From: Corynebacterium kalinowskii
GTDB taxonomy: Bacteria; Actinomycetota; Actinomycetes; Mycobacteriales; Mycobacteriaceae
NCBI RefSeq assembly: GCF_009734385.1
Contig: NZ_CP046452.1
Location: 2,232,001-2,296,000 of the forward strand
Length of the DNA: 64,000 bases
Reading direction: 5' to 3'
Below, in pieces: positions 1 through 64,000 of this stretch. Each line of letters begins with the position of its first letter. Within the stretch, counting starts at the first letter, position 1. The notes beneath the pieces were generated by a model, which worked only from the letters and a program-made list of their open reading frames with translations, made no database searches and had not been told where the DNA came from. A program made the position numbers and the translations under genes.

Positions 1-5
1 ACTGA

Positions 6-779
6 TCATTTGGCGCCTCGTTCCCTGGCAGCACCGGCGACGATCCAGTCCACCCACACAACTCCCGAACAGGCGAGAAACACCCCAATGACCAGCATCG
101 ACTGGCCGAGCATAGATCCGGTAAGGAATTGCCAGGGGCGAGCACCCATGGCAGTGCCCATCGCCAGACCAGCTAGCGGAAGCGCCGACAGAATCAGCGC
201 GGTTGCTTGCGCTCCCTGCAGGGCGGCCGAGGTCGCTCGGGCATGTCGCAAGCGCGCCTCAATCCGGTGCTGCATGTGCTCGAGAAGTCCGGCTAGGGCG
301 ATACCCCGCTGATCCGCTATCAACCACAGCCGCGCTGCGGCACGTAGATCGCGGTAGGGCTCCGGAGCGTCAACGAATGCTGCGGCGGGTGTTACGCCAG
401 AGGCGCAGCGATGGGCTGCGAGGGTGCACAGCTCTGCCAGAGCCACGGGCGCATCGTGCGTCAGGTGGACGATGGCCTCGTGAGGGGTAGCCCCGGCGCG
501 CACGTCTCCGACGATGCTGCCGAGCATTTTCGATGTCGCTTCGGCGGCCGCGGTGCCGGCGCGGTTTTTGCGAGAGCGAACGATTTTCCATCCACTGAGC
601 GTAAGAATCATTGCCAACGCAATTGCCAGGCCTGGACCACGAATGACTACAAAAGTAACGATCAGGACGGGTATGGGAAGAAGAACCAACATTGAGAGCC
701 GACTGGAGTTGAGCCGGGAAGCGGGGCCGGAGGTCGAGCAGACAACACACACGAAAATTAATGGAATTATGCCGAGCAT
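6..779 (-). CDS. tadB: TadB-like type II/IV secretion inner-membrane protein
   Basis: 257-residue protein that looks like a platform subunit (T2SS F family) of a Tad pilus machine. Two N-terminal membrane segments (about residues 1-20 and 28-65) are followed by a cytoplasmic helical region with RHARATSAALQGAQATA, typical of the GspF/TadB fold, and two C-terminal membrane segments (about 190-250). Its start overlaps the end of the upstream tadA ATPase gene by 13 bases, so the two are probably translated together; further tad genes should lie beyond the left edge. The family is clear; the TadB versus TadC assignment rests on position directly after the ATPase. Confidence 0.8.
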   Translation of the reverse strand: MLGIIPLIFVCVVCSTSGPASRLNSSRLSMLVLLPIPVLIVTFVVIRGPGLAIALAMILTLSGWKIVRSRKNRAGTAAAEATSKMLGSIVGDVRAGATPHEAIVHLTHDAPVALAELCTLAAHRCASGVTPAAAFVDAPEPYRDLRAAARLWLIADQRGIALAGLLEHMQHRIEARLRHARATSAALQGAQATALILSALPLAGLAMGTAMGARPWQFLTGSMLGQSMLVIGVFLACSGVVWVDWIVAGAARERGAK

Positions 780-1876
780 GGGTCTACTCCATTACTGTTA
801 GCCCATACCGTCTTTAGTTCCAGAGATTTTGTCAGTGCCGCAATCTCGCGTACTTGTCTACCGGACGGGGTGCGTCCCATCATCACCACGTAGCGCACCG
901 CGGCCGCCAGCTGCGAGCGCAATGCCGACGCGGGAAGTCCGCCCAATTGCCCTAGAGCTTCCAACCGGGCGGGCACCTCGTGCACCGAGTTGGCATGCAC
1001 CGTGCCCGCCCCGCCCTCGTGACCGGTATTCAGCGCTGCCAAAAGGTCGACCACTTCGGCTCCACGAATCTCCCCCAGGATGATTCGGTCGGGCCGCATG
1101 CGCAGCGCCTGTTTCAATAGGTCTGCCATCGTCACCGCGCCCGCGCCTTCCACGTTGCGGCCACGCGCCACCAGCGAGACCACATGGGGATGCGGCGGAC
1201 GAAGCTCAGCTGTGTCCTCAATGCAGATGATCCGTTGGTCTTCCGGAACTTCCGCCAGCATGGCCGAGAGCATCGTGGTCTTCCCCGAACCTGTGCCACC
1301 CGCAATCAGGAAGGAATGCCGCTCACTCACAATCGAGCTGAGAACCTCACGCCCCTCTTGCGAGACACAGCCACTGGCTACGAGGCTATCCAGCGTCATC
1401 GCCGCCTGGCGGAGGACCCGCAGTGAAATGCAAGTGCCCGCGTCTGAGAGTGGCGGAATTATCGCGTGAATGCGAATACTGGAGCCGTCTGCTCGCATGA
1501 GGCGACCGTCGGCATAGGGCTGGGCGTCGTCAAGCCTGCGCCCACACGCCACCGCGAGCCGCACTGCTAGCTGACGCACCGCGGCATCGGAATCGAATGC
1601 AAGGTCGGCTCGTTCGAGGCCCCTGCCGCGATCGAACCACACATCTTCCGGCCCGTTAACCAGCACATCCGTCACCCCGGGGATCGCGAGCAACCTATCC
1701 AGTGGGCCTGCTCCGCTGGATTCCTGGCGCAGCCGCCGCATAATGTCGAGCAACTCCAGGTCGCTGATGACTCCAGCCTCTGCGCGCACTACTTCGGCGA
1801 TATCCGCAGCGGGAACTGTGGCGGGATCCCCAAACTTTGTTGCCAGCTGCAGCTGCACCCTACCGATCAAGTCCAT
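767..1876 (-). CDS. tadA: TadA/CpaF-family secretion ATPase
   Basis: 369 residues, the ATPase that powers Tad pilus assembly on the inner face of the membrane. Residues 193-201 carry Walker A GGTGSGKTT; a Walker B-like IILGEIRGAE lies further on, and HEGGAGTVHANS is the His box of GspE/CpaF ATPases. The N-terminal region (DVLVNGPEDVWFDRGRG) matches the CpaF N2 domain. ATG start, 3 bases after the ssd stop, and 13-base overlap with tadB: one operon with ssd, as in the M. tuberculosis Rv3660c-Rv3654c block (recalled synteny). Confidence 0.92.
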   Translation of the reverse strand: MDLIGRVQLQLATKFGDPATVPAADIAEVVRAEAGVISDLELLDIMRRLRQESSGAGPLDRLLAIPGVTDVLVNGPEDVWFDRGRGLERADLAFDSDAAVRQLAVRLAVACGRRLDDAQPYADGRLMRADGSSIRIHAIIPPLSDAGTCISLRVLRQAAMTLDSLVASGCVSQEGREVLSSIVSERHSFLIAGGTGSGKTTMLSAMLAEVPEDQRIICIEDTAELRPPHPHVVSLVARGRNVEGAGAVTMADLLKQALRMRPDRIILGEIRGAEVVDLLAALNTGHEGGAGTVHANSVHEVPARLEALGQLGGLPASALRSQLAAAVRYVVMMGRTPSGRQVREIAALTKSLELKTVWANSNGVDPCSA

Positions 1877-1879
1877 CTT

Positions 1880-2902
1880 TTACCCCGCTCCCAGCACTGC
1901 CTGCACGGATCTGCGCAGCGGACGCGGACACGAAGTAAAACCATGCATTTCCGCCTGTTTGACCAGCGAATTCGCTTGCGGAATTTCCGCGATAATCTCA
2001 CAATTTGCCAGCCGCTCGACTTCTGCCTTACTGAGGCCGGACCAGGCACGATGGCGCACAACGGGAAGAACATCTGCCCCTTGCATGTGGACTGCCAGGT
2101 AGTCCACCAACGGTCGCGCCGCTGAAACAGCCCGAATTTCCGCCGGAACAATGACGACCACGGCGGACAATGCCGAGACGACCTCCTGCCAGTCTGACAA
2201 CCGCATCGATAAATCCACCACCAGCGGTTTGTGCTGCAGTGTGGTTATCGCCGCACGCACATCAGCTGCTGTGAGCTGAAGTAGCGCTCCTTGGTCCCGG
2301 GGCACGGTCAGAAACGCAAGCCCGTTGTCCAGGGGCAATGCGGAAAGTAGGTCGCCGGGGTCGATCTCGCCAGCAGTCAGATGTAGGTCGTTCCACCGCG
2401 CCCCCAAAGCGTGCTCGGCACCGAGCAGCAGATCGAGGCCACCGGAAGTGGGATCGGCGTCGATAAGCGTTGCGCCCTCCCCGAGTTCGCGGGCAAGTGC
2501 AACCGCAAAGGTACTGGCCCCGCATCCTCCGACCGCGCCGATAACCCCAACGCTCACCGAAGGGCCCTCCCGCAACACTTCCGCCCGACCGAGGCAACGC
2601 AGCAGTTCCGGGGCCTGCGCCGGAATGACGAAGCCCTCCGACGCACCGACCTTGAATGCCCGTTGCCAGTCGATCGGCCCCGGATCCGCCGCGACAAACA
2701 GCACCCGCGGGTGCCCGAGCGCGCCTCCGATGTCACTGGCCATGTGCTTATCGACGACCACCGCCTCCCCACGCCCGGCGACTCGTCTGAGCTCCTCGGC
2801 GCTACGGACATCGATGACCGTGTGGCCCGTAGCCGCTGCGATATGCATGGCCTCCGGGTGTACGAGCGGATCCCCAACCGCCACGATGATGCTTGTTTTC
2901 AT
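1880..2902 (-). CDS. ssd: Ssd/CpaE-like septum-site determining protein
   Basis: 340 residues. The N-terminal ~110 residues resemble a receiver-like domain; the rest is a MinD/ParA-type P-loop domain with the atypical loop GAVGGCGAST at 122-131, which lacks the usual Walker A lysine before Thr. This is the hallmark of Ssd (Rv3660c) and CpaE proteins, which localise Tad machinery or act on septum placement. First gene of the tad operon. Divergent from the HAD gene, with two DnaA boxes and the 6C-like RNA in the 329-bp gap. Family confident; whether it works in division or in pilus positioning cannot be told from sequence. Confidence 0.85.
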   Translation of the reverse strand: MKTSIIVAVGDPLVHPEAMHIAAATGHTVIDVRSAEELRRVAGRGEAVVVDKHMASDIGGALGHPRVLFVAADPGPIDWQRAFKVGASEGFVIPAQAPELLRCLGRAEVLREGPSVSVGVIGAVGGCGASTFAVALARELGEGATLIDADPTSGGLDLLLGAEHALGARWNDLHLTAGEIDPGDLLSALPLDNGLAFLTVPRDQGALLQLTAADVRAAITTLQHKPLVVDLSMRLSDWQEVVSALSAVVVIVPAEIRAVSAARPLVDYLAVHMQGADVLPVVRHRAWSGLSKAEVERLANCEIIAEIPQANSLVKQAEMHGFTSCPRPLRRSVQAVLGAG

Positions 2903-2941
2903 GCGCTTAGGATCGCCGGATGCGCCGAATTAGAAAAGGGG

Positions 2942-3004
2942 CCACAGCTAACCTCTGTGGATAACCCCTGTTTTTGTTCAGGTTTCAACAACTTTTGTGG
3001 ATAA
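2942..3004. promoter_or_regulatory. Two perfect DnaA boxes upstream of ssd
   Basis: TGTGGATAA occurs at 2956-2964 and 2996-3004; its complement TTATCCACA is the consensus DnaA box. The two copies have the same orientation and lie exactly 40 bp apart, close to four helical turns. The first forms a small inverted repeat with CCACAG at 2942-2947. They lie 54-102 bp upstream of the ssd start, where bound DnaA could touch its promoter. No origin-like AT-rich cluster or dnaA/dnaN gene is nearby, so this is not proposed as oriC. Confidence 0.6.
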
Positions 3005-3047
3005 CTCCGGGCTGTTCGTCCGACAGTTCACCTGAGTGTGTTACCGC

Positions 3048-3145
3048 GCAGTAAGAAAAGAAACGGCGGCCCGCGCCTCGGGGGGGGTGTGCGCGGACCG
3101 CCTATTTTCTTACCCGACAACAAGGGGGGTCGTGCCGGGGCTGGC
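3048..3145 (-). ncRNA. 6C-like small RNA
   Basis: On the minus strand two hairpins each carry a cytosine run in the loop. The first (CGAC/GTCG arms at 3115-3118 and 3129-3132) holds six C, positions 3124-3129. The second is a 12-bp imperfect stem (3065-3076 with 3091-3102) whose loop holds eight C, positions 3080-3087, and it is followed by GTTTCTTTTCTT, a rho-independent end. Paired C6 loops define the actinobacterial 6C RNA (B11 of M. tuberculosis), which sits between the Rv3660c and Rv3661 homologues, the same neighbours as here. Candidate -10 hexamers on the minus strand are TATACC (near 3151-3156) and TATAAT (3176-3181), so the 5' end is uncertain (about 3140-3170). Confidence 0.8.
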
Positions 3146-3217
3146 CACTCGGTATATCGGGGCCTTGCACTGCCAATTATACACACCTACGCCCCGAAGA
3201 CAATGGTCTTTTTCGTC

Positions 3218-3223
3218 TACACT
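3218..3223 (+). promoter_or_regulatory. -10 element of a likely leaderless HAD-hydrolase mRNA
   Basis: TACACT matches the TAnnnT -10 consensus and ends 8 bases before the GTG start at 3232. There is no room for a usual leader, so the transcript probably begins at or next to the start codon. Confidence 0.45.
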
Positions 3224-3231
3224 AGGGAGCC

Positions 3232-4068
3232 GTGAACGCGCATGGTCAAGAATTCGAGGGGCAGTTGCAACTGCCTCGTGTCGCTGCCTTTTTTGACCTC
3301 GACAAAACGATTATTGCCACGAGCTCGGCCTACGCGTTTGGCAAGGAATTCATTAGCAATGGCCTGATTTCCCCGAAGTCCGCCCTGCAGATGAGCCTGG
3401 CGCAGGCCACCTATATTCTGGCAGGTCACACGAGCGAGCAGATGGATCGCACGCGCGATCAGCTCACCGCGATGATCGCGGGGTGGGAGATCGAACAGAT
3501 ACGCCAGATCGCCGAGGAAACCATGAAGAATGTGGTCTCCCCCGCTATCTACGAGGAAGCCCGAGACCTCATCCGCTTCCACCAGAATCTCGGCCATGAC
3601 GTCATCATTATTTCAGCTTCGGCCACAGAGCTGGTGACGCCGATCGCCAAAGAACTGGGTGTCGATCAGATCGTAGCCACGGAGATGGCCACGAAGGATG
3701 GCGTGCTCACCGGCGAAGTACTGTTCTATGCCAAGGGTCCGGCGAAAGCGGAGGAAATCAAGCGACTGGCGCAGGAAAAGGGCTACGACCTCGATCGCAG
3801 CTTCGCTTACTCAGATTCCGCGACTGACCTGCCGATGCTGGAGTGCGTGGGCAATGCTGTGGCGGTTAACCCGGACCGGACACTTAGACGAGCCGCGCTG
3901 GCCAATGACTGGGAAATCAAGACCTTCAAGAACCCAATCCCGCTGTTCACGGTGCCAACCACCAAGGAGATGTCCATCGGCACGGGAGTTGTGGCGGCAG
4001 TAGCGGCGCTCACAGCTGGTGGCGTGTGGCTGTACAACAAGAACCTAGGTGGCAAGCCGGGCAATTGA
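3232..4068 (+). CDS. HAD-superfamily IB phosphatase (SerB-like, Rv3661 type)
   Basis: 278 residues, GTG start. HAD motif I is FFDLDKT (nucleophile and acid-base Asp), motif II lies in VIIISASAT, and motif III/IV in FAYSDSATDLPML, giving the HAD-IB phosphoserine-phosphatase-like arrangement. A hydrophobic C-terminal stretch (about 248-268) followed by YNKNLGGK suggests membrane anchoring. Conserved neighbour of ssd and of the next gene in mycobacteria and corynebacteria (recalled). The substrate is unknown; the SerB resemblance alone does not prove phosphoserine. The 3' end overlaps the convergent gene by 24 bases. Confidence 0.85.
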   Translation: MNAHGQEFEGQLQLPRVAAFFDLDKTIIATSSAYAFGKEFISNGLISPKSALQMSLAQATYILAGHTSEQMDRTRDQLTAMIAGWEIEQIRQIAEETMKNVVSPAIYEEARDLIRFHQNLGHDVIIISASATELVTPIAKELGVDQIVATEMATKDGVLTGEVLFYAKGPAKAEEIKRLAQEKGYDLDRSFAYSDSATDLPMLECVGNAVAVNPDRTLRRAALANDWEIKTFKNPIPLFTVPTTKEMSIGTGVVAAVAALTAGGVWLYNKNLGGKPGN

Positions 4069-4647
4069 TTCTGCCTCGGCTGCGCCGGCGATAAAGGCGC
4101 GGAGCTGAAAATTCAAGGAATCAGCGCCAAGGGCCAGGTACTCGGCACGATGCCGGTGCAGATACACCTCCGGCACTGTCAACCCTCGAGGGTCAAAACC
4201 AGTTGCCACGGCTGCAAGACGGGAGGCAGCCCGCGCGATGATGCCAGTCCGCGGGCCGAAACTCCCGGAGCTCAGCACCGAAACATGCACAACGCCTGGC
4301 AGGAAATCGGTACCGGAAACAATTACCCGCGAGAGTTGTTGCAAAGCTGCAACATTGGAGTCCGGCTTACCGTCACCGCCCGCGAGTACGTCCATCCGAG
4401 CAAAGATTTGCAACGGCGCACGAAGGAAAGTTCTGGCCGAGGTTTCTACCGCATCCGGAGCAAGCAGCGTGGCGACAGAAATAGCGGTTTCCGCAGGTAG
4501 GCCGTCGATAAGCGCGGAGAGCTTGGCACCGCGCAGCACCCCTTCCGAAGAGGTGACCTCGGAGCGACGCAGGCTAATCGGGCGACGATGCACGGCGGCA
4601 ATGGCGCGCGTTGCTTCGTCCATCAGCGCGGGGTCGAACAATGACAT
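4045..4647 (-). CDS. Conserved actinobacterial protein of unknown function (Rv3662c position)
   Basis: 200-residue soluble, Ala-rich protein without a motif I can name. The frame extends to a TTG at 4680, but the ATG at 4647 (MSLFDPALMDEATRA) looks like a more natural beginning, with GGGAG close upstream. The sequence shows alternating helix/strand character and phrases such as VIVSGTDFLPGVVHVSVLSS. By position (convergent after the Rv3661-like gene, before the holin-like gene) it should be the Rv3662c counterpart; annotations calling that family an oxidoreductase are not supported by any motif visible here. Confidence 0.65.
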   Translation of the reverse strand: MSLFDPALMDEATRAIAAVHRRPISLRRSEVTSSEGVLRGAKLSALIDGLPAETAISVATLLAPDAVETSARTFLRAPLQIFARMDVLAGGDGKPDSNVAALQQLSRVIVSGTDFLPGVVHVSVLSSGSFGPRTGIIARAASRLAAVATGFDPRGLTVPEVYLHRHRAEYLALGADSLNFQLRAFIAGAAEAESIARLAT

Positions 4648-4748
4648 GGCTCCCAAGCTTACGCGCGATACAATGGCCAACTGTTAGCACCGAAGTAATT
4701 TTCGTGGCACGATTGTGGCAACGAGAACGCTAAAACAGGAGGAACACC

Positions 4749-5255
4749 GTGAGCAATGCCAAGGGGCTCTACACCGCAGGCGACGACCAGTTCGCCCCAC
4801 GGGTGAACGCTATCCCGCTTTCTGACGTCGATACCCGAGCCGCAGGCCAGGGCTCCATCGGTGATCTGGTGAGCGACGCCACCGCCCAGATGTCGAGCCT
4901 GTTCCGCGCCGAAGTGGAACTGGCCAAGACCGAGCTCGCGGACAGCGCCAAGAAGGGCGCCATCGGCGGTGGCCTGTTCGGCGCAGCCGGAACCATCGCT
5001 CTCTACAGCTCTTTTTTCTTTTTCTTCTTCCTGGCAGAGCTGCTCACCCTGTGGCTCGATAGCTGGGCCGCGTTCCTCATCGTCTTCCTCATCATGCTCG
5101 CCCTCGCTGGCATCCTGGCCTTCGTTGGCCTGAAGAAGGTCAAGCAGGTGAAGAAGCCTGAGAAGACCATCGAGTCCGTCCAGGAGATGAAGAACCTGGT
5201 TCCTGGCCAGGCTCAGAAGAAGCTGGCAGCCAAGAATCGCGGCCTGTACTCCTAA
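4749..5255 (+). CDS. Actinobacterial holin-X/phage-holin-like membrane protein
   Basis: 168 residues, GTG start preceded by AGGAGGA at good spacing. An acidic and Ala-rich N-terminal helix (SIGDLVSDATAQMSSLFRAEVELAKTEL) precedes two strong membrane segments around residues 75-103 and 107-130, then a Lys-rich tail. This is the Phage_holin_3_6 (PF07332) layout common in Actinobacteria and equivalent to Rv3669, which precedes ephE and marP. Probably not a lytic holin; role in the envelope unknown. Five bases separate it from the next gene, so they are co-transcribed. Confidence 0.8.
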   Translation: MSNAKGLYTAGDDQFAPRVNAIPLSDVDTRAAGQGSIGDLVSDATAQMSSLFRAEVELAKTELADSAKKGAIGGGLFGAAGTIALYSSFFFFFFLAELLTLWLDSWAAFLIVFLIMLALAGILAFVGLKKVKQVKKPEKTIESVQEMKNLVPGQAQKKLAAKNRGLYS

Positions 5256-5260
5256 ATCAG

Positions 5261-5968
5261 GTGACTGCGTTATCCCCCGCGGTGCTCGCGATCCCGGGGC
5301 CTTTTGAACACGAGTTGGTGCACACCCGAGGCACCCGGCTGCACGCAGCGGTGGCCGGGGCCCCGCAGGCACCACTCGTGTTGTTTTTGCATGATTGCCT
5401 AGGTGGCTGGTTCGATTTTCGCCACCTTTTTGAGCCGCTGTCAGCCGATTTCCACGTCGTAGCCATGTCCGCCCGTGGCTTCGCCCAGTCCGACAAACCG
5501 CCGATGGGCTATTCGCTCCGGGAGGGCGTCGGCGACATCTCCGGGATGATCCGGGCGCTGGGGCACGGGAAGGCGACCATCGTCGCGGCGGGCACTGCAG
5601 CGCGCTTAGCGACGTCCCTCGCCGCGAATTACCCCGAGCGCGTCCGCTCCCTCATTCTCACCGACGCCCGCACCCGACTGAGCCCGCGTACTCTCCTCTT
5701 GGCGCGCGCCGCCACTAACCTGCCCGACTTTGTCGCCGGTCGATCCTTGCCTCCTGCATTGCGTACTGAGCGCACGCTTGAGTTGCGCGCCCTTTCTTAT
5801 CAAATCGGTGGCACCCAGCACGCCCGCGTTAAGCACGCGAAGCTGCCCGGCACGCCACTGCCCGTGAAGTGGACGTCCCGGATCGAGGTCCCAGTGCGCT
5901 ACGCCTCCGGAATGCCTTATGTGGCGGATCCAGTCGCTTTCGCCGAGCAGGTCCAGCTGGCTACTTAA
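5261..5968 (+). CDS. Alpha/beta-hydrolase-fold protein lacking the nucleophile (EphE position)
   Basis: 235 residues, GTG start. The fold is recognisable: LVLFLHDCLGGW (oxyanion HG region), the ARGFAQSDKP loop, and LILTDAR. The nucleophile elbow, expected as GHSxGG, reads VAAGTAA (108-114), with Gly at 111 in place of Ser. No catalytic His is seen near the C-terminus (VADPVAFAEQVQLAT) and the protein is short; EphE epoxide hydrolases are around 320 residues. It sits in the ephE position, between the holin-like gene and convergent marP, which it overlaps by 8 bases. Most likely a pseudoenzyme or decaying relative. Confidence 0.7.
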   Translation: MTALSPAVLAIPGPFEHELVHTRGTRLHAAVAGAPQAPLVLFLHDCLGGWFDFRHLFEPLSADFHVVAMSARGFAQSDKPPMGYSLREGVGDISGMIRALGHGKATIVAAGTAARLATSLAANYPERVRSLILTDARTRLSPRTLLLARAATNLPDFVAGRSLPPALRTERTLELRALSYQIGGTQHARVKHAKLPGTPLPVKWTSRIEVPVRYASGMPYVADPVAFAEQVQLAT

Positions 5969-7166
5969 GCACGCACTCCTGGGTATTCACTGGGCTGACC
6001 AGCTGGCGGTAGTCACCAATGGTATCCAGCACCTGCTTCTTGGTGAGAGCGTAGCCGGTGTCAGTGTTGTCGGCTGCCGCGCCGAAGATCATGCCGAGCA
6101 CCTCACCATCGGTAGTGGTGAGCGGACCGCCAGAGTTACCCTGCCGGACCGAGCCGCGAATCGTGTAGGCCTCGCGGTCAAGACGGTTCTTTGCGTAAAT
6201 ATCCGGGCCATTGATGGTGATGATTTCCCGGACGCGCGCCGGGGTGGCAGTGAACGGACCGGACCCTGGGTAGCCCATGACGATGGCATCCGATCCCGGC
6301 TCAGCCGGCTGCTCCGCCCATCCCATCGGGGTGATCCCGAGGTCAGGGGCGTGAATAACGGCGATGTCCACGTCAGGGTTGTAGTAGACCACCTTGGCCT
6401 GCTGTACGCCCAGCATCGTGTCCAGCTTGACGGTCTCGGTGCCCGCCACGACATGCGCGTTGGTGAGCACGAAGTCCTCGTCAAAGACGAAGCCCGTGCC
6501 GGAGAGCAGGTGCCGGCACTTGTCGGCCTGGCCGGTCACGTGTACCACCGCAGGGCGAAGCTTCTCGACGACCTCAGGCCGCTCCACCTCGATCCGCGGC
6601 GCGGCAACCTCAACCCGGGAGGCCTCCTCAAACGGGGAAAGCAGCGGCGGCAGGCCGGATTCATTCAGCATTGCCGAGATTTGGGTGGGGAGCTGGCGCA
6701 GCGGTTCCGGAGCAATACGGTCGATGTTCTGCAGGATCTGGGAGGACTTTAATCCTTTGGCAAGTCCTCCCGGGGCGGCGGTGACCAGCGGAATCGCGAT
6801 GAGCCACGCGACGATGAGGGTGGCGGCGGCCTGGAAGACGGCACCGATCGCGGAGTCGACACGCTGTGCGGAAATCGTGCGCATGTTTTGGCGCATCGCT
6901 CCGCCAATCATGGCGCCGATCATGTTGCCGATTCCGATGAGTAGCAGCACTGTCGCGATGGCGAGGAGGAATCGGAAGGCCGTGCTGTCGGTGTAGCTCA
7001 TCACCCAGGGAGCTAGTGCGGCACCGGCGATGACGCCGCCGATGACGCCAATGGTGGAAAGTACGGACGCGAAGGCACCCTGGCGCCAACCTCCAAAGAG
7101 TGCGCCGATGATGATGACGGCCAGGACGATATCGACCATCAAGCCCGGGTTGTCTGCGCCTTGCAC
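5961..7166 (-). CDS. marP: MarP-type membrane-anchored periplasmic serine protease
   Basis: 401 residues. Four N-terminal membrane segments (about 10-130, CvpA-like) are followed by a trypsin-like protease domain: His238 in TNAHVV, Asp267 in DVDIAVI, Ser345 in RQGNSGGP. Cys217 and Cys398 correspond to the redox-sensitive disulfide of M. tuberculosis MarP (Rv3671c), which is needed for acid and oxidative stress resistance in the periplasm. GTG start at 7166 preferred because AAGGAG lies 5 bases upstream; an ATG at codon 10 lacks this. Confidence 0.92.
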   Translation of the reverse strand: MQGADNPGLMVDIVLAVIIIGALFGGWRQGAFASVLSTIGVIGGVIAGAALAPWVMSYTDSTAFRFLLAIATVLLLIGIGNMIGAMIGGAMRQNMRTISAQRVDSAIGAVFQAAATLIVAWLIAIPLVTAAPGGLAKGLKSSQILQNIDRIAPEPLRQLPTQISAMLNESGLPPLLSPFEEASRVEVAAPRIEVERPEVVEKLRPAVVHVTGQADKCRHLLSGTGFVFDEDFVLTNAHVVAGTETVKLDTMLGVQQAKVVYYNPDVDIAVIHAPDLGITPMGWAEQPAEPGSDAIVMGYPGSGPFTATPARVREIITINGPDIYAKNRLDREAYTIRGSVRQGNSGGPLTTTDGEVLGMIFGAAADNTDTGYALTKKQVLDTIGDYRQLVSPVNTQECVLK

Positions 7167-7205
7167 GTCGCTCCTTGAATAGTGGGGTTAAACCATTCTA
7201 CGTTC

Positions 7206-7889
7206 TCACATTTCCCCGTTGCGTGAACCTCGCAACGCGGTTTCTAGGTCAACCTCCAGCGGGGACCATGGCTCTTCCCATCCGGCATGGCGGATCATCG
7301 CAGTCAGGAGGCCCCCGGTGAATCCCCAGATAACGTAGCCGCGGTGCCAGAAAGCGGGCCCACTCCAGCTACCTTTCCGCACGATGAACCGATTGTCCGG
7401 GTTGACCAAGTCAGTGAGCGGGGCGCGGAAGATGTCGTCGTTTTCGAGCGGGCTGACCACGTCCAGGTCGCGTGGCTCCTGCCAATATCCGAGAATCGGG
7501 ATCACCGGATTGCCGGTGGCGCGGATCCCCACCGGATCGAGCTCGGCGAGCGGAATGACAGTGCGTCGGTCCAGCCCGGTTTCCTCCCAGGCTTCCCGCA
7601 GCGCGCAATCGACCGGCCCACGGTCTTCGGGGTCCATGCGCCCACCTGGGAAGGCCACCTGGCCGGAATGCGAGCGCATCGTCGGGGTGCGGTGCGTGAG
7701 TAGTACTGCAGCATCGTCAAGCCCGGCGCCCTCGAGCAGGATCAGCACCGCCGCACGCTTGGTGGATGGGAAGTCTTCTAGCCCCAAGCCACCGAGCAAG
7801 CTGCCATTCTTCGCGCTGGCGACCAGTGGGCGCAGCCACTCGGGCGAATCGTTCGGTCGTAGTGCGGTGTTGATCCCGTTGAAATTCAT
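7206..7889 (-). CDS. CoA pyrophosphatase-type Nudix hydrolase
   Basis: 227 residues. LLTHRTPTMRSHSGQVAFPGG just before the Nudix box is the signature of the NudL/CoA-pyrophosphatase subgroup, and the Nudix box itself follows (GGRMDPE at 82-88, REAWEETG at 98-105). Expected to hydrolyse CoA or related dinucleotide substrates in the cytoplasm. Lies in the marP-Nudix-TlpA-nth order of M. tuberculosis Rv3671c-Rv3674c, 7 bases after the TlpA-like gene and upstream of marP, so probably one transcription unit. Exact substrate not proven. Confidence 0.87.
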   Translation of the reverse strand: MNFNGINTALRPNDSPEWLRPLVASAKNGSLLGGLGLEDFPSTKRAAVLILLEGAGLDDAAVLLTHRTPTMRSHSGQVAFPGGRMDPEDRGPVDCALREAWEETGLDRRTVIPLAELDPVGIRATGNPVIPILGYWQEPRDLDVVSPLENDDIFRAPLTDLVNPDNRFIVRKGSWSGPAFWHRGYVIWGFTGGLLTAMIRHAGWEEPWSPLEVDLETALRGSRNGEM

Positions 7890-7896
7890 TACTACC

Positions 7897-8445
7897 TCAG
7901 TGCCTATTCAGTGCCTCTGTCACAGCCTTGTCGAGTTCTTCCTGCGATCCGAACACTGCCGGAAAGCTTTGGACCAGCTTTCCTTGCTCGTCAAACACGA
8001 CAGTGATCGGCACGACGCCCGGCAGTCCAAATGTTCCGGCGAACTGGTTGCCATCGTCTTGCAAGCTCGGCAGCTGCAATCCCAGTTCATTCAGAAGTGC
8101 CGCACCATTGGCTGCGTTCGTGTCCGCATGGACCCCGATGACGTTCCACTCTGGGTGCTGCGCGGCGAGGGCGTCGAAAAGCGGGAGCTCTTCACGGCAC
8201 GGCTTGCACCACCACGCCCACACATTGACCACCGTCGGCTTAGGGCTGCTGCCGGCTGCGTCGCCGCCGAGGCACGGCAGGCTGACGTGGCCGATATCGC
8301 TGACAGGGCAGTCGGGGCGTGTGGCTACCGGAGCCGTGGCCTCTTCGTGAGCCTCCGGGCCTGCGAGCAACCGAGGCACGGCGAAGACCAGGGCAACTAG
8401 GATCAGCACGCTGGTCAGGATGGACCACTTCGCTGTGTTCGTCAC
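7897..8445 (-). CDS. TlpA-like membrane-anchored thioredoxin
   Basis: 182 residues. One N-terminal membrane anchor (about 7-28) and an extracytoplasmic thioredoxin fold with [15 protein letters not shown], that is a WCxxC redox site. A second Cys pair ([15 protein letters not shown]) precedes it, as in the Rv3673c type. [13 protein letters not shown] contains the cis-Pro loop. Probably a periplasmic disulfide reductase/oxidase. ATG overlaps the nth stop (4 bases), so translation is coupled. Confidence 0.88.
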
Positions 8446-9167
8446 TTCTCCACCATCCTCAACAAATGCTCGCGCTCCGGGCCCTTGACCAATTTCTCCG
8501 CTTCGGCAAAGTCTGCCGGGCCCGCGACCCCAAAACTAGGGCACAGCTTAGCCACAAAGCAGGCCCCGCACGCGGCCCGGCGGCTGTGGCACACCCTGCG
8601 ACCGTGGAAGATGAGCCGGTGCGAGACCATGGTCCATTCGCTGCGCTCTATCAGCTCGGCAATGCGCTTTTCGACGACCACAGGATCCGTCTCCTCAGTG
8701 AGCCCCAGCCGGCGCACCAGTCGCCCGAAGTGCGTGTCCACCGTCAGTCCCGGAATACCAAAGGCGTTACCCAACACCACGTTCGCGGTTTTGCGGCCTA
8801 CGCCTGGCAGCTGTACCAACTCTTCCAGGGTGCTCGGCACCTGGCCACCGTGCTTTTCGCACAGCTCCTGCCCCAGTTTCACCAAAGCCTTCGCTTTATT
8901 GCGGTAGAAACCGGTCGGTTTGACTAGGGACTCCACTTCTTCCAGATTCGCGTGGGCGAGATCCTCGGCAGCGGGGTACTTGAGGAACAGCGCGGGAGTT
9001 ACTTGATTGACCCGCACATCGGTGGTCTGCGCCGACAGGATCGTGGCCACCAATAACTCGAAGGGATTCCTAAAGTCCAGTTCGGCACGCGCGTCCGGAT
9101 AACACAACGCCAGCATCCGGTTGATTTTCCGCGCACGTCTCTTGGTGGCGAGAGGAGTTTCGGACAT
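8442..9167 (-). CDS. nth: Endonuclease III (base-excision DNA glycosylase/AP lyase)
   Basis: 241 residues, usual family length plus a short N-terminus. Helix-hairpin-helix [13 protein letters not shown] contains catalytic Lys126; the catalytic Asp is Asp144 in TVDTHFGRL. The 4Fe-4S cysteines are complete: Cys193, 200, 203, 209 (C-x6-C-x2-C-x5-C). Removes oxidised pyrimidines. First gene of the nth-tlpA-nudix-marP unit; divergent from a possible small membrane peptide gene and glxR. Confidence 0.95.
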
Positions 9168-9190
9168 AGGGCAAAGTATAGTCGGGCACT

Positions 9191-9298
9191 ATGAGTATTC
9201 TTTTCGCCGTCGCTACCCCGATCGTCATCGCGGTATTCGCCATCCAGATGGAGAAATTTGAGTCCTTTTCCACCCGAACCAACACCACTTCTGACTAA
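9191..9298 (+). CDS. Possible 35-residue small membrane protein
   Basis: ATG frame of 35 codons ending TAA at 9296-9298. Residues 2-18 (SILFAVATPIVIAVFAI) form one hydrophobic segment, followed by a short polar tail (QMEKFESFSTRTNTTSD). It fills the slot between nth and crp that holds the small membrane protein gene Rv3675 in mycobacteria, though much shorter. The ribosome site is weak; TATAGT (9177-9182) 8 bases before the ATG could be a -10 of a leaderless message. Only the hydrophobic pattern and position support it. Confidence 0.45.
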   Translation: MSILFAVATPIVIAVFAIQMEKFESFSTRTNTTSD

Positions 9299-9319
9299 AT
9301 TTTCACATTGATCAGGTAA

Positions 9320-9335
9320 TGTTGATTTTGTCACA
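9320..9335 (+). promoter_or_regulatory. Candidate GlxR operator in the glxR promoter region
   Basis: TGTTGATTTTGTCACA fits the GlxR/CRP consensus TGTGA-N6-TCACA at 8 of 10 fixed positions (right half perfect). It lies about 115 bp before the glxR start, consistent with the autoregulation known for C. glutamicum glxR. Confidence 0.45.
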
Positions 9336-9448
9336 ACCAAAAGTGCACACGCTCGCGAATAACGGGTAAGGTTTTATCAGTAACAACACTTGCGCAGCCT
9401 CTAGAACCACCTAGGTAGCATGTGACATTCACAAAAAGGAGAAGTGAG

Positions 9449-10132
9449 TTGGAAGGCGTACAGGACATCCTGTCACGAGCTGGCATTTTCCAAGGCGTAG
9501 ACCCAATCGCAGTTGGCAGCCTCATTCGCGACCTCGAAACCGTTCGATTCCCGCGAGGCACCACCATCTTCGAAGAGGGCGAGCCCGGCGACCGCCTTTA
9601 CATCATCACCACCGGCAAAGTGAAGCTCGCTCGTCACGCTAATGACGGACGCGAGAACCTCCTTACTGTGATGGGCCCATCCGACATGTTCGGCGAACTC
9701 TCCATCTTCGACCCAGGCCCACGTACTTCTTCCGCCGTGTGCGTCACTGAAGTTCAGGCTGCAACCATGAACTCGGAGATGCTACGTAGCTGGATTGCTC
9801 AGTACCCAGAGATCTCCGAGCAGCTACTGCGCGTACTGGCTCGTCGCCTGCGACGCACCAACGCTTCTCTTGCAGACCTCATCTTCACCGATGTCCCTGG
9901 TCGCGTGGCCAAGACCCTCCTGCAGCTGGCCAACCGCTTCGGCGCCCAGGAAGGCAATGCTCTGCGCGTCAACCACGACCTCACCCAGGAAGAGATCGCC
10001 CAGCTCGTTGGCGCTTCCCGTGAGACCGTAAACAAGGCGCTCGCTACTTTCGCACAGCGTGGCTGGATCCGCCTCGAAGGCAAGTCCGTGCTCATTACCG
10101 ACGCAGAGCACCTAGCCAAGCGCGCCAGGTAA
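9449..10132 (+). CDS. glxR: GlxR, CRP/FNR-family cAMP-responsive global regulator
   Basis: 227 residues. N-terminal cyclic-nucleotide-binding domain (about 8-120; [10 protein letters not shown] and [17 protein letters not shown] are the phosphate-binding cassette) and a C-terminal winged helix (about 140-220) with the recognition helix [14 protein letters not shown]. Near-identical in wording to C. glutamicum GlxR. I choose the TTG at 9449 (starting [11 protein letters not shown]) because AAGGAG precedes it and the length becomes 227, the family's usual length; the frame opens upstream at a GTG at 9422. Ends before a bidirectional terminator. Confidence 0.95.
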
Positions 10133-10151
10133 CAACCCGTTCGCATAAAAA

Positions 10152-10201
10152 TAGCCCCCAACCGGGAATTTTCCACTGAGGAAAATTCGGGTCGGGGGCT
10201 A
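10152..10201. terminator. Bidirectional terminator between glxR and the convergent MBL gene
   Basis: AGCCCCC (10153-10159) pairs with GGGGGCT (10194-10200), and the inner arms continue as CCGGGAATTTTCC / GGAAAATTCGGG. A-rich and T-rich flanks on both sides suit termination in both directions. Confidence 0.85.
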
Positions 10202-10209
10202 AGTTTTGC

Positions 10210-11025
10210 TTAAAGCGAGTCGAGGTAGCGCACGGCCACACGAGTGGACTGCGCCGCTGCGCCACGCAGCACTGGGTCGACATCGGTGTAGATTTCGTCA
10301 ACGAGTTGCTCGATCGAGGCGTCGTCGCCAAGCTTTGCGCGTGCGTCCTTGACCTGCTGGAGGCGCTGCTCACGACGATCAAGGTACTTGCGAGCGAGCT
10401 CCGCGGTGTTGGGGTGCTCTGGGCCGTGGGCTGGGAGCAAGGTGACATCCTGGCCACGTTCCTCCAGCATGCGAAGAGTGACCAAGTAAGCGCCGAGTTC
10501 GCCGTCGGTCTCGGAGATCATGGTGGTGTGACGTCCCGCGATGGTGTCGCCGGTGACGATGCCTTCGAGGGTGGACTTTCCTGCTTCACCGCTCCAGATG
10601 AAGAAGCACACGGAGTCTTGGGTGTGGCCTGGGGTGTGGACGACCTCGATCTGTGGGGTCAGACCTGGCAGAGTGATGATTTCACCGTCAACAAGTGGCT
10701 GTGCACCACGACAGTAGGTGGCCTCAAAGCCACGGACCGGCACTCCAGTGAGCTGGCGGAATCGATCGATAGAATCCGCATGATCGTGGTGACGGTGAGT
10801 GATCAAGGTTAGGGCGATCTCGCCGGCCTTTTGCTGGAGGACGTTGAGGTGGCCTTCGTCTTCCGGGCCTGGATCGATGACCACGCTAGTGGTGTCTTCT
10901 GGGCCACGGATGACCCAGGAGTTGGTGCCTTCGAGCGAGCTATAGCTCGGATTCGGGCACAGGACGACACCGACAGATTCGGTGACAGGACGTAGTTGAC
11001 TGTAAGCAGGGTGCTCCATACTCAC
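10210..11025 (-). CDS. Metallo-beta-lactamase-fold hydrolase (Rv3677c type)
   Basis: 271 residues. Zn-binding motif THRHHDHADS gives His77, His79, Asp81, His82; further ligands are in VVHTPGHTQDS and VTGDTIAG. C-terminal helical part (YLDRREQRLQQV) resembles the LACTB2-like subgroup, some members of which are nucleases. Follows ridA with a 25-base gap, in the mycobacterial order crp/MBL/ridA. Substrate unknown. Confidence 0.87.
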   Translation of the reverse strand: MSMEHPAYSQLRPVTESVGVVLCPNPSYSSLEGTNSWVIRGPEDTTSVVIDPGPEDEGHLNVLQQKAGEIALTLITHRHHDHADSIDRFRQLTGVPVRGFEATYCRGAQPLVDGEIITLPGLTPQIEVVHTPGHTQDSVCFFIWSGEAGKSTLEGIVTGDTIAGRHTTMISETDGELGAYLVTLRMLEERGQDVTLLPAHGPEHPNTAELARKYLDRREQRLQQVKDARAKLGDDASIEQLVDEIYTDVDPVLRGAAAQSTRVAVRYLDSL

Positions 11026-11050
11026 TAGCTTATCCTCTTTTGGTGAAATG

Positions 11051-11506
11051 TTAACCGACTAATTCAACTACGAGTTCAATTTCGACTGGGGAGCCGAGTG
11101 GCAACTCATAGACACCGACAGCCGAACGGGCATGCTTGCCGGCCTCACCAAAAATTTCACCAAGCACGTTGGACGCGCCGTTGACTACGCCAGGCTGGCG
11201 CTGGAAGTCTTCAGCGGAGGCTACGAAGCCGGTCACCTTCAGTACGCGGGCCACATTGTCGATGCCTACGAGGTCATCGATCGCGGCTAGAGCGTTGAGG
11301 GTGGCGGTACGCGCCAGGCTCTCGGCCTGCTCTGGGGTAACGTCCCAGCCCACCTTGCCGGTGGCAGGGAGCACGCCGTCCACGAATGGGAGCTGGCCAG
11401 AGGTCCACACCTGATTGCCTACCTGAATGGCAGGCACATAGGCCGCGACAGGAGCGGCCACGGGTGGGAGGGAAATGCCCAGTTCCTTCAGACGATCACT
11501 GATCAT
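11051..11506 (-). CDS. RidA/YjgF-family enamine/imine deaminase
   Basis: 151 residues from the ATG at 11506 (MISDRLKELGISLPP); the frame is open further upstream but that part overlaps the DUF4177 gene. VWTSGQLPFVDG and a C-terminal LPLGSPVEIELVVEL match the RidA fold, although the canonical Arg of RidA (IRTSGQ/C-RV) is not obvious. Its ATG overlaps the stop of the upstream DUF4177 gene (ATGA). Corresponds to Rv3678c by position. Confidence 0.85.
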   Translation of the reverse strand: MISDRLKELGISLPPVAAPVAAYVPAIQVGNQVWTSGQLPFVDGVLPATGKVGWDVTPEQAESLARTATLNALAAIDDLVGIDNVARVLKVTGFVASAEDFQRQPGVVNGASNVLGEIFGEAGKHARSAVGVYELPLGSPVEIELVVELVG

Positions 11507-11658
11507 TGTTTCTCGCGCTTCATGTAGGCAACAACATTTTCTGGGTTTGGCCCTGGCACGACGGAGACGAGCTCCCAGCCATCTTCGCCCCAGGTATCGA
11601 GAATCTGCTTGGTGGCGTGAGTAAGAAGCGGAACGGTGGCGTATTCCCAAGTAGTCAT
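11503..11658 (-). CDS. DUF4177-like small protein
   Basis: 51 residues from ATG 11658 (MTTWEYATVPLLTHATKQILDTW). WEYATVPL and GWELVSVVPG are typical of the DUF4177 family, a small two-strand/helix protein. Function unknown. The open frame extends upstream by 16 codons, but those residues (GGVPRVRRGTGRNIG) do not resemble the family. Translationally coupled to ridA by ATGA overlap; equivalent of Rv3678A. Confidence 0.8.
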   Translation of the reverse strand: MTTWEYATVPLLTHATKQILDTWGEDGWELVSVVPGPNPENVVAYMKREKQ

Positions 11659-11660
11659 GC

Positions 11661-11969
11661 CTATATTCCTACCAGTTCCCCGCCGGACGCGAGGTACTCC
11701 GCCCAACTAGTGATGTGGGGGTTCTTGCGGAGCAGGGCACGACGCTGGCGCTCAGTCAGCCCGCCCCACACGCCGAACTCGACTCGGTTGTCCAAAGCAT
11801 CTGCGCGACACTGCAAAAGTACTGGGCAGTGGCGGCAAATTGCGGCAGCTCGGCGCTGCGCGGCACCCCGAACAAACAGTGCATCTGGGTCTCCGTCACG
11901 GCACTTTGCCAGCGTCACCCATTCCCCTCGGTCGATCAGCTGCTGCTCATTAACCAGCGATGCAGTCAT
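11661..11969 (-). CDS. whiB4: WhiB-family iron-sulfur regulator (WhiB4 position)
   Basis: 102 residues from ATG 11969, preceded by GAAGGAGG. Four cluster cysteines are Cys23, Cys45, Cys48 and Cys54 (C-x21-C-x2-C-x5-C), followed by the WhiB turn GVWGG at 66-70 and a basic tail (RQRRALLRK). The 4Fe-4S protein is expected to respond to oxygen or redox stress and work with RNA polymerase sigma region 4. WhiB4 is assigned from position next to the ponA2-type gene (Rv3681c-Rv3682). Two GlxR-type sites lie upstream. Confidence 0.88.
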   Translation of the reverse strand: MTASLVNEQQLIDRGEWVTLAKCRDGDPDALFVRGAAQRRAAAICRHCPVLLQCRADALDNRVEFGVWGGLTERQRRALLRKNPHITSWAEYLASGGELVGI

Positions 11970-12001
11970 TCTCTCGGCCTCCTTCAACACTATTCGACGT
12001 A

Positions 12002-12045
12002 TGTAAGTGTATTCACAGCCCAAAGTTAATGTCGAATGTGTCACA
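12002..12045. promoter_or_regulatory. Two GlxR-type sites in the whiB4-ponA2 divergent region
   Basis: TGTAAGTGTATTCACA (12002-12017) matches TGTGA-N6-TCACA at 9 of 10 fixed positions. TGTCGAATGTGTCACA (12030-12045) matches at 8 of 10. The first centres about 40 bp before whiB4, a repressing or core-promoter position; both are 56-99 bp before ponA2. Confidence 0.55.
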
Positions 12046-12100
12046 CAAACGGGGGTCTACACGCGGGAACTTTTTGCGTAGGGTAATAGGGGTGTCCAGT

Positions 12101-14491
12101 ATGAAGTCATTGTTAACAGCCCTCGGCGCGATCATTACCGCTGGTGTAGTCAGCGCAGCAGCGCTCACCCCCGCTGCAAGCCTTTCCAGCGTCGCCATTG
12201 CCCGAACAAACGAAACAATGCAGTCGAATCTGTCGGACCTCACCGATGGCACCGCACCAGGCGTTTCGACGATCACAGACGCCAACGGCGCTCCCATCGC
12301 CTGGATCTACGATCAGTATCGCGTCGATGTCCCATCGGAGCAGATTGCCCCGACTATGAAGAAGGCGATCGTCGCGATTGAAGACCGGCGTTTCTACGAG
12401 CACGATGGCGTCGATTGGCGTGGCACGGCACGCGCGATGGTGACCAACCTGACCTCCGGTTCGGTGGAGCAGGGCGCTTCCACGCTGAATCAGCAGTACG
12501 TCAAGAACTATCTGTTGCTGGTGGACGCAGAATCCGAAGCCGAGCAGGCAGCCGCAACTGAGACGAGTTACGCCCGCAAGCTGCGCGAAATGCGCATGGC
12601 TTCCGACCTGGAAAAGAAGTTGTCCAAGGATGAAATCCTCACCCGATATCTCAACGTGGTGCCATATGGCAATGGTGCCTTCGGAATCGAGGCGGCAGCC
12701 CAAACTTACTTTGGCAAGCACGCTGCGGAGCTATCCGTCACCGAGTCCGCACTGCTTGCGGGCATCGTTCAGTCCTCGTCGGCGCTCAATCCGTATACGA
12801 ACCCGGAGGGCATGACGGAGCGCCGCAACCAGGTGTTGGACGCGCTGGTCTCCACGGGTGACCTCTCCGCTGAGGAAGCGGGCCAGCTCAAGGCCGCCCC
12901 GCTCGGCATCCTGGACCAGCCGAAGCGCTTACCCAATGGTTGCATTGGCGCTGGTGATCGAGGCTTCTTCTGCGATTACGCCCTGAAGTACCTCGAAGGC
13001 AACGGCCTGGATCCCGCGCGCTTGCAACGCGAGGGGTTGACCGTGAAAACGACTCTGGATCCTGCAGTTCAGGACGCAGCCCACAACGCGGTGGTCGCGC
13101 ACACTAATCCGCAGGCCCAAGGCGTCGCAGAGGTGCTCAACGTGGTGGAACCGGGCAAGGAATCGCGTCGCATTCTGGCGATGACGTCCTCCCGCGATTA
13201 CGGCTTGAATGTCGAAAAGAACGAGACGATGCTGCCCCAGACCGCAAGTCGCGTGGGCAACGGCGCGGGTTCCATCTTCAAGATTTTCACCGCAGGCGCT
13301 GCCATTGAGCAGGGCATGGGCATCGAAACGGTGCTGGACGTGCCCAAACGCGTCGAGGTGTCCGGGATGGGCGATGGCGGAGCGAAGAACTGCCCACCGG
13401 GCAAGTACTGCGTGGAAAATGCTGCGGCATTCAAACCCCAGATGACTTTGAAGCAAGCGCTCGCCCAGTCGCCGAATACGACTTTCATCAAGCTCATCGA
13501 GCAGACGGGCGTCAAGGAATCCGTCGATATGGCAGTGCGCCTCGGCCTGCGCGATTACACCGAAGCTGGCAGTTTCGACGGCAAATCCTCGATCGCGCAG
13601 TACTTCGGTGACAACAACCTCGGATCCTTCGTGCTCGGCCCTACCTCGGTCAACCCACTCCAGCTGTCCAACGTCGCAGCGACCCTCGCCTCCGACGGCA
13701 CCTGGTGCGAACCAAGCCCGATCGACTCCGTCACCGACCGCAACGGCGCGCCAATCAAGCTCAAGAAGACCCCCTGCGAACAGGCCGTGGAGCCTGCCAT
13801 TGCACACGCGCTTGCCGACGCCATGAGCGACGACACCAAGAACGGCACCGCCGCTCCCGCTGCCAACAACTGGGGTTGGAGCGCCCCGACCGCCGGCAAG
13901 ACGGGCACCACGGAATCCCACCAGTCTGCTGCGTTCATGGGATTCAACTCAAACTTTGCAGCCGTGCCGTACATCTACAACGACGGCACCGAAACGATGT
14001 CCCTATGTACCGGCCCAGTGCGCCAGTGCTACGACGGCACGCTCTTCGGTGGCATGGAACCAACCAGCACTTGGATGTCGGTGGCGTCCAAAACGCCGGG
14101 GGCCGCCGCCGGAACAGTGGCCAAGGCCGATCCAGCACAGATCAAGGGCAAGACTCAGGCCATCGCAGATCAGGTCGTAGGAAAGACGTCGGCCGCAGCG
14201 AAGTCACAGCTGGAAGCACAAGGGTACGCGGTGACCGTGGAGAACGTGAGCGGGCCTTCGAATAAGAAGGGGCAGGTCATCAACGTCAAATTGGCCAACC
14301 TGCGCGACGCCAAGCCAGCCGTCACCCTCCTAGTATCCGACGGCTCTCAGCCGGTGGCGCCGGCACCGGCTCCAGCGCCTCGCCAGCAATCTCCGGCGCC
14401 AGTTGCGCCGCCTCCTGCAGCCCCGGCAGCGCCACCAGCGTCAAACCTGGAAGATTTGCTGTGGGACTTGCTGGAGCAGAACGGGTTATAG
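12101..14491 (+). CDS. ponA2: Class A bifunctional penicillin-binding protein with PASTA domain (PonA2 type)
   Basis: 796 residues from ATG 12101 (MKSLLTALGAIITAG, a membrane anchor). Transglycosylase domain about 75-250 with EDRRFYEHDGVDWRG and GASTLNQQYVKN (catalytic Glu in EDRRF). Transpeptidase domain about 350-650 with SxxK as SIFK near 391, SPN near 457 and KTGTT near 599. One PASTA domain (about 692-746) and a Pro/Ala tail. Polymerises and cross-links peptidoglycan outside the membrane. The open frame begins at 11960, but the extra part runs through the promoter region. Its 3' end overlaps the convergent yqeY-like gene by 6 bases. Confidence 0.93.
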   Translation: MKSLLTALGAIITAGVVSAAALTPAASLSSVAIARTNETMQSNLSDLTDGTAPGVSTITDANGAPIAWIYDQYRVDVPSEQIAPTMKKAIVAIEDRRFYEHDGVDWRGTARAMVTNLTSGSVEQGASTLNQQYVKNYLLLVDAESEAEQAAATETSYARKLREMRMASDLEKKLSKDEILTRYLNVVPYGNGAFGIEAAAQTYFGKHAAELSVTESALLAGIVQSSSALNPYTNPEGMTERRNQVLDALVSTGDLSAEEAGQLKAAPLGILDQPKRLPNGCIGAGDRGFFCDYALKYLEGNGLDPARLQREGLTVKTTLDPAVQDAAHNAVVAHTNPQAQGVAEVLNVVEPGKESRRILAMTSSRDYGLNVEKNETMLPQTASRVGNGAGSIFKIFTAGAAIEQGMGIETVLDVPKRVEVSGMGDGGAKNCPPGKYCVENAAAFKPQMTLKQALAQSPNTTFIKLIEQTGVKESVDMAVRLGLRDYTEAGSFDGKSSIAQYFGDNNLGSFVLGPTSVNPLQLSNVAATLASDGTWCEPSPIDSVTDRNGAPIKLKKTPCEQAVEPAIAHALADAMSDDTKNGTAAPAANNWGWSAPTAGKTGTTESHQSAAFMGFNSNFAAVPYIYNDGTETMSLCTGPVRQCYDGTLFGGMEPTSTWMSVASKTPGAAAGTVAKADPAQIKGKTQAIADQVVGKTSAAAKSQLEAQGYAVTVENVSGPSNKKGQVINVKLANLRDAKPAVTLLVSDGSQPVAPAPAPAPRQQSPAPVAPPPAAPAAPPASNLEDLLWDLLEQNGL

Positions 14492-14917
14492 CGCGGCGCG
14501 GACGGCCGTCGACAAGCGCTTGCCATCCACGCGGCCTGCAGCAGCCTTCGTGGCTGCCTGCATGACCGGGCCCATCTGTGCGCCCTCGCCCAGGTCGGCG
14601 ATGACCTGCTTAACCAGGGCGTCGAGCTCGTCGTCGGTGAGCTGCTGTGGCTGGTAATCCTGGAGGATTTCGGCCTCGGCGAGCTCGTTGTCGGCCAAGT
14701 CCTGGCGATCATTTTGCGCGTAGACCTCGGCGGATTCCTTGCGCTTCTTGATCTCGCGGGCGATGACCTTGAGGATGTCCTCATCGCTCGCCTCATGCTT
14801 GGTGCCTTCGGTTTCCGCTGTCTGAATGGCTGACAGCAGCATGCGCAACGTATTCGTGCGCAGCTTGTCCTTGGCCTTCATGGATGTTTTCAAATCTTCC
14901 CGAATCTTCGTTTTCAT
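14486..14917 (-). CDS. GatB/YqeY-domain protein
   Basis: 143 residues from ATG 14917 (MKTKIREDLKTSMKAKDK). The helical GatB/YqeY tail domain covers the whole protein (LRMLLSAIQ, IKKRKESAEVY, LQDYQPQQLTDDEL, GPVMQAATKAAAGRVDGKRLS). Family members resemble the tRNA-binding tail of GatB; cellular role is not settled. An upstream ATG-like extension (MVPVRMLKT) is possible but would overlap the promoter of the divergent gene. Confidence 0.88.
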   Translation of the reverse strand: MKTKIREDLKTSMKAKDKLRTNTLRMLLSAIQTAETEGTKHEASDEDILKVIAREIKKRKESAEVYAQNDRQDLADNELAEAEILQDYQPQQLTDDELDALVKQVIADLGEGAQMGPVMQAATKAAAGRVDGKRLSTAVRAAL

Positions 14918-14942
14918 GGTTTTCAGCATACGCACCGGTACC

Positions 14943-15833
14943 ATGACAGGCGTGAAGAAAATCCTGCTCTCCCTCGTTGGTGCCGGCCTCGCAACCCTCG
15001 GCTGGGGCTACTCAGAACTTAACCGCTTTCGTTTGAAGCAGGTCACAGTGCCGCTGGTAGAACCCGGAGTTCTCGAAGGCAAGGAATTCACCATCCTGCA
15101 CATCTCCGACCTGCACATGCTTCCCTCCCACCGCGTGAAGCAGGATTGGGTGGCAGCGCTATCGGTTCTTAATCCCGACTTGGTGATCAACACCGGCGAC
15201 AACCTCTCCTCGCCTGGCGCGGTGCCCGCCGTGCTGCGCGCACTCGGACCGCTCCTCTCCCGACCAGGACTGTTTGTCTTCGGCTCCAACGACTACTACT
15301 CCCCGACCCCCGTCAACCCGGTGAACTACCTGGTGGGAAAGAAGCGCAAGGTGAAGGAAGTCGATCTGCCGTGGGAAGGCATGCGCGCGGCTTTCCTCGA
15401 GCACGGTTGGCGAGATGCCACCAACGCCCGACACGAATTCAAGGTCGGGCCGGTACGCATCGCCGCCGCTGGCGTGGACGACCCGCACTACCACTTGGAC
15501 GAATACCCTCTGGTCGCAGGCCAGCCCAACCCAGACGCAGATCTGCGAATCGCTTTGACGCACTCCCCGGAGCCACGGGTTCTCTCCCTCTTCGAAGCTG
15601 ATGGCTACGACATCTCCTTCTCCGGCCACACCCACGGTGGGCAATTGTGCCTGCCGGGAGAGCGCGCGATCGTGACGAATTGCGAGATCGACCGCAAGCG
15701 CGCCAACGGGCTGCATAAGTTCGGGCGCATGTGGATGTACGTCTCCAACGGCCTCGGTACCTCGCCTTATGTCCCGTTCCGTATCTTCAGCCGGCCGTCT
15801 GCGACCCTCATTCGGGTTGTTGAGCGATCGTAA
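14943..15833 (+). CDS. Membrane-anchored metallophosphoesterase (Rv3683 type)
   Basis: 296 residues from ATG 14943; a GTG three codons later is an alternative. An N-terminal hydrophobic segment (KKILLSLVGAGLATLGWGY) precedes a calcineurin-like phosphoesterase: ISDLHM, NTGDN, GSNDY (GNHD variant), LTHSP and SGHTHGGQ provide the metal ligands. Follows ponA2 in mycobacteria too. The YkuE-like family acts on envelope phospho-substrates; the actual substrate is unknown. Confidence 0.88.
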   Translation: MTGVKKILLSLVGAGLATLGWGYSELNRFRLKQVTVPLVEPGVLEGKEFTILHISDLHMLPSHRVKQDWVAALSVLNPDLVINTGDNLSSPGAVPAVLRALGPLLSRPGLFVFGSNDYYSPTPVNPVNYLVGKKRKVKEVDLPWEGMRAAFLEHGWRDATNARHEFKVGPVRIAAAGVDDPHYHLDEYPLVAGQPNPDADLRIALTHSPEPRVLSLFEADGYDISFSGHTHGGQLCLPGERAIVTNCEIDRKRANGLHKFGRMWMYVSNGLGTSPYVPFRIFSRPSATLIRVVERS

Positions 15834-15888
15834 TTTTGTCTCTCTTGGGGGCAGGAGTACCGTTGTTTTCCAGCGGGATTACTCCCCT

Positions 15889-15962
15889 CGGGATATAGCG
15901 CAGTTTGGTAGCGCACGTCGTTCGGGACGACGGGGTCGCAGGTTCAAATCCTGTTATCCCGA
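15889..15962 (+). tRNA. tRNA-Pro(CGG)
   Basis: 74-nt cloverleaf: acceptor CGGGATA (15889-15895) with TATCCCG (15955-15961) and A discriminator; D arm GCGCAGTTTGGTAGCGC; anticodon arm CGTCG-TTCGGGA-CGACG with anticodon CGG (codon CCG); T arm with GGTTCAAATCC. The 3' CCA is not encoded. Confidence 0.95.
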
Positions 15963-15970
15963 CCCTATGG

Positions 15971-16000
15971 AAGGCCACCTCTTGATGAGGTGGCCTTCTT
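15971..16000 (+). terminator. Terminator after tRNA-Pro
   Basis: Perfect 11-bp stem AAGGCCACCTC / GAGGTGGCCTT with a 5-base loop, followed by CTTC. Ends tRNA transcription. Confidence 0.8.
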
Positions 16001-16105
16001 CACATACCGAAATAATCGAACGCGTGCGCTAATTTCCGCATGCAATTCCCTGAAGATGTCCGCACACTCACTTATTATGGGTGTTACAAAGTTAAAGGAG
16101 TAGAT

Positions 16106-16318
16106 ATGCCACTCACGATTCGGCGCACAAACAATGCCCAACTGCGCGAGCGCAAATCAGATATCTTAAGTCGCTTCATTAGCGAGTACTCCGCTATTGA
16201 AGGATCCGCGTTGACCGAGCGCGACCTTCGGGATTTAGCTTCGATGGGCAGGTTGTCCACCGAAGAGCGCGCTCTGTACGACGAACTTCGTCGCATTGAT
16301 TTGCTCCTGGGAGAGTAG
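16106..16318 (+). CDS. Small protein of unknown function, first gene of tRNA-linked pair
   Basis: 70 residues from ATG 16106, with AAAGGAG 6 bases upstream, so the upstream part of the open frame (from 16040) is unlikely to be translated. Charged and helical (RERKSDILSRFISEYSAIEGS, ERDLRDLASMGRLSTEERALYDELRRIDLLLGE); no helix-turn-helix or toxin motif is recognised. It ends 6 bases before the next gene, so the pair is an operon. It lies directly after tRNA-Pro and is AT-richer than flanking core genes, suggesting acquisition. An antitoxin- or adaptor-like role is possible but not shown. Confidence 0.75.
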   Translation: MPLTIRRTNNAQLRERKSDILSRFISEYSAIEGSALTERDLRDLASMGRLSTEERALYDELRRIDLLLGE

Positions 16319-16324
16319 TTTTCA

Positions 16325-17059
16325 ATGGCCAGCTTTGATGATCAGGCGATTGAAAAGTTCTTTGATCAGATCGAAGCCACCCTTTCGAGCGCTCTACCTT
16401 TCAATGATGAAGATGTACATTTTTCCGTTGATCTGAATGCCGATAATGGAATTTACGTCGCCGAGTTTGAAGTACCGCTCTATCACGGCTATGGAACAGT
16501 TGGATCATTTCGGGAATTGACGAAACCCCCCAGCGATTTGTTCCAAGTCTTCATCCGATATCAGATGGGCAGTGACCGGAACAGACAGCATCTCACAGTT
16601 CAATACAGCAAATTCGAGCTTAGGGTTCACACTTCGCCGGGAGTACGGTTCGAGTATGAACGCGAGAAGAACAACGTCCCAGCTGCCCACATTCACTTTT
16701 CAGGAATGGGTGGCCTTCTGACTCCAGCCCTCATGAAAAATTTCTCTGGAAGAAATAAGGGGAAGGGGAAAGCAAAGAAGGGCGGACAAATCCAGTCGGT
16801 TCATTTCCCAGTTGGTGGGCATAGATTCCGACCTTCCCTCGAAGACTTCCTCTACTTCGTGATTGAGGAATGCGGTTTCACCGGCCTCCACGGCTGGGAG
16901 AAAAAACTACAAGACTCTCGAAACGTCTGGTTCGATCACCAACTAAGCGCCTCCGTACGCGATCACCCCGAGCACGCAGCGGAGGCATTGAGAAAACTCG
17001 GCTACAAAGTAGAATCTCCAGCCACGCCACCAAGTGTCAACAGACACGACGGTTGGTGA
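16325..17059 (+). CDS. Actinobacterial protein of unknown function, second gene of tRNA-linked pair
   Basis: 244 residues, no signal peptide or membrane segment. Features: an acidic N-terminus, a middle beta-rich part with VPAAHIHFSGMGG (conserved-looking HIH), a Lys/Gly-rich linker (GRNKGKGKAKKGG), and a C-terminal SVHFPVGGHRFRPSLEDFLYFVIEECGFTGLHGW. I recall similar wording (PVGG.RFRP.LEDV) in uncharacterised actinobacterial proteins, but no function. GC content is visibly lower than its neighbours. With its 70-residue partner it forms a compact mobile-looking cassette. No nuclease or toxin motif is recognised. Confidence 0.75.
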   Translation: MASFDDQAIEKFFDQIEATLSSALPFNDEDVHFSVDLNADNGIYVAEFEVPLYHGYGTVGSFRELTKPPSDLFQVFIRYQMGSDRNRQHLTVQYSKFELRVHTSPGVRFEYEREKNNVPAAHIHFSGMGGLLTPALMKNFSGRNKGKGKAKKGGQIQSVHFPVGGHRFRPSLEDFLYFVIEECGFTGLHGWEKKLQDSRNVWFDHQLSASVRDHPEHAAEALRKLGYKVESPATPPSVNRHDGW

Positions 17060-17096
17060 CAAGGTCGGCCCCTCTGCGCTCGCGTCTCAACCCCAA

Positions 17097-17102
17097 TACA
17101 AT
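17097..17102 (+). promoter_or_regulatory. -10 element for a leaderless DUF4185 transcript
   Basis: TACAAT lies 7 bases before the ATG at 17110, and there is no ribosome site; transcription likely starts at the ATG. Confidence 0.45.
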
Positions 17103-17109
17103 CTGCCCC

Positions 17110-18306
17110 ATGCGCATCAAAGCCCTCGGAATGATCACTGTCCTTGTCTTAGCAACGACACCCGCAACCGCCTATGCCCAAAGCAGCTTCGGTAGTAGCG
17201 GCAGCAGTGAAAAATCCAAACCTGTTGCCCCGGAGTATGACAAGGATCAGGGCCTGGATGTCACGATGATCGGCGATCTCCTCGGCCCGGGCATCTCGGA
17301 TCACCTCGGTTTTCGTTCGGGAGACCTCGGCGAAATGGCACCCCTGACGGGCAAGGAGTTCGCGATCATCTTCGGGGACTCTTTCCGCGGCCAGTACCTC
17401 GGCGATGGCGAGTGGATGAGCCCAGTGGGCGCGGTCGCGGAGATGAAAAATGGCAAGATCACCATGAAGCGCCCGCTCAATGATGGCAAAAGGGTCGAGC
17501 AGCTCATTAAGTACCAGCACAATGATCGTGGCCTGACGCTCCTGCCGAGCGATGTCATCAATGTCGACGGCACGCTGTACATGCAGGCGATGTGGAACGA
17601 GGGCGTGGGGAATGTCCTGTCTACGGAAATCTGGAAGTCCACGGATCAAGGCAAGACATGGACGTCGATAAGCAGGCTCCCAGCGAACTACATGGGCGGC
17701 ATGGCCAACCTCATCTCGTGGGAACGCGGCGCTGACGGCTGGATCTACATGGTGAGCTCGCAGTTTAAGCGCGCCGACGATGTCTACCTCACGCGCTTTC
17801 GCCCCACCGATTTCGGGCATCCCGAGCGTTGGGAGCACCTGGGCAAGATCCTGAATGCGGATGCGGGTGAGATGTCGCTGCGCCTTATCGACGGCCATTG
17901 GGTCCTCGCCATGTTCAACGCAGCATCCGCCTCGATTGAAATCCGCATCTCCGACCGCATCGACCGCGATTGGAATGAGCTGAAGCCCGCGCACGTTGTC
18001 GCTGGTTGGGACGGGTGGAACGTCACCCAGAACGAGAATAACTTCACGCAGCTGTACGGCGGGTACATCGTGCCGGGCTCGACGATCGAGAATATGGACA
18101 TCGTGGTGTCGCAGTGGAACACCAGCACCAACCGGCGCTACAACTCCACCCAGTTCAACATCAAGGGGCTGGAGAGCTTCCAGTTCGAGCCACGGATGCA
18201 AGCCCGGTCCATGCGAATGGAGTCGGAGCCGGAACTGCAGGTAACGGTCACTGAAGTGACGGAATCCGGGACCACCGACCCAATCTCAGTGGTGCCGCTG
18301 GATTAG
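17110..18306 (+). CDS. Secreted DUF4185-domain protein
   Basis: 398 residues from ATG 17110. Signal peptide MRIKALGMITVLVLATTPATAYAQ ends at an AxA-type site near residue 24. The mature part is beta-propeller-like with repeated phrases (KEFAIIFGDSFRGQYLG, STEIWKSTDQGKTWTSIS, MGGMANLISWERGADGWIYMVSS) typical of DUF4185, a family related to glycosidase-like five-bladed folds. Some corynebacterial and mycobacterial members have been linked to arabinan or arabinogalactan degradation; that function here is inference. An upstream open frame overlaps the previous gene and is discarded. Confidence 0.8.
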   Translation: MRIKALGMITVLVLATTPATAYAQSSFGSSGSSEKSKPVAPEYDKDQGLDVTMIGDLLGPGISDHLGFRSGDLGEMAPLTGKEFAIIFGDSFRGQYLGDGEWMSPVGAVAEMKNGKITMKRPLNDGKRVEQLIKYQHNDRGLTLLPSDVINVDGTLYMQAMWNEGVGNVLSTEIWKSTDQGKTWTSISRLPANYMGGMANLISWERGADGWIYMVSSQFKRADDVYLTRFRPTDFGHPERWEHLGKILNADAGEMSLRLIDGHWVLAMFNAASASIEIRISDRIDRDWNELKPAHVVAGWDGWNVTQNENNFTQLYGGYIVPGSTIENMDIVVSQWNTSTNRRYNSTQFNIKGLESFQFEPRMQARSMRMESEPELQVTVTEVTESGTTDPISVVPLD

Positions 18307-18309
18307 TGG

Positions 18310-18591
18310 TTACTTGACCATCCGTTTGATCGCGGCCTCAACCTCGGCGATCTTTTCGGAAGGGTCGCCCGCGCGCGCCGCCCCGACGACGCAGTGCTCG
18401 ATGTGGTCGCTGAGCAATCCCAGCGCCACGTTTTCCAAAGCGCTGGTGGCCGCCGAGATTTGGGTGAGGATGTCGATGCAATATTCGTCTTCTTCCACCA
18501 TGCGGTGAATGCCCCGGATCTGGCCCTCGATGCGGCGCAGGCGCGCCAGGTAGTTGTCTTTAGCTGGCGTGTAGCCGTGATCATGCGTCAT
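18310..18591 (-). CDS. csoR: CsoR-family copper-sensing repressor
   Basis: 93 residues from ATG 18591. The Cu(I) ligands of CsoR are all present with exact family spacing: Cys38, His63 and Cys67 (equivalent to Cys36-His61-Cys65 of M. tuberculosis CsoR). LARLRRIEGQIRGIHRMVEED is the family DNA-binding helix. Normally represses copper exporters in the absence of copper. Here its ATG overlaps the stop of the YhgE gene (ATGA), an unusual partner; no copper ATPase is in this window. Confidence 0.9.
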   Translation of the reverse strand: MTHDHGYTPAKDNYLARLRRIEGQIRGIHRMVEEDEYCIDILTQISAATSALENVALGLLSDHIEHCVVGAARAGDPSEKIAEVEAAIKRMVK

Positions 18592-19940
18592 GAGTCGGCA
18601 CCGCCTTCCACTGGCACCGCCTTCAGGATGTAGGCGGACGCCGCAGCGAGGGCGGCCAGCACGCCACAGGCCAGGAGCATCGTCGGCATGGATCCATTGT
18701 TGCCGAAAGCTGAGATACCTGAGGTGGCGTAGTTCAGCGGCAGCAGGCCGGACAAGACCGACCAAGCCTGCGAGACAGCAGAGACAGAAGCCTGCTTCCA
18801 CACCCAGCCGACCACGCCGGCCTGGATTGCCAAGAAGCCGTAGACAATGGGCTTGCCCACTCGGGCACCAAACAGTCGCACGATGGCATTGCTGAGCAGC
18901 GCGGATGCGCCGCCCGCGAGCGCAATGATGGCGACCAGACCAAGGCCAGAGGTAGCAGTCAAGGACGTGCCGAGAACCAGGACCAGCAGAATGCCAATGC
19001 CAACGGCGATCAGCCAGCGCCAACGGTTGGAGAACGCCGATCCGAACACCACCGTTAACGCGATCAGGAAGCCGAACAGCGGGATGAGCTGCGAAGCAGG
19101 TTCCTCGGTGGCAGCGGGGGCAGGGTCGGCAGGCAACGCACGCTGCACGGAGCCGATCTTGTCCTTGTTGTTCTTTGCCATCCCGTCGACCTTGCCTGCG
19201 CCGTCCTTGAGCGCACCCGCACCAGTGGAGGCTTCTGCGAGTCCCTTGTCCAGCTCGGCGAGACCCGTGGCCAGCTCCTTTGCCCCGGAAGTGGCGGAGT
19301 AGATGCCGTCGTGAAAGCCGTAGCCCGGCACCGCGAGCTGGTTAGCGATGTCGCGGGAGCCGGTGCGCAGCTGCGCCAACTGATCGACCATCGCGCCGTC
19401 GAGCTTGAAAGTCTCCACCTGCTTCTTGAATTCAGCCAGTTGCTTCCGGAACTCCGCCGCCTGCGGGTCCTTGTTCTTGGCCAGCTCCGCGTCCACTCGG
19501 TCGATCTCGGTCACGATCTGCCCCTGAACCAGCCCGATGCCCTGCACCTGGTCCACCGCCTTGGCCACGCCATCGGCCACCTTGGTGGCGCCATCGCCGA
19601 GCTGGCCGGTGCCGGCCTGCAGCTGCACCATCCCGGCCGACAGTTCGCCAGCGCCAGTGGAGGCGCTGGCGGCACCTTCGGAAAGCTTGGCGGTGCCGTC
19701 GGCAAGCTCGCCCGCGCCCTTGCTCAGCTCCCCGGTGCCGGTGTGCAACAGACCGGCTTGGGAGGCCGCCTCGCCTGCAGCCCTGCGCGCGGGCACGAGC
19801 TCGGTGGCGCCTGGCGCGGCGGCCGGCTCCTCGGACCACGATGCCGCCGGTTCCAGCTTCGTTGCCGTGGCGTACACCGTGCCCACGATGAGCGGAAGCA
19901 GCAGGAGGAAGGCCATCAATGAGCGGCGAAGGGCAGTCAT
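18588..19940 (-). CDS. YhgE/Pip-domain membrane protein
   Basis: 450 residues from ATG 19940 (MTALRRSLMAFLLLLPLIVG, first membrane segment). A long extracytoplasmic part carries degenerate heptad-like repeats (ELSKGAGELADGTAKLSEGA, ELSAGMVQLQAGTGQLGDGA) predicted to be coiled coil, then five or six C-terminal membrane segments (about 275-445). This is the YhgE/Pip layout, ABC-2-like and seen in phage-infection proteins and ESX/T7SS-linked proteins. Role unknown. The frame is open to 20222 but that extension covers the mrpA promoter region. Translationally coupled to csoR. Confidence 0.82.
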   Translation of the reverse strand: MTALRRSLMAFLLLLPLIVGTVYATATKLEPAASWSEEPAAAPGATELVPARRAAGEAASQAGLLHTGTGELSKGAGELADGTAKLSEGAASASTGAGELSAGMVQLQAGTGQLGDGATKVADGVAKAVDQVQGIGLVQGQIVTEIDRVDAELAKNKDPQAAEFRKQLAEFKKQVETFKLDGAMVDQLAQLRTGSRDIANQLAVPGYGFHDGIYSATSGAKELATGLAELDKGLAEASTGAGALKDGAGKVDGMAKNNKDKIGSVQRALPADPAPAATEEPASQLIPLFGFLIALTVVFGSAFSNRWRWLIAVGIGILLVLVLGTSLTATSGLGLVAIIALAGGASALLSNAIVRLFGARVGKPIVYGFLAIQAGVVGWVWKQASVSAVSQAWSVLSGLLPLNYATSGISAFGNNGSMPTMLLACGVLAALAAASAYILKAVPVEGGADS

Positions 19941-20119
19941 AAACCCTAAGGGTAGGAAATGGGGAGCAAGACTGTGGTTAGGCGCACCGATTCGCCTGGC
20001 GTTCCACCTGGTAAGATTTTCACAGTTGCTTTGCTCACAAACCAAGTGAGGGAAGTCGGCAGGCCACACCCGGCCAGAGACGATATACGACCACGACACA
20101 AGCAAGGTGTGATTTTCAC

Positions 20120-22864
20120 ATGACCCTGCTCCTCGTACTTGCGTTAACTGGGGCAGCTGTGGCGGCATCTCCGCTGCTGGTGCGCGTTTTGGATCGACAG
20201 GCAGGCTGGCCCCTGGCTGCAATCTTTCTCGCCGCGGCGGCTGTCCTCGCCCAGCATCCTCGGGGCGTCAACGTCCCTTGGGCCCTCGGCGCGTCGTTCG
20301 CGCTGGAGGCGGACGGATTGTCGTTCTTTTTCGCGATGCTCGCCCTCCTCATCGGCGCCGCCGTCTTTATTTATTCAGCGGCGTACCTCCCCAAACGCAA
20401 GGGCAACACCAGCTTTTATGTGATCATGTCCGCGTTCATGCTCGCGGTGCTCACGCTGGTGCTTGCCGACGACATCGTCCTCCTGTTCGCCGGGTGGGAA
20501 CTCGTCTCTATTGCTTCCTTCCTGTTGATCGCTCGGTCCGGTTCGGGCGGGCAGGCTGGCGCCATGCGCACCTTAATTCTGACGTTCGTTGGTGGTCTGA
20601 CCCTGCTCGTCGCGTTGGCGCTGCTGGTGACGCAGGCGGGGACGACGTCTTTGTCCGCCATCACCCAAGGCTCCTACGAGCACGTCGAGATCATTGCCGT
20701 GCTCATTGCGATTTCGGCATTTACCAAGGCCGCGCAGTTGCCCTTCCACTTCTGGCTGCCCGAGGCCATGGCGGCCGCCACCCCGGTGTCGGCATTCCTG
20801 CACGCCGCAGCAGTGGTCAAAGCAGGTATTTACCTATTGCTGCGCTTTTCAGGGTTGTTTTCGGACGTGGCCATTTGGCGCTTCGGGCTCATGGGCATCG
20901 GCATGACCACCGCGATCATGGCAGCCCTCTTCGCGATTCAGAAAACCGACCTCAAGCAGCTCACCGCCTACTCCACGGTCTCCCACCTCGGCTGGCTTGT
21001 GGCCGTGATTGGCGTGGGCACGCCGCTGGCCCTGGCAGCAGCACTGGTGCACACCCTGGCGCACGCGATGTTCAAGTCTTCGCTGTTCATGCTGATCGGC
21101 GTGGTCGATCACCAGACCGGCACCCGCGATATCCGCCGCCTCGGCCCGCTGTACAAGCAGATGCCGTTCACCTTCGCGTCCATGTGCATCGCGGCAGCAT
21201 CGATGGCCTCGATCCCGCCGCTGCTGGGTTTCGTGTCCAAGGAATCCATGCTGGCCGCCTTCGAGGAATACCCGGTCATGCTGGTGTTGGCGGCGTTGGC
21301 TGCCCTGCTGACCTTCACTTACTCGGCGCGCATCGTTTTTGGCGCGTTTATCGACGGCCCTCGCCAGCTCGACCATGTCAAGGAAGCTCCCGTCGCGCTG
21401 TGGCTCCCAGCCGCCCTTCCTGCGTTGCTCTCGGTGCCATTGGCGCTGGCAGTAGGTGTGCTGGACGGCCCGGTCTCCAGCGCGGTCCAAGCGATCGGCT
21501 TTGAGTACGAAGCACACCTGGCCCTGTGGCACGGCGTCAACCTGCCACTCGTGGTGTCCCTTGTGGTGCTCACTGTGGGTGTCATCGGCGTGGTATTCCG
21601 AGCTAGGTTGCTCGCTCCGCTCGCCGGCAAGCAGCTGCTGCCGTTCACAGGCGCGTCCCTGCTAGATCGTCTGGTCGCGGACAGCCACCGCCTGGGACGC
21701 GCATTCGGAGAGATCGCCAATTCCTTCTCCCCTGCGCGCCACCTGGCTTGGCCGTTCCTTGGACTTTCGACTCTGATGGCATTCGGGTTCTTCTCTCAAC
21801 TCGATGGCGCCGGCTTCGCCCCGCGTGTTCCGGGCATCGACCGCGCGTGGGACCTGATTCCGCTCGGACTCGCGGCACTGGCCGTGCCGTCGCTCATCCG
21901 CACCAATTCACGACTAGCCGCCACCCTGCTGCTGTCTGCGGTGGGCGTGGGCGTGACCTTCCAGGTCCTCGTGCTGGGCGCACCGGACGTCGCGCTGACG
22001 CAGTTCATGGTGGAGCTGCTGGTCATCGTCATGATGATGATGGTGCTGCGCCACCACCCACGTGGTTTCTATCCAGTGTCCCCGAAGCGGAAGTTCTGGA
22101 CGGGGGCTATCGCCCTGGGCGCTGGCCTATCCAGCTTCTTCATCGTCTACGGCCTGCTGGGCCGCCACGAACGCCCGGAGCTGGCGATGTGGTACTTGGA
22201 GGAAGCACCAAAGATTTCCGGTGGCGCGAACGTGGTGAACACGATCCTGGTCGAGTTCCGTGGCTTCGATACGATGGGCGAGCTCACCGTGCTAGGCATG
22301 GCCGCCATCGCGATCGCCGCGGTGATCGGTTCGATGCCTCGCCAGGAGACTCAAGAGTTGGCGGAATTCCCGGAGCCTGCTCGGAATGCGCTTCCGTTGC
22401 AGTACCTGGTTCGTCTGCTGACACCGGTTCTGGCCGTGTTGTCCTTCTTGATTTTCATGCGTGGCCACAACGCCCCTGGTGGCGGCTTCATCGCTGCGCT
22501 GGTCGCTTCCAGCATCTTCATGCTCAAATACTTGTCTTCTGATCGCGATGAGCCCGTGGTTTCACGCAACGTGCCGTTTCTGCTGTCCGGGTTCGGCGTG
22601 ATCACGGCCCTGTTCGCCGGCTTCCTGGGCCTGCTCAAGGGTGGTTTCCTCTACGCCATCCACGGCCACATTCTGGGTGAGCACGTCACTACCTCGATGA
22701 TCTTTGACCTCGGTGTGTTCCTCGCGGTGCTCGGCATGGTGACGCTCGGCATCAACGAGTTGGGCCAACGAAAACGCCCTGGCGTGGAGCACACTCCGTA
22801 CGAGAGACCCGCAGATAGCCCGATTCCTGAACCGCTCGCCCCTTCCAAAAAAGGAGACCACTGA
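20120..22864 (+). CDS. mrpA: Mrp Na+/H+ antiporter subunit A (MrpA with fused MrpB-like domain)
   Basis: 914 residues, around 20 membrane segments. The N-terminal two thirds is the NuoL/ND5-like proton-translocating domain (FTKAAQLPFHFWLPEAMAAATPVSAFLHAAAVVKAG with conserved Lys and His, and HALAHAMFKSSLFM). The C-terminal part (VRLLTPVLAVLSFLIFMRGHNAPGGGFIAAL) is the MnhB-like domain, so A and B are fused as in other Actinobacteria. It is an essential subunit of the hetero-oligomeric cation/proton antiporter. First gene of a six-gene operon with overlapping stops and starts. Confidence 0.94.
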   Translation: MTLLLVLALTGAAVAASPLLVRVLDRQAGWPLAAIFLAAAAVLAQHPRGVNVPWALGASFALEADGLSFFFAMLALLIGAAVFIYSAAYLPKRKGNTSFYVIMSAFMLAVLTLVLADDIVLLFAGWELVSIASFLLIARSGSGGQAGAMRTLILTFVGGLTLLVALALLVTQAGTTSLSAITQGSYEHVEIIAVLIAISAFTKAAQLPFHFWLPEAMAAATPVSAFLHAAAVVKAGIYLLLRFSGLFSDVAIWRFGLMGIGMTTAIMAALFAIQKTDLKQLTAYSTVSHLGWLVAVIGVGTPLALAAALVHTLAHAMFKSSLFMLIGVVDHQTGTRDIRRLGPLYKQMPFTFASMCIAAASMASIPPLLGFVSKESMLAAFEEYPVMLVLAALAALLTFTYSARIVFGAFIDGPRQLDHVKEAPVALWLPAALPALLSVPLALAVGVLDGPVSSAVQAIGFEYEAHLALWHGVNLPLVVSLVVLTVGVIGVVFRARLLAPLAGKQLLPFTGASLLDRLVADSHRLGRAFGEIANSFSPARHLAWPFLGLSTLMAFGFFSQLDGAGFAPRVPGIDRAWDLIPLGLAALAVPSLIRTNSRLAATLLLSAVGVGVTFQVLVLGAPDVALTQFMVELLVIVMMMMVLRHHPRGFYPVSPKRKFWTGAIALGAGLSSFFIVYGLLGRHERPELAMWYLEEAPKISGGANVVNTILVEFRGFDTMGELTVLGMAAIAIAAVIGSMPRQETQELAEFPEPARNALPLQYLVRLLTPVLAVLSFLIFMRGHNAPGGGFIAALVASSIFMLKYLSSDRDEPVVSRNVPFLLSGFGVITALFAGFLGLLKGGFLYAIHGHILGEHVTTSMIFDLGVFLAVLGMVTLGINELGQRKRPGVEHTPYERPADSPIPEPLAPSKKGDH

Positions 22865-23274
22865 TGATCTTGGCACTGACCATTTCGATCCTCATGGCCG
22901 GCGGTGTCTACCTGGTGCTGCAACGCGGCATGTACCGGCTGGTCCTGGGCATGTCCCTAATCGGGCACGCAGGAAATCTCACCATCTTGGCGCTGGGTGT
23001 CCCACGGTGGCGCGCGGAGCCGATCAACTCGCCCCTCGACCTGGCCGCCGACCCGCTGCCACAGGCGTTCGTGCTGACGGCCATCGTGATCGCCATGGCC
23101 ACCACCACGTACATGTTGGCGCTGTCTGCCGTAGGTTACAACGATGACACCAGGTCCAAGCGAGCTGCTCGTTTGGAGCTGGCACCACTGATCACCACAG
23201 CCCGCAACGTCCACCCATTGCCGGAAGACTCCGCGCGCGTCCAACGCGTCAAGGCAGCGGAGGCCGACCAATGA
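22864..23274 (+). CDS. mrpC: Mrp antiporter subunit C (NuoK-like)
   Basis: 136 residues, three membrane segments with GMYRLVLGMSLIGHAGNLTILALG, the NuoK/MnhC core; DPLPQAFVLTAIVIAMATTTYML carries the conserved second helix. Start ATG shares a base with the mrpA stop, and its 3' end overlaps mrpD by 4 bases. Part of the Mrp membrane complex. Confidence 0.93.
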   Translation: MILALTISILMAGGVYLVLQRGMYRLVLGMSLIGHAGNLTILALGVPRWRAEPINSPLDLAADPLPQAFVLTAIVIAMATTTYMLALSAVGYNDDTRSKRAARLELAPLITTARNVHPLPEDSARVQRVKAAEADQ

Positions 23275-24731
23275 TCCTCCCTCTCTTCCTAGCCTTCCCA
23301 CTGCTCGCGGCAGCTATCGCAGCGGTCAGCCCCTGGCGGTTCCTCAGAATTGCCCTCATGTTGGGTATCCCTACCGCGGGTCTGATCGGCGGCATCTGGT
23401 TGTTCCAACAGGGCACGATCGCTCACTCGATCGGCCTGTACGTCGGCGGCGTGGCCATCCCCTATGTCTCCGATGAGTTTTCCGCCGTCATGATCATCGC
23501 TACCTCCCTGGTGGCCCTGTTCTCCCTGCTCTTCGCAGTGTTCGCGGGAGAAACCACGTCGCGATTCTTCCCGTCACTCGCACTCATGCTGCTCGGCGGC
23601 GTGTACGGCGCGCTACTCACGGCCGATCTGTTCAACCTGTTCGTCATGGTGGAGATCATGCTTCTGCCGTCGTACGCGCTGCTGGCGATGACGGGTGGTC
23701 GGTCCCGCTTGGCTGCGGGTCGCATGTTCGTGTTGTCGAACCTATTGGCGTCGACAATGCTCGTGATGGGTGTCGGCGTGGTCTACGGCGTATCCGGCAC
23801 GGTCAACTTCGCGGCGCTGGCCGGGGCCGCCGACGAGGGGCCGGTGGCGATTGCCATGGGCATCGTCGTACTGGCTCTGGCCATCAAGGCGGGCGTTTTC
23901 CCGATGCACACCTGGCTGCCGCGCACGTACCCGTCCACCAGTTCTGCGGTGATGGGCCTGTTTTCGGGCCTGCACACGAAGGTGGCGGTGTACGCGCTGT
24001 TCCGCATTTACATTGTCATCTTTGATGGTTCCGAGCGCTGGGCCGCGTTCATCATCGCCGTAATGGTGGTGTCGATGCTGGTCGGCGGGTTCGCGGGTCT
24101 CGGCGAATCCACCATCCGTCGCGTGCTGGCGTACCAAATGGTCAACGGCATGCCGTTCATTCTGGTCATGCTCGCGTTCTCCACTTCCGGAGCTCTCACC
24201 GCCGGTATCTTCTACGCGGTGCACCACATGGTGACGGTGGGCTCGTTGATCCTCACGACCGGCGCGATCGAGGAAACCTACGGCACGGGCACCCTCTCCA
24301 AGCTCTCCGGCATTGCGCGTCGTGATCCCTGGACCTCCACTTTCTGGGCCGCCGGTGCCTTCTCACTTGTCGGCTTCCCACCGTTTTCCGGCATGTGGGG
24401 CAAGGTCGCAATTGTGATGGAAGCTGCGACGTTTAGGTCCTGGGTGCTCATCGCCGCCATCGTCCTGGCGTCCATCGGCGCGCTGCTGTCACTGCTGCGT
24501 GTGTGGCGCCGCGTCTTCTGGGGCAAGCCGCCGACACGCTACCCGTCGACGCTGGTCGTCGCCCCAATCAAGGCCCTGCCCGGTGGCGCGCTGCTCGCCT
24601 GCTCCCTGCTCATGTTTGTCTTTGCGGGCCCGCTTTTCGACGTCTGTTCCGCGGCCGCCACGTCGTTGTTGGACGTCCCTGGCTACACGTCCGCTATTTT
24701 GGGCGCTGACCCGATTGGAGTGGTCCAATGA
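23271..24731 (+). CDS. mrpD: Mrp antiporter subunit D (NuoN/NuoM-like)
   Basis: 486 residues, about 14 membrane segments. ADLFNLFVMVEIMLLPSYALLAM holds the conserved Glu, and AIKAGVFPMHTWLPRTYPSTSSAVMGLFSGLHTKVAVYALFR the conserved Lys/His/Lys of the proton path. Belongs to the ND2/4/5 antiporter family; second proton-translocating subunit of Mrp. ATGA overlaps on both sides. Confidence 0.94.
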   Translation: MILPLFLAFPLLAAAIAAVSPWRFLRIALMLGIPTAGLIGGIWLFQQGTIAHSIGLYVGGVAIPYVSDEFSAVMIIATSLVALFSLLFAVFAGETTSRFFPSLALMLLGGVYGALLTADLFNLFVMVEIMLLPSYALLAMTGGRSRLAAGRMFVLSNLLASTMLVMGVGVVYGVSGTVNFAALAGAADEGPVAIAMGIVVLALAIKAGVFPMHTWLPRTYPSTSSAVMGLFSGLHTKVAVYALFRIYIVIFDGSERWAAFIIAVMVVSMLVGGFAGLGESTIRRVLAYQMVNGMPFILVMLAFSTSGALTAGIFYAVHHMVTVGSLILTTGAIEETYGTGTLSKLSGIARRDPWTSTFWAAGAFSLVGFPPFSGMWGKVAIVMEAATFRSWVLIAAIVLASIGALLSLLRVWRRVFWGKPPTRYPSTLVVAPIKALPGGALLACSLLMFVFAGPLFDVCSAAATSLLDVPGYTSAILGADPIGVVQ

Positions 24732-25138
24732 AATTCGTGTTGTGGCTGATCGGCCAGATTTTCGTGGGCGCGCTGGTGATTGTTAAGTCTGCGTTTTCCC
24801 CTTCGACTGGCTTTAAGCCCGTGATCGTTTCCTACCCGCTGCGTGTGACCTCTGATCGAGACATCTTCTGGTTCTCCACCTGCATCACCATCACCCCGGG
24901 CACGCTGTCTCTGGGCTTGCGTGGCGACCATCTGCTAGTGCACGCTGTGTACGGCATGGATCCGGGCGAAGTCCTCGCCGGCCTAGCCGAAATGGAGGAA
25001 CGCCTCGTCCCTGCTGTTCGCGACATTGACCGGGGCGCGCCAGGCCAGGGGCCGGGCAACCCGCTGCACTCGACCTTCGTCGTCGGACACTCCGATGACA
25101 AGTTCGGCCCGTACACAACTTTCGAGGCGGAGTCATGA
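24728..25138 (+). CDS. mrpE: Mrp antiporter subunit E
   Basis: 136 residues. Hydrophobic N-terminus (FVLWLIGQIFVGALVIVKSAF), then a soluble domain with STCITITPGTLSLGLRGDHLLVHAVYG, which is the MnhE signature (TPGT..D). Overlaps mrpD and mrpF by 4 bases each. Confidence 0.93.
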   Translation: MKFVLWLIGQIFVGALVIVKSAFSPSTGFKPVIVSYPLRVTSDRDIFWFSTCITITPGTLSLGLRGDHLLVHAVYGMDPGEVLAGLAEMEERLVPAVRDIDRGAPGQGPGNPLHSTFVVGHSDDKFGPYTTFEAES

Positions 25139-25386
25139 TTCTGTATGTATGCCTAGGTGTCATTGCCCTTTGCCTGCTGGCTAACTTGGTGCTGATCCTG
25201 CGTTCCGACGACGCCACCCGAGGCGTTGTCGCCGACATGGTCTTCTACCTCATGCTCTCCTGCTATGCGGTGTGGACCTTGCTCTGGGACACCTCGATCG
25301 TCTACGAGGTCATCCTGTTGGGTTCCCTGCTGGGCCTGCTCTCGACCGTGTCCGTCGCCCGCATCCTGTCGAAGGGACGCCGATGA
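25135..25386 (+). CDS. mrpF: Mrp antiporter subunit F
   Basis: 83 residues, three membrane segments, with a polar loop LILRSDDATRGVVADMVFYL typical of MnhF. Overlaps mrpE and mrpG by 4 bases each. Confidence 0.92.
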   Translation: MILYVCLGVIALCLLANLVLILRSDDATRGVVADMVFYLMLSCYAVWTLLWDTSIVYEVILLGSLLGLLSTVSVARILSKGRR

Positions 25387-25649
25387 TTTCCGCTGTTCTC
25401 GTTATCTGTGCCACCGTTTTTATCCTCGGCACCACCATCGCCCTCTGGCGCGCCCCCGATGCGCTGACCAGGATCAACCTCATGGGGCCGACCGTAGGCG
25501 TGGCCTTGCCGCTGTTGGTTTTGGCGCACCTGTTCTCTGACCCGTTCGACTGGCACAACCTTGTTAGGGCTCTGCTAGCTATTGCCGGGCTGTGGATCGT
25601 GGCTGCCGTTTCTTCGTTTTACATCGCCCGGAGTGTGCACGAGGTGTAG
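25383..25649 (+). CDS. mrpG: Mrp antiporter subunit G
   Basis: 88 residues from ATG 25383, overlapping mrpF by 4 bases. Three membrane segments; LWRAPDALTRINLMGPTVGVALPLLVLA corresponds to the MnhG motif (FPDxxTRxHAxxKxxTLG) with substitutions. The open frame begins upstream but that part is the mrpF antiframe. Last gene of the operon. Confidence 0.9.
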   Translation: MISAVLVICATVFILGTTIALWRAPDALTRINLMGPTVGVALPLLVLAHLFSDPFDWHNLVRALLAIAGLWIVAAVSSFYIARSVHEV

Positions 25650-25687
25650 GGGTTTCGTCGGACCGAACGAATATATCTCCCAGTAGA

Positions 25688-26830
25688 AATTCGTCCGGGT
25701 AAGTTCAACATTTCCGCTGCTAGCAGAACTTCTACCAGCGTCTTTTGTCTGATCGCCAATAAATTCGTCCGGGAGTGGAACCATTTCCAAGGGTCGATCA
25801 GTCTAACTTTCATGTGAACCCAATTATCCCATCCAAAACCAAAACGCCGGGATGCCGTCAAGTTGCTCCCGGTATCTATTTGCCTCCGCCATTTCCTAAC
25901 GACCTACAAACTCGCGCCCAAATCGCGCACTTGCAATACTCCCGCTGCATTATTGGCGGTTGGGCCGCGGCTCATTACGCAGGTCTGCAGTTAGAAACCA
26001 CAAGGGCACCCTTGACACTAATTTCCGCTGGTAATCACCGTCGTTGCAAGGAAAACGTGTACTTCCTGCGGCCGATGCGCGAACTGCAGGTATGGCATCC
26101 TGATCTGTACTTTCGTTCCTTAGCCGTGTCGGAGATTCATCACGCCGCTGTCGACTGCCTGCAATTGCTCGAAAAGGAACGCCACACGTGGCGGGTGCCA
26201 AAAGTCCCCGGGATCACTGACGTTCAGGTTCGCCAAGTTCAGCTTCTCGACGAGCTTCGCCACCGCAAGCTTCTCGACGGCACTCAACTCGTTGATGCCG
26301 CGACGGGCCGGTTTTCTCGCTCAAAGCTCTACGAGTTAGGAAAGCTCAGTGATCCGCATGCCCAGTCGCCGAGAGAGACGATCCTCCGACTCATTCTCCG
26401 CGACATTCCCAATATTGAGTCCCAGGTCCGCATTGACAGCCCCACCGGTCAGTTGTTGACGACGGCGGACCTGGCGGTCCCACGCTTAAAAGTGGCAGCT
26501 TTCTATGACGGCGAGGCTCATCTCGCCCGGGAACAACGTGACTACGACTCGAAAGTTTGGGCGCTGTTGAGTCAAATGGGTTGGCGGTGTCTTCGAGTAA
26601 CCTCGGGCATGCTTTCTGACCCCAGGTGGATAGTCGCGCATTTCTTGCAACTGCTTGCGATGGCTGAAGCTGAGATTGCCACCTTAGACTCGCAGATGAT
26701 TCGACAGCCAAAGGCGAAGCCGGACGATTTCCTCGCCTGGCCTTAATTTGTCCGGTTCTGGAAGAATGCCACCTGGGCTTTTCACGCGAAAGCCCGGACG
26801 AACTTGCTCAAAGGAACAAATCCGTCCGGG
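25688..26830. repeat. Five copies of a TTCGTCCGGG-type decamer around an orphan gene
   Basis: AATTCGTCCGGG occurs at 25688-25699 and 25762-25773; AATTTGTCCGG at 26745-26755; AATCCGTCCGGG at 26819-26830; and the inverted CCCGGACGAA at 26793-26802. Two copies lie just before and three just after the AbiEi/DUF559-like gene, none inside it as far as I can see. Confidence 0.6.
25775..26746 (+). CDS. AbiEi/DUF559-like protein, possibly degenerate PD-(D/E)XK fold
   Basis: 323 residues, GTG start; a GTG at 25814 is an alternative and neither has a clear ribosome site. The N-terminal half resembles AbiEi-type wing domains (CIIGGWAAAHYAGLQL). The C-terminal half resembles VSR/DUF559 endonucleases: SPRETILRLIL, TADLAVPRLKVAAFYDGEAHL, YDSKVWALLSQMGWRCLRVTSGML. 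In active relatives the middle motif reads roughly vDxxxx..aiEyDG; here the Glu position is Phe, so nuclease activity is doubtful. Such proteins are frequent solitary genes in corynebacteria and mycobacteria. No toxin partner is adjacent. Confidence 0.65.
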   Translation: MEPFPRVDQSNFHVNPIIPSKTKTPGCRQVAPGIYLPPPFPNDLQTRAQIAHLQYSRCIIGGWAAAHYAGLQLETTRAPLTLISAGNHRRCKENVYFLRPMRELQVWHPDLYFRSLAVSEIHHAAVDCLQLLEKERHTWRVPKVPGITDVQVRQVQLLDELRHRKLLDGTQLVDAATGRFSRSKLYELGKLSDPHAQSPRETILRLILRDIPNIESQVRIDSPTGQLLTTADLAVPRLKVAAFYDGEAHLAREQRDYDSKVWALLSQMGWRCLRVTSGMLSDPRWIVAHFLQLLAMAEAEIATLDSQMIRQPKAKPDDFLAWP

Positions 26831-26832
26831 CT
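26775..26832. terminator. Overlapping hairpins between convergent genes
   Basis: GGGCTTT / AAAGCCC (26775-26781 with 26789-26795) and the perfect 10-bp pair AGCCCGGACG / CGTCCGGGCT (26791-26800 with 26823-26832) share the AGCCC segment, so only one can form at a time. They lie between the end of the AbiEi/DUF559-like gene and the end of ohr and probably terminate both. Confidence 0.6.
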
Positions 26833-26845
26833 ACAAAAACCAGAA

Positions 26846-27259
26846 CTACTTCAGGCCGGCCTTCGCATCGAAGTCGCCACGCACGGCGCGGGAGTACGGG
26901 CAGAACTCGTGTGCCTTCGCCACCAATTCGGATGCGTTCTCCAGTGGCTCGCCTGCGAACTCAACCAAGATTTCGCCGGAGAGGCGGAAACCGTCGGAAA
27001 CCTTATTCAAGGTCACGTCTGCGGTCACGGAAGGCTCGTGGTCCGAAACAGATACGCCAGCTTCCTTCATGGTCTTCTGCAGTGCGCCGTTGAAGCAGGC
27101 TGCCCATGCTGCAGCGAACAGGGTCTCTGGGTTAGCGCCTTCGCCGGAGCCGCCAAGCTCCTTTGGTGGGCGGATGTCGGATTCAAAGTCGCCGGTGACG
27201 CGGCCGTCGCGGCCACCGCCAGTAGAGGTGACAGATGCGGTGTACAAAGCTTCAGACAT
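26846..27259 (-). CDS. ohr: Organic hydroperoxide resistance protein (Ohr/OsmC family)
   Basis: 137 residues. The two reactive cysteines are in AAWAACFNGAL and AHEFCPYSRAVRG, the Ohr pattern; ESDIRPPKELGG and NPETLFAAAW match the N-terminal part. Reduces organic peroxides in the cytoplasm using the Cys pair. Starts 32 bases after the katA stop, so the two are probably co-transcribed as an oxidative-stress unit. No OhrR gene is adjacent. Confidence 0.92.
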   Translation of the reverse strand: MSEALYTASVTSTGGGRDGRVTGDFESDIRPPKELGGSGEGANPETLFAAAWAACFNGALQKTMKEAGVSVSDHEPSVTADVTLNKVSDGFRLSGEILVEFAGEPLENASELVAKAHEFCPYSRAVRGDFDAKAGLK

Positions 27260-27291
27260 GAATACTCCTATAGAAACTCGGGTGGCCCAGT

Positions 27292-28803
27292 CTAGCTAAA
27301 AAGCTCCCGCACGCGTCCGCCGAGCCACGGGTCAACGTTGGTCCAGTACTGGAATACTCGCTCGGCAAGCTCAGCAGAGATGCCGTCCATAGCGCGAACG
27401 ATGTTGCCTGCGAGTCGCTCGCGAGCGGCGTCGTCAAGCACCTCGCGCACCAAAATACCTGGCTGGATGAAGTCGTCATCCTCGGGGTGCTGCACGTAGG
27501 CGGCGCGGGTTAGGTCGGTGCCGTGCGCGTCCGGGTAGACGTACAGGTCGGTGGCAGGGCCGTGGGTGACGCCGGAGGAGGAAGTAGCCCCATCATCCAG
27601 GTAGCCCTGGCCACGCACACCGTTCGGCGAATACACCGGCTGGTCAGGAGCGTTGAAGAAGTGGGTGCCAGCGCCGTCGTGGGCGTAGGAATTCACCGGG
27701 CAGATCGGACGGTTGACCGGCAGCTGCTCGAAGTTGACGCCCAGGCGATAGCGCTGGGTGTCCGGGTAAGAAAAGCCACGAGCCTGGAGCATACGGTCTG
27801 GGGAGAATCCGATGCCTGGAACCAGGTTGGATGGGGAGAACGCGGCTTGCTCGATCTGAGCGAAGAAGTTGAGCGGGTTTTGGTTGAGCTCGTAGTAACC
27901 GACCGGGATGAGCGGGTAATCCTTCTGCGACCAGGTCTTGGTCAGGTCGAATGGGTTCCAGCGGTAGCCTTCGGCTTCGGCCACTGGCATGATCTGGACC
28001 TTGACATCCCAGCGTGGGAAGTCGCCACGTTCGATGGCTTCGCGCAGGTCACGGCGCGCGAAGTCGGTGTCCTTGCCTTCCATTGCGGAGGCTTCCTCGT
28101 CAGTGAAGTAGTCCCAGCCCTGTTGGGTCTTGAAGTGGTACTTCACCCAAAAGGCCTCGCCGGCTTCGTTGATCCACTGGTAGGTGTGGGAGCCGAAGCC
28201 GTCCATGTGACGGAAGCCGCGCGGGCGGCCACGGTCGCCCATGAGGTAGGTCACCTGGTGTGCGGATTCTGGGCTGCGGGTCCAGAAGTCCCATTGCATC
28301 TCGGCGCTGCGCAGGCCAGTGCCAGGGTGACGCTTCTGGGAGTGGATGAAGTCAGGGAATTTGATGCCGTCGCGGATGAAGAACACTGGGGTGTTGTTGC
28401 CGACGATGTCGTAGATGCCTTCTTGCGTGTAGAACTTCAGCGCGAATCCGCGCACGTCACGCCAGGTGTCCGGGGATCCTTGCTCGCCGGCGACAGTGGA
28501 GTGGCGGGCAAGCATTGGGGTGACGGTGCCGGGCTGGAACAAACCCGCCTTGGTGTAGGCGGAGACGTCTTCGGTGATGTGGAGTTCGCCGAATGCGCCG
28601 GAGCCCTTGGCGTGGACGACGCGCTCTGGGATACGTTCGCGGTCGAAGTGGGCGAGCTTTTCGATCAGGTGGAAATCGTTGAGGACGTTGGCGCCCTGAG
28701 CGCCGACGGTGACCGAGATGTTTTCAGATGCGACGGGCGAGCCGTTTAGACGAGTGGTGTTGCCGGATTCAGTGGGATTAAGACCCTCATGAGCTTTAGA
28801 CAT
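27292..28803 (-). CDS. katA: Monofunctional haem catalase
   Basis: 503 residues. Distal His in ERVVHAKGSGAFG, distal Asn in DIVGNNTPVFFIRD, and the proximal haem Tyr in RGFSYPDTQRYRLGVNF. RHSTVAGEQGSPDTWRDVRGFALKFYT is the clade-3 catalase sequence. Removes H2O2. Divergent from sigC with a 112-bp gap; in C. glutamicum katA and sigC are also neighbours (recalled). Upstream GGAGAAGC provides a ribosome site. Confidence 0.96.
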   Translation of the reverse strand: MSKAHEGLNPTESGNTTRLNGSPVASENISVTVGAQGANVLNDFHLIEKLAHFDRERIPERVVHAKGSGAFGELHITEDVSAYTKAGLFQPGTVTPMLARHSTVAGEQGSPDTWRDVRGFALKFYTQEGIYDIVGNNTPVFFIRDGIKFPDFIHSQKRHPGTGLRSAEMQWDFWTRSPESAHQVTYLMGDRGRPRGFRHMDGFGSHTYQWINEAGEAFWVKYHFKTQQGWDYFTDEEASAMEGKDTDFARRDLREAIERGDFPRWDVKVQIMPVAEAEGYRWNPFDLTKTWSQKDYPLIPVGYYELNQNPLNFFAQIEQAAFSPSNLVPGIGFSPDRMLQARGFSYPDTQRYRLGVNFEQLPVNRPICPVNSYAHDGAGTHFFNAPDQPVYSPNGVRGQGYLDDGATSSSGVTHGPATDLYVYPDAHGTDLTRAAYVQHPEDDDFIQPGILVREVLDDAARERLAGNIVRAMDGISAELAERVFQYWTNVDPWLGGRVRELFS

Positions 28804-28901
28804 ATGCTTCTCCTATTGAGCGACGGATATTTCATAGCTTACACCTGTAGCAGGTTTACGTCAATGGTTAGTCGCACTATTAGTTCAATAGAATTTCCTG
28901 G

Positions 28902-28907
28902 TAGAGT
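28902..28907 (+). promoter_or_regulatory. -10 element of a leaderless sigC transcript
   Basis: TAGAGT ends 8 bases before the ATG at 28916, and there is no Shine-Dalgarno sequence, indicating a leaderless message. Confidence 0.4.
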
Positions 28908-28915
28908 AAGTTTTT

Positions 28916-29476
28916 ATGAGTTTCAAACCCGAGCGCTCTGACGAGTACGTCACCCGCCTGGCCCTCAAGGCTGGTCGGGGCGATAAGAGTGCGCTTAGCG
29001 AGTTCATCGAGCTCACTCAAGGTGATGTGTGGCGTCTTCTCGCCCACCTCGGCGGCCGCGACATCGCCGATGACCTCACCCAGGAAACCTACCTGCGTGT
29101 AATCAGCGCCCTCCCCCGCTTCTCCGCACGCAGCTCGGCAAAGACGTGGCTGCTTTCCCTCGCGCGCCGCGTGTGGGTGGACAATATTCGTCACGACATG
29201 GCCAGGCCCCGCAAGTCTGCGGTGGAGATTGAAGATGCCAATGCCGGCGCTGCGCCGTCTAGCTGGGCGGAGTGGGTCGATGCCCGCATGCTTATCGACG
29301 CCCTGGATCCCGACCGCCGTGAGGCCCTAATTCTTACCCAGGTCCTCGGCTACACGTATGAAGAGGCAGCACGCATCGCGGGTGTCCGTGTGGGCACGAT
29401 TCGGTCACGCGTGGCACGTGCGCGCGCTGACATGATTGCAGCCTCGGCACCGAGCCAAGCTGTTCGACAGGCTTAG
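28916..29476 (+). CDS. sigC: ECF sigma factor, SigC-like
   Basis: 186 residues. Sigma region 2 (about 20-95: DIADDLTQETYLRVISALPRF, TWLLSLARRVWVDNIRHD) and region 4 (about 120-175: LDPDRREALILTQVLGYTYEEAARIAGVRVGTIRSRVARAR). No anti-sigma gene is adjacent. SigC is assigned from its position beside katA and near lysC-asd, as in C. glutamicum, where SigC controls an alternative respiratory branch. Its 3' end overlaps the convergent surface-protein gene by 4 bases. Confidence 0.85.
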   Translation: MSFKPERSDEYVTRLALKAGRGDKSALSEFIELTQGDVWRLLAHLGGRDIADDLTQETYLRVISALPRFSARSSAKTWLLSLARRVWVDNIRHDMARPRKSAVEIEDANAGAAPSSWAEWVDARMLIDALDPDRREALILTQVLGYTYEEAARIAGVRVGTIRSRVARARADMIAASAPSQAVRQA

Positions 29477-30420
29477 TTTTTCCGGCTGGTGAAGCTGGTG
29501 CCGATAGTGAAGATGACTCCGGTGATAAGGCTGAGAACGATGAGCACTAGGGTTGCCATCGCCACTTGTGGGGTCGGTGCGGTAGGCTCGCTGACGTTTT
29601 TGTACGGATGATCGAGAGCAGGGCTCGGTGAGACAACTTTTGTGAGCACTGGTTGCGCGAGCTGTTTCTCCACTGGCACCTCGGCAGGATCACTCACCAG
29701 GACGGGGATGAGGGGAGCAGGTTCCTGGGTCTCTAGCTGCTCCACATGCACCGGGCTCTGCGTGACTACCGACTGGGTTTCCAGGTCAGCTGATCCAAAG
29801 ACCTCTTTACTGAACTCTTCCACCTTCGTTGCCAGCCCGTTGATCAAGTCCAGCACGGACATGTCTGGCCATGGGTCTCGTTCATTTCCGCGCAGTGCAA
29901 GCACAAGATTATCGCCGACGTTAGATCTTGCGGACGCTTCCTTCACCTGTTCCGGGCTAGCCAACGGCTCCATCGCCTCAGGTTCATCATCGTCCGACCC
30001 TTCGTAGCTAGTCGGCTCGTCGGGCCGAGAATAGTCAATTATTACAGGAATCTGTCCTTCGTGTGGCACGAAAGTGGTGGCATCATCGTCTCCAGGCAAA
30101 GGGTCCGACTCGCAAGGATCCGCCTCGACACAGGTCGGGATTGGGATTTCCGTTGCTATGGGCTCATCCGTCTCGGTGACAGATTCTTCAGTATCACTTG
30201 GGACAACATCGAGATTTATCTCGATTGACTCTAAGACAACATCTGGATGGGATGATTTCTCAAATTCCACAACATGGATTGAAGAATCCGTGTCTGTCGG
30301 CATTTGCGACCCTGTCGTCGCAGAAAAGGCGGGCACGAAAAGCGACTGGCCAAGGATGGCCGCAGCAAAGGCCAACGCGAGCCCGAGACGGGATGTTTTT
30401 TTCTTAACATCGACTACCAA
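29473..30420 (-). CDS. Secreted acidic protein with C-terminal membrane anchor, downstream of pilus operon
   Basis: 315 residues from a TTG start with AGGG upstream. Signal peptide about 1-33 (LGLALAFAAAILGQSLFVPAFSA). Very acidic Thr/Ser/Pro-rich middle, a short helical segment (DMSVLDLINGLATKVEEFSKEVFG), a Pro/Val-rich stalk, and a C-terminal membrane segment VAMATLVLIVLSLITGVIFTIGTSFTSRKN without LPxTG. The C-terminus resembles that of the 441-residue protein at 39947-41272 (VLFIIGSTFLARPKG), and both have a similar helix before the stalk. The pair brackets the pilus genes. Function unknown; a pilus-linked surface or accessory protein is inference. Confidence 0.7.
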   Translation of the reverse strand: MVVDVKKKTSRLGLALAFAAAILGQSLFVPAFSATTGSQMPTDTDSSIHVVEFEKSSHPDVVLESIEINLDVVPSDTEESVTETDEPIATEIPIPTCVEADPCESDPLPGDDDATTFVPHEGQIPVIIDYSRPDEPTSYEGSDDDEPEAMEPLASPEQVKEASARSNVGDNLVLALRGNERDPWPDMSVLDLINGLATKVEEFSKEVFGSADLETQSVVTQSPVHVEQLETQEPAPLIPVLVSDPAEVPVEKQLAQPVLTKVVSPSPALDHPYKNVSEPTAPTPQVAMATLVLIVLSLITGVIFTIGTSFTSRKN

Positions 30421-30644
30421 AGGAGACCCTTGCTTCTATTGAAATGCCCACGAATCTAAGATGGACATAAGGAAATATTAGCTTATGATCAGGTCGACAA
30501 CAACTGGGCTGCGAAAGTGCTGATGTAGCCTTGAGAAGGGGGAGCCCTGTTGAAGTCTTTAGTCTCCAGAAACACGGGAGGGCCCCTCCCATTTGAACTG
30601 CTCCTTTGGGCTGGATCAAGAAAACTGTTGCCAACTTGAGAAGC

Positions 30645-30697
30645 GCCTCTGTTCGGGAGAGGCTCTCCTTCTTTCGTTCTAGCTTGCTTTAAGCTAG
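30645..30697 (-). terminator. Hairpins after the tip-pilin gene
   Basis: Two stems follow the pilus operon on the minus strand: CTAGCTT/AAGCTAG (30679-30685 with 30691-30697) and GCCTCT/AGAGGC (30645-30650 with 30658-30663). Neither has a long T run, so termination strength is uncertain. Confidence 0.5.
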
Positions 30698-30700
30698 CTC

Positions 30701-33700
30701 TTATGCGCGTCGTCGGCCGTACATGAAACCGGCTGCGATGAGGAGCATTGCGATTCCTGCCGGGAGGCCGATGCCGAAGCCACCGGTGCGTGGGAGCTTT
30801 GATGAAGTCACGTCAGCGACCTTAATCCAAATTTCGGTTGCCGGTTTCTCCTTAGAGGTATCCACGTACACTAGGCCACTTCCATCAGCGACTGCAGCGG
30901 ACCAACCGTCTGCACTGCCCGTGAACTGCAGCTTGACTGGCTGCGCAAGAAGCTCATAACCGGCTGGAGATTTAGTTTCTACCAACCAGTATTCTCCTGG
31001 CTGGACATTCATCCTTGTAGGCACGCCACTTCCAAGAGAAACAACTTGACCCCGCTGAAAATCGGGTTTCCCGTTCAGATCGTAGTAAAGACCGAACTCA
31101 GCCCCGTCGAGACCAACGTCATTGAGCTCATCTTTGTCACCATCGTATGCAACTTTAGATATCTTGAGCAGTGGCATCTCTGGAGGTGTTAGAGGAATAC
31201 AAGCATTGTTATTCGACGGGTCTCCGTCCTTAGCCATCGCCACCGAGTTAGGTACGCCGGTAGCAGACACCGCCCCTCCATTACCGTCACACCTACCTAG
31301 CTCATACCAATTCACCCCGACCATGTCTTTCACCTTGACAGGGATCGTCACTGTAATCTTCTGGCTTACCCCCTGCTCAAGATCGATTTTCTGAGCGATT
31401 ACGACTTCCTTATTAAGTGAGATGTCTGCCGCTGGGATGGTCCGAATATCTCCGGTCACGGTCGAGCCGACTATTTCGGGGAAATCAAGTTTCACGTTAC
31501 CGTTAATCTCTACAGATGCGGGGAGTCGGAAAATTTCTTTCACTGGCCCAGAACTAATGGGGCCAACTGCCGGGTTGCTCACTTCGATCGTGTAAGTGAG
31601 AGAGGCTGTCCCGTCAGGGTTTACGATCTGCGGCGCGCCGACGGTTGGTTGTTTACTGATCTCGGCGAGCTCTTCAACGTTTTTAACCTCACAATCAACG
31701 GAACGCACAGCACCGAGCGAAGACTCATAAATCATATTCAGATCGAATCCTGTGTTGCCACTATTGGTGACGGGGACGGCGATCGTATCAATCTGTTGAG
31801 TTGACGTGTTGAACTTCTTCATTGTACAAACTGCGTTCTTGTTCGCTTTTTGTGGGTAAAGCTTGTACGGTGAGTCAGCTGGAATGAGCTCTTGCACGGA
31901 AACCAGTTGATTCTCCTGAGATCCAATACCGAAAGTTGTCTTTCCGAATAGATCCGTCTGTTTGGTCTGATTCGGTGCAGTTGACCTTGGAGTGCCGCTT
32001 GAGTCGTAGGTCAAAACAATGTTGTTTGGAAGCGCCTCCGCCTTAAAGGACCAGTTTTCACCGGGACGTTTGGTAGACCCGTCTGGATTCACGATGGTCT
32101 TGGTAATATTCAGGTTTGCTAGACAAGGTCCAACGATAAGGTTGCGGAGCTGTGCGGCCATCTTGGTAAAATCACCCACTGGAGAAACAGCGTACTTTGA
32201 ACCGTCCAGTTGGTTTGGCCCCACTACATGATTCATCATGTCCGCAGGCGACATTCGCCCGTCAGCCCACAAGGACTCATCCCTCGTTACGTCAGTGCTG
32301 GTCGACCACTGCCCCGATCCGGGATACTGTTTAATCTTGGATGATCCTCCATCAACGGCATTAGAAAGCAGACCAGAGAAATTCACATTGTCCACCCAGA
32401 ACTTGCCATCAGTCCAATTGTCATCAGTTCCCGCTTGAGCATAGATATAAACTGATTCTTTAAGAAGAATTTCGGTTTTGGTGGGCAAGTTGACAGTAAT
32501 AGCTTCAATATGTGTACCCGATAGCTTAAGTTGATTGGCTACGTCAATTGCAGCGGCAACTTCTGAGGTATGCGTATACAAGCCGTAATCCAAATCTCCT
32601 TTTCCGTTTGCCGGTGAATCAGTACGAGACATGCTGGTGGTCGGTTGGCCGTCAGTCACAAAGTAGACCGCATCGTAATGTACTCCCGAGTTGAGCACCT
32701 GTTGAAGTCCGCCCTCCCAGTTAGTGCCACCTTCAAAAGTTCCAGGTATGCTAAGGCTTCCAATTTTATCCTTTAAGGTGCCGACATTGGTGGCATCCTG
32801 CATACTTAGTGGAGTTTTTTGAACTGCACTTTCAACATATGGAGCATTTGTCGCAAAATTGAACAATCCGATATTCGCGCTAGTTCCCGCAAGTGCATCG
32901 ACTATCGAATTGCCAGCGTTTTTTACATTGCTTAATCCAGTGCTGCCAATAGAAGTCGATACATCAAATATTATTGCAACGTTCTGACCACATCGTTGCT
33001 GGAGCGGAGGATTCTGAAGCGAATCCGGCAGGTAGGAAATATCGTCTAGAACTGTTTCTAGATCTGGACCGGTGTTGGCAGTCGAAAACGGACGAATGCA
33101 AGCCGAATTGTTGGTAACAGCCTTCAGTGACGTGTCGCGCTCTCCTACGAGACTCACTTTGTTCCAGAGTCCATCTTTCTTAGCTATATCGCCGCAGGTG
33201 TAGTTCTTAGGATTTGCCGCTACATCTTTGGCCAAATTGGCGTCCGGAGTGGCTTTTACTTCCACTGCAATGGTTTTAGTCTCACCAGCCGCAAACTCTC
33301 CAAGAGCGGCTGGAGAAATTTCAAAGTTGGAACCGTTGATAGTCGTCGCGATATTTGAGCCATTTAGCGAGAACGCTGCCCCGTCAATGGTCATGCCGTT
33401 CGGCAATTGCAAACCATCTAAAATACCTGCAGGTAGCTTTCCACCAAGGTCACCAACATTTGTCACTTCAATTTCATAAGCCAATGTGGTTTGTTTCGCC
33501 CCTTCCAATGCCACAGGCGTAGTAGTACTAGCACGCTTTTCCAGCTGGAATGCGGCACCTGGCGCCGTCACTGGAGCCGTAAGATAAATCGTGGAATTAT
33601 CGGTAAAGTCCGCCGGAAACTTTACTGTCGAGGTGCCGTTGGTAAAGTACTGATGAAAATTGAAATTGAATGAGAACCGCTGGCCTTCATACGTCTGCAG

Positions 33701-35071
33701 CCCCGGCTTGAAATTGACTGTGATCAAGCCTGTTTTTGGATCACGTGTCCATGAATCGACGAATCCATTAAAGTCTCCATAGCCAACTTTCAAACCGACA
33801 TCTTTAAGAGTGAAATCCAAGTTGTCTGGAAAATCGATGGTAATAGCCTTTACTTCGCCCTCGCCGTTCGAGACCACATCTAGGTACAGTTGATCATAAA
33901 TTGCATAAGCCGGGTACTTCGACATATCAATGTAGGAATCTACGGTTTGATACGTCGCTGATGGCGGGATCTGTGGAGTCGTTGGAACAGAAGTTGTCGT
34001 TGTCGGCGTAGCTGGCACTGTAGTAGTTGGCGGAACCGGTGTCGTGGTAGTGGTTGTCGAAGCCGCTGCTTGAAGCTTGATACAAGCAGAGTTGTTCGAC
34101 GTCCCTGCTGAATCGGATTCGCCATTCATCGATGCTTCATTCCAAGCACCATCACCATTTGCCAAGCTGGAACACTGATATTTCGATGGGCTCGTGGCGA
34201 TATCTTTTTCCACCGTTGTGTTTGGCGTTGCAGTAACAGTGACAGTGATGTTCTTTGTCTCATTCGCAGCAAAACTTCCAAGAGCACTCGCCGCAATCGA
34301 GTAGCTACCACCGCTTTGCGACGCAGAAACTGCCGAGGTTCCGTTGGCAAAGGTCACCGAATTGATGGTAAATCCCGTTGGAACTTTTGGAGTATCAACA
34401 AGTGGATTCGGGATTGGCCCAGTGCCACCGGTTGTATTACTGACTGAAATATTGTATTTGAAAATTGCGGCAGTATTAGCAGCAACGTTCACAGGACTGG
34501 TGGTCAAGCCAGTTTTGGCAACTTTGAATGAAGGGGCAGCGGATGCAGATTGGGTAGAGAGAACCTTTGAGTCGCCTGGGAAATTACTTGGAGTTAAGTA
34601 CACTCCGTCGGCCATATCAGATTTAAAAACGGTTCCCTGAATATAAGTTTTGAATCCGATAGTGAAATTGAGAACGTCGCCACTGTTACCAATAAAATCT
34701 GAACCCCCATTAAGCGAGCTTTTAAAATCGATAATAATCTTCTTGCCGGCGTTGTCGTAAATGCAATTAGAAATTTCAGCAGTTTCCACTGTCAACGAGC
34801 AAGTGTTTACTGTCAAAGATGTGCTGCTATTTAAGGGAATCTCCACCCTCTGAATGGGGCCCGATCCATCCATTACCACATTTACATAAAGGTAGTTTCC
34901 CTTAGCCTTCGAAGAATTGTTCTTATCAATGTGGCTCGGAATCGTCTGATACGTCGTTTGCGCCTGAACCTCCGGTACCTGAGAGACCACGAAAGAACTA
35001 ACACCCAGCACTAGCACCAGTGCTCCAAAGATACCCAAAATACACGTGGTGAGTCGTTTTGTGACTTTCAT
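30701..35071 (-). CDS. Pilus tip adhesin with von Willebrand A domain (SpaC/SpaF-like)
   Basis: 1456 residues from ATG 35071 with AAGGAG 7 bases before it. Another ATG at 35122, overlapping the sortase stop and with GGAGG upstream, would add 17 residues. Signal peptide (MKVTKRLTTCILGIFGALVL...). Two related N-terminal modules, starting TTYQTIPSHID and ATYQTVDSYID, are joined by a Thr/Pro linker; a vWA domain (about 695-990) follows with MIDAS DVSTS in IIFDVSTSIGS; then Ig-like modules, a SpaA-type prealbumin-like domain (GLDGAEFGLYYDLNGKP ... YWLVETKSPAGYELL), and sorting signal LPRTG with membrane segment and RRRA tail. Last gene of the pilus operon. Noticeably AT-richer than the adjacent sortase. 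Confidence 0.88.
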   Translation of the reverse strand: MKVTKRLTTCILGIFGALVLVLGVSSFVVSQVPEVQAQTTYQTIPSHIDKNNSSKAKGNYLYVNVVMDGSGPIQRVEIPLNSSTSLTVNTCSLTVETAEISNCIYDNAGKKIIIDFKSSLNGGSDFIGNSGDVLNFTIGFKTYIQGTVFKSDMADGVYLTPSNFPGDSKVLSTQSASAAPSFKVAKTGLTTSPVNVAANTAAIFKYNISVSNTTGGTGPIPNPLVDTPKVPTGFTINSVTFANGTSAVSASQSGGSYSIAASALGSFAANETKNITVTVTATPNTTVEKDIATSPSKYQCSSLANGDGAWNEASMNGESDSAGTSNNSACIKLQAAASTTTTTTPVPPTTTVPATPTTTTSVPTTPQIPPSATYQTVDSYIDMSKYPAYAIYDQLYLDVVSNGEGEVKAITIDFPDNLDFTLKDVGLKVGYGDFNGFVDSWTRDPKTGLITVNFKPGLQTYEGQRFSFNFNFHQYFTNGTSTVKFPADFTDNSTIYLTAPVTAPGAAFQLEKRASTTTPVALEGAKQTTLAYEIEVTNVGDLGGKLPAGILDGLQLPNGMTIDGAAFSLNGSNIATTINGSNFEISPAALGEFAAGETKTIAVEVKATPDANLAKDVAANPKNYTCGDIAKKDGLWNKVSLVGERDTSLKAVTNNSACIRPFSTANTGPDLETVLDDISYLPDSLQNPPLQQRCGQNVAIIFDVSTSIGSTGLSNVKNAGNSIVDALAGTSANIGLFNFATNAPYVESAVQKTPLSMQDATNVGTLKDKIGSLSIPGTFEGGTNWEGGLQQVLNSGVHYDAVYFVTDGQPTTSMSRTDSPANGKGDLDYGLYTHTSEVAAAIDVANQLKLSGTHIEAITVNLPTKTEILLKESVYIYAQAGTDDNWTDGKFWVDNVNFSGLLSNAVDGGSSKIKQYPGSGQWSTSTDVTRDESLWADGRMSPADMMNHVVGPNQLDGSKYAVSPVGDFTKMAAQLRNLIVGPCLANLNITKTIVNPDGSTKRPGENWSFKAEALPNNIVLTYDSSGTPRSTAPNQTKQTDLFGKTTFGIGSQENQLVSVQELIPADSPYKLYPQKANKNAVCTMKKFNTSTQQIDTIAVPVTNSGNTGFDLNMIYESSLGAVRSVDCEVKNVEELAEISKQPTVGAPQIVNPDGTASLTYTIEVSNPAVGPISSGPVKEIFRLPASVEINGNVKLDFPEIVGSTVTGDIRTIPAADISLNKEVVIAQKIDLEQGVSQKITVTIPVKVKDMVGVNWYELGRCDGNGGAVSATGVPNSVAMAKDGDPSNNNACIPLTPPEMPLLKISKVAYDGDKDELNDVGLDGAEFGLYYDLNGKPDFQRGQVVSLGSGVPTRMNVQPGEYWLVETKSPAGYELLAQPVKLQFTGSADGWSAAVADGSGLVYVDTSKEKPATEIWIKVADVTSSKLPRTGGFGIGLPAGIAMLLIAAGFMYGRRRA

Positions 35072-35118
35072 CGAATTCTCCTTAAGCATGGTGTGGTGTT
35101 GGATGGGATTTCGCTTGT

Positions 35119-35994
35119 TCATTGTTTATTCCTCCGAAGCATCTTTCTTATCCAGAGGACCAGCAAGAGCAAGACAATTGCAGATCCAATAACGATCGCC
35201 CACATCCACCATTGCCAGTGGAAGCCGCTTTCTTCAAAGAACTTCTCGTCCGACGGATCCATCGGTACGCGTTCAGCATGCACGAGCAACCGGTGGCTGT
35301 TGATGCCGTATGGCGTGCACGTGATGAGGGTGATGAGGTCCTGGCCGTCGACACGCTTGAGGCTCTCGACCTCGGTCGGCAGCACGGTGTCGATGCGGTA
35401 CACCTTGTACTTCATTTTCTGGCCGGCGGACTGGATGTAAATGGCGTCGCCGACTACGGCCTTGGCAAGATTGTCGAAGAGCGTGGCGTTCTGGAGGCCG
35501 GTGTGGCCAGTCATGACGGCATGCTTGCCGACGCCTCCCACTGGAAGGTCGGTCCCATAGAGGTGGCCCACACCCTTTTGCAGCACTTCATGGCTGGTGC
35601 CGTGGTAAATCGGCAGGTTCACCTGCGCGGATGGAATGACTACGCGCCCCATCGCGTCGTAGGAGTCCAGTTGTTTCTTGTATTCCTGGAATCCGGCAGA
35701 GCGTTCATCTTGGGTGCCGGACCAGGGGTCGGTGACGGCGGACTCACCGCGGTGGTCGTTGTAGGAGATGGCATCTTCCAGCTCCTTATTAATGACCTCT
35801 GCCGGTACGGTCTGCTCGTACTGCGAGTACGCCTCAGCAACCTTCGTCTGCCGAATGTTATTCCACTGGGTGGCCACGACTGGGTAGAGCAGCACGCACA
35901 GCCCAGCGAGCACGAGAAGGACAGGCACCAGCACGCTGGACAGTTTGCGCTGCGCCTGTGGCTCCTTCTCTCTTACCACGGTGTGCATCCCCAT
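35119..35994 (-). CDS. srtC: Class C (pilin-polymerising) sortase, second copy
   Basis: 291 residues. Membrane segments near 18-40 and 262-282. Catalytic His164 (TGHTG), Cys226 (TCTPYG) and Arg235 (NSHRLLV). The lid motif DPW at 89-91, which plugs the active site in pilin sortases, marks class C. Cross-links pilins through LPxTG-Lys isopeptide bonds. AGGGAAG precedes the ATG; 9 bases after the spaB-like stop. Its stop overlaps an ATG of the tip-pilin frame. Confidence 0.95.
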   Translation of the reverse strand: MGMHTVVREKEPQAQRKLSSVLVPVLLVLAGLCVLLYPVVATQWNNIRQTKVAEAYSQYEQTVPAEVINKELEDAISYNDHRGESAVTDPWSGTQDERSAGFQEYKKQLDSYDAMGRVVIPSAQVNLPIYHGTSHEVLQKGVGHLYGTDLPVGGVGKHAVMTGHTGLQNATLFDNLAKAVVGDAIYIQSAGQKMKYKVYRIDTVLPTEVESLKRVDGQDLITLITCTPYGINSHRLLVHAERVPMDPSDEKFFEESGFHWQWWMWAIVIGSAIVLLLLVLWIRKMLRRNKQ

Positions 35995-36003
35995 CGTTCT
36001 TCC

Positions 36004-36750
36004 CTACTCTGCATTCTTCCTGCGTCGCACCAGCATGATGCCGAGCGCCATCAAAGCGACGGCTGCACCGACAACACCGATGACGGCCGCGCCGGTGGAT
36101 GCCAATCCTTTACGAATTCCCAACACCCGATCCTCACGCATCGGTGGAGTTGGATCGTCACGCACGCCCTGCACCGAATCGGTCGGACGTGGCGTTGGGT
36201 CCGGGTTGTCCCCCGGCACGTAAGGCGGGTACTCCGGCTTGGTCGGGGTGGTGGTCGGCGCGACCGGCTTGAACTTGGCGTTGATCGTCGGCTCACAGTT
36301 CCAGCGATCGGTGCCGCCGGTGGGCAGCGTGATCACGAACGGAGCTGGCGTTTGGTGCTTGCCATCATTCGGAATCGTCGCGGTTACCAAGTAGGCGCCA
36401 GATGGAAGGCCACTGAAGTAGGCCTTTCCCGAGGCGTCGCTGGTGGCGTACCACTGGCCGTCCTTCGGAGCAGCGCTTGCCTTATCGACGTCCATTCCCT
36501 TCACCGCATCCCAGCCAGCCGTCGTGGTGAGGTCGATGCCGGCCAACTTTTCTAGCGTGAATACAGTGCCTTCGACTTCGTCGTCCCATTTGACCTTGTT
36601 GACGACCATGGTGACGTTGATGCCAGCGCAGGAATCAGATTGTGTGATGTCAAGGCCGTCGATAGGCCCGGTAACCGGATTGGCGGCAGCAGGTGCGATG
36701 CTGAGCGCTGCAATCGTCACAGCGGTAGCCAAGGCGAAGCGCTTATTCAT
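36004..36750 (-). CDS. Minor/basal pilin (SpaB/SpaE-like)
   Basis: 248 residues from ATG 36750, overlapping the end of the upstream sortase by 8 bases. Signal peptide MNKRFALATAVTIAALSIAPAAA. One SpaA-like beta domain (VVNKVKWDDEVEGTVFTLEKL, ASGKAYFSGLPSGAYLVTATIP), a Pro-rich stalk (TTTPTKPEYPPYVPGDNP), and C-terminal LASTG, membrane segment and RRRK. LASTG departs from LPxTG at position 2. SpaB-type pilins end polymerisation and link the fibre to the wall; size and operon place support that role. Confidence 0.88.
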   Translation of the reverse strand: MNKRFALATAVTIAALSIAPAAANPVTGPIDGLDITQSDSCAGINVTMVVNKVKWDDEVEGTVFTLEKLAGIDLTTTAGWDAVKGMDVDKASAAPKDGQWYATSDASGKAYFSGLPSGAYLVTATIPNDGKHQTPAPFVITLPTGGTDRWNCEPTINAKFKPVAPTTTPTKPEYPPYVPGDNPDPTPRPTDSVQGVRDDPTPPMREDRVLGIRKGLASTGAAVIGVVGAAVALMALGIMLVRRRKNAE

Positions 36751-37675
36751 GATCATCACTTTCCGATTCGTACTTGTCAATCAAGTCCATGGCGGGAACC
36801 CGAGGTTCGGCTTCCTTGAGCTTCTTTAGCTGGCGACGCATCCACACGGCCAGGGCGATCGCCACTGCGAGTGCACCGATAAGCAGCGCCCACATCCACC
36901 ACTGCCACTGAGCACCCTTCGTCTGGTCGATGGCTTCGTGGTCCTTCGCATCCATCTCAACGCGGTGTCCGCGGACAAGGAGTCGGTGAGAGTTGATGCC
37001 ATATGGCGTACAGGTGACGAGGGTGATGTAGTCCTTGCCATCGACTGGACGCAAGTCATCGGTTTCGTTAGGGAGCACGACCTTGATCTGGTCGACTTGG
37101 TACTTCAGTTTCTCACCGGAGACCTGGACGTAGATGGCGTCGCCTTCCTTGACATCCTTGAGGTTGTCAAAAAGAGTGGCGTTTGGAAGGCCGGTGTGTC
37201 CGGTGAGCACCGAGTGCGAGCCTTCGCCACCCACCGGAAGATCAGAGCCAAACAGGTGGCCGACGCCTTTTTGCAGGGTGTCATGGTCAGTACCGTGGTA
37301 CAGCGGGAGGTTGATTTGGCCCGTCGGGACAATCAAACGACCCATGGCCTCGTTCTGGTGCAGTTGTCCCAGGTAGGCCTGGTAGTCATTGTTTTGCTTG
37401 GAGATCTGCGCCAGCCAAGGGTCCAGGATCGGACCTGTGTTGCGGGTGTCGTTGTACTGGCGCGCACTCTCCAGCGCGGTATTGAGTTGTTCGGGATCAG
37501 CTTGCTTTTCAAACTTCGCGTATTCATTCGCGACGTTGATCTGCCTGATGTTGTTCCACTGAGTGGCAACAACCGGATACACCAGCACCAAGACTCCGAG
37601 GAGAACCAGGATCACCGGAATCAGGACCGACTTCAGGTCCCTCTGCGACTGTGGGGCTTTCGTTTCTACCGTCAT
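36743..37675 (-). CDS. srtC: Class C (pilin-polymerising) sortase, first copy
   Basis: 310 residues. Catalytic His160 (TGHTG), Cys222 (TCTPYG) and Arg231; lid DPW at 85-87. N- and C-terminal membrane segments (about 17-38, 258-280). Close paralogue of the other sortase (VYPVVATQWNNIRQ and TPYGINSHRLLV shared). Lies between major and minor pilin genes, as SrtB in the C. diphtheriae SpaD-type cluster (recalled). Preceded by a perfect hairpin. Confidence 0.95.
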   Translation of the reverse strand: MTVETKAPQSQRDLKSVLIPVILVLLGVLVLVYPVVATQWNNIRQINVANEYAKFEKQADPEQLNTALESARQYNDTRNTGPILDPWLAQISKQNNDYQAYLGQLHQNEAMGRLIVPTGQINLPLYHGTDHDTLQKGVGHLFGSDLPVGGEGSHSVLTGHTGLPNATLFDNLKDVKEGDAIYVQVSGEKLKYQVDQIKVVLPNETDDLRPVDGKDYITLVTCTPYGINSHRLLVRGHRVEMDAKDHEAIDQTKGAQWQWWMWALLIGALAVAIALAVWMRRQLKKLKEAEPRVPAMDLIDKYESESDDHE

Positions 37676-37713
37676 GGCGTATCACTCTTGCTGATCTTTA
37701 GGCTTAACTGCCG

Positions 37714-37742
37714 GTGAGGCGACCTGCTAGAGGTCGCCTCAC
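37714..37742 (-). promoter_or_regulatory. Perfect intra-operon hairpin between major pilin and sortase
   Basis: GTGAGGCGACCT and AGGTCGCCTCAC form a 12-bp perfect stem with a 5-base loop. There is no strong T run on either side, so it looks like a partial terminator or an RNA-processing/stability element that keeps pilin mRNA in excess over sortase mRNA. Confidence 0.65.
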
Positions 37743-37763
37743 TTTGGCGAGAAGGCTAGGTAA

Positions 37764-39497
37764 TTAGGCCTTCTTGGAGTTGCGGCGGGCGAACCAAGCG
37801 CCAGCGCCGACGAGAGCTGCACCGATCGCAGCCAGAACACCGATACCAGCACCACCGGTGAGTGGGAGCTGAGGGGTGGTGTCATCAAGGTTGATGACCT
37901 CACCGTCATTCGCGCCAACCTTCACGGAAGCCAGTTTGTAAACCGGAACGGTGTAGGACTTCGTCTCAACCGTTGGAGGATTTTCAACCACCGTGCCGTC
38001 AGTGTTCTTGGTGAAGGAACGGGTGACGATGTCGCGAGTCACATTTTGAGTCTCACCAGAAGCGAGCAGCTGGAAGTCGATTGGCTCAGCCAGCAATTCC
38101 TTACCCTTAGGAGCCTTGGTCTCCACAAGGCAGTAGCGGGTGCGATCATCCTCGGCAACCGGCCCATTGTTCGCAAAGTCGTTTACGTGCAAACCGGTGA
38201 TGGAAACCTTGCCATCCTGTCCGGAAACGAAAACATCTCCACCAGCTTCCGCGCCGTTCAGGTCAATTGCCTTAGCAGTCTTGACGTCGAGTGCGGAGCA
38301 GTCCTTTGCGCCCGGCGCGGATTCGAAGACCTTAAATTCTGCACCTTCGAGGCCCTTTCGGTTGCCATCGACCTTCAGGAACTCAACGCCACTGGAGTAG
38401 GTGAACACAGGAGGGGCGGTGTAGGACTCAGTGCTTGGATCTGGGTTACCTGGGGTGCCACCCTCAAAGTCCATGTCGTTGGTTGGGTTGGATGGTTCCC
38501 ACTCGCGGGCCTCGTTAGGCACAACCTCGGCGTTAGTGGTCTTGACAGCTTCAACGTGAACAACGACAGTGTTCTGGTTGTTGAGCTTCTTTAGGCCTTC
38601 AGCGGTGAACTTGACAACGAAGTTGCCAGTAGCGTCAACCTTGGTCAGGGTGTAGTCAACATCCTTGGTGACCGCCTCATCGTCAACAGTAACCGAGATT
38701 ATGGCGTTCTTCACGTCAAGGTTCTTGGCATCCAGGGTATCTTCGATCCAGTAGTAGGAAAGCTTCTTGCCATCTTCTACCTGACGAACCTTGGTCGTAA
38801 TGTCGTACTTGTAAGTACCGGAAGTGTGCTGGCCCTTATCCTCAACTTCCTTGACTGGCTGAGTCTTGGAGTAGTTCTTAGGGTAAGCGTGAACGTTGTA
38901 GTTCCAGCTTTCGCCCTGAGTTGCGGTCTCGACTTCCTTGGTACGAGGGTCATCAGCAGTGGTATTGGTCATTGGCAGGAAGGCGATGAAGTCCGCTGCT
39001 GGGGTGTAGCCAGGAGCTGGGGTAGTTTCCTTGACCAGATATGCACCGATCTTCAAGGTGACAGGATCCGTGTCGCCGCTAGCGAGGGTGGTCATAGTGG
39101 TCGAAGAATCTGCGAGGCGAGCCTTCTTGTCGGTGATCCACTTCTGAACGGTCGCTGGAGTCAATCCCTGAGCGGCTGCCAGCCACTCATTAGTGCCAGC
39201 CTTGATGACGTTGCCATTAGCATCCAGGAGCTCAATTTCGGTCGCAGTGAACACCACGTCCTTGAGCGGTGTGCCATCCGGAGCAGGATCCTGGATATTG
39301 CCGGTTGGGGTACCAGTCGAGGTTGGGTTGCCGTACTTGTGGATGGTGAGGGTACCCTCGGCCCGGTCAATGGTCGAGACGACTACTGGGGTAGATGGAG
39401 TGACATCCTGCGCAAGCGCCATTGGGGACATACCCAGGGTCAGGCCGACGATTGCGGCAGCGGAGACGCTGCGCAAAGCGATTGAATTCTTAGTCAT
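37764..39497 (-). CDS. Major shaft pilin (SpaA/SpaD-type)
   Basis: 577 residues. Signal peptide about 1-29. Pilin motif WNYNVHAYPKN at 198-208 with linking Lys207; E-box YCLVETKAPKG with Glu459 (isopeptide formation); Cys400 and Cys456 could form the C-terminal disulfide seen in SpaA; sorting signal LPLTG at 544-548, membrane segment and RRNSKKA. This is the polymerising subunit. AAGGA precedes the ATG and a long leader lies upstream. First gene of the pilus operon. Confidence 0.93.
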   Translation of the reverse strand: MTKNSIALRSVSAAAIVGLTLGMSPMALAQDVTPSTPVVVSTIDRAEGTLTIHKYGNPTSTGTPTGNIQDPAPDGTPLKDVVFTATEIELLDANGNVIKAGTNEWLAAAQGLTPATVQKWITDKKARLADSSTTMTTLASGDTDPVTLKIGAYLVKETTPAPGYTPAADFIAFLPMTNTTADDPRTKEVETATQGESWNYNVHAYPKNYSKTQPVKEVEDKGQHTSGTYKYDITTKVRQVEDGKKLSYYWIEDTLDAKNLDVKNAIISVTVDDEAVTKDVDYTLTKVDATGNFVVKFTAEGLKKLNNQNTVVVHVEAVKTTNAEVVPNEAREWEPSNPTNDMDFEGGTPGNPDPSTESYTAPPVFTYSSGVEFLKVDGNRKGLEGAEFKVFESAPGAKDCSALDVKTAKAIDLNGAEAGGDVFVSGQDGKVSITGLHVNDFANNGPVAEDDRTRYCLVETKAPKGKELLAEPIDFQLLASGETQNVTRDIVTRSFTKNTDGTVVENPPTVETKSYTVPVYKLASVKVGANDGEVINLDDTTPQLPLTGGAGIGVLAAIGAALVGAGAWFARRNSKKA

Positions 39498-39893
39498 GAA
39501 TCTTTTCCTTCGAAACGACAGGCCACCCGAACCGTACAGCCGGGAGGCTAAATATGCAGTTGGTGGCCGTTCCTGGCTGTGCTTCCGAGATCTTCTCGGT
39601 CGTCGGCCGGATTCCGCCTAGTGACCGGTATTCCAGCCACACACCGACATCCTTATCGGCACACCATTAATCTTAATACATTGCTAAGAAATATGGTAGT
39701 TATCTGTCAGGAATAGGGTTTGCCTGTAGTATTGCCTGAAAAAATTGCTGGTTCACACGTCATTTTTGATTACCATTAGCGCCATTCCCGCAGGGGAGCC
39801 TCACCAATTTGGGGGATAACATATCCACCAAACTCCCTTAACCTGCATAAATGTGATCGCTGCCACGTTCAACGAAACCGCAGGACACGACAA
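39498..39893 (-). promoter_or_regulatory. AT-rich promoter and long leader of the pilus operon
   Basis: No gene is seen here. The part from about 39660 to 39840 is AT-rich and contains several possible minus-strand -10 elements (such as TAAGAT near 39670). The 160 bases next to the pilin start are GC-richer and hold a small perfect hairpin CCGAGA-AGA-TCTCGG (39586-39600), suggesting a structured 5' leader. Exact start site unknown. Confidence 0.45.
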
Positions 39894-39921
39894 AGCCCGC
39901 CAACATCTCTGTCAGCGGGCT
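39894..39921 (-). terminator. Terminator after the 441-residue surface-protein gene
   Basis: AGCCCGC (39894-39900) pairs with GCGGGCT (39915-39921); on the minus strand TTTG follows the stem. It separates the upstream gene from the pilus operon. Confidence 0.65.
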
Positions 39922-39946
39922 CTCAGAATTGATTGTGCTTAATACT

Positions 39947-41272
39947 TCAGGAATGTCGTCCCTTTGGGCGGGCGAGGAAGGTCGAGCCAATAATAAACAG
40001 GACGGTCGCGACAAGGAGCACACCGAGAACGGAAGCACCCGTCATAGCGAGCATCGGACGAGATTTCGGAGCTTGCGCCGTCGCACCGACCGGAGCAACA
40101 GGCGTAGCCTGCGGAGCTGCCTGGTTCACTGGAGCCGAGGCGCTAGTCTCAGGAGAGCGCTGCTCGGCGGGCGCAGCATAAGGAACTGGCGAAGCCTTGG
40201 AAGAAATAAATTTTTCTTCCCCGCCACTAACCTTTGCGATATCTCCCGAAACTTTCTCGACTGCGTTAACGATGCCCATGGCGTCGGCAAGCAGCTCATC
40301 CTTCTTTGCAGCCTCGGTGGTCGTCGGAGTGCCAGATGCCTTCGTCTCCACGGCTTGCTTCTCGGCGTCCTCAACAACCATCTCAGGTGCAGGGGCCGCC
40401 AGCGGTTCGATCAACTGGACCTCTTCCGTAAAGTCAACAGGCGCTGGCTTTACCGTTTCTACAGCAGGAGTCTCCTCGGCAGCAATCTCAGCCGGGGCTT
40501 CCATCTTCGGCTGAGGGCGATCCTGGGCCTCAGCCGGCTTCACCAGCTGTAACTCATGCTTGTCAGTCTCTTCCACCACACCGATCAGAGGAACGATCGG
40601 TTCATTCTTCTCAATTGCCTTAGCCTCGAAGTCTGCACTGACCTCGACGGGGAGAATGATCTGGGCTTCCCAACCAAAGTCTGGGGTGATCTCTTCGCGA
40701 GTATCGATCTTTTGCACACGGAGCATTGGTGCGCCGGTGTCCTTCGAGATATCTTCGAAGGTTGCAATTGGGAAACCGAGGTTGTTCGCCATCATCATCT
40801 GAGGCAAATCCATGTCCTTGAAAGCCATGCCCTCGGTACCAAGGTGCATGACTTCGCCAGTCTTGAATTTCTCCATGTCAAACTTGAGCTGAACAGCGAA
40901 TTCCTCACCGACAGTCAGCTCATTGACTTCCTTATCCGTACGCTCCTTAAAGACATAGGACACCTTGTCGGTGTTCAAGAAGTCCTTAGGAACTGCCGGA
41001 GTGGTGGTTGGTGTCGCCGTCGCAGTCGCCGTTGTTGTCGAGGTCGACTTTGCGGTAGGGGTCGCGGTTTCAGTTACCAACGCAGGCTCAGGAGTAGGAA
41101 TAGTCTCAATGGTCGGGAGGTACTTGTCGTATCCCTCGACGGTTTCCTCTGCAATGAAAGGTGCAGGGCTTACAACTGGGGTTGTGGTGATGGTTTGCGC
41201 CACACCAGGGATGACGGTTTGAGACAGTACCAGCGCCGAAAACGCAGCTGCCGTAATCTTCCTCATTGTCAC
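39947..41272 (-). CDS. Secreted protein with C-terminal membrane anchor, upstream of pilus operon
   Basis: 441 residues. Signal peptide about 1-25 (MRKITAAAFSALVLSQTVIPGVA). A Thr/Pro-rich stretch (ATATATPTTTP) precedes a folded-looking domain (about 95-230: DKVSYVFKERTDKEVNELTVGEEFAVQLKF, FGWEAQIILPVEVSADFEAKAI). Then an acidic Pro/Glu/Ala region, a helix (DELLADAMGIVNAVEKVSGDIAKVSGG), and a membrane segment MTGASVLGVLLVATVLFIIGSTFLARPKGRHS. MLAMTGAS resembles a decayed sorting signal (LAxTG to MTG). Shares its C-terminal layout with the 315-residue protein on the other side of the pilus cluster. Function unknown. Confidence 0.7.
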   Translation of the reverse strand: MTMRKITAAAFSALVLSQTVIPGVAQTITTTPVVSPAPFIAEETVEGYDKYLPTIETIPTPEPALVTETATPTAKSTSTTTATATATPTTTPAVPKDFLNTDKVSYVFKERTDKEVNELTVGEEFAVQLKFDMEKFKTGEVMHLGTEGMAFKDMDLPQMMMANNLGFPIATFEDISKDTGAPMLRVQKIDTREEITPDFGWEAQIILPVEVSADFEAKAIEKNEPIVPLIGVVEETDKHELQLVKPAEAQDRPQPKMEAPAEIAAEETPAVETVKPAPVDFTEEVQLIEPLAAPAPEMVVEDAEKQAVETKASGTPTTTEAAKKDELLADAMGIVNAVEKVSGDIAKVSGGEEKFISSKASPVPYAAPAEQRSPETSASAPVNQAAPQATPVAPVGATAQAPKSRPMLAMTGASVLGVLLVATVLFIIGSTFLARPKGRHS

Positions 41273-41430
41273 TTCTATCTGCCAGAGCCTGAATACCTAC
41301 TAATAATGTTCACTTTGAAGCTTAGCGGATCATGAGTGAAAGTAAAAGTAAACTGGCAAAAGAGTGAGTTATGGCTAGTTAAATAGGGTTTCCCCTGGGA
41401 AAGTAATACCCTTCGTACCCCATAAATAGT

Positions 41431-41461
41431 AAGAACCCGCCTCAAAAGAGTGCGGGTTCTT
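41431..41461. terminator. Terminator after asd
   Basis: AAGAACCCGC and GCGGGTTCTT form a perfect 10-bp stem with an 11-base loop, 15 bases beyond the asd stop codon on the minus strand. Confidence 0.85.
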
Positions 41462-41475
41462 AGAATCCTTGAAAG

Positions 41476-42594
<1,119 letters not shown>

Positions 42595-42603
42595 GACAAG
42601 GGG

Positions 42604-43869
42604 TTATCTACCGGTACCAGCGTATACCGTGGCCGGCGCGTCGCCACCGAGTTCGAAGGCTTCATGGATAGCGCGAGCAGCCTCTGGAAGGTCGGTTTCG
42701 CGAATGAGGACGGAAATGCGGATCTCGGAAGTGGAGATCATCTCGATGTTGATGCCCTTATCGCGGAGCGCTTCACAGAACGTCGCGGTGACGCCCGGGT
42801 GAGACTTCATTCCGGCACCAACGAGGGAGACCTTGCCTACCTGGTCGTCGTACGTGATGGCTTCCCAGCCCTGTTCAGCTTCGATTGCCTTGAGCAGCTC
42901 GAGGGCGCGAGGGCCGTCGGCGCGCGGGCAGGTGAAGGTGATGTCGGTCTTGCCGTCTTCCAGGGAAGAGACATTCTGGAGCACCATGTCGATATTGATC
43001 TCGGCGTCCGCAATGGCGCGGAAAATGGTGGCGGCGGCACCCGGCGAGTCAGGGATGCCCAGGACGGTGATCTTTGCTTCGGAGCTGTCGGTGGCTACAC
43101 CGGTCAGGACTGCTTCTTCCACGGGAATATCCTCCATAGATCCGGCGATGAGGGTGCCGGGGTCATTGCTGTACGACGAACGAACGCGCATGGGCACGTT
43201 AAATGCGCGGGCGTATTCAACGCTGCGCAGGACAAGAATCTTGGAACCTACTGCTGCCAGCTCCAGCATTTCCTCGAAGCTGAGCTGCTTGAGCTTCTGT
43301 GCATCTGGCACGATGCGTGGGTCGGCAGTGTAGACACCGTCCACATCAGAGTAAATCTCGCACACATCGGCCTTCAGCGCTGCTGCCAGTGCCACGGCGG
43401 TCGTGTCCGAGCCACCACGACCGAGCGTGGTGACGTCCTTAGATTCACGATTCACACCTTGGAATCCGGCGACGATGCAGATCTTGCCTTCGTCGAGAGC
43501 TGCCTGCACGCGAGCTGGAGTCACTTCCAGGATGCGCGCGTTGCCGTGGCGTTCCGTAGTAATAACGCCGGCCTGGGAACCAGTGAAGGATTGAGCTTCG
43601 GCGCCAAAAGACGCAATTGCCATTGCTACCAGAGCGTTGGAGATGCGCTCGCCTGCAGTGAGAAGCATATCCATCTCTCGTGCAGGTGGAACTGGGTTGA
43701 CCTGCGCTGCGAGGTCGAGGAGTTCGTCGGTCGTGTCACCCATTGCCGAGCACACCACGACCACGTCGTTGCCCGCCTTCTTAGTGGCAACAATTCGCTC
43801 CGCAACAGCCCGAATACGTTCCGCGGTCTCCAGCGAGGAGCCGCCATATTTTTGCACGATAAGTGCCAT
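42604..43869 (-). CDS. lysC: Aspartokinase (alpha subunit with internal beta start)
   Basis: 421 residues, the length of C. glutamicum LysC. Kinase domain 1-240 ([22 protein letters not shown]) and two ACT domains (about 265-400), which bind lysine and threonine for feedback control. An internal GTG at codon 250 (43120-43122), preceded by GGAGG (43131-43135), would give the 172-residue beta subunit (42604-43122) known in C. glutamicum. First step of the aspartate pathway. Confidence 0.96.
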
Positions 43870-43899
43870 TCGTCGCCACCTTTCTCGATTGCTGAGTTA

Positions 43900-43927
43900 A
43901 TAGTACCGCCCACCAGGAATTAAGCAA
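43900..43927 (-). promoter_or_regulatory. lysC promoter
   Basis: On the minus strand TTGCTT (complement of 43922-43927) and TACTAT (complement of 43900-43905) are spaced 16 bp apart, a good -35/-10 pair. The start site would be about 20-25 bases before the lysC ATG, leaving AAAGGTGG in the leader. Confidence 0.6.
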
Positions 43928-43987
43928 CTCTAATGCCGGGTAACCTTTTGTTCATTTTCTGTAAATATGTTCCGGTAATCTGGGTTC

Positions 43988-44827
43988 GTGCACAATTACC
44001 TCCTGGCGGTGCTTTTCGCACTACTCTCTGCCCTCACCATTGCGTGGGGCACCGTGGTACGCCACCGCATTGCCGAAGCAGCGCCGGTCGGAGGCAACGC
44101 GGCCATCTTGTCTGCCATGAAACGGCCCTTGTGGTGGGCGGGCATGTCGACGGCCATCATCGCCTACTTTCTGCAGGTCGTAGCCCTCGGATTCGGCCCA
44201 CTCTTGGTCGTGCAACCAATTCTTGTGATGTCGCTCATGTTTACCCTCCCCCTGTCTGCCCGCTACGACGGCAGACGCATCACTTTTTCCGAGATGACCT
44301 GGGCAACCGTGCTGACAGCCGCCGTTACCGTCCTCGTACTCTTGGGCCGACCACTCCCCGGCATCACCCACCCTCCTTTGGAGCGGTGGTTCATCCCAGT
44401 CGGCGTCGGATTCCTCGTCCTGTTCGCCATGGACCGCTACGCCAGCCGACAGATCCGCCGCGAAAAAGCCCTGATCCTTGGCATAGTGACCGGAGCGATC
44501 TTCGGATTTGTGGCCGTATTCTCCAAAGCAGTCGCGGACATTTTCATACTCCACGGCTTCCTCGGGCTCCTATCCAACTGGGAGCTCTACGCATTGATCA
44601 TCGCCGCAACCTTGGGAACGATCGTGCAGCAGTCCTCCTTCAACGCCGGCGCCCTCCGTAACTCGCTGCCCGCCATGAAAAGCGCTGAGCCCGTCGTCGC
44701 CTTTTCCCTGGGCTACCTGGTGCTTGGCGAAAAATTCTCCGCCACCGACCTCGAATGGCTCTGGATGTTCCTCGCGTTGATCGCCATGATCTTCGCCACG
44801 GTGATGCTGTCGCGCAGGGGCGTGTAG
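43988..44827 (+). CDS. DMT-superfamily (EamA/NIPA-like) membrane transporter
   Basis: 279 residues, GTG start, nine or ten membrane segments through the entire length (YLLAVLFALLSALTIAWGTVV; LLVVQPILVMSLMFTLPLSAR; EPVVAFSLGYLVLGEKFSATDLEW). The final GEK...TDLEW segment matches DMT transporters. TAATCT 6 bases upstream of the GTG and no ribosome site suggest a leaderless mRNA. Divergent from lysC, where C. glutamicum also has a membrane-protein gene. Substrate unknown. Confidence 0.8.
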   Translation: MHNYLLAVLFALLSALTIAWGTVVRHRIAEAAPVGGNAAILSAMKRPLWWAGMSTAIIAYFLQVVALGFGPLLVVQPILVMSLMFTLPLSARYDGRRITFSEMTWATVLTAAVTVLVLLGRPLPGITHPPLERWFIPVGVGFLVLFAMDRYASRQIRREKALILGIVTGAIFGFVAVFSKAVADIFILHGFLGLLSNWELYALIIAATLGTIVQQSSFNAGALRNSLPAMKSAEPVVAFSLGYLVLGEKFSATDLEWLWMFLALIAMIFATVMLSRRGV

Positions 44828-44851
44828 GGGATCTGCTGCTGTCTTATTGCA

Positions 44852-44950
44852 GCTATGTGAAACCAGCTATTAGGAGCGAAGCTAGCGATAATGCACCCAT
44901 TTTGAGTGAAGTAGAAGTGGTGCAGCTCCCAATAGCTGGTTTCACATAGC
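44852..44950. repeat. Long inverted repeat between convergent genes
   Basis: Arms of 26 bp, GCTATGTGAAACCAGC... at 44852-44877 and its complement at 44925-44950, pair with a single mismatch, and the 47-bp loop contains a further TGCACC/GGTGCA pair. It is much longer than needed for termination. It lies between the DMT transporter and the convergent mannosyltransferase-like gene. Confidence 0.8.
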
Positions 44951-44975
44951 CGGTTTCCCGGCTACCCGAGAAGCC

Positions 44976-46097
44976 CTAAATCGCCCACCCCGTGGAAATC
45001 AGCGGATGCACGGAAATCACGGCACCCACCACCACCCAGACCGCCATGCCAACCACTCCCCTAATACGATCAAAGGAACGCGCATAGGCCATCGCCAGCG
45101 GCAGCAGGCAGATGGTCACTGGTAGCAGCAGCCGGGGCCGCGCGGTGAACGTGCCGTCGGAAAGGATGACATTCATCGCCACGCCGAAGCCGAACAGCCA
45201 CACTGGCCAAGGCATCTTCCCGAAGCTAAAGACCACGAGCACGACAGCCAATACAATACTCAGGCCCACGAGCACGATCCACGAATCGCTGTTTCGGTTG
45301 AAGATCCAGGTGAGATATTCCCAGGTCGAGCGCCCGAGGTCGAAGGCCGAACCCCACCCTTTCTTCTGAATACCGAAGTACCCGCCGACATCCGCGGTGT
45401 GCGAATTCACGAACATGATGTACGCGACCATGCCCAGCGGCGACAACACCAAAGCAGCCCACGCCTTCCAGCTGCGCAACCCCCACGCAACCACCACCAC
45501 GAGGAAGACAACCCACAAGTCAACGGCAGTTAAGCGGGTCAGCCCTGTGAAGAACACGAGCGCGCCGGCCAGGAACCAGCGTCGTTCCAGCATCGCCCAC
45601 AGTGCCCAGAGCGACAGCGCACCGAACAGCGCTTCCGTGTAGACCATGTTGTAAGTCAGCGCCATCGGCGCTCCCGCCACCGCCACACCGGCGACAGCCT
45701 GCACCCACTTACCCCAGCCCATGTGCTTCACGACGGCCATCACCGCCGCCACCATCAGCGCACCAGCAATGCAGTTGATCAGGAATCCCGCCCAAAAGTA
45801 CTCCAGCCCAGTCGTTTCGTGGAGGATGCGCAGGAGGAAGGGAAAGAGTGGAAAGAACGCGAGGCGAGAGTGGAAGCCGTCGAGGGCGTTGGGATCCATG
45901 TTCTCGAAGTAGCCACCATTGGCAATGCCCATGTAGTGGACGGCATCCCAGCGCGTCAGCACCTTCTCGAGGGTGTGACCTTTGGCGTCGGCAAGCCAGC
46001 TAACAATATACAGTCGGAGGGCGGATACCCCCGCAAAGATAGCGACCGCGAAGAACCACAATTCTTTGGTCAACCTGCGAGAAGTTACGGATTCCAT
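44976..46097 (-). CDS. Polytopic membrane protein, PIG-V/mannosyltransferase-like
   Basis: 373 residues from ATG 46097 (MESVTSRRLTKELWFFAVAIF). About nine membrane segments. The first extracytoplasmic loop reads LTRWDAVHYMGIANGGY, matching the RWDxxxY(L)xIAxxGY motif of PIG-V-type GT-C mannosyltransferases, with the probable catalytic Asp. AFFPLFPFLLRIL and MVYTEALFGALSLWAL also fit that family. Donor would be a polyprenyl-phosphate sugar; the acceptor is unknown, perhaps a cell-wall glycan or protein. The frame extends 94 codons upstream across the leuA leader and is not accepted. Confidence 0.78.
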   Translation of the reverse strand: MESVTSRRLTKELWFFAVAIFAGVSALRLYIVSWLADAKGHTLEKVLTRWDAVHYMGIANGGYFENMDPNALDGFHSRLAFFPLFPFLLRILHETTGLEYFWAGFLINCIAGALMVAAVMAVVKHMGWGKWVQAVAGVAVAGAPMALTYNMVYTEALFGALSLWALWAMLERRWFLAGALVFFTGLTRLTAVDLWVVFLVVVVAWGLRSWKAWAALVLSPLGMVAYIMFVNSHTADVGGYFGIQKKGWGSAFDLGRSTWEYLTWIFNRNSDSWIVLVGLSIVLAVVLVVFSFGKMPWPVWLFGFGVAMNVILSDGTFTARPRLLLPVTICLLPLAMAYARSFDRIRGVVGMAVWVVVGAVISVHPLISTGWAI

Positions 46098-46129
46098 GGT
46101 GAATAAGCCTAACTTAGTTCCGCAAAATG

Positions 46130-46159
46130 CATGACGTGAAGCATAAAATGCGGTATCGT
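46130..46159 (+). promoter_or_regulatory. leuA promoter
   Basis: ATGACG (46130-46135) and TATCGT (46154-46159), spaced 18 bp, are a candidate -35/-10 pair. The -10 ends 7 bases before the leader-peptide ATG, so the leader mRNA begins essentially at its start codon. Confidence 0.45.
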
Positions 46160-46166
46160 GCGTTAC

Positions 46167-46208
46167 ATGCAGCGGGCACTTCTCCTTCTTTGCCGCGGCG
46201 GGATTTAG
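46167..46208 (+). CDS. leuL: leuA leader peptide with four consecutive Leu codons
   Basis: ATG frame of 13 codons ending in TAG, encoding MQRALLLLCRGGI. The four adjacent leucine codons (CTT CTC CTT CTT, 46179-46190) upstream of a leucine-biosynthesis gene are the classic arrangement for ribosome-mediated attenuation. Likely translated from a leaderless mRNA. Confidence 0.8.
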   Translation: MQRALLLLCRGGI

Positions 46209-46255
46209 GTCTTTTACTGGCCGGCGCCTGTCGCGGAGTTTCCCATTGCCGGCCA
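46191..46255 (+). promoter_or_regulatory. Attenuator region of leuA
   Basis: TGGCCGGC (46218-46225) and GCCGGCCA (46248-46255) form a perfect 8-bp GC stem. An upstream CCGCG near 46192 can pair with CGCGG near 46232, giving a competing structure that starts in the leader-peptide frame. No clear T run follows the stem, so the mechanism could be transcriptional or translational. Confidence 0.6.
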
Positions 46256-46275
46256 ACCCACCAAAGAAGGATTGA

Positions 46276-48009
<1,734 letters not shown>

Positions 48010-48035
48010 CGGCGCAGCAGCAGATTCCGGCGGGT

Positions 48036-48479
48036 CTACTGAGTCCAGACGAGCAGTGCGCCTGCGTGTCCGGCCAGAACGACTCCCACGATGGCAGCAA
48101 TAGCTGCCAAGACAGTGAGCCCGCGTACCGCGATCGCGAGGGCCGGAATCTGCTTCTTCACCTGCAAGAAGTGGTACACGAGCATGAGCACCAGCATCAC
48201 AGCAGCACTGATCATAACGATCTTCGCCTTGTTGGCGTGGTCCCCATAAATGCCAGGATCATGCTCGGATGCTCCCTTGAGCACCAACAATTCTTCGCCG
48301 GTGCTATTGGTAATGGCAGCGGAAATCGTAGCCAGTAGTGTTGCGATGGACACCAACCACGGGTGCTTCACGTGCCAACCAGGTCGAAGCGCAGCGTACA
48401 TGACTAGTAGTGCGACGACGGGAATGCCGACAACGGTGAGGTGAACGATGAGTGGGTGCATAGGAAGTCCAGAAAGCAT
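48036..48479 (-). CDS. DUF2231-like membrane protein
   Basis: 147 residues from ATG 48479 (MLSGLPMHPLIVHLTVVGIP); the frame is open to 48524. Four membrane segments. GLPMHPLIVHLTVVGIP is the signature beginning of DUF2231 proteins, which have a conserved His pair (HPLxVH) that might bind haem or a quinone; function unknown. Convergent with leuA, divergent from the dnaQ-like gene. Confidence 0.75.
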   Translation of the reverse strand: MLSGLPMHPLIVHLTVVGIPVVALLVMYAALRPGWHVKHPWLVSIATLLATISAAITNSTGEELLVLKGASEHDPGIYGDHANKAKIVMISAAVMLVLMLVYHFLQVKKQIPALAIAVRGLTVLAAIAAIVGVVLAGHAGALLVWTQ

Positions 48480-48513
48480 GGACACAGGATAAGCGCCGAG
48501 AGTGCAGTCTGCC

Positions 48514-48574
48514 GGATTTGGCAAAGCAAACTGTCGTTTTCAGGGGTTAAAAGCCTATCTGTCTTACCAAATCC
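48514..48574. repeat. 61-bp palindromic repeat, copy 2 (upstream of dnaQ-like gene)
   Basis: GGATTTGG...CCAAATCC element of exactly the same length as the copy at 42534-42594. Arms extend outward to GCC/GGC, giving a perfect 11-bp pair GCCGGATTTGG / CCAAATCCGGC. It is followed by GGGGTT and by TAAGAT (48587-48592), a likely -10 for the gene at 48602. Confidence 0.8.
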
Positions 48575-48601
48575 GGCGCGGGGTTCTAAGATCACTTTCT
48601 A

Positions 48602-49642
48602 ATGACTAACCAAGACCCCCAAACTCCTGAGGATCGCGAGGCTGAGAAGCAGGCGCGTCGCGAAGCCCGCGAGGCCGCGATTGCCGCCGCGCCTCTCGCC
48701 GTTGTCCACGTGGAATCCACCGGCATTCACCCGTCGACATCGCGGATGGTGTCCCTGACGATCATGACGCTGTCCCCCGAGGGAGAGATCGTGGATGAAT
48801 TCTTCGAGATCTTCAACCCCGGCGGCGACACCGGCCCGCGCCATCTGCACGGCATTACTGCGGAGGAATTCGAACAAGCCCACACCGTCGAGCGTTACCT
48901 AAGAAGGATCAACACGCTTCTCGACGGCCGCACAGTGATCATGCACAATGTGCCGCGCACCTGGGGCTTTGTGCTGGGTGAGACGCGATCGGCGCTGCGC
49001 GCCTTGCAGCGTCGCCAGCGCAGTCGCAACCGGAATCGCCGTGGGCGTCGTCGCGTGGGACGTCCGCCACGTCCGGTGGCACTCATCGATACGCTCGCGT
49101 CGGCGCGTCGCTTAGGCCTGCCTTTGGAGGACACGCGCGTGCGCGCGGTGGCTCGCGAGCTCGGCATCCCGTCCCCGTCCCCAGTCGCCTCCGTCGAGCG
49201 GGCGCTGCTGTCAGCAGAAGTCGTGTCACGGGAGACCGCTGAGATTATCGCGGACATCTATGATGCGGAAGCTGCTCGCGGCGAACTGGCAACCTATGAT
49301 CCGACGTCGCTCCGCGCCGACCGCTTCGGCCTGCAGCGATCCGCTGTGCGTGTCGACGCCATGGAGGCATCCGCCGCTACCGAGAATCCTGGCGCTTTTA
49401 CACCTGGAAAGCCGTTGCAGCCCGGCATGGAGTTCGTGGTGAGCCCGGACATAGCAGTTGATCCGGACGAGGTCATTTCCAGCGGCATCGCTGCGGGGCT
49501 CACCTACAACGAGAAGATCACGCGTCAGACAAGTTTGCTGGTGTGTAACCGCACGTCAGTACTCCGTGGCAAGGCGATGCACGCCGACCGGAAGGGCATC
49601 CCATTGGTTTCCGACGCGGACTTCCTCGCGCTCTGCAAATAA
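48602..49642 (+). CDS. DnaQ-like exonuclease-fold protein with C-terminal BRCT domain, catalytic residues lost
   Basis: 346 residues. An exonuclease-like domain occupies about 30-200: VVHVESTG stands where active DnaQ proteins have the DxExTG motif, so the first catalytic Asp is His. HNVPRTWGFVL replaces HNxxFDxxFL, and SVERALLSAE replaces HRAxxDA. All later acidic ligands appear to be missing. A strongly basic insert (RRQRSRNRNRRGRRR) interrupts the domain. A BRCT-like domain (about 275-346: FVVSPDIAVDPDEVISSGIAAGLTYNEKITRQTSLLVC) closes it. It occupies the Rv3711c position between leuA and murT. More likely a DNA-binding or scaffold protein than a nuclease. Confidence 0.78.
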   Translation: MTNQDPQTPEDREAEKQARREAREAAIAAAPLAVVHVESTGIHPSTSRMVSLTIMTLSPEGEIVDEFFEIFNPGGDTGPRHLHGITAEEFEQAHTVERYLRRINTLLDGRTVIMHNVPRTWGFVLGETRSALRALQRRQRSRNRNRRGRRRVGRPPRPVALIDTLASARRLGLPLEDTRVRAVARELGIPSPSPVASVERALLSAEVVSRETAEIIADIYDAEAARGELATYDPTSLRADRFGLQRSAVRVDAMEASAATENPGAFTPGKPLQPGMEFVVSPDIAVDPDEVISSGIAAGLTYNEKITRQTSLLVCNRTSVLRGKAMHADRKGIPLVSDADFLALCK

Positions 49643-49671
49643 TCCCCCGGCATACGACTAGAATCTTCTGC

Positions 49672-50919
49672 ATGAAACTTCCCGCTCCACTCGCGCGTAT
49701 GCGCACTGGTTTCGCAGTGCTCGCTGCTAACGCTGCTACCAAGGCATCTCAGGCCACCGGCCGGGGCGCTGGCGGCATGATCGGAGGCCTGATCGCGAAT
49801 GCTATTGACCCGACCATCATGGAGCAGCTGGGGGCATCCCGCCCGGTGGCGCTGGTGACCGGAACGAACGGTAAGTCCACCACGACTCGCATGCTGGTCG
49901 GCGCGCTTCGCACTAAGTACAAGGTCGCCACTAATGATGGCGGCGACAACATGGATGCCGGCATTATCGCGGCTCTTATGAAGGGCAAGTCTGCCACCCA
50001 CATTGCACTCGAGTGCGATGAGCTGCACGTTCCTGCGGTCGCCGATCGACTGCGACCTAGTGTGCTGGTTCTACTAAACCTCACTCGCGATCAGTTGGAC
50101 CGCGTTGGCGAGATCAACAAGATCGAACGAGTGCTGCGCGGGGCCGTCGAGAAGCACCCCGAGATGACGGTGATCGCGAACTGCGACGACGTCATCGTAA
50201 CCTCCGTAGCCTTTGACGCCCCGGACGTCGTATGGGTGTCCGCGGGTGCCGGATGGACGGGTGACTCCGTCAGCTGCCCACGCACCGGCGGCCACATTAT
50301 TCGAGACGGCGAGGACTGGTACGCGGCGAAGCCATTGCAGGATGGCCGCGAGTTCCGCCGCCCAACCCCGACCTGGTCGATCACCCCAGAGGGCATTGAC
50401 CACGAGGGGCTGCACGAGCTGGACCTGAAACTCCCCGGACGCGCAAACCGCGGCAACGCCACCCAAGCGATCGCTGCGGCAGTGGCCATGGAAGTACCCC
50501 TGTCCGATGCGCTGCACGCGACCGAGCAGGTGGACAACGTGGCCGGCCGCTACTCCACCATCCGCTTTGAGCAGTGGGATGTGCACATGATCCTGGCCAA
50601 GAACCCAGCCGGCTGGCAAGAAGCGCTGTCCATGGTGGATCGCACCGCCGACGGGCTCGTCATAGCCGTCAACGGCCAGGTAGCCGACGGTGAGGATCTC
50701 TCTTGGCTGTGGGACGTGTCCTTTGAAGACTGCAAGGATTCCTTCGTCCACGCCGCCGGCGAGCGCGGCACCGACCTAGCCGTGCGTCTGACGTATGCGT
50801 CTATTCCTCATGATCTGCACCAAGATCCCGTGGACGCCATCCGCGCCTGTGCGCCTGGACGAGTGGAAGTCCTGGCCAATTACACCGCATTCCGCGATCT
50901 GAAGAAGGCATTGTCATGA
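49672..50919 (+). CDS. murT: MurT, lipid II isoglutaminyl synthase ligase subunit
   Basis: 415 residues. Mur-ligase P-loop GTNGKST at 64-70, central ligase domain, and C-terminal DUF1727 domain (about 310-415; GWQEALSMVDRT, DVSFEDCKDSFVHAAGERGTDLAVRL). With GatD it amidates the D-Glu of lipid II. The Cys4 ribbon described in staphylococcal MurT is largely absent: only one Cys (VSCPRTGG) remains in the region. Overlaps gatD by 4 bases. Confidence 0.93.
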   Translation: MKLPAPLARMRTGFAVLAANAATKASQATGRGAGGMIGGLIANAIDPTIMEQLGASRPVALVTGTNGKSTTTRMLVGALRTKYKVATNDGGDNMDAGIIAALMKGKSATHIALECDELHVPAVADRLRPSVLVLLNLTRDQLDRVGEINKIERVLRGAVEKHPEMTVIANCDDVIVTSVAFDAPDVVWVSAGAGWTGDSVSCPRTGGHIIRDGEDWYAAKPLQDGREFRRPTPTWSITPEGIDHEGLHELDLKLPGRANRGNATQAIAAAVAMEVPLSDALHATEQVDNVAGRYSTIRFEQWDVHMILAKNPAGWQEALSMVDRTADGLVIAVNGQVADGEDLSWLWDVSFEDCKDSFVHAAGERGTDLAVRLTYASIPHDLHQDPVDAIRACAPGRVEVLANYTAFRDLKKALS

Positions 50920-51605
50920 TCACTATCGGCCTCATTCTTCCCGACGTCCTGGGCACCTACGGCGATGACGGCAATGCTCTGGTCCTGCGCCAGCGCGCCC
51001 GCATGCGTGGCCTCGACGCCGAGATCGTCCGCATTGGCCTTGGCGAACCCGTGCCGTCCACTTTTGATGTGTACTGCCTCGGCGGCGGCGAAGACACCGC
51101 CCAGATCCTCGCGGCTGAACACCTGATTGCCGACGGTGGCCTCCAGCGCGCGGCTTCCGCTGGCCGCCCAATCCTCGCCATCTGTGCCGGTCTTCAGGTG
51201 CTTGGCGAATCCTTCCAAGCTTCCGGACGCACTGTGCAGGGCGTCGGCCTTATCGACGCCACCACTGCCCCACTTACTCAGCGCGCCATCGGCGAAGTGG
51301 TCACCACTCCTCGGATTGAGGGATTGACGCAGCCTCTGACCGGTTTTGAGAACCATATGGGCGCCACCGTGCTAGGCGACGATGCGTCTCCACTGGGCTC
51401 AGTCACGAGGGGTGTTGGCAACTCCTCCGATGGTACTTCGGAGGGCGCTGTCCAGGGCTCCGTCATTGCGACCTACATGCACGGCCCTGTGCTGGCACGT
51501 AACCCAGAGCTCGCAGACCTGCTGCTCACGCGGGCGACCGGGCTTGCTTTGGAACCGTTGGAGTTGCCTGAGGTGGAGCAGCTGCGGAAGGAACGGTTGA
51601 GCTAG
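50916..51605 (+). CDS. gatD: GatD, glutamine amidotransferase subunit of lipid II amidation
   Basis: 229 residues. Class I amidotransferase with nucleophile Cys90 (LAICAGLQ) and His189 (YMHGP). Releases ammonia from glutamine and passes it to MurT. ATGA overlap with murT. Peptidoglycan D-Glu amidation supports transpeptidation by PBPs such as the PonA2-type enzyme in this window. Confidence 0.94.
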   Translation: MITIGLILPDVLGTYGDDGNALVLRQRARMRGLDAEIVRIGLGEPVPSTFDVYCLGGGEDTAQILAAEHLIADGGLQRAASAGRPILAICAGLQVLGESFQASGRTVQGVGLIDATTAPLTQRAIGEVVTTPRIEGLTQPLTGFENHMGATVLGDDASPLGSVTRGVGNSSDGTSEGAVQGSVIATYMHGPVLARNPELADLLLTRATGLALEPLELPEVEQLRKERLS

Positions 51606-51867
51606 TCATTTACATGTAGTTTTTGCGCACCAAATCCATACGTGTATATCCAAATTGTAAATGCTCCGTAGGCGAAAAATTGCGTCACATCGGTGAGAAA
51701 TGCAAAAAACGACCGTGCGTTGATTTGGTCGTGGAATACTACGGTCATGGCCCACATTGTGGACACTGCGAAAAACCAATTCCGAATGCCTTGGGTAATC
51801 GGGTATCTCTTATCACGATGACGCCGAGGATAAACACGGATATTGGGAACAAGACCTGGGATCGGCG
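51606..51867. other. Intergenic stretch after gatD, no supported gene
   Basis: 262 bases of lower-GC sequence between gatD and the convergent membrane-protein gene. A TTG-initiated Cys-rich frame crosses it but lacks a ribosome site. Loosely matching CACCAAATC and GATTTGGTC about 90 bases apart are too distant to call a hairpin. Confidence 0.5.
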
Positions 51868-52248
51868 TCAGGGTGTGTCTGCAACAGCGTAATTGACGAC
51901 AGCTTCGCTGCTGTTGATGAACTCAGAAAAGCAGACGACAGTGGCGATGATCGCGACCAGGATGAATGCACCTGTCAGTTTGGGATGCTGGCGTCGAAAT
52001 ATCCCCATCACGTAGGCAAATGCCACCAGGTAGACAATGGAGCTGATGACGCGGATTGATTTTGGATGCATCCCTTTTGCCATGAGGAAAACGCCTAGTG
52101 CCACGGCGAAGAAATAGCAAACCATCCAAAGCACTGCTTGTCGGGCGTACTTTTGTTCGACTTGCTTAATCTTCTGGAACGTGTCACCGTTCTCAGTAAC
52201 TGTATGTCTCTTTTCGGGTAATGGAAGCTGAGCTCGCTGCTTCCACAT
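51868..52248 (-). CDS. Small polytopic membrane protein of unknown function
   Basis: 126 residues, ATG start. Polar N-terminus (about 1-37) followed by three or four membrane segments (VLWMVCYFFAVALGVFLMA, VISSIVYLVAFAYVMGIF, LTGAFILVAIIATVVCF). No family recognised. No clear ribosome site; TAAAAT about 14 bases upstream suggests a very short leader. Occupies the position of Rv3714c between gatD and recR but shows no evident relation. Confidence 0.6.
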   Translation of the reverse strand: MWKQRAQLPLPEKRHTVTENGDTFQKIKQVEQKYARQAVLWMVCYFFAVALGVFLMAKGMHPKSIRVISSIVYLVAFAYVMGIFRRQHPKLTGAFILVAIIATVVCFSEFINSSEAVVNYAVADTP

Positions 52249-52321
52249 GACGATTGTGGGAGTATTTTACTCAACGTGTCTCGGATGGCACCTTGAGTTG
52301 GAACGCGAATGTTGCGTTCTG

Positions 52322-52375
52322 TAAAAGCTTGAGCCCCAAACCACTGTGTTCACTGGTTTGGGGCTCAAGCTTTTA
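52322..52375 (-). terminator. Terminator of the giant surface-protein gene
   Basis: TAAAAGCTTGAGCCCCAAAC... (52322-52343) and its exact complement (52354-52375) form a perfect 22-bp stem with a 10-base loop, 12 bases beyond the stop codon; the A/T ends give T runs on both strands. Confidence 0.92.
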
Positions 52376-52387
52376 AGGAGTTACACC

Positions 52388-55300
52388 TTAGTTTTCGTCG
52401 GCCTTACGACGACGAATCAGTGCGAATCCGAGCAGCGCAATTAGCGCGGCGGCAATGGAGATGCCGATAACGTTTGCGCCAGTCTTAGCTAGAACTCCGC
52501 CCTTAGGCTGCACACCCTTTTGTGGACCCTTGTTCATGCTGTCAACACCGTCATTTGGCTTAGTCGTTGGTGCTGGCTGTGGAACAGAGGTCGCAGGAGC
52601 AGGTGGCACTGGATCAGAGGAGCCAGAGGATCCGGAAGAACCTGGTACCAGCGGAATCAGCGGGATGAGTGGAATCAGCGGTACCCATGGCGGGATACCC
52701 GGCTTGCTGTGCGCGTTTGCAGGGTTGTCATCCTTGACCGGCGGGATTGGGTGCCCCTTTTCATCCACTGCCGTCGAGCCATCCGGATTAGCCGGAGTAC
52801 CTTCGACCGTACCGACGTTCGTGTGCTGCTCGCCTTCCTTTGGAGCTGGATAGGTGGCGGTACACGTCATGGAGGCACCTGGCTCGAGTTCCGTCTTCGG
52901 GCAGGAGATCTTGTCTGCCGCGATGACGTTGTCGGTCACCTTAATGTCCTTCAGCTTTGCCAGTCCAGTGTTTGTTACCTGGAAGTGCACTGTCATGTCA
53001 GAGCCTGGTTCCACTGCAACACCTGGAGCGGTGTCGGCGTCGTCGCCGTTGATCAGCTTCACGATGCGCACTGCAGGAACCACAGCGTTTGCCGGATCGT
53101 GGTCTACCACTGCCGGAGGCTCCTCTGGGTCTGGGCCCGGAGTCGTGGTCTCCGTAGGGCCAGGCTCGCCTGGCACCGTGGTTCCAGGAACCGTGGTGCC
53201 TGGGACCGTGGTGCCTGGCTCGGTGGTTTCCGGAACCGTCGTACCAGGAATGGTGGTGCTTGGAACGGTGGTGGTCGCGTTCGTCGTACCAGGGACGGTG
53301 CTCTCAGGAATGGTGGTACCTGGGATCGTCATTCCTGGAACAGTGGTGCCCGGAACCGTAGTGCCTGGGACCGTGGTGCCCGGGGTAGGGGTTGGCGTCG
53401 GGAAGACGTCGACCTCAGGGGTGCCCTCGACCTTGGCGGTGTTCGTGTGCTGCTCCCCTGCCGCTGGGGCTGGGAAAGTAGCGGTGCAAGTGAAGGACGC
53501 GCCGGCTTCGAGCTTGGCGACGACATTGCCCTGTCCACCAGCACAGACGATGTCGCTGGATACGATCTTGTCGTCGGTGACAGTGACATTCTTCAGAGCG
53601 GTCTTTCCGGTGTTGGTCACCTCGAAGGTGACGCTCATCGGCTCGCCAGGCTTGACGATGACTCCAGGAGCATTGTTGGCATCATCACCGTTGATCTTTT
53701 TGATCACCTGAACACCTGCCGGAGAATCCACGTGAGCGAACTCAGGATCTTCGTCCCGGACCTTGGTTGGCGGATTGTGGCCGTCGCTAGGCGGCGTGCC
53801 CTCGACCCGGCCGAGGTCGTAGTGTCCGACGCCCGGCTTCGGTGCCTTGATCTGAGACGTACAGGTCATCTCCTCGCCCGGAGCAAGCTCCGTCTTAGGA
53901 CAGGTGACCACTGGGTGCTCCACCCCGTCCTGGAGGTACACGGTGTCAGTGACCTGAACATCAGTCAGGTTGACGTCGCCGGTGTTGGTCACCTTGTAGG
54001 TGATCGCCATCATCGAACCTGCCTCGACACGGACGCCTGGCTTGGAGTTGTTGTCCGTGCCATTAATCATCTTGACGATATGAATTGCAGGGTTCGAAGG
54101 CTTCGGCTCCTCCGGTGGGTTGTGAGCATTGCCCGGATCCTCCGGAGACTCGACCGGCTTGTTCGGATCGCCTGGCTCGCCCGGCTTCTCCGGATTCTCC
54201 GGCGTACCGACAGCCTTGGCCACATTCAGGTGGCCGGCAGTCTTACTGGACGGCGCGGCAACCGTGATGGTGACTGTCTTCGCCTCGCCCTTGGCCAGGT
54301 CAAACTTTTCGATCCTAGCGAGTTCAGCGTCGATCGCTGCCTGCACGCCGGCGACGTCATCGCCTGCCTGCACCCTATCGACGACATGGATGTCAAACAC
54401 CTTGGTGTCTCCGGTGTTCTTGATCTCGTAGGTGATCGTCATCGGAGCACCTGGCTTGACCTCGACACCCGGCGCATTGTCAGCGTCGTCACCGTTGATC
54501 AGCTTCTGGATCTCCAGCTTTGGAGTGCCAGGAACTGGTGGTGTCGTTGGAGGAGTCGACTCCGTCGCATGCGCAGGATTCGTCGTCGACACTACAACCG
54601 TCGTACCCGGAACGGTGGACTCACCAACCGTCGTACCCGGAACAGTCGTACCCGGAACCGTTGTCGTCGCGTCCGTGGTACCCGGCACCGTCGACTCAGG
54701 AACCGTCGTACCAGGAATCGTCGACGGTGTCACCGTCACCGTACCCAACGCGGTACCCACATTCACGTGACCAGAAGCCGCATCAGAATCAGCTGCAACC
54801 ACCTTCGCAGTAAACACACCCGACTCACCAGGAGCCAACGTGCCATCCCACGCAGCAGTCGAACCCTCCTTGAGCACCTTCACCGACGGCGCAACAACAT
54901 CCTTAATCTTGTCATCCGTCACCGTCACACCATGTAGGGCTTGTTGACCAGTATTCGTCACCAAAAACTGAACCTCAAGATCAGCACCCGGCTTCACCAC
55001 AGCTGCAGCCTCAGCAGTATCAGCATCCTGCCACACACCGGCCTGATCCTTAATCTGCTTCAACACATCAATAGCAGGAACACCAGCATTCGCAGGGTTC
55101 GTCGTTGACACGGTCGTTCTCGGAACCGTCGTCCCCGGAACCGTGGTACCAGGGACCTCACCACCAACAGAACCGACGTTAGTATGCAGTTCCTTCGCAT
55201 CGGCAGGAGCCGCAAACTCCGCCTTACAAATCACCACACCGCCCGGCATTAGCACGTCAACAACATTGTCGTCATCACACTTAATCTCAGACGCCGCAAT

Positions 55301-58300
55301 CTTGTCATCCGTCACCGTCACATTACGAAGAGCAACCTGACCCGTGTTTACCACACGGAACTCAACCTGCATCATATCGCCGACCTTAACCACCGCAGCA
55401 TCACCGGCAGTATCAGCATCCCGACCATTGATGAACTTCTTGATATCAACACCCGGCTCACCAGGAACACCCGGTACCACCGGCGTCGTCGTCACCGTCG
55501 CAGTAGCAGGATCCGTCGTCGTCAACGTCGTCGCAGGAACCGACGTCCCCGGATCAGTCGTACCCGGCACCGTCGAACCAGGCACCGTCGTCGTCGCATC
55601 CGTCGTACCCGGCACCGTCGACTCAGGAACCGTCGTACCAGGAATCGACGTCGGCGGAACCTCACCAGCAACCGTACCCACATTCACATGCTCAGAACCC
55701 GCAGGAGGAGCCGGGAAGGTCGCCTTACACACCTTCTCCTCACCCACCTTCAGCACACCCAGAACATTGTTCGAGGAACCCTCACACACAATCTCCTCAG
55801 CAGCAACCTTGTCATCCGTCACCGTCACATTCGACAGATCCTTCTGACCAGTATTCTTCACACGGAACTCAACATCCATATCCTGACCAGCAGGAACAGT
55901 AACCGCCGTGACGTTAGCATCATCACCATTGATGTACTTCTTAATCGACACCTCAGGAACCACAGCATTCGCAGGATTCGTCGTCGTCACCGCAGTACCC
56001 GGAACCGTCGAACCAGGCACCGTCGTCGTCGCATCCGTCGTACCCGGCACCGTCGTCCCCGGCGTATCACCAGAAACCGTACCCACATTCACGTGAGGCG
56101 TATCAGCAGCAGGAGCCTTCATCGTCGCCGAACACGTAACCCACGCACCCGGCAACAACACATCAACAACATTGTCGTCATCACACTTAATCTCAGACGC
56201 CGCAATCTTGTCATCCGTCACCGTCACATTCGTCAACGGCACATCACCAGTATTCGTGACCTCAAACGTGACACTCATATCCGAACCAACAGCCACCACA
56301 GCAGCCGCATCCTTCGAATCAGCATCAAAACCATTGATCTTCTTCACGATATTGATACCAGGAACACCCGGCACCACCGGCGTCGTCGTCACCGTCGCAG
56401 TAGCAGGATCCGTCGTCGTCAACGTCGTCGCAGGAACCGACGTCCCCGGATCAGTCGTACCCGGCACCGTCGAACCAGGCACCGTCGTCGTCGCATCCGT
56501 CGTACCCGGCACCGTCGACTCAGGAACCGTCGTACCAGGAATCGACGTCGGCGGAACCTCACCAGCAACCGTACCCACATTCACATGCTCAGAACCCGCA
56601 GGAGGAGCCGGGAAGGTCGCCTTACACACCTTCTCCTCACCCACCTTCAGCACACCCAGAACATTGTTCGAGGAACCCTCACACACAATCTCCTCAGCAG
56701 CAACCTTGTCATCCGTCACCGTCACATTCGACAGATCCTTCTGACCAGTATTCTTCACACGGAACTCAACATCCATATCCTGACCAGCAGGAACAGTAAC
56801 CGCCGTGACGTTAGCATCATCACCATTGATGTACTTCTTAATCGACACCTCAGGAACCACAGCATTCGCAGGATTCGTCGTCGTCACCGCAGTACCCGGA
56901 ACCGTCGAACCAGGCACCGTCGTCGTCGCATCCGTCGTACCCGGCACCGTCGTCCCCGGCGTATCACCAGAAACCGTACCCACATTCACGTGAGGCGTAT
57001 CAGCAGCAGGAGCCTTCATCGTCGCCGAACACGTAACCCACGCACCCGGCAACAACACATCAACAACATTGTCGTCATCACACTTAATCTCAGACGCCGC
57101 AATCTTGTCATCCGTCACCGTCACATTCGTCAACGGCACATCACCAGTATTCGTGACCTCAAACGTGACACTCATATCCGAACCAACAGCCACCACAGCA
57201 GCCGCATCCTTCGAATCAGCATCAAAACCATTGATCTTCTTCACGATATTGATACCAGGAACACCCGGCACCACCGGCGTCGTCGTCACCGTCGCAGTAG
57301 CAGGATCCGTCGTCGTCAACGTCGTCGCAGGAACCGACGTCCCCGGATCAGTCGTACCCGGCACCGTCGAACCAGGCACCGTCGTCGTCGCATCCGTCGT
57401 ACCCGGCACCGTCGACTCAGGAACCGTCGTACCAGGAATCGACGTCGGCGGAACCTCACCAGCAACCGTACCCACATTCACATGCTCAGAACCCGCAGGA
57501 GGAGCCGGGAAGGTCGCCTTACACACCTTCTCCTCACCCACCTTCAGCACACCCAGAACATTGTTCGAGGAACCCTCACACACAATCTCCTCAGCAGCAA
57601 CCTTGTCATCCGTCACCGTCACATTCGACAGATCCTTCTGACCAGTATTCTTCACACGGAACTCAACATCCATATCCTGACCAGCAGGAACAGTAACCGC
57701 CGTGACGTTAGCATCATCACCATTGATGTACTTCTTAATCGACACCTCAGGAACCACAGCATTCGCAGGATTCGTCGTCGTCACCGCAGTACCCGGAACC
57801 GTCGAACCAGGCACCGTCGTCGTCGCATCCGTCGTACCCGGCACCGTCGTCCCCGGCGTATCACCAGAAACCGTACCCACATTCACGTGAGGCGTATCAG
57901 CAGCAGGAGCCTTCATCGTCGCCGAACACGTAACCCACGCACCCGGCAACAACACATCAACAACATTGTCGTCATCACACTTAATCTCAGACGCCGCAAT
58001 CTTGTCATCCGTCACCGTCACATTCGTCAACGGCACATCACCAGTATTCGTGACCTCAAACGTGACACTCATATCCGAACCAACAGCCACCACAGCAGCC
58101 GCATCCTTCGAATCAGCATCAAAACCATTGATCTTCTTCACGATATTGATACCAGGAACACCCGGCACCACCGGCGTCGTCGTCACCGTCGCAGTAGCAG
58201 GATCCGTCGTCGTCAACGTCGTCGCAGGAACCGACGTCCCCGGATCAGTCGTACCCGGCACCGTCGAACCAGGCACCGTCGTCGTCGCATCCGTCGTACC

Positions 58301-61300
58301 CGGCACCGTCGACTCAGGAACCGTCGTACCAGGAATCGACGTCGGCGGAACCTCACCAGCAACCGTACCCACATTCACATGCTCAGAACCCGCAGGAGGA
58401 GCCGGGAAGGTCGCCTTACACACCTTCTCCTCACCCACCTTCAGCACACCCAGAACATTGTTCGAGGAACCCTCACACACAATCTCCTCAGCAGCAACCT
58501 TGTCATCCGTCACCGTCACATTCGACAGATCCTTCTGACCAGTATTCTTCACACGGAACTCAACATCCATATCCTGACCAGCAGGAACAGTAACCGCCGT
58601 GACGTTAGCATCATCACCATTGATGTACTTCTTAATCGACACCTCAGGAACCACAGCATTCGCAGGATTCGTCGTCGTCACCGCAGTACCCGGAACCGTC
58701 GAACCAGGCACCGTCGTCGTCGCATCCGTCGTACCCGGCACCGTCGTCCCCGGCGTATCACCAGAAACCGTACCCACATTCACGTGAGGCGTATCAGCAG
58801 CAGGAGCCTTCATCGTCGCCGAACACGTAACCCACGCACCCGGCAACAACACATCAACAACATTGTCGTCATCACACTTAATCTCAGACGCCGCAATCTT
58901 GTCATCCGTCACCGTCACATTCGTCAACGGCACATCACCAGTATTCGTGACCTCAAACGTGACACTCATATCCGAACCAACAGCCACCACAGCAGCCGCA
59001 TCCTTCGAATCAGCATCAAAACCATTGATCTTCTTCACGATATTGATACCAGGAACACCCGGCACCACCGGCGTCGTCGTCACCGTCGCAGTAGCAGGAT
59101 CCGTCGTCGTCAACGTCGTCGCAGGAACCGACGTCCCCGGATCAGTCGTACCCGGCACCGTCGAACCAGGCACCGTCGTCGTCGCATCCGTCGTACCCGG
59201 CACCGTCGACTCAGGAACCGTCGTACCAGGAATCGACGTCGGCGGAACCTCACCAGCAACCGTACCCACATTCACATGCTCAGAACCCGCAGGAGGAGCC
59301 GGGAAGGTCGCCTTACACACCTTCTCCTCACCCACCTTCAGCACACCCAGAACATTGTTCGAGGAACCCTCACACACAATCTCCTCAGCAGCAACCTTGT
59401 CATCCGTCACCGTCACATTCGACAGATCCTTCTGACCAGTATTCTTCACACGGAACTCAACATCCATATCCTGACCAGCAGGAACAGTAACCGCCGTGAC
59501 GTTAGCATCATCACCATTGATGTACTTCTTAATCGACACCTCAGGAACCACAGCATTCGCAGGATTCGTCGTCGTCACCGCAGTACCCGGAACCGTCGAA
59601 CCAGGCACCGTCGTCGTCGCATCCGTCGTACCCGGCACCGTCGTCCCCGGCGTATCACCAGAAACCGTACCCACATTCACGTGAGGCGTATCAGCAGCAG
59701 GAGCCTTCATCGTCGCCGAACACGTAACCCACGCACCCGGCAACAACACATCAACAACATTGTCGTCATCACACTTAATCTCAGACGCCGCAATCTTGTC
59801 ATCCGTCACCGTCACATTCGTCAACGGCACATCACCAGTATTCGTGACCTCAAACGTGACACTCATATCCGAACCAACAGCCACCACAGCAGCCGCATCC
59901 TTCGAATCAGCATCAAAACCATTGATCTTCTTCACGATATTGATACCAGGAACACCCGGCACCACCGGCGTCGTCGTCACCGTCGCAGTAGCAGGATCCG
60001 TCGTCGTCAACGTCGTCGCAGGAACCGACGTCCCCGGATCAGTCGTACCCGGCACCGTCGAACCAGGCACCGTCGTCGTCGCATCCGTCGTACCCGGCAC
60101 CGTCGACTCAGGAACCGTCGTACCAGGAATCGACGTCGGCGGAACCTCACCAGCAACCGTACCCACATTCACATGCTCAGAACCCGCAGGAGGAGCCGGG
60201 AAGGTCGCCTTACACACCTTCTCCTCACCCACCTTCAGCACACCCAGAACATTGTTCGAGGAACCCTCACACACAATCTCCTCAGCAGCAACCTTGTCAT
60301 CCGTCACCGTCACATTCGACAGATCCTTCTGACCAGTATTCTTCACACGGAACTCAACATCCATATCCTGACCAGCAGGAACAGTAACCGCCGTGACGTT
60401 AGCATCATCACCATTGATGTACTTCTTAATCGACACCTCAGGAACCACAGCATTCGCAGGATTCGTCGTCGTCACCGCAGTACCCGGAACCGTCGAACCA
60501 GGCACCGTCGTCGTCGCATCCGTCGTACCCGGCACCGTCGTCCCCGGCGTATCACCAGAAACCGTACCCACATTCACGTGAGGCGTATCAGCAGCAGGAG
60601 CCTTCATCGTCGCCGAACACGTAACCCACGCACCCGGCAACAACACATCAACAACATTGTCGTCATCACACTTAATCTCAGACGCCGCAATCTTGTCATC
60701 CGTCACCGTCACATTCGTCAACGGCACATCACCAGTATTCGTGACCTCAAACGTGACACTCATATCCGAACCAACAGCCACCACAGCAGCCGCATCCTTC
60801 GAATCAGCATCAAAACCATTGATCTTCTTCACGATATTGATACCAGGAACACCTTGCTGCGTCACCGGCGTACACACATCATTGTTATCCACACCATCAG
60901 AATCACCCGGCAAATCAACAACGTTGTACAGCCCCTTCGACGAATCCGTCGCACCTGCATCAGTCTTACACTCACCGATAGTGGCCCATTCAACCTTGGA
61001 CTGATCCACCGTGTACGTCATCACCACCACATGCGGCTTCTCCGCACCAGCAGCCAAATCATCACCCGGCGTGACCTCAAACTTGCCATCAACCAGCGGC
61101 AACGAGACCAGATTGCCATCAACCGTGATCGACTTAATCACAAAACCAGCAGGAACCGACGGCGTATCCATCACAGCCTTCGACATCGCCTGATCATTAC
61201 CCGTATTCTTCACGATCACCGAGTAATTACGCGTGACCTCAGTAGCATCCTTTTCCAACACCACCGGCAGATCAGAAGACTCCTTCCGAACAGCAAAATC

Positions 61301-63133
61301 AGGCGAAGTAACACACGTCGGATCTTCCCCACCTGGTTTGTTTGGATCGTCCGATAATATGCCGTCTGGGTATGAGACCCAAACCACGTTAGCTTGGTTA
61401 CAGACTTCAGTTTGTCCTGGTGCCATCCTGACTTGGAAAGTGACTGTAGCTGTGTCGCCAGCTGGAATCACACCCTCAAATTCGGTCTGGGTGCCCTTGA
61501 CTGGCCTTCGCTTTGTGTAAGGCATAGATGGACCAGCATCGTCAGACACGGGATCACCATTGAGGGTGGTACTGCCTTCAATATACTCCGCACCATGTGG
61601 CACCTGGTCCTCGAATGTCGCGCCAGAAACCGACAGATTGCCCGTGTTTTTCATCACAATGCTAAACGTAATAGTGTCCCCAACGCTAGCTGATTCTGGA
61701 GTTGCCGTTTTCTCAATAGCTAAATCCGGCTGCGGAAGGGCACACGATGCCATGTCCGCAAAACCATGGCTTTCTGTGAAAGTGAACTCGTTAAGTGGTG
61801 TTGCAACACCGGTATCTTTGTTTACTGAATAGTAATTCGATGATCCTTTTTGATTATCATTCGCAGATGCATATAACGTACCGTTAGAATCGAAGGATAT
61901 TCCGTTATAAAACGAGTACTTTCCTGGGGATCTCATATTACCCACTAGGGTCGCTTCAGGGGCAGAAGGCCTTGCCAACTGGTCTGGGCCAATGGTTAGT
62001 AGCCAAGTATCGCCTGCGCCGGCGGCTGAAACGTCTCCAGCAACCAGAATCCACATTGTGCCCGTGCCGTCAAAAACAATGTCTCCGGAATTTAGGCTAT
62101 CAACATCGGTCGACATTTCAGCTGGCAACTTCGGAGTGCCTTTATTCTCCAAGGCTAAAGTTGCCACATTCGAAGGAAGCTTGGCATTCCCATTTGTATC
62201 AACACTCAGTTTCGTAGCTGGCAACGAACTTACATCCGACAAACGACGAAGAACCCCATCCATACCAAAGGACCACAGCGCGCCATCCGCCGCGATGGAA
62301 AGCCTATTTGTCTGTAGTTGACCTGGACCCGCTTTACCAACTACAAAGAAATCTCCTGTGGTCAGATCCACTTTGATCAAGTAATCAGTAAATACTGTTC
62401 GAAGCGCTGTTTCATAACGCGTTGTAAAATACGCATAGCGCGGATTCTTTGGATCCTGAGCGAGGGCAGAAGAAGCATCACCGATCAAGAATCCAATATT
62501 GTTCTTTATTCGCGGAATATCATATAGAGCTGTCATGGAGTTTGTTACTGGGTCCAAGTAGCCAATTTGGTCCGTGTATCCGTCACGACGACCAATAGCA
62601 GACACATACCACTGCCGGTCACAAGTACCTGCCGAATTACCATTGTTCGCATCGACAGTCACCTGATGAGTGTTTACAGTAGTTTCCGGCAAAAAACGCC
62701 AAGCAGAATCATCCCACCACTCACCAGTGAAGCTAATCGAGACGTCCTGGCTCTGAGTGACGTATGCCTCACAGGAAAAAGTGAATGTATCTCCAGGATA
62801 GATACGAAGGCCGGATACGCCATCAGACGTTCCAGAAGAATTACAAAGCGAGTTTTGCTCTTCGGAGTACCAAACAGCCCTACCGTCTGTACGCGTGTTC
62901 GTAACTTTGTACGTAACAGCAACTTGTCCTCCGCCCGCTGGAACCTGGTTCGGCTCTACGATCGACTCCATACTTAGCGAATTCGTCGCGATTGTCTTCG
63001 TATCAGCCCTCGCCTCCGGCCACACACCTCCCCACGGAACCATGATGCTCGCCAGGAGTAGCGATAGCACTGCAACAATCCCAAGCAGTGCACGCGGTAA
63101 AATCACTCGAACCTTAGACCCGTCCAGAAACAT
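52388..63133 (-). CDS. Giant repetitive sortase-anchored surface protein
   Basis: 3581 residues. Signal peptide about 1-43 (RALLGIVAVLSLLLASIMV...ARA); N-terminal domain about 45-465 with repeated beta-strand phrases (GYLDPVTNSMTALYDIPRI, LIKVDLTTGDFFVVGKAG), propeller-like; a DUF11 module (DLAIEKTATPESASVGDTITFSIV) and a second one. Residues about 761-2555 are six copies of a 299-residue unit made of two Ig-like DUF7507/DUF11 modules (IVKKINGFDADSKDAA and SIKKYINGDDANVTAV) joined by Thr-Pro-Gly linkers (VPGTT repeats, potential O-glycosylation sites). Six diverged modules follow, then Pro-rich stalk, sorting signal LAKTG (3548-3552), membrane segment and RRRK. A wall-anchored fibrous adhesin or stalk is the likely role. 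Monocistronic. Confidence 0.88.
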   Translation of the reverse strand: MFLDGSKVRVILPRALLGIVAVLSLLLASIMVPWGGVWPEARADTKTIATNSLSMESIVEPNQVPAGGGQVAVTYKVTNTRTDGRAVWYSEEQNSLCNSSGTSDGVSGLRIYPGDTFTFSCEAYVTQSQDVSISFTGEWWDDSAWRFLPETTVNTHQVTVDANNGNSAGTCDRQWYVSAIGRRDGYTDQIGYLDPVTNSMTALYDIPRIKNNIGFLIGDASSALAQDPKNPRYAYFTTRYETALRTVFTDYLIKVDLTTGDFFVVGKAGPGQLQTNRLSIAADGALWSFGMDGVLRRLSDVSSLPATKLSVDTNGNAKLPSNVATLALENKGTPKLPAEMSTDVDSLNSGDIVFDGTGTMWILVAGDVSAAGAGDTWLLTIGPDQLARPSAPEATLVGNMRSPGKYSFYNGISFDSNGTLYASANDNQKGSSNYYSVNKDTGVATPLNEFTFTESHGFADMASCALPQPDLAIEKTATPESASVGDTITFSIVMKNTGNLSVSGATFEDQVPHGAEYIEGSTTLNGDPVSDDAGPSMPYTKRRPVKGTQTEFEGVIPAGDTATVTFQVRMAPGQTEVCNQANVVWVSYPDGILSDDPNKPGGEDPTCVTSPDFAVRKESSDLPVVLEKDATEVTRNYSVIVKNTGNDQAMSKAVMDTPSVPAGFVIKSITVDGNLVSLPLVDGKFEVTPGDDLAAGAEKPHVVVMTYTVDQSKVEWATIGECKTDAGATDSSKGLYNVVDLPGDSDGVDNNDVCTPVTQQGVPGINIVKKINGFDADSKDAAAVVAVGSDMSVTFEVTNTGDVPLTNVTVTDDKIAASEIKCDDDNVVDVLLPGAWVTCSATMKAPAADTPHVNVGTVSGDTPGTTVPGTTDATTTVPGSTVPGTAVTTTNPANAVVPEVSIKKYINGDDANVTAVTVPAGQDMDVEFRVKNTGQKDLSNVTVTDDKVAAEEIVCEGSSNNVLGVLKVGEEKVCKATFPAPPAGSEHVNVGTVAGEVPPTSIPGTTVPESTVPGTTDATTTVPGSTVPGTTDPGTSVPATTLTTTDPATATVTTTPVVPGVPGINIVKKINGFDADSKDAAAVVAVGSDMSVTFEVTNTGDVPLTNVTVTDDKIAASEIKCDDDNVVDVLLPGAWVTCSATMKAPAADTPHVNVGTVSGDTPGTTVPGTTDATTTVPGSTVPGTAVTTTNPANAVVPEVSIKKYINGDDANVTAVTVPAGQDMDVEFRVKNTGQKDLSNVTVTDDKVAAEEIVCEGSSNNVLGVLKVGEEKVCKATFPAPPAGSEHVNVGTVAGEVPPTSIPGTTVPESTVPGTTDATTTVPGSTVPGTTDPGTSVPATTLTTTDPATATVTTTPVVPGVPGINIVKKINGFDADSKDAAAVVAVGSDMSVTFEVTNTGDVPLTNVTVTDDKIAASEIKCDDDNVVDVLLPGAWVTCSATMKAPAADTPHVNVGTVSGDTPGTTVPGTTDATTTVPGSTVPGTAVTTTNPANAVVPEVSIKKYINGDDANVTAVTVPAGQDMDVEFRVKNTGQKDLSNVTVTDDKVAAEEIVCEGSSNNVLGVLKVGEEKVCKATFPAPPAGSEHVNVGTVAGEVPPTSIPGTTVPESTVPGTTDATTTVPGSTVPGTTDPGTSVPATTLTTTDPATATVTTTPVVPGVPGINIVKKINGFDADSKDAAAVVAVGSDMSVTFEVTNTGDVPLTNVTVTDDKIAASEIKCDDDNVVDVLLPGAWVTCSATMKAPAADTPHVNVGTVSGDTPGTTVPGTTDATTTVPGSTVPGTAVTTTNPANAVVPEVSIKKYINGDDANVTAVTVPAGQDMDVEFRVKNTGQKDLSNVTVTDDKVAAEEIVCEGSSNNVLGVLKVGEEKVCKATFPAPPAGSEHVNVGTVAGEVPPTSIPGTTVPESTVPGTTDATTTVPGSTVPGTTDPGTSVPATTLTTTDPATATVTTTPVVPGVPGINIVKKINGFDADSKDAAAVVAVGSDMSVTFEVTNTGDVPLTNVTVTDDKIAASEIKCDDDNVVDVLLPGAWVTCSATMKAPAADTPHVNVGTVSGDTPGTTVPGTTDATTTVPGSTVPGTAVTTTNPANAVVPEVSIKKYINGDDANVTAVTVPAGQDMDVEFRVKNTGQKDLSNVTVTDDKVAAEEIVCEGSSNNVLGVLKVGEEKVCKATFPAPPAGSEHVNVGTVAGEVPPTSIPGTTVPESTVPGTTDATTTVPGSTVPGTTDPGTSVPATTLTTTDPATATVTTTPVVPGVPGINIVKKINGFDADSKDAAAVVAVGSDMSVTFEVTNTGDVPLTNVTVTDDKIAASEIKCDDDNVVDVLLPGAWVTCSATMKAPAADTPHVNVGTVSGDTPGTTVPGTTDATTTVPGSTVPGTAVTTTNPANAVVPEVSIKKYINGDDANVTAVTVPAGQDMDVEFRVKNTGQKDLSNVTVTDDKVAAEEIVCEGSSNNVLGVLKVGEEKVCKATFPAPPAGSEHVNVGTVAGEVPPTSIPGTTVPESTVPGTTDATTTVPGSTVPGTTDPGTSVPATTLTTTDPATATVTTTPVVPGVPGEPGVDIKKFINGRDADTAGDAAVVKVGDMMQVEFRVVNTGQVALRNVTVTDDKIAASEIKCDDDNVVDVLMPGGVVICKAEFAAPADAKELHTNVGSVGGEVPGTTVPGTTVPRTTVSTTNPANAGVPAIDVLKQIKDQAGVWQDADTAEAAAVVKPGADLEVQFLVTNTGQQALHGVTVTDDKIKDVVAPSVKVLKEGSTAAWDGTLAPGESGVFTAKVVAADSDAASGHVNVGTALGTVTVTPSTIPGTTVPESTVPGTTDATTTVPGTTVPGTTVGESTVPGTTVVVSTTNPAHATESTPPTTPPVPGTPKLEIQKLINGDDADNAPGVEVKPGAPMTITYEIKNTGDTKVFDIHVVDRVQAGDDVAGVQAAIDAELARIEKFDLAKGEAKTVTITVAAPSSKTAGHLNVAKAVGTPENPEKPGEPGDPNKPVESPEDPGNAHNPPEEPKPSNPAIHIVKMINGTDNNSKPGVRVEAGSMMAITYKVTNTGDVNLTDVQVTDTVYLQDGVEHPVVTCPKTELAPGEEMTCTSQIKAPKPGVGHYDLGRVEGTPPSDGHNPPTKVRDEDPEFAHVDSPAGVQVIKKINGDDANNAPGVIVKPGEPMSVTFEVTNTGKTALKNVTVTDDKIVSSDIVCAGGQGNVVAKLEAGASFTCTATFPAPAAGEQHTNTAKVEGTPEVDVFPTPTPTPGTTVPGTTVPGTTVPGMTIPGTTIPESTVPGTTNATTTVPSTTIPGTTVPETTEPGTTVPGTTVPGTTVPGEPGPTETTTPGPDPEEPPAVVDHDPANAVVPAVRIVKLINGDDADTAPGVAVEPGSDMTVHFQVTNTGLAKLKDIKVTDNVIAADKISCPKTELEPGASMTCTATYPAPKEGEQHTNVGTVEGTPANPDGSTAVDEKGHPIPPVKDDNPANAHSKPGIPPWVPLIPLIPLIPLVPGSSGSSGSSDPVPPAPATSVPQPAPTTKPNDGVDSMNKGPQKGVQPKGGVLAKTGANVIGISIAAALIALLGFALIRRRKADEN
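55472..60853 (-). repeat. Six tandem 897-bp coding repeats
   Basis: Blocks recur with an exact 897-bp period (for example equivalent points at 55908, 56805, 57702, 58599, 59496 and 60393). By eye the copies are identical or nearly so at DNA level; the only difference I noted is at the left edge (ggTacc versus ggCacc at 55474). Each encodes two Ig-like modules. The array keeps frame (897 = 3 x 299), so copy number can change without breaking the protein. Confidence 0.92.
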
Positions 63134-63362
63134 GCGTTACCAATCTTCTGATGGCGTCCCGCATCAAAAGATTCTGAAAAAAGCGCACGCTTCCTTGCAG
63201 CAACCTTTGAAGCAGGTCACTTAACCCGTATGCGCACAGCAAAGTTTCACTGAACACACGACTCTCGGAGTGAATGATAACCTAGCCGAGAACTTTGCGA
63301 GCATTTTGTAATAGTTTTGTTATCGTAGAGAATTGCCTAATCTACTCAAATAATGACCCAAA
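63134..63362 (-). promoter_or_regulatory. AT-rich promoter region of the giant surface-protein gene
   Basis: The 229 bases between recR and the surface-protein start are AT-richer than average. The part nearest recR (63290-63350) contains several TA-rich hexamers that could serve as -10 elements. No single start site or operator can be chosen. The ribosome site before the ATG is weak. Confidence 0.35.
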
Positions 63363-63986
63363 CTAAAGCTTCAACCGCCCACTCAACGCCCTCGACAGCG
63401 TCAGCTCATCGACAAACTCCAGGTCACCGCCCAATGGCATGCCGGAAGCAAGGCGTGAGACGGTCAAAGATGGGAAGTCGCGAAGCAAGCGGGCCAAATA
63501 CGAAGCTGTGGCCTCACCCTCAGTATTCGGGTCCGTTGCCAGAATTACCTCAGTAATGTCAGGCGACGACTCACCGGAGTCCGGCAAGACCCCAGCAATG
63601 CGCTGCAGTAGCGGCGTGATGTTCAGATCTCGTGGCCCGATGTTGGCCAACGGATCGAGTGCTCCCCCGAGCACGTGGTAGCGGCCCCGGTATTCGCCGG
63701 TCCGCTCAATAACTTGAATGTCTTTCGGCTCTTCAACAACGCAGATCATCGAAGTATCGCGTCCCGAATCCGCACAGATGCGACACACATCCTCGCGCGA
63801 CACGTTGCAGCAGATTCGGCAAAAGGTTACGCCCTCGCGCACCGCATCCAGCGCTGACTGCAATCGCGAGATGTCCTCGGATTCCACCTGCAACAGGTGA
63901 AAAGCAATGCGCTGCGCGGATTTGGGCCCAACCCCCGGGAGCCGAGAAAGTTCATCGATCAGATCCTGGAGGGGGCCTTCAAACAC
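63363..63986 (-). CDS. recR: Recombination mediator RecR
   Basis: 207 residues, GTG start. Helix-hairpin-helix [20 protein letters not shown], Cys4 zinc finger ([22 protein letters not shown]), Toprim domain ([48 protein letters not shown]), and C-terminal [19 protein letters not shown]. Works with RecF/RecO in loading RecA. Slightly longer than the usual ~200 residues; complete at both ends. Same place after murT-gatD as in M. tuberculosis. Confidence 0.96.
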
Positions 63987-64000
63987 CGGGCAGCGCCTTA

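Follow-up and report, generated by a model that had tools for sequence, protein, structure and literature searches.

A giant surface-protein gene and its surroundings

The window, meaning the whole stretch of 64,000 nucleotides that was analysed from Corynebacterium kalinowskii, carries on its minus strand (no strand had been given in the earlier note) the gene of a giant, probably wall-anchored surface protein, read as one open reading frame (Table 1). A tandem array of six 897-bp units encodes 1794 of the 3581 residues (50.1%), and the gene aligned to itself with an offset of 897 nt shows no mismatch over 4481 nt. With the unit phased as GVPGINIVKK...TTPVVP, all six copies lie in frame with 299 codons each and are 100% identical as protein. 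Copies 1-5 are also identical as DNA, and the sole change in copy 6 lies at unit base 894, four bases before the unit end, where GTG becomes GTA with valine in both, giving one difference in five comparisons of 897 bases. These counts bear out the earlier description of six near-identical, in-frame repeats that form half of the protein, and chance is not an issue for a repeat of such length. The genome is a single contig, and a scan of all 2,510,218 bp with the unit returned no match outside the giant gene and two weaker ones (67% and 76%) within the gene itself.

Two further observations concern the array. Antisense to it runs an open frame of 1889 codons (window 55688-61357, plus strand), which probably arises as a shadow of the repeat and of the codon bias in it. 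The diverged domain C has 25 residues in common with domain A (window 55250-55324, minus strand), and at 23 of these the codon is also the same. They lie within sequence that has otherwise diverged, a possible trace of partial gene conversion.

Table 1. Features of the giant gene, its flanks, a nearby pilus cluster, and the orthologous locus of the sister species (window positions unless stated otherwise).
Feature	Position	Strand	Basis or remark
Giant surface-protein gene, 3581 aa	52388..63133	-	One ORF of 3581 codons
N-terminal signal sequence, residues ~1-43, end ...EARA/DT	63005..63133	-	By eye
N-terminal Ig-like domain, residues ~53-162	62648..62977	-	Strands read from AlphaFold model
Predicted beta-propeller head, residues ~165-464	61742..62641	-	AlphaFold model and fold matches
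DUF11 (CLIPPER) domain, residues 470-595	61349..61726	-	Over Pfam cut-off
Tandem array, six units of 897 bp, residues 761-2554	55472..60853	-	
Repeat copy 1 (DUF7507 A, Thr/Pro linker, DUF7507 B, Thr/Pro linker)	59957..60853	-	
Repeat copy 2	59060..59956	-	Identical to copy 1
Repeat copy 3	58163..59059	-	Identical to copy 1
Repeat copy 4	57266..58162	-	Identical to copy 1
Repeat copy 5	56369..57265	-	Identical to copy 1
Repeat copy 6	55472..56368	-	One silent change from copy 1
Six further, diverged DUF7507 domains (C-H), residues 2560-3446	52796..55456	-	
Cell-wall sorting signal LAKTG, hydrophobic stretch and RRRK, residues 3548-3581	52391..52492	-	Sequence
recR, upstream flank	63363..63986	-	
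gatD, downstream flank	50916..51605	+	Best match, below curated cut-off
murT, with gatD	49672-50919		
SpaH/EbpB-type major pilin	37764-39497	-	Pilus cluster
Class C sortase	36743-37675	-	Pilus cluster
Second pilus-cluster sortase	Genome match within 35119-35994	-	Sortase match
Orthologue of the giant gene in sister species G098	L172 6599-14302		

The AlphaFold model of the head is a propeller (pLDDT 76, pTM 0.70), supported by fold matches, and the propeller-like N-terminal domain of the earlier note stands as a prediction on this basis; the Kelch-type six-bladed propeller is a candidate for its type. DUF7507 was recognized in 18 stretches of the protein (465.7 bits against a Pfam cut-off of 27), and the AlphaFold model of A-linker-B consists of two Ig-like sandwiches (pLDDT 83, pTM 0.53). 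In the available text of PMC12617251, DUF7507 has the new name CLIPPER_2 and a Lys-Asp-Asn intramolecular isopeptide bond is predicted for it. By pattern and inspection, the three residues of this predicted triad are kept in 17 of the 18 domains; in domain F, Asp replaces Asn, likewise in sister species G098. Two cysteines occur in 16 of the 18 domains. The Thr/Pro linkers might be mannosylated, because one match to the PMT mannosyltransferase family was found.

LAXTG is the signal of class E sortases. Its role as such is in keeping with the available part of PMC5148588, and the features of a class E substrate are present here, namely LAKTG, a hydrophobic stretch, a positive tail, and a class E sortase encoded in the genome, the one match over cut-off (254 bits against 160). 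The wall anchor claimed earlier is upheld at the level of prediction. The window also contains a pilus cluster (30701-39497, minus strand), which, besides the genes in Table 1, encodes a 1473-residue protein with a pilin-like C-terminus (below curated cut-off).

No near-identical protein was found in protein databases, where in part only the candidates sharing most words were scored. Among genome sets with one genome per species, the head (residues 40-620) had matches in five of 242 genus genomes, own genome included, and the only convincing relative among those five was in G095 (30%). DUF7507 exceeded the cut-off in 43 of the 242, several of which have an ORF as long or longer among the matches listed (4456 codons in G196, 4416 in G157, and 4411 in G070). 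The nearest long protein among the candidates scored is P0002 of Luteococcus sp. Sow4_B9, 42% identical over 97% of residues 1-620, and a metagenomic protein of 1616 residues has the same head (43%). A whole-protein scan of genome contigs confirmed no relative, and a plasmid collection gave no match.

Of 373 confirmed gatD relatives in named genomes, the best 80 were used to survey the site. Among these, 67 have recR adjoining gatD in the expected order, with a gap of less than 400 bp in 33 and of 458-6376 bp in 34. The 37 gaps of at least 200 bp (one of which, L030, has masked bases) contained no tblastn match to the giant protein at 1e-5, nor did the other 13 relatives, in which the recR-gatD pair is missing; five of these end within 2.5 kb of gatD and eight show 10 kb with no recR in the expected order. 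The giant gene is therefore an addition at the recR-gatD site, absent from the surveyed relatives as far as their available sequence reaches.

The orthologue in a sister species and the uniformity of the copies

Sister species G098 has an orthologue at the equivalent site, between recR and gatD-murT-dnaQ-leuA, as here, and the flanking genes of the two species are 88% (recR), 77% (gatD), 83% (murT), 57% (dnaQ), and 84% (leuA) identical. The G098 frame has 2567 codons, stop to stop, and its tail is 67% identical to the tail here. Its A+B unit is 1038 bp long and exact over 1073 nt at that lag, or ~2.03 copies compared with six here, and between species the unit is 75.5% identical as protein. 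In a midpoint-rooted domain tree, whose groupings are read irrespective of support values, the two G098 A copies are sister to a single group made up of the six own A copies, and a single group of own B copies adjoins G098 B and X. The tail domains F and G pair across species, and H pairs less cleanly with its counterpart.

As judged from these alignments and the tree, the A+B unit has been homogenised separately in each lineage, since the orthologous units are exact within each genome and are grouped by species. Between species, recR, gatD, murT, and leuA differ at 49-64% of their four-fold sites, and the array has a single silent difference within itself; its copies were therefore made, or equalised, long after the species split. 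Silent differences that would point to old divergence among the copies were looked for, and the GTG to GTA change was the only one. The recent amplification or ongoing homogenisation proposed earlier agrees both with this single difference in six copies and with a G098 unit that is ~25% of residues apart and itself exactly duplicated. The claim of length variation held in part: copy number differs between species, and no near-identical protein of a second strain was found in which variation between strains could be seen.

Silent divergence of the A+B unit between species (0.33) is lower than that of the flanks and tail (0.49-0.65). Recent transfer of the unit between species is not needed to account for this once its near two-letter codon alphabet is allowed for. 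Silent differences in the unit number 52, where codon shuffling gives 64.5 (sd 4.6), and leuA (115 compared with 129.4, sd 6.1) and the tail (155 compared with 168.5, sd 6.5) fall short to a similar degree, which is why transfer need not be invoked.

Identity that is only recent would also follow from a one-time amplification in this strain, after which the copies did not go on exchanging and length had no role. One such burst fits the single silent difference among the six copies as well as continuing exchange does, but at this site G098 too carries exact copies of the orthologous unit, in a version peculiar to it, and exact arrays also occur in several further surface ORFs of Corynebacterium. 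These two facts therefore indicate a recurring process, and a solitary burst is considered unlikely. It is less likely still that the array is an artefact, either with a true copy number other than six or with copies that the assembler rendered identical. Assembly is known to go wrong at tandem repeats (available text of PMC6868369), a region with such a gene is described in the available text of PMC13339910 as missing from a published closed Limosilactobacillus genome, and the copy number of six rests on one assembly; against an artefact are the single-contig genome, the frame that stays intact through all copies, the silent base that tells copy 6 apart, and the comparable exact array in the separate genome of G098. 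Selection on the protein sequence in place of DNA exchange or recent copying fits the identical protein copies but is contradicted by the silent sites, which differ just once within the array and at about half or more of four-fold positions in the four flanking genes between species, so that this explanation is scarcely credible.

The two orthologues also differ in their heads. The G098 head matches DUF6923, unlike the head here, so that different heads appear to have been exchanged on a common stalk and tail. An hhalign comparison did not identify the G098 head as a relative of the own head (probability 0.7%, E 0.075), although the shallow alignment makes this a weak test, and both heads could be propellers nonetheless. 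No literature on DUF6923 was found.

Codon bias of the array

The array has one unexplained feature, a bias toward codons ending in G or T. Of the 203 four-fold codons in the unit, 198 have G or T as their third base (0.975), and two-fold codons lean likewise, with 32 G to 0 A and 46 T to 14 C (isoleucine codons counted). Along the gene, the G/T share is 0.46-0.69 over residues 1-600, 0.91 just before the array, 0.97-0.98 within it, 0.85-0.88 just past it, and 0.41-0.57 in the tail; the bias fades toward both gene ends. In the genome baseline of 320 ORFs from 20 stretches, the mean is 0.468 and the maximum 0.69, and none of the 644 windows of 150 codons from that sample reaches 0.8. The G098 array has a share of 0.95-0.96.

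A comparison across the genus kept 53 long ORFs after L144, which partly duplicates G098, and ORFs of low composition score had been left out. Surface ORFs with at least 30 four-fold sites inside exact repeats numbered 19, and the G/T share was higher inside than outside in 16, a count not corrected for kinship among the arrays, several of which are probably related to one another. The set that raised the idea, in which the own gene, the orthologue in G098, and two ORFs from each of L132 and L151 are counted, contributed 13 of 14, and a later set contributed three of five. The exceptions were L188 (0.12 inside, 0.42 outside), L182 (0.35 and 0.47), and L138 (0.42 and 0.43), and high shares were seen despite few or no exact repeats in L193 (0.84) and in L192 and L143 (both 0.79). 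In L188 (G158), a DUF7507-like unit of 450 bp is repeated exactly ~2.03 times, and C prevails at its four-fold third positions (139 of 180), the reverse of what the others show. Other exact tandem arrays in Corynebacterium surface ORFs include L148 (G130; 255 bp, ~6 copies) and L150 (G106; 267 bp, ~5 copies).

Several causes of the bias were considered and found no support. Amino-acid content does not produce it, as 5000 random recodings with codon usage from 20 genome stretches gave 0.465 (sd 0.035, maximum 0.599) compared with the native 0.975. It is not a property of DUF7507, as 29 long ORFs at DUF7507 loci in 17 genomes outside the genus had shares of 0.39-0.60 outside repeats, with 0.82 in the highest single window. 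Those 29 ORFs contain no long exact array (longest exact run, 143 nt) and are thus no test of arrays outside the genus; among the five ORFs there that have 30 or more repeat sites, four showed a higher share inside, with differences of 0.03-0.19. That the bias keeps the mRNA unstructured is not supported, since the native unit folds at -48.8 kcal/mol per 150 nt, compared with -51.1 (sd 1.9) for 40 random recodings using the usage of 10 window genes and -45.0 (sd 1.4) for 40 shuffles of its own codons, the native order being more structured than the shuffles. Replication strand as the cause is at odds with the tail and residues 301-600, which lie in the same gene and on the same strand and are free of the bias. 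The gene is probably on the leading strand of its own genome, where skew is negative over most of the second half, one exception apart; in G158 and G128, sampled replication skew changes sign between stretches and points neither way.

Judged by title and abstract opening, none of the papers listed deals with codon bias in tandem surface arrays, though work on it may exist. According to the available text of PMC3763553, TGG repeats give the most stable RecA filaments, and the unit contains 22 TGG, 50 GGT, and 46 GTG triplets, compared with 12, 18, and 27 in recoded versions. This excess fits a recombination reading but does not prove it, and a strand-biased mutation process would look alike. 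One speculative possibility, held with little confidence, is that the array DNA is marked by its own recombination, in that homogenisation drives strand-specific change (C to T and A to G on the coding strand) or that G/T-ending codons are kept since stable RecA filaments aid exchange among copies. If so, silent sites would report, or set, the speed of length change in a surface protein. A codon bias tied to homogenisation would also allow silent sites to mark length-variable surface genes in single genomes, with no need of strain panels.

A probable stalk of exchangeable units and its known counterparts

Taken together, the gene quite probably encodes a Periscope-type fibrillar adhesin in which a wall-joined DUF7507 stalk holds the head, the number of A+B units sets the length, and the DNA copies exchange with one another. 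The protein would be exported and then joined to the cell wall via LAKTG, probably by the class E sortase. Most DUF7507 domains of the stalk are probably locked by an internal isopeptide bond and carry a cysteine pair, with Thr/Pro linkers between domains, and the stalk would keep the propeller head, a putative ligand binder, away from the cell. Unequal crossing over or gene conversion among the 299-residue units would keep the copies identical within a genome and let their number change, possibly also between strains, leaving each species with a unit version and a copy number of its own. Such exchange could not change the number of the diverged domains C-H. The sister pair, in which the gene, its place, and the tail are shared, the heads differ, and an orthologous unit is exact within either genome yet distinct between the two, offers a clean natural case for the growth, shrinkage, and uniformity of bacterial surface stalks.

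CmbA of Limosilactobacillus reuteri is likewise a wall-anchored adhesin whose gene has identical tandem repeats, of ~290 bp and present in 11 and 8 copies by strain in the available text of PMC13339910; its unit is shorter, and the likeness is one of description alone. The CLIPPER/CLIPPER_2 (DUF11/DUF7507) fibrillar adhesins, as presented in the available text of PMC12617251, resemble the protein here in domain content, with one DUF11 and 18 DUF7507 domains, and in the Lys-Asp-Asn triad; they differ from it in that the array here is exact at the DNA level and the predicted head is a propeller. Luteococcus P0002 (3011 aa) has the head and DUF11 in common with it, but its 13 DUF7507-like domains all differ from one another in the domain tree.

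The closest class is that of the Periscope Proteins, such as SasG, Rib, and Sgo_0707, for which the available text of PMC8201768 (Whelan et al. 2021) sets repeats of >50 residues with at least 80% identity; the present protein has six of 299 residues at 100%. Shared traits are a wall anchor (here by motif), an N-terminal folded head (here predicted), a stalk whose long tandem repeats are almost identical as DNA, and repeat numbers that differ between orthologues. The class is also marked by repeat domains that build an elongated rod and by repeat numbers that vary among strains; for the protein here, the model of A-linker-B shows two Ig-like domains, and the numbers are six and, in the G098 orthologue, ~2.03. 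Unlike those proteins as described there, the unit comprises two DUF7507 domains and long Thr/Pro linkers over 299 residues, number variation is known between species only, six C-terminal DUF7507 domains are not exact repeats, and the host is Corynebacterium, a genus unmentioned in the main text of that source. The protein probably works like a Periscope Protein and probably is one.
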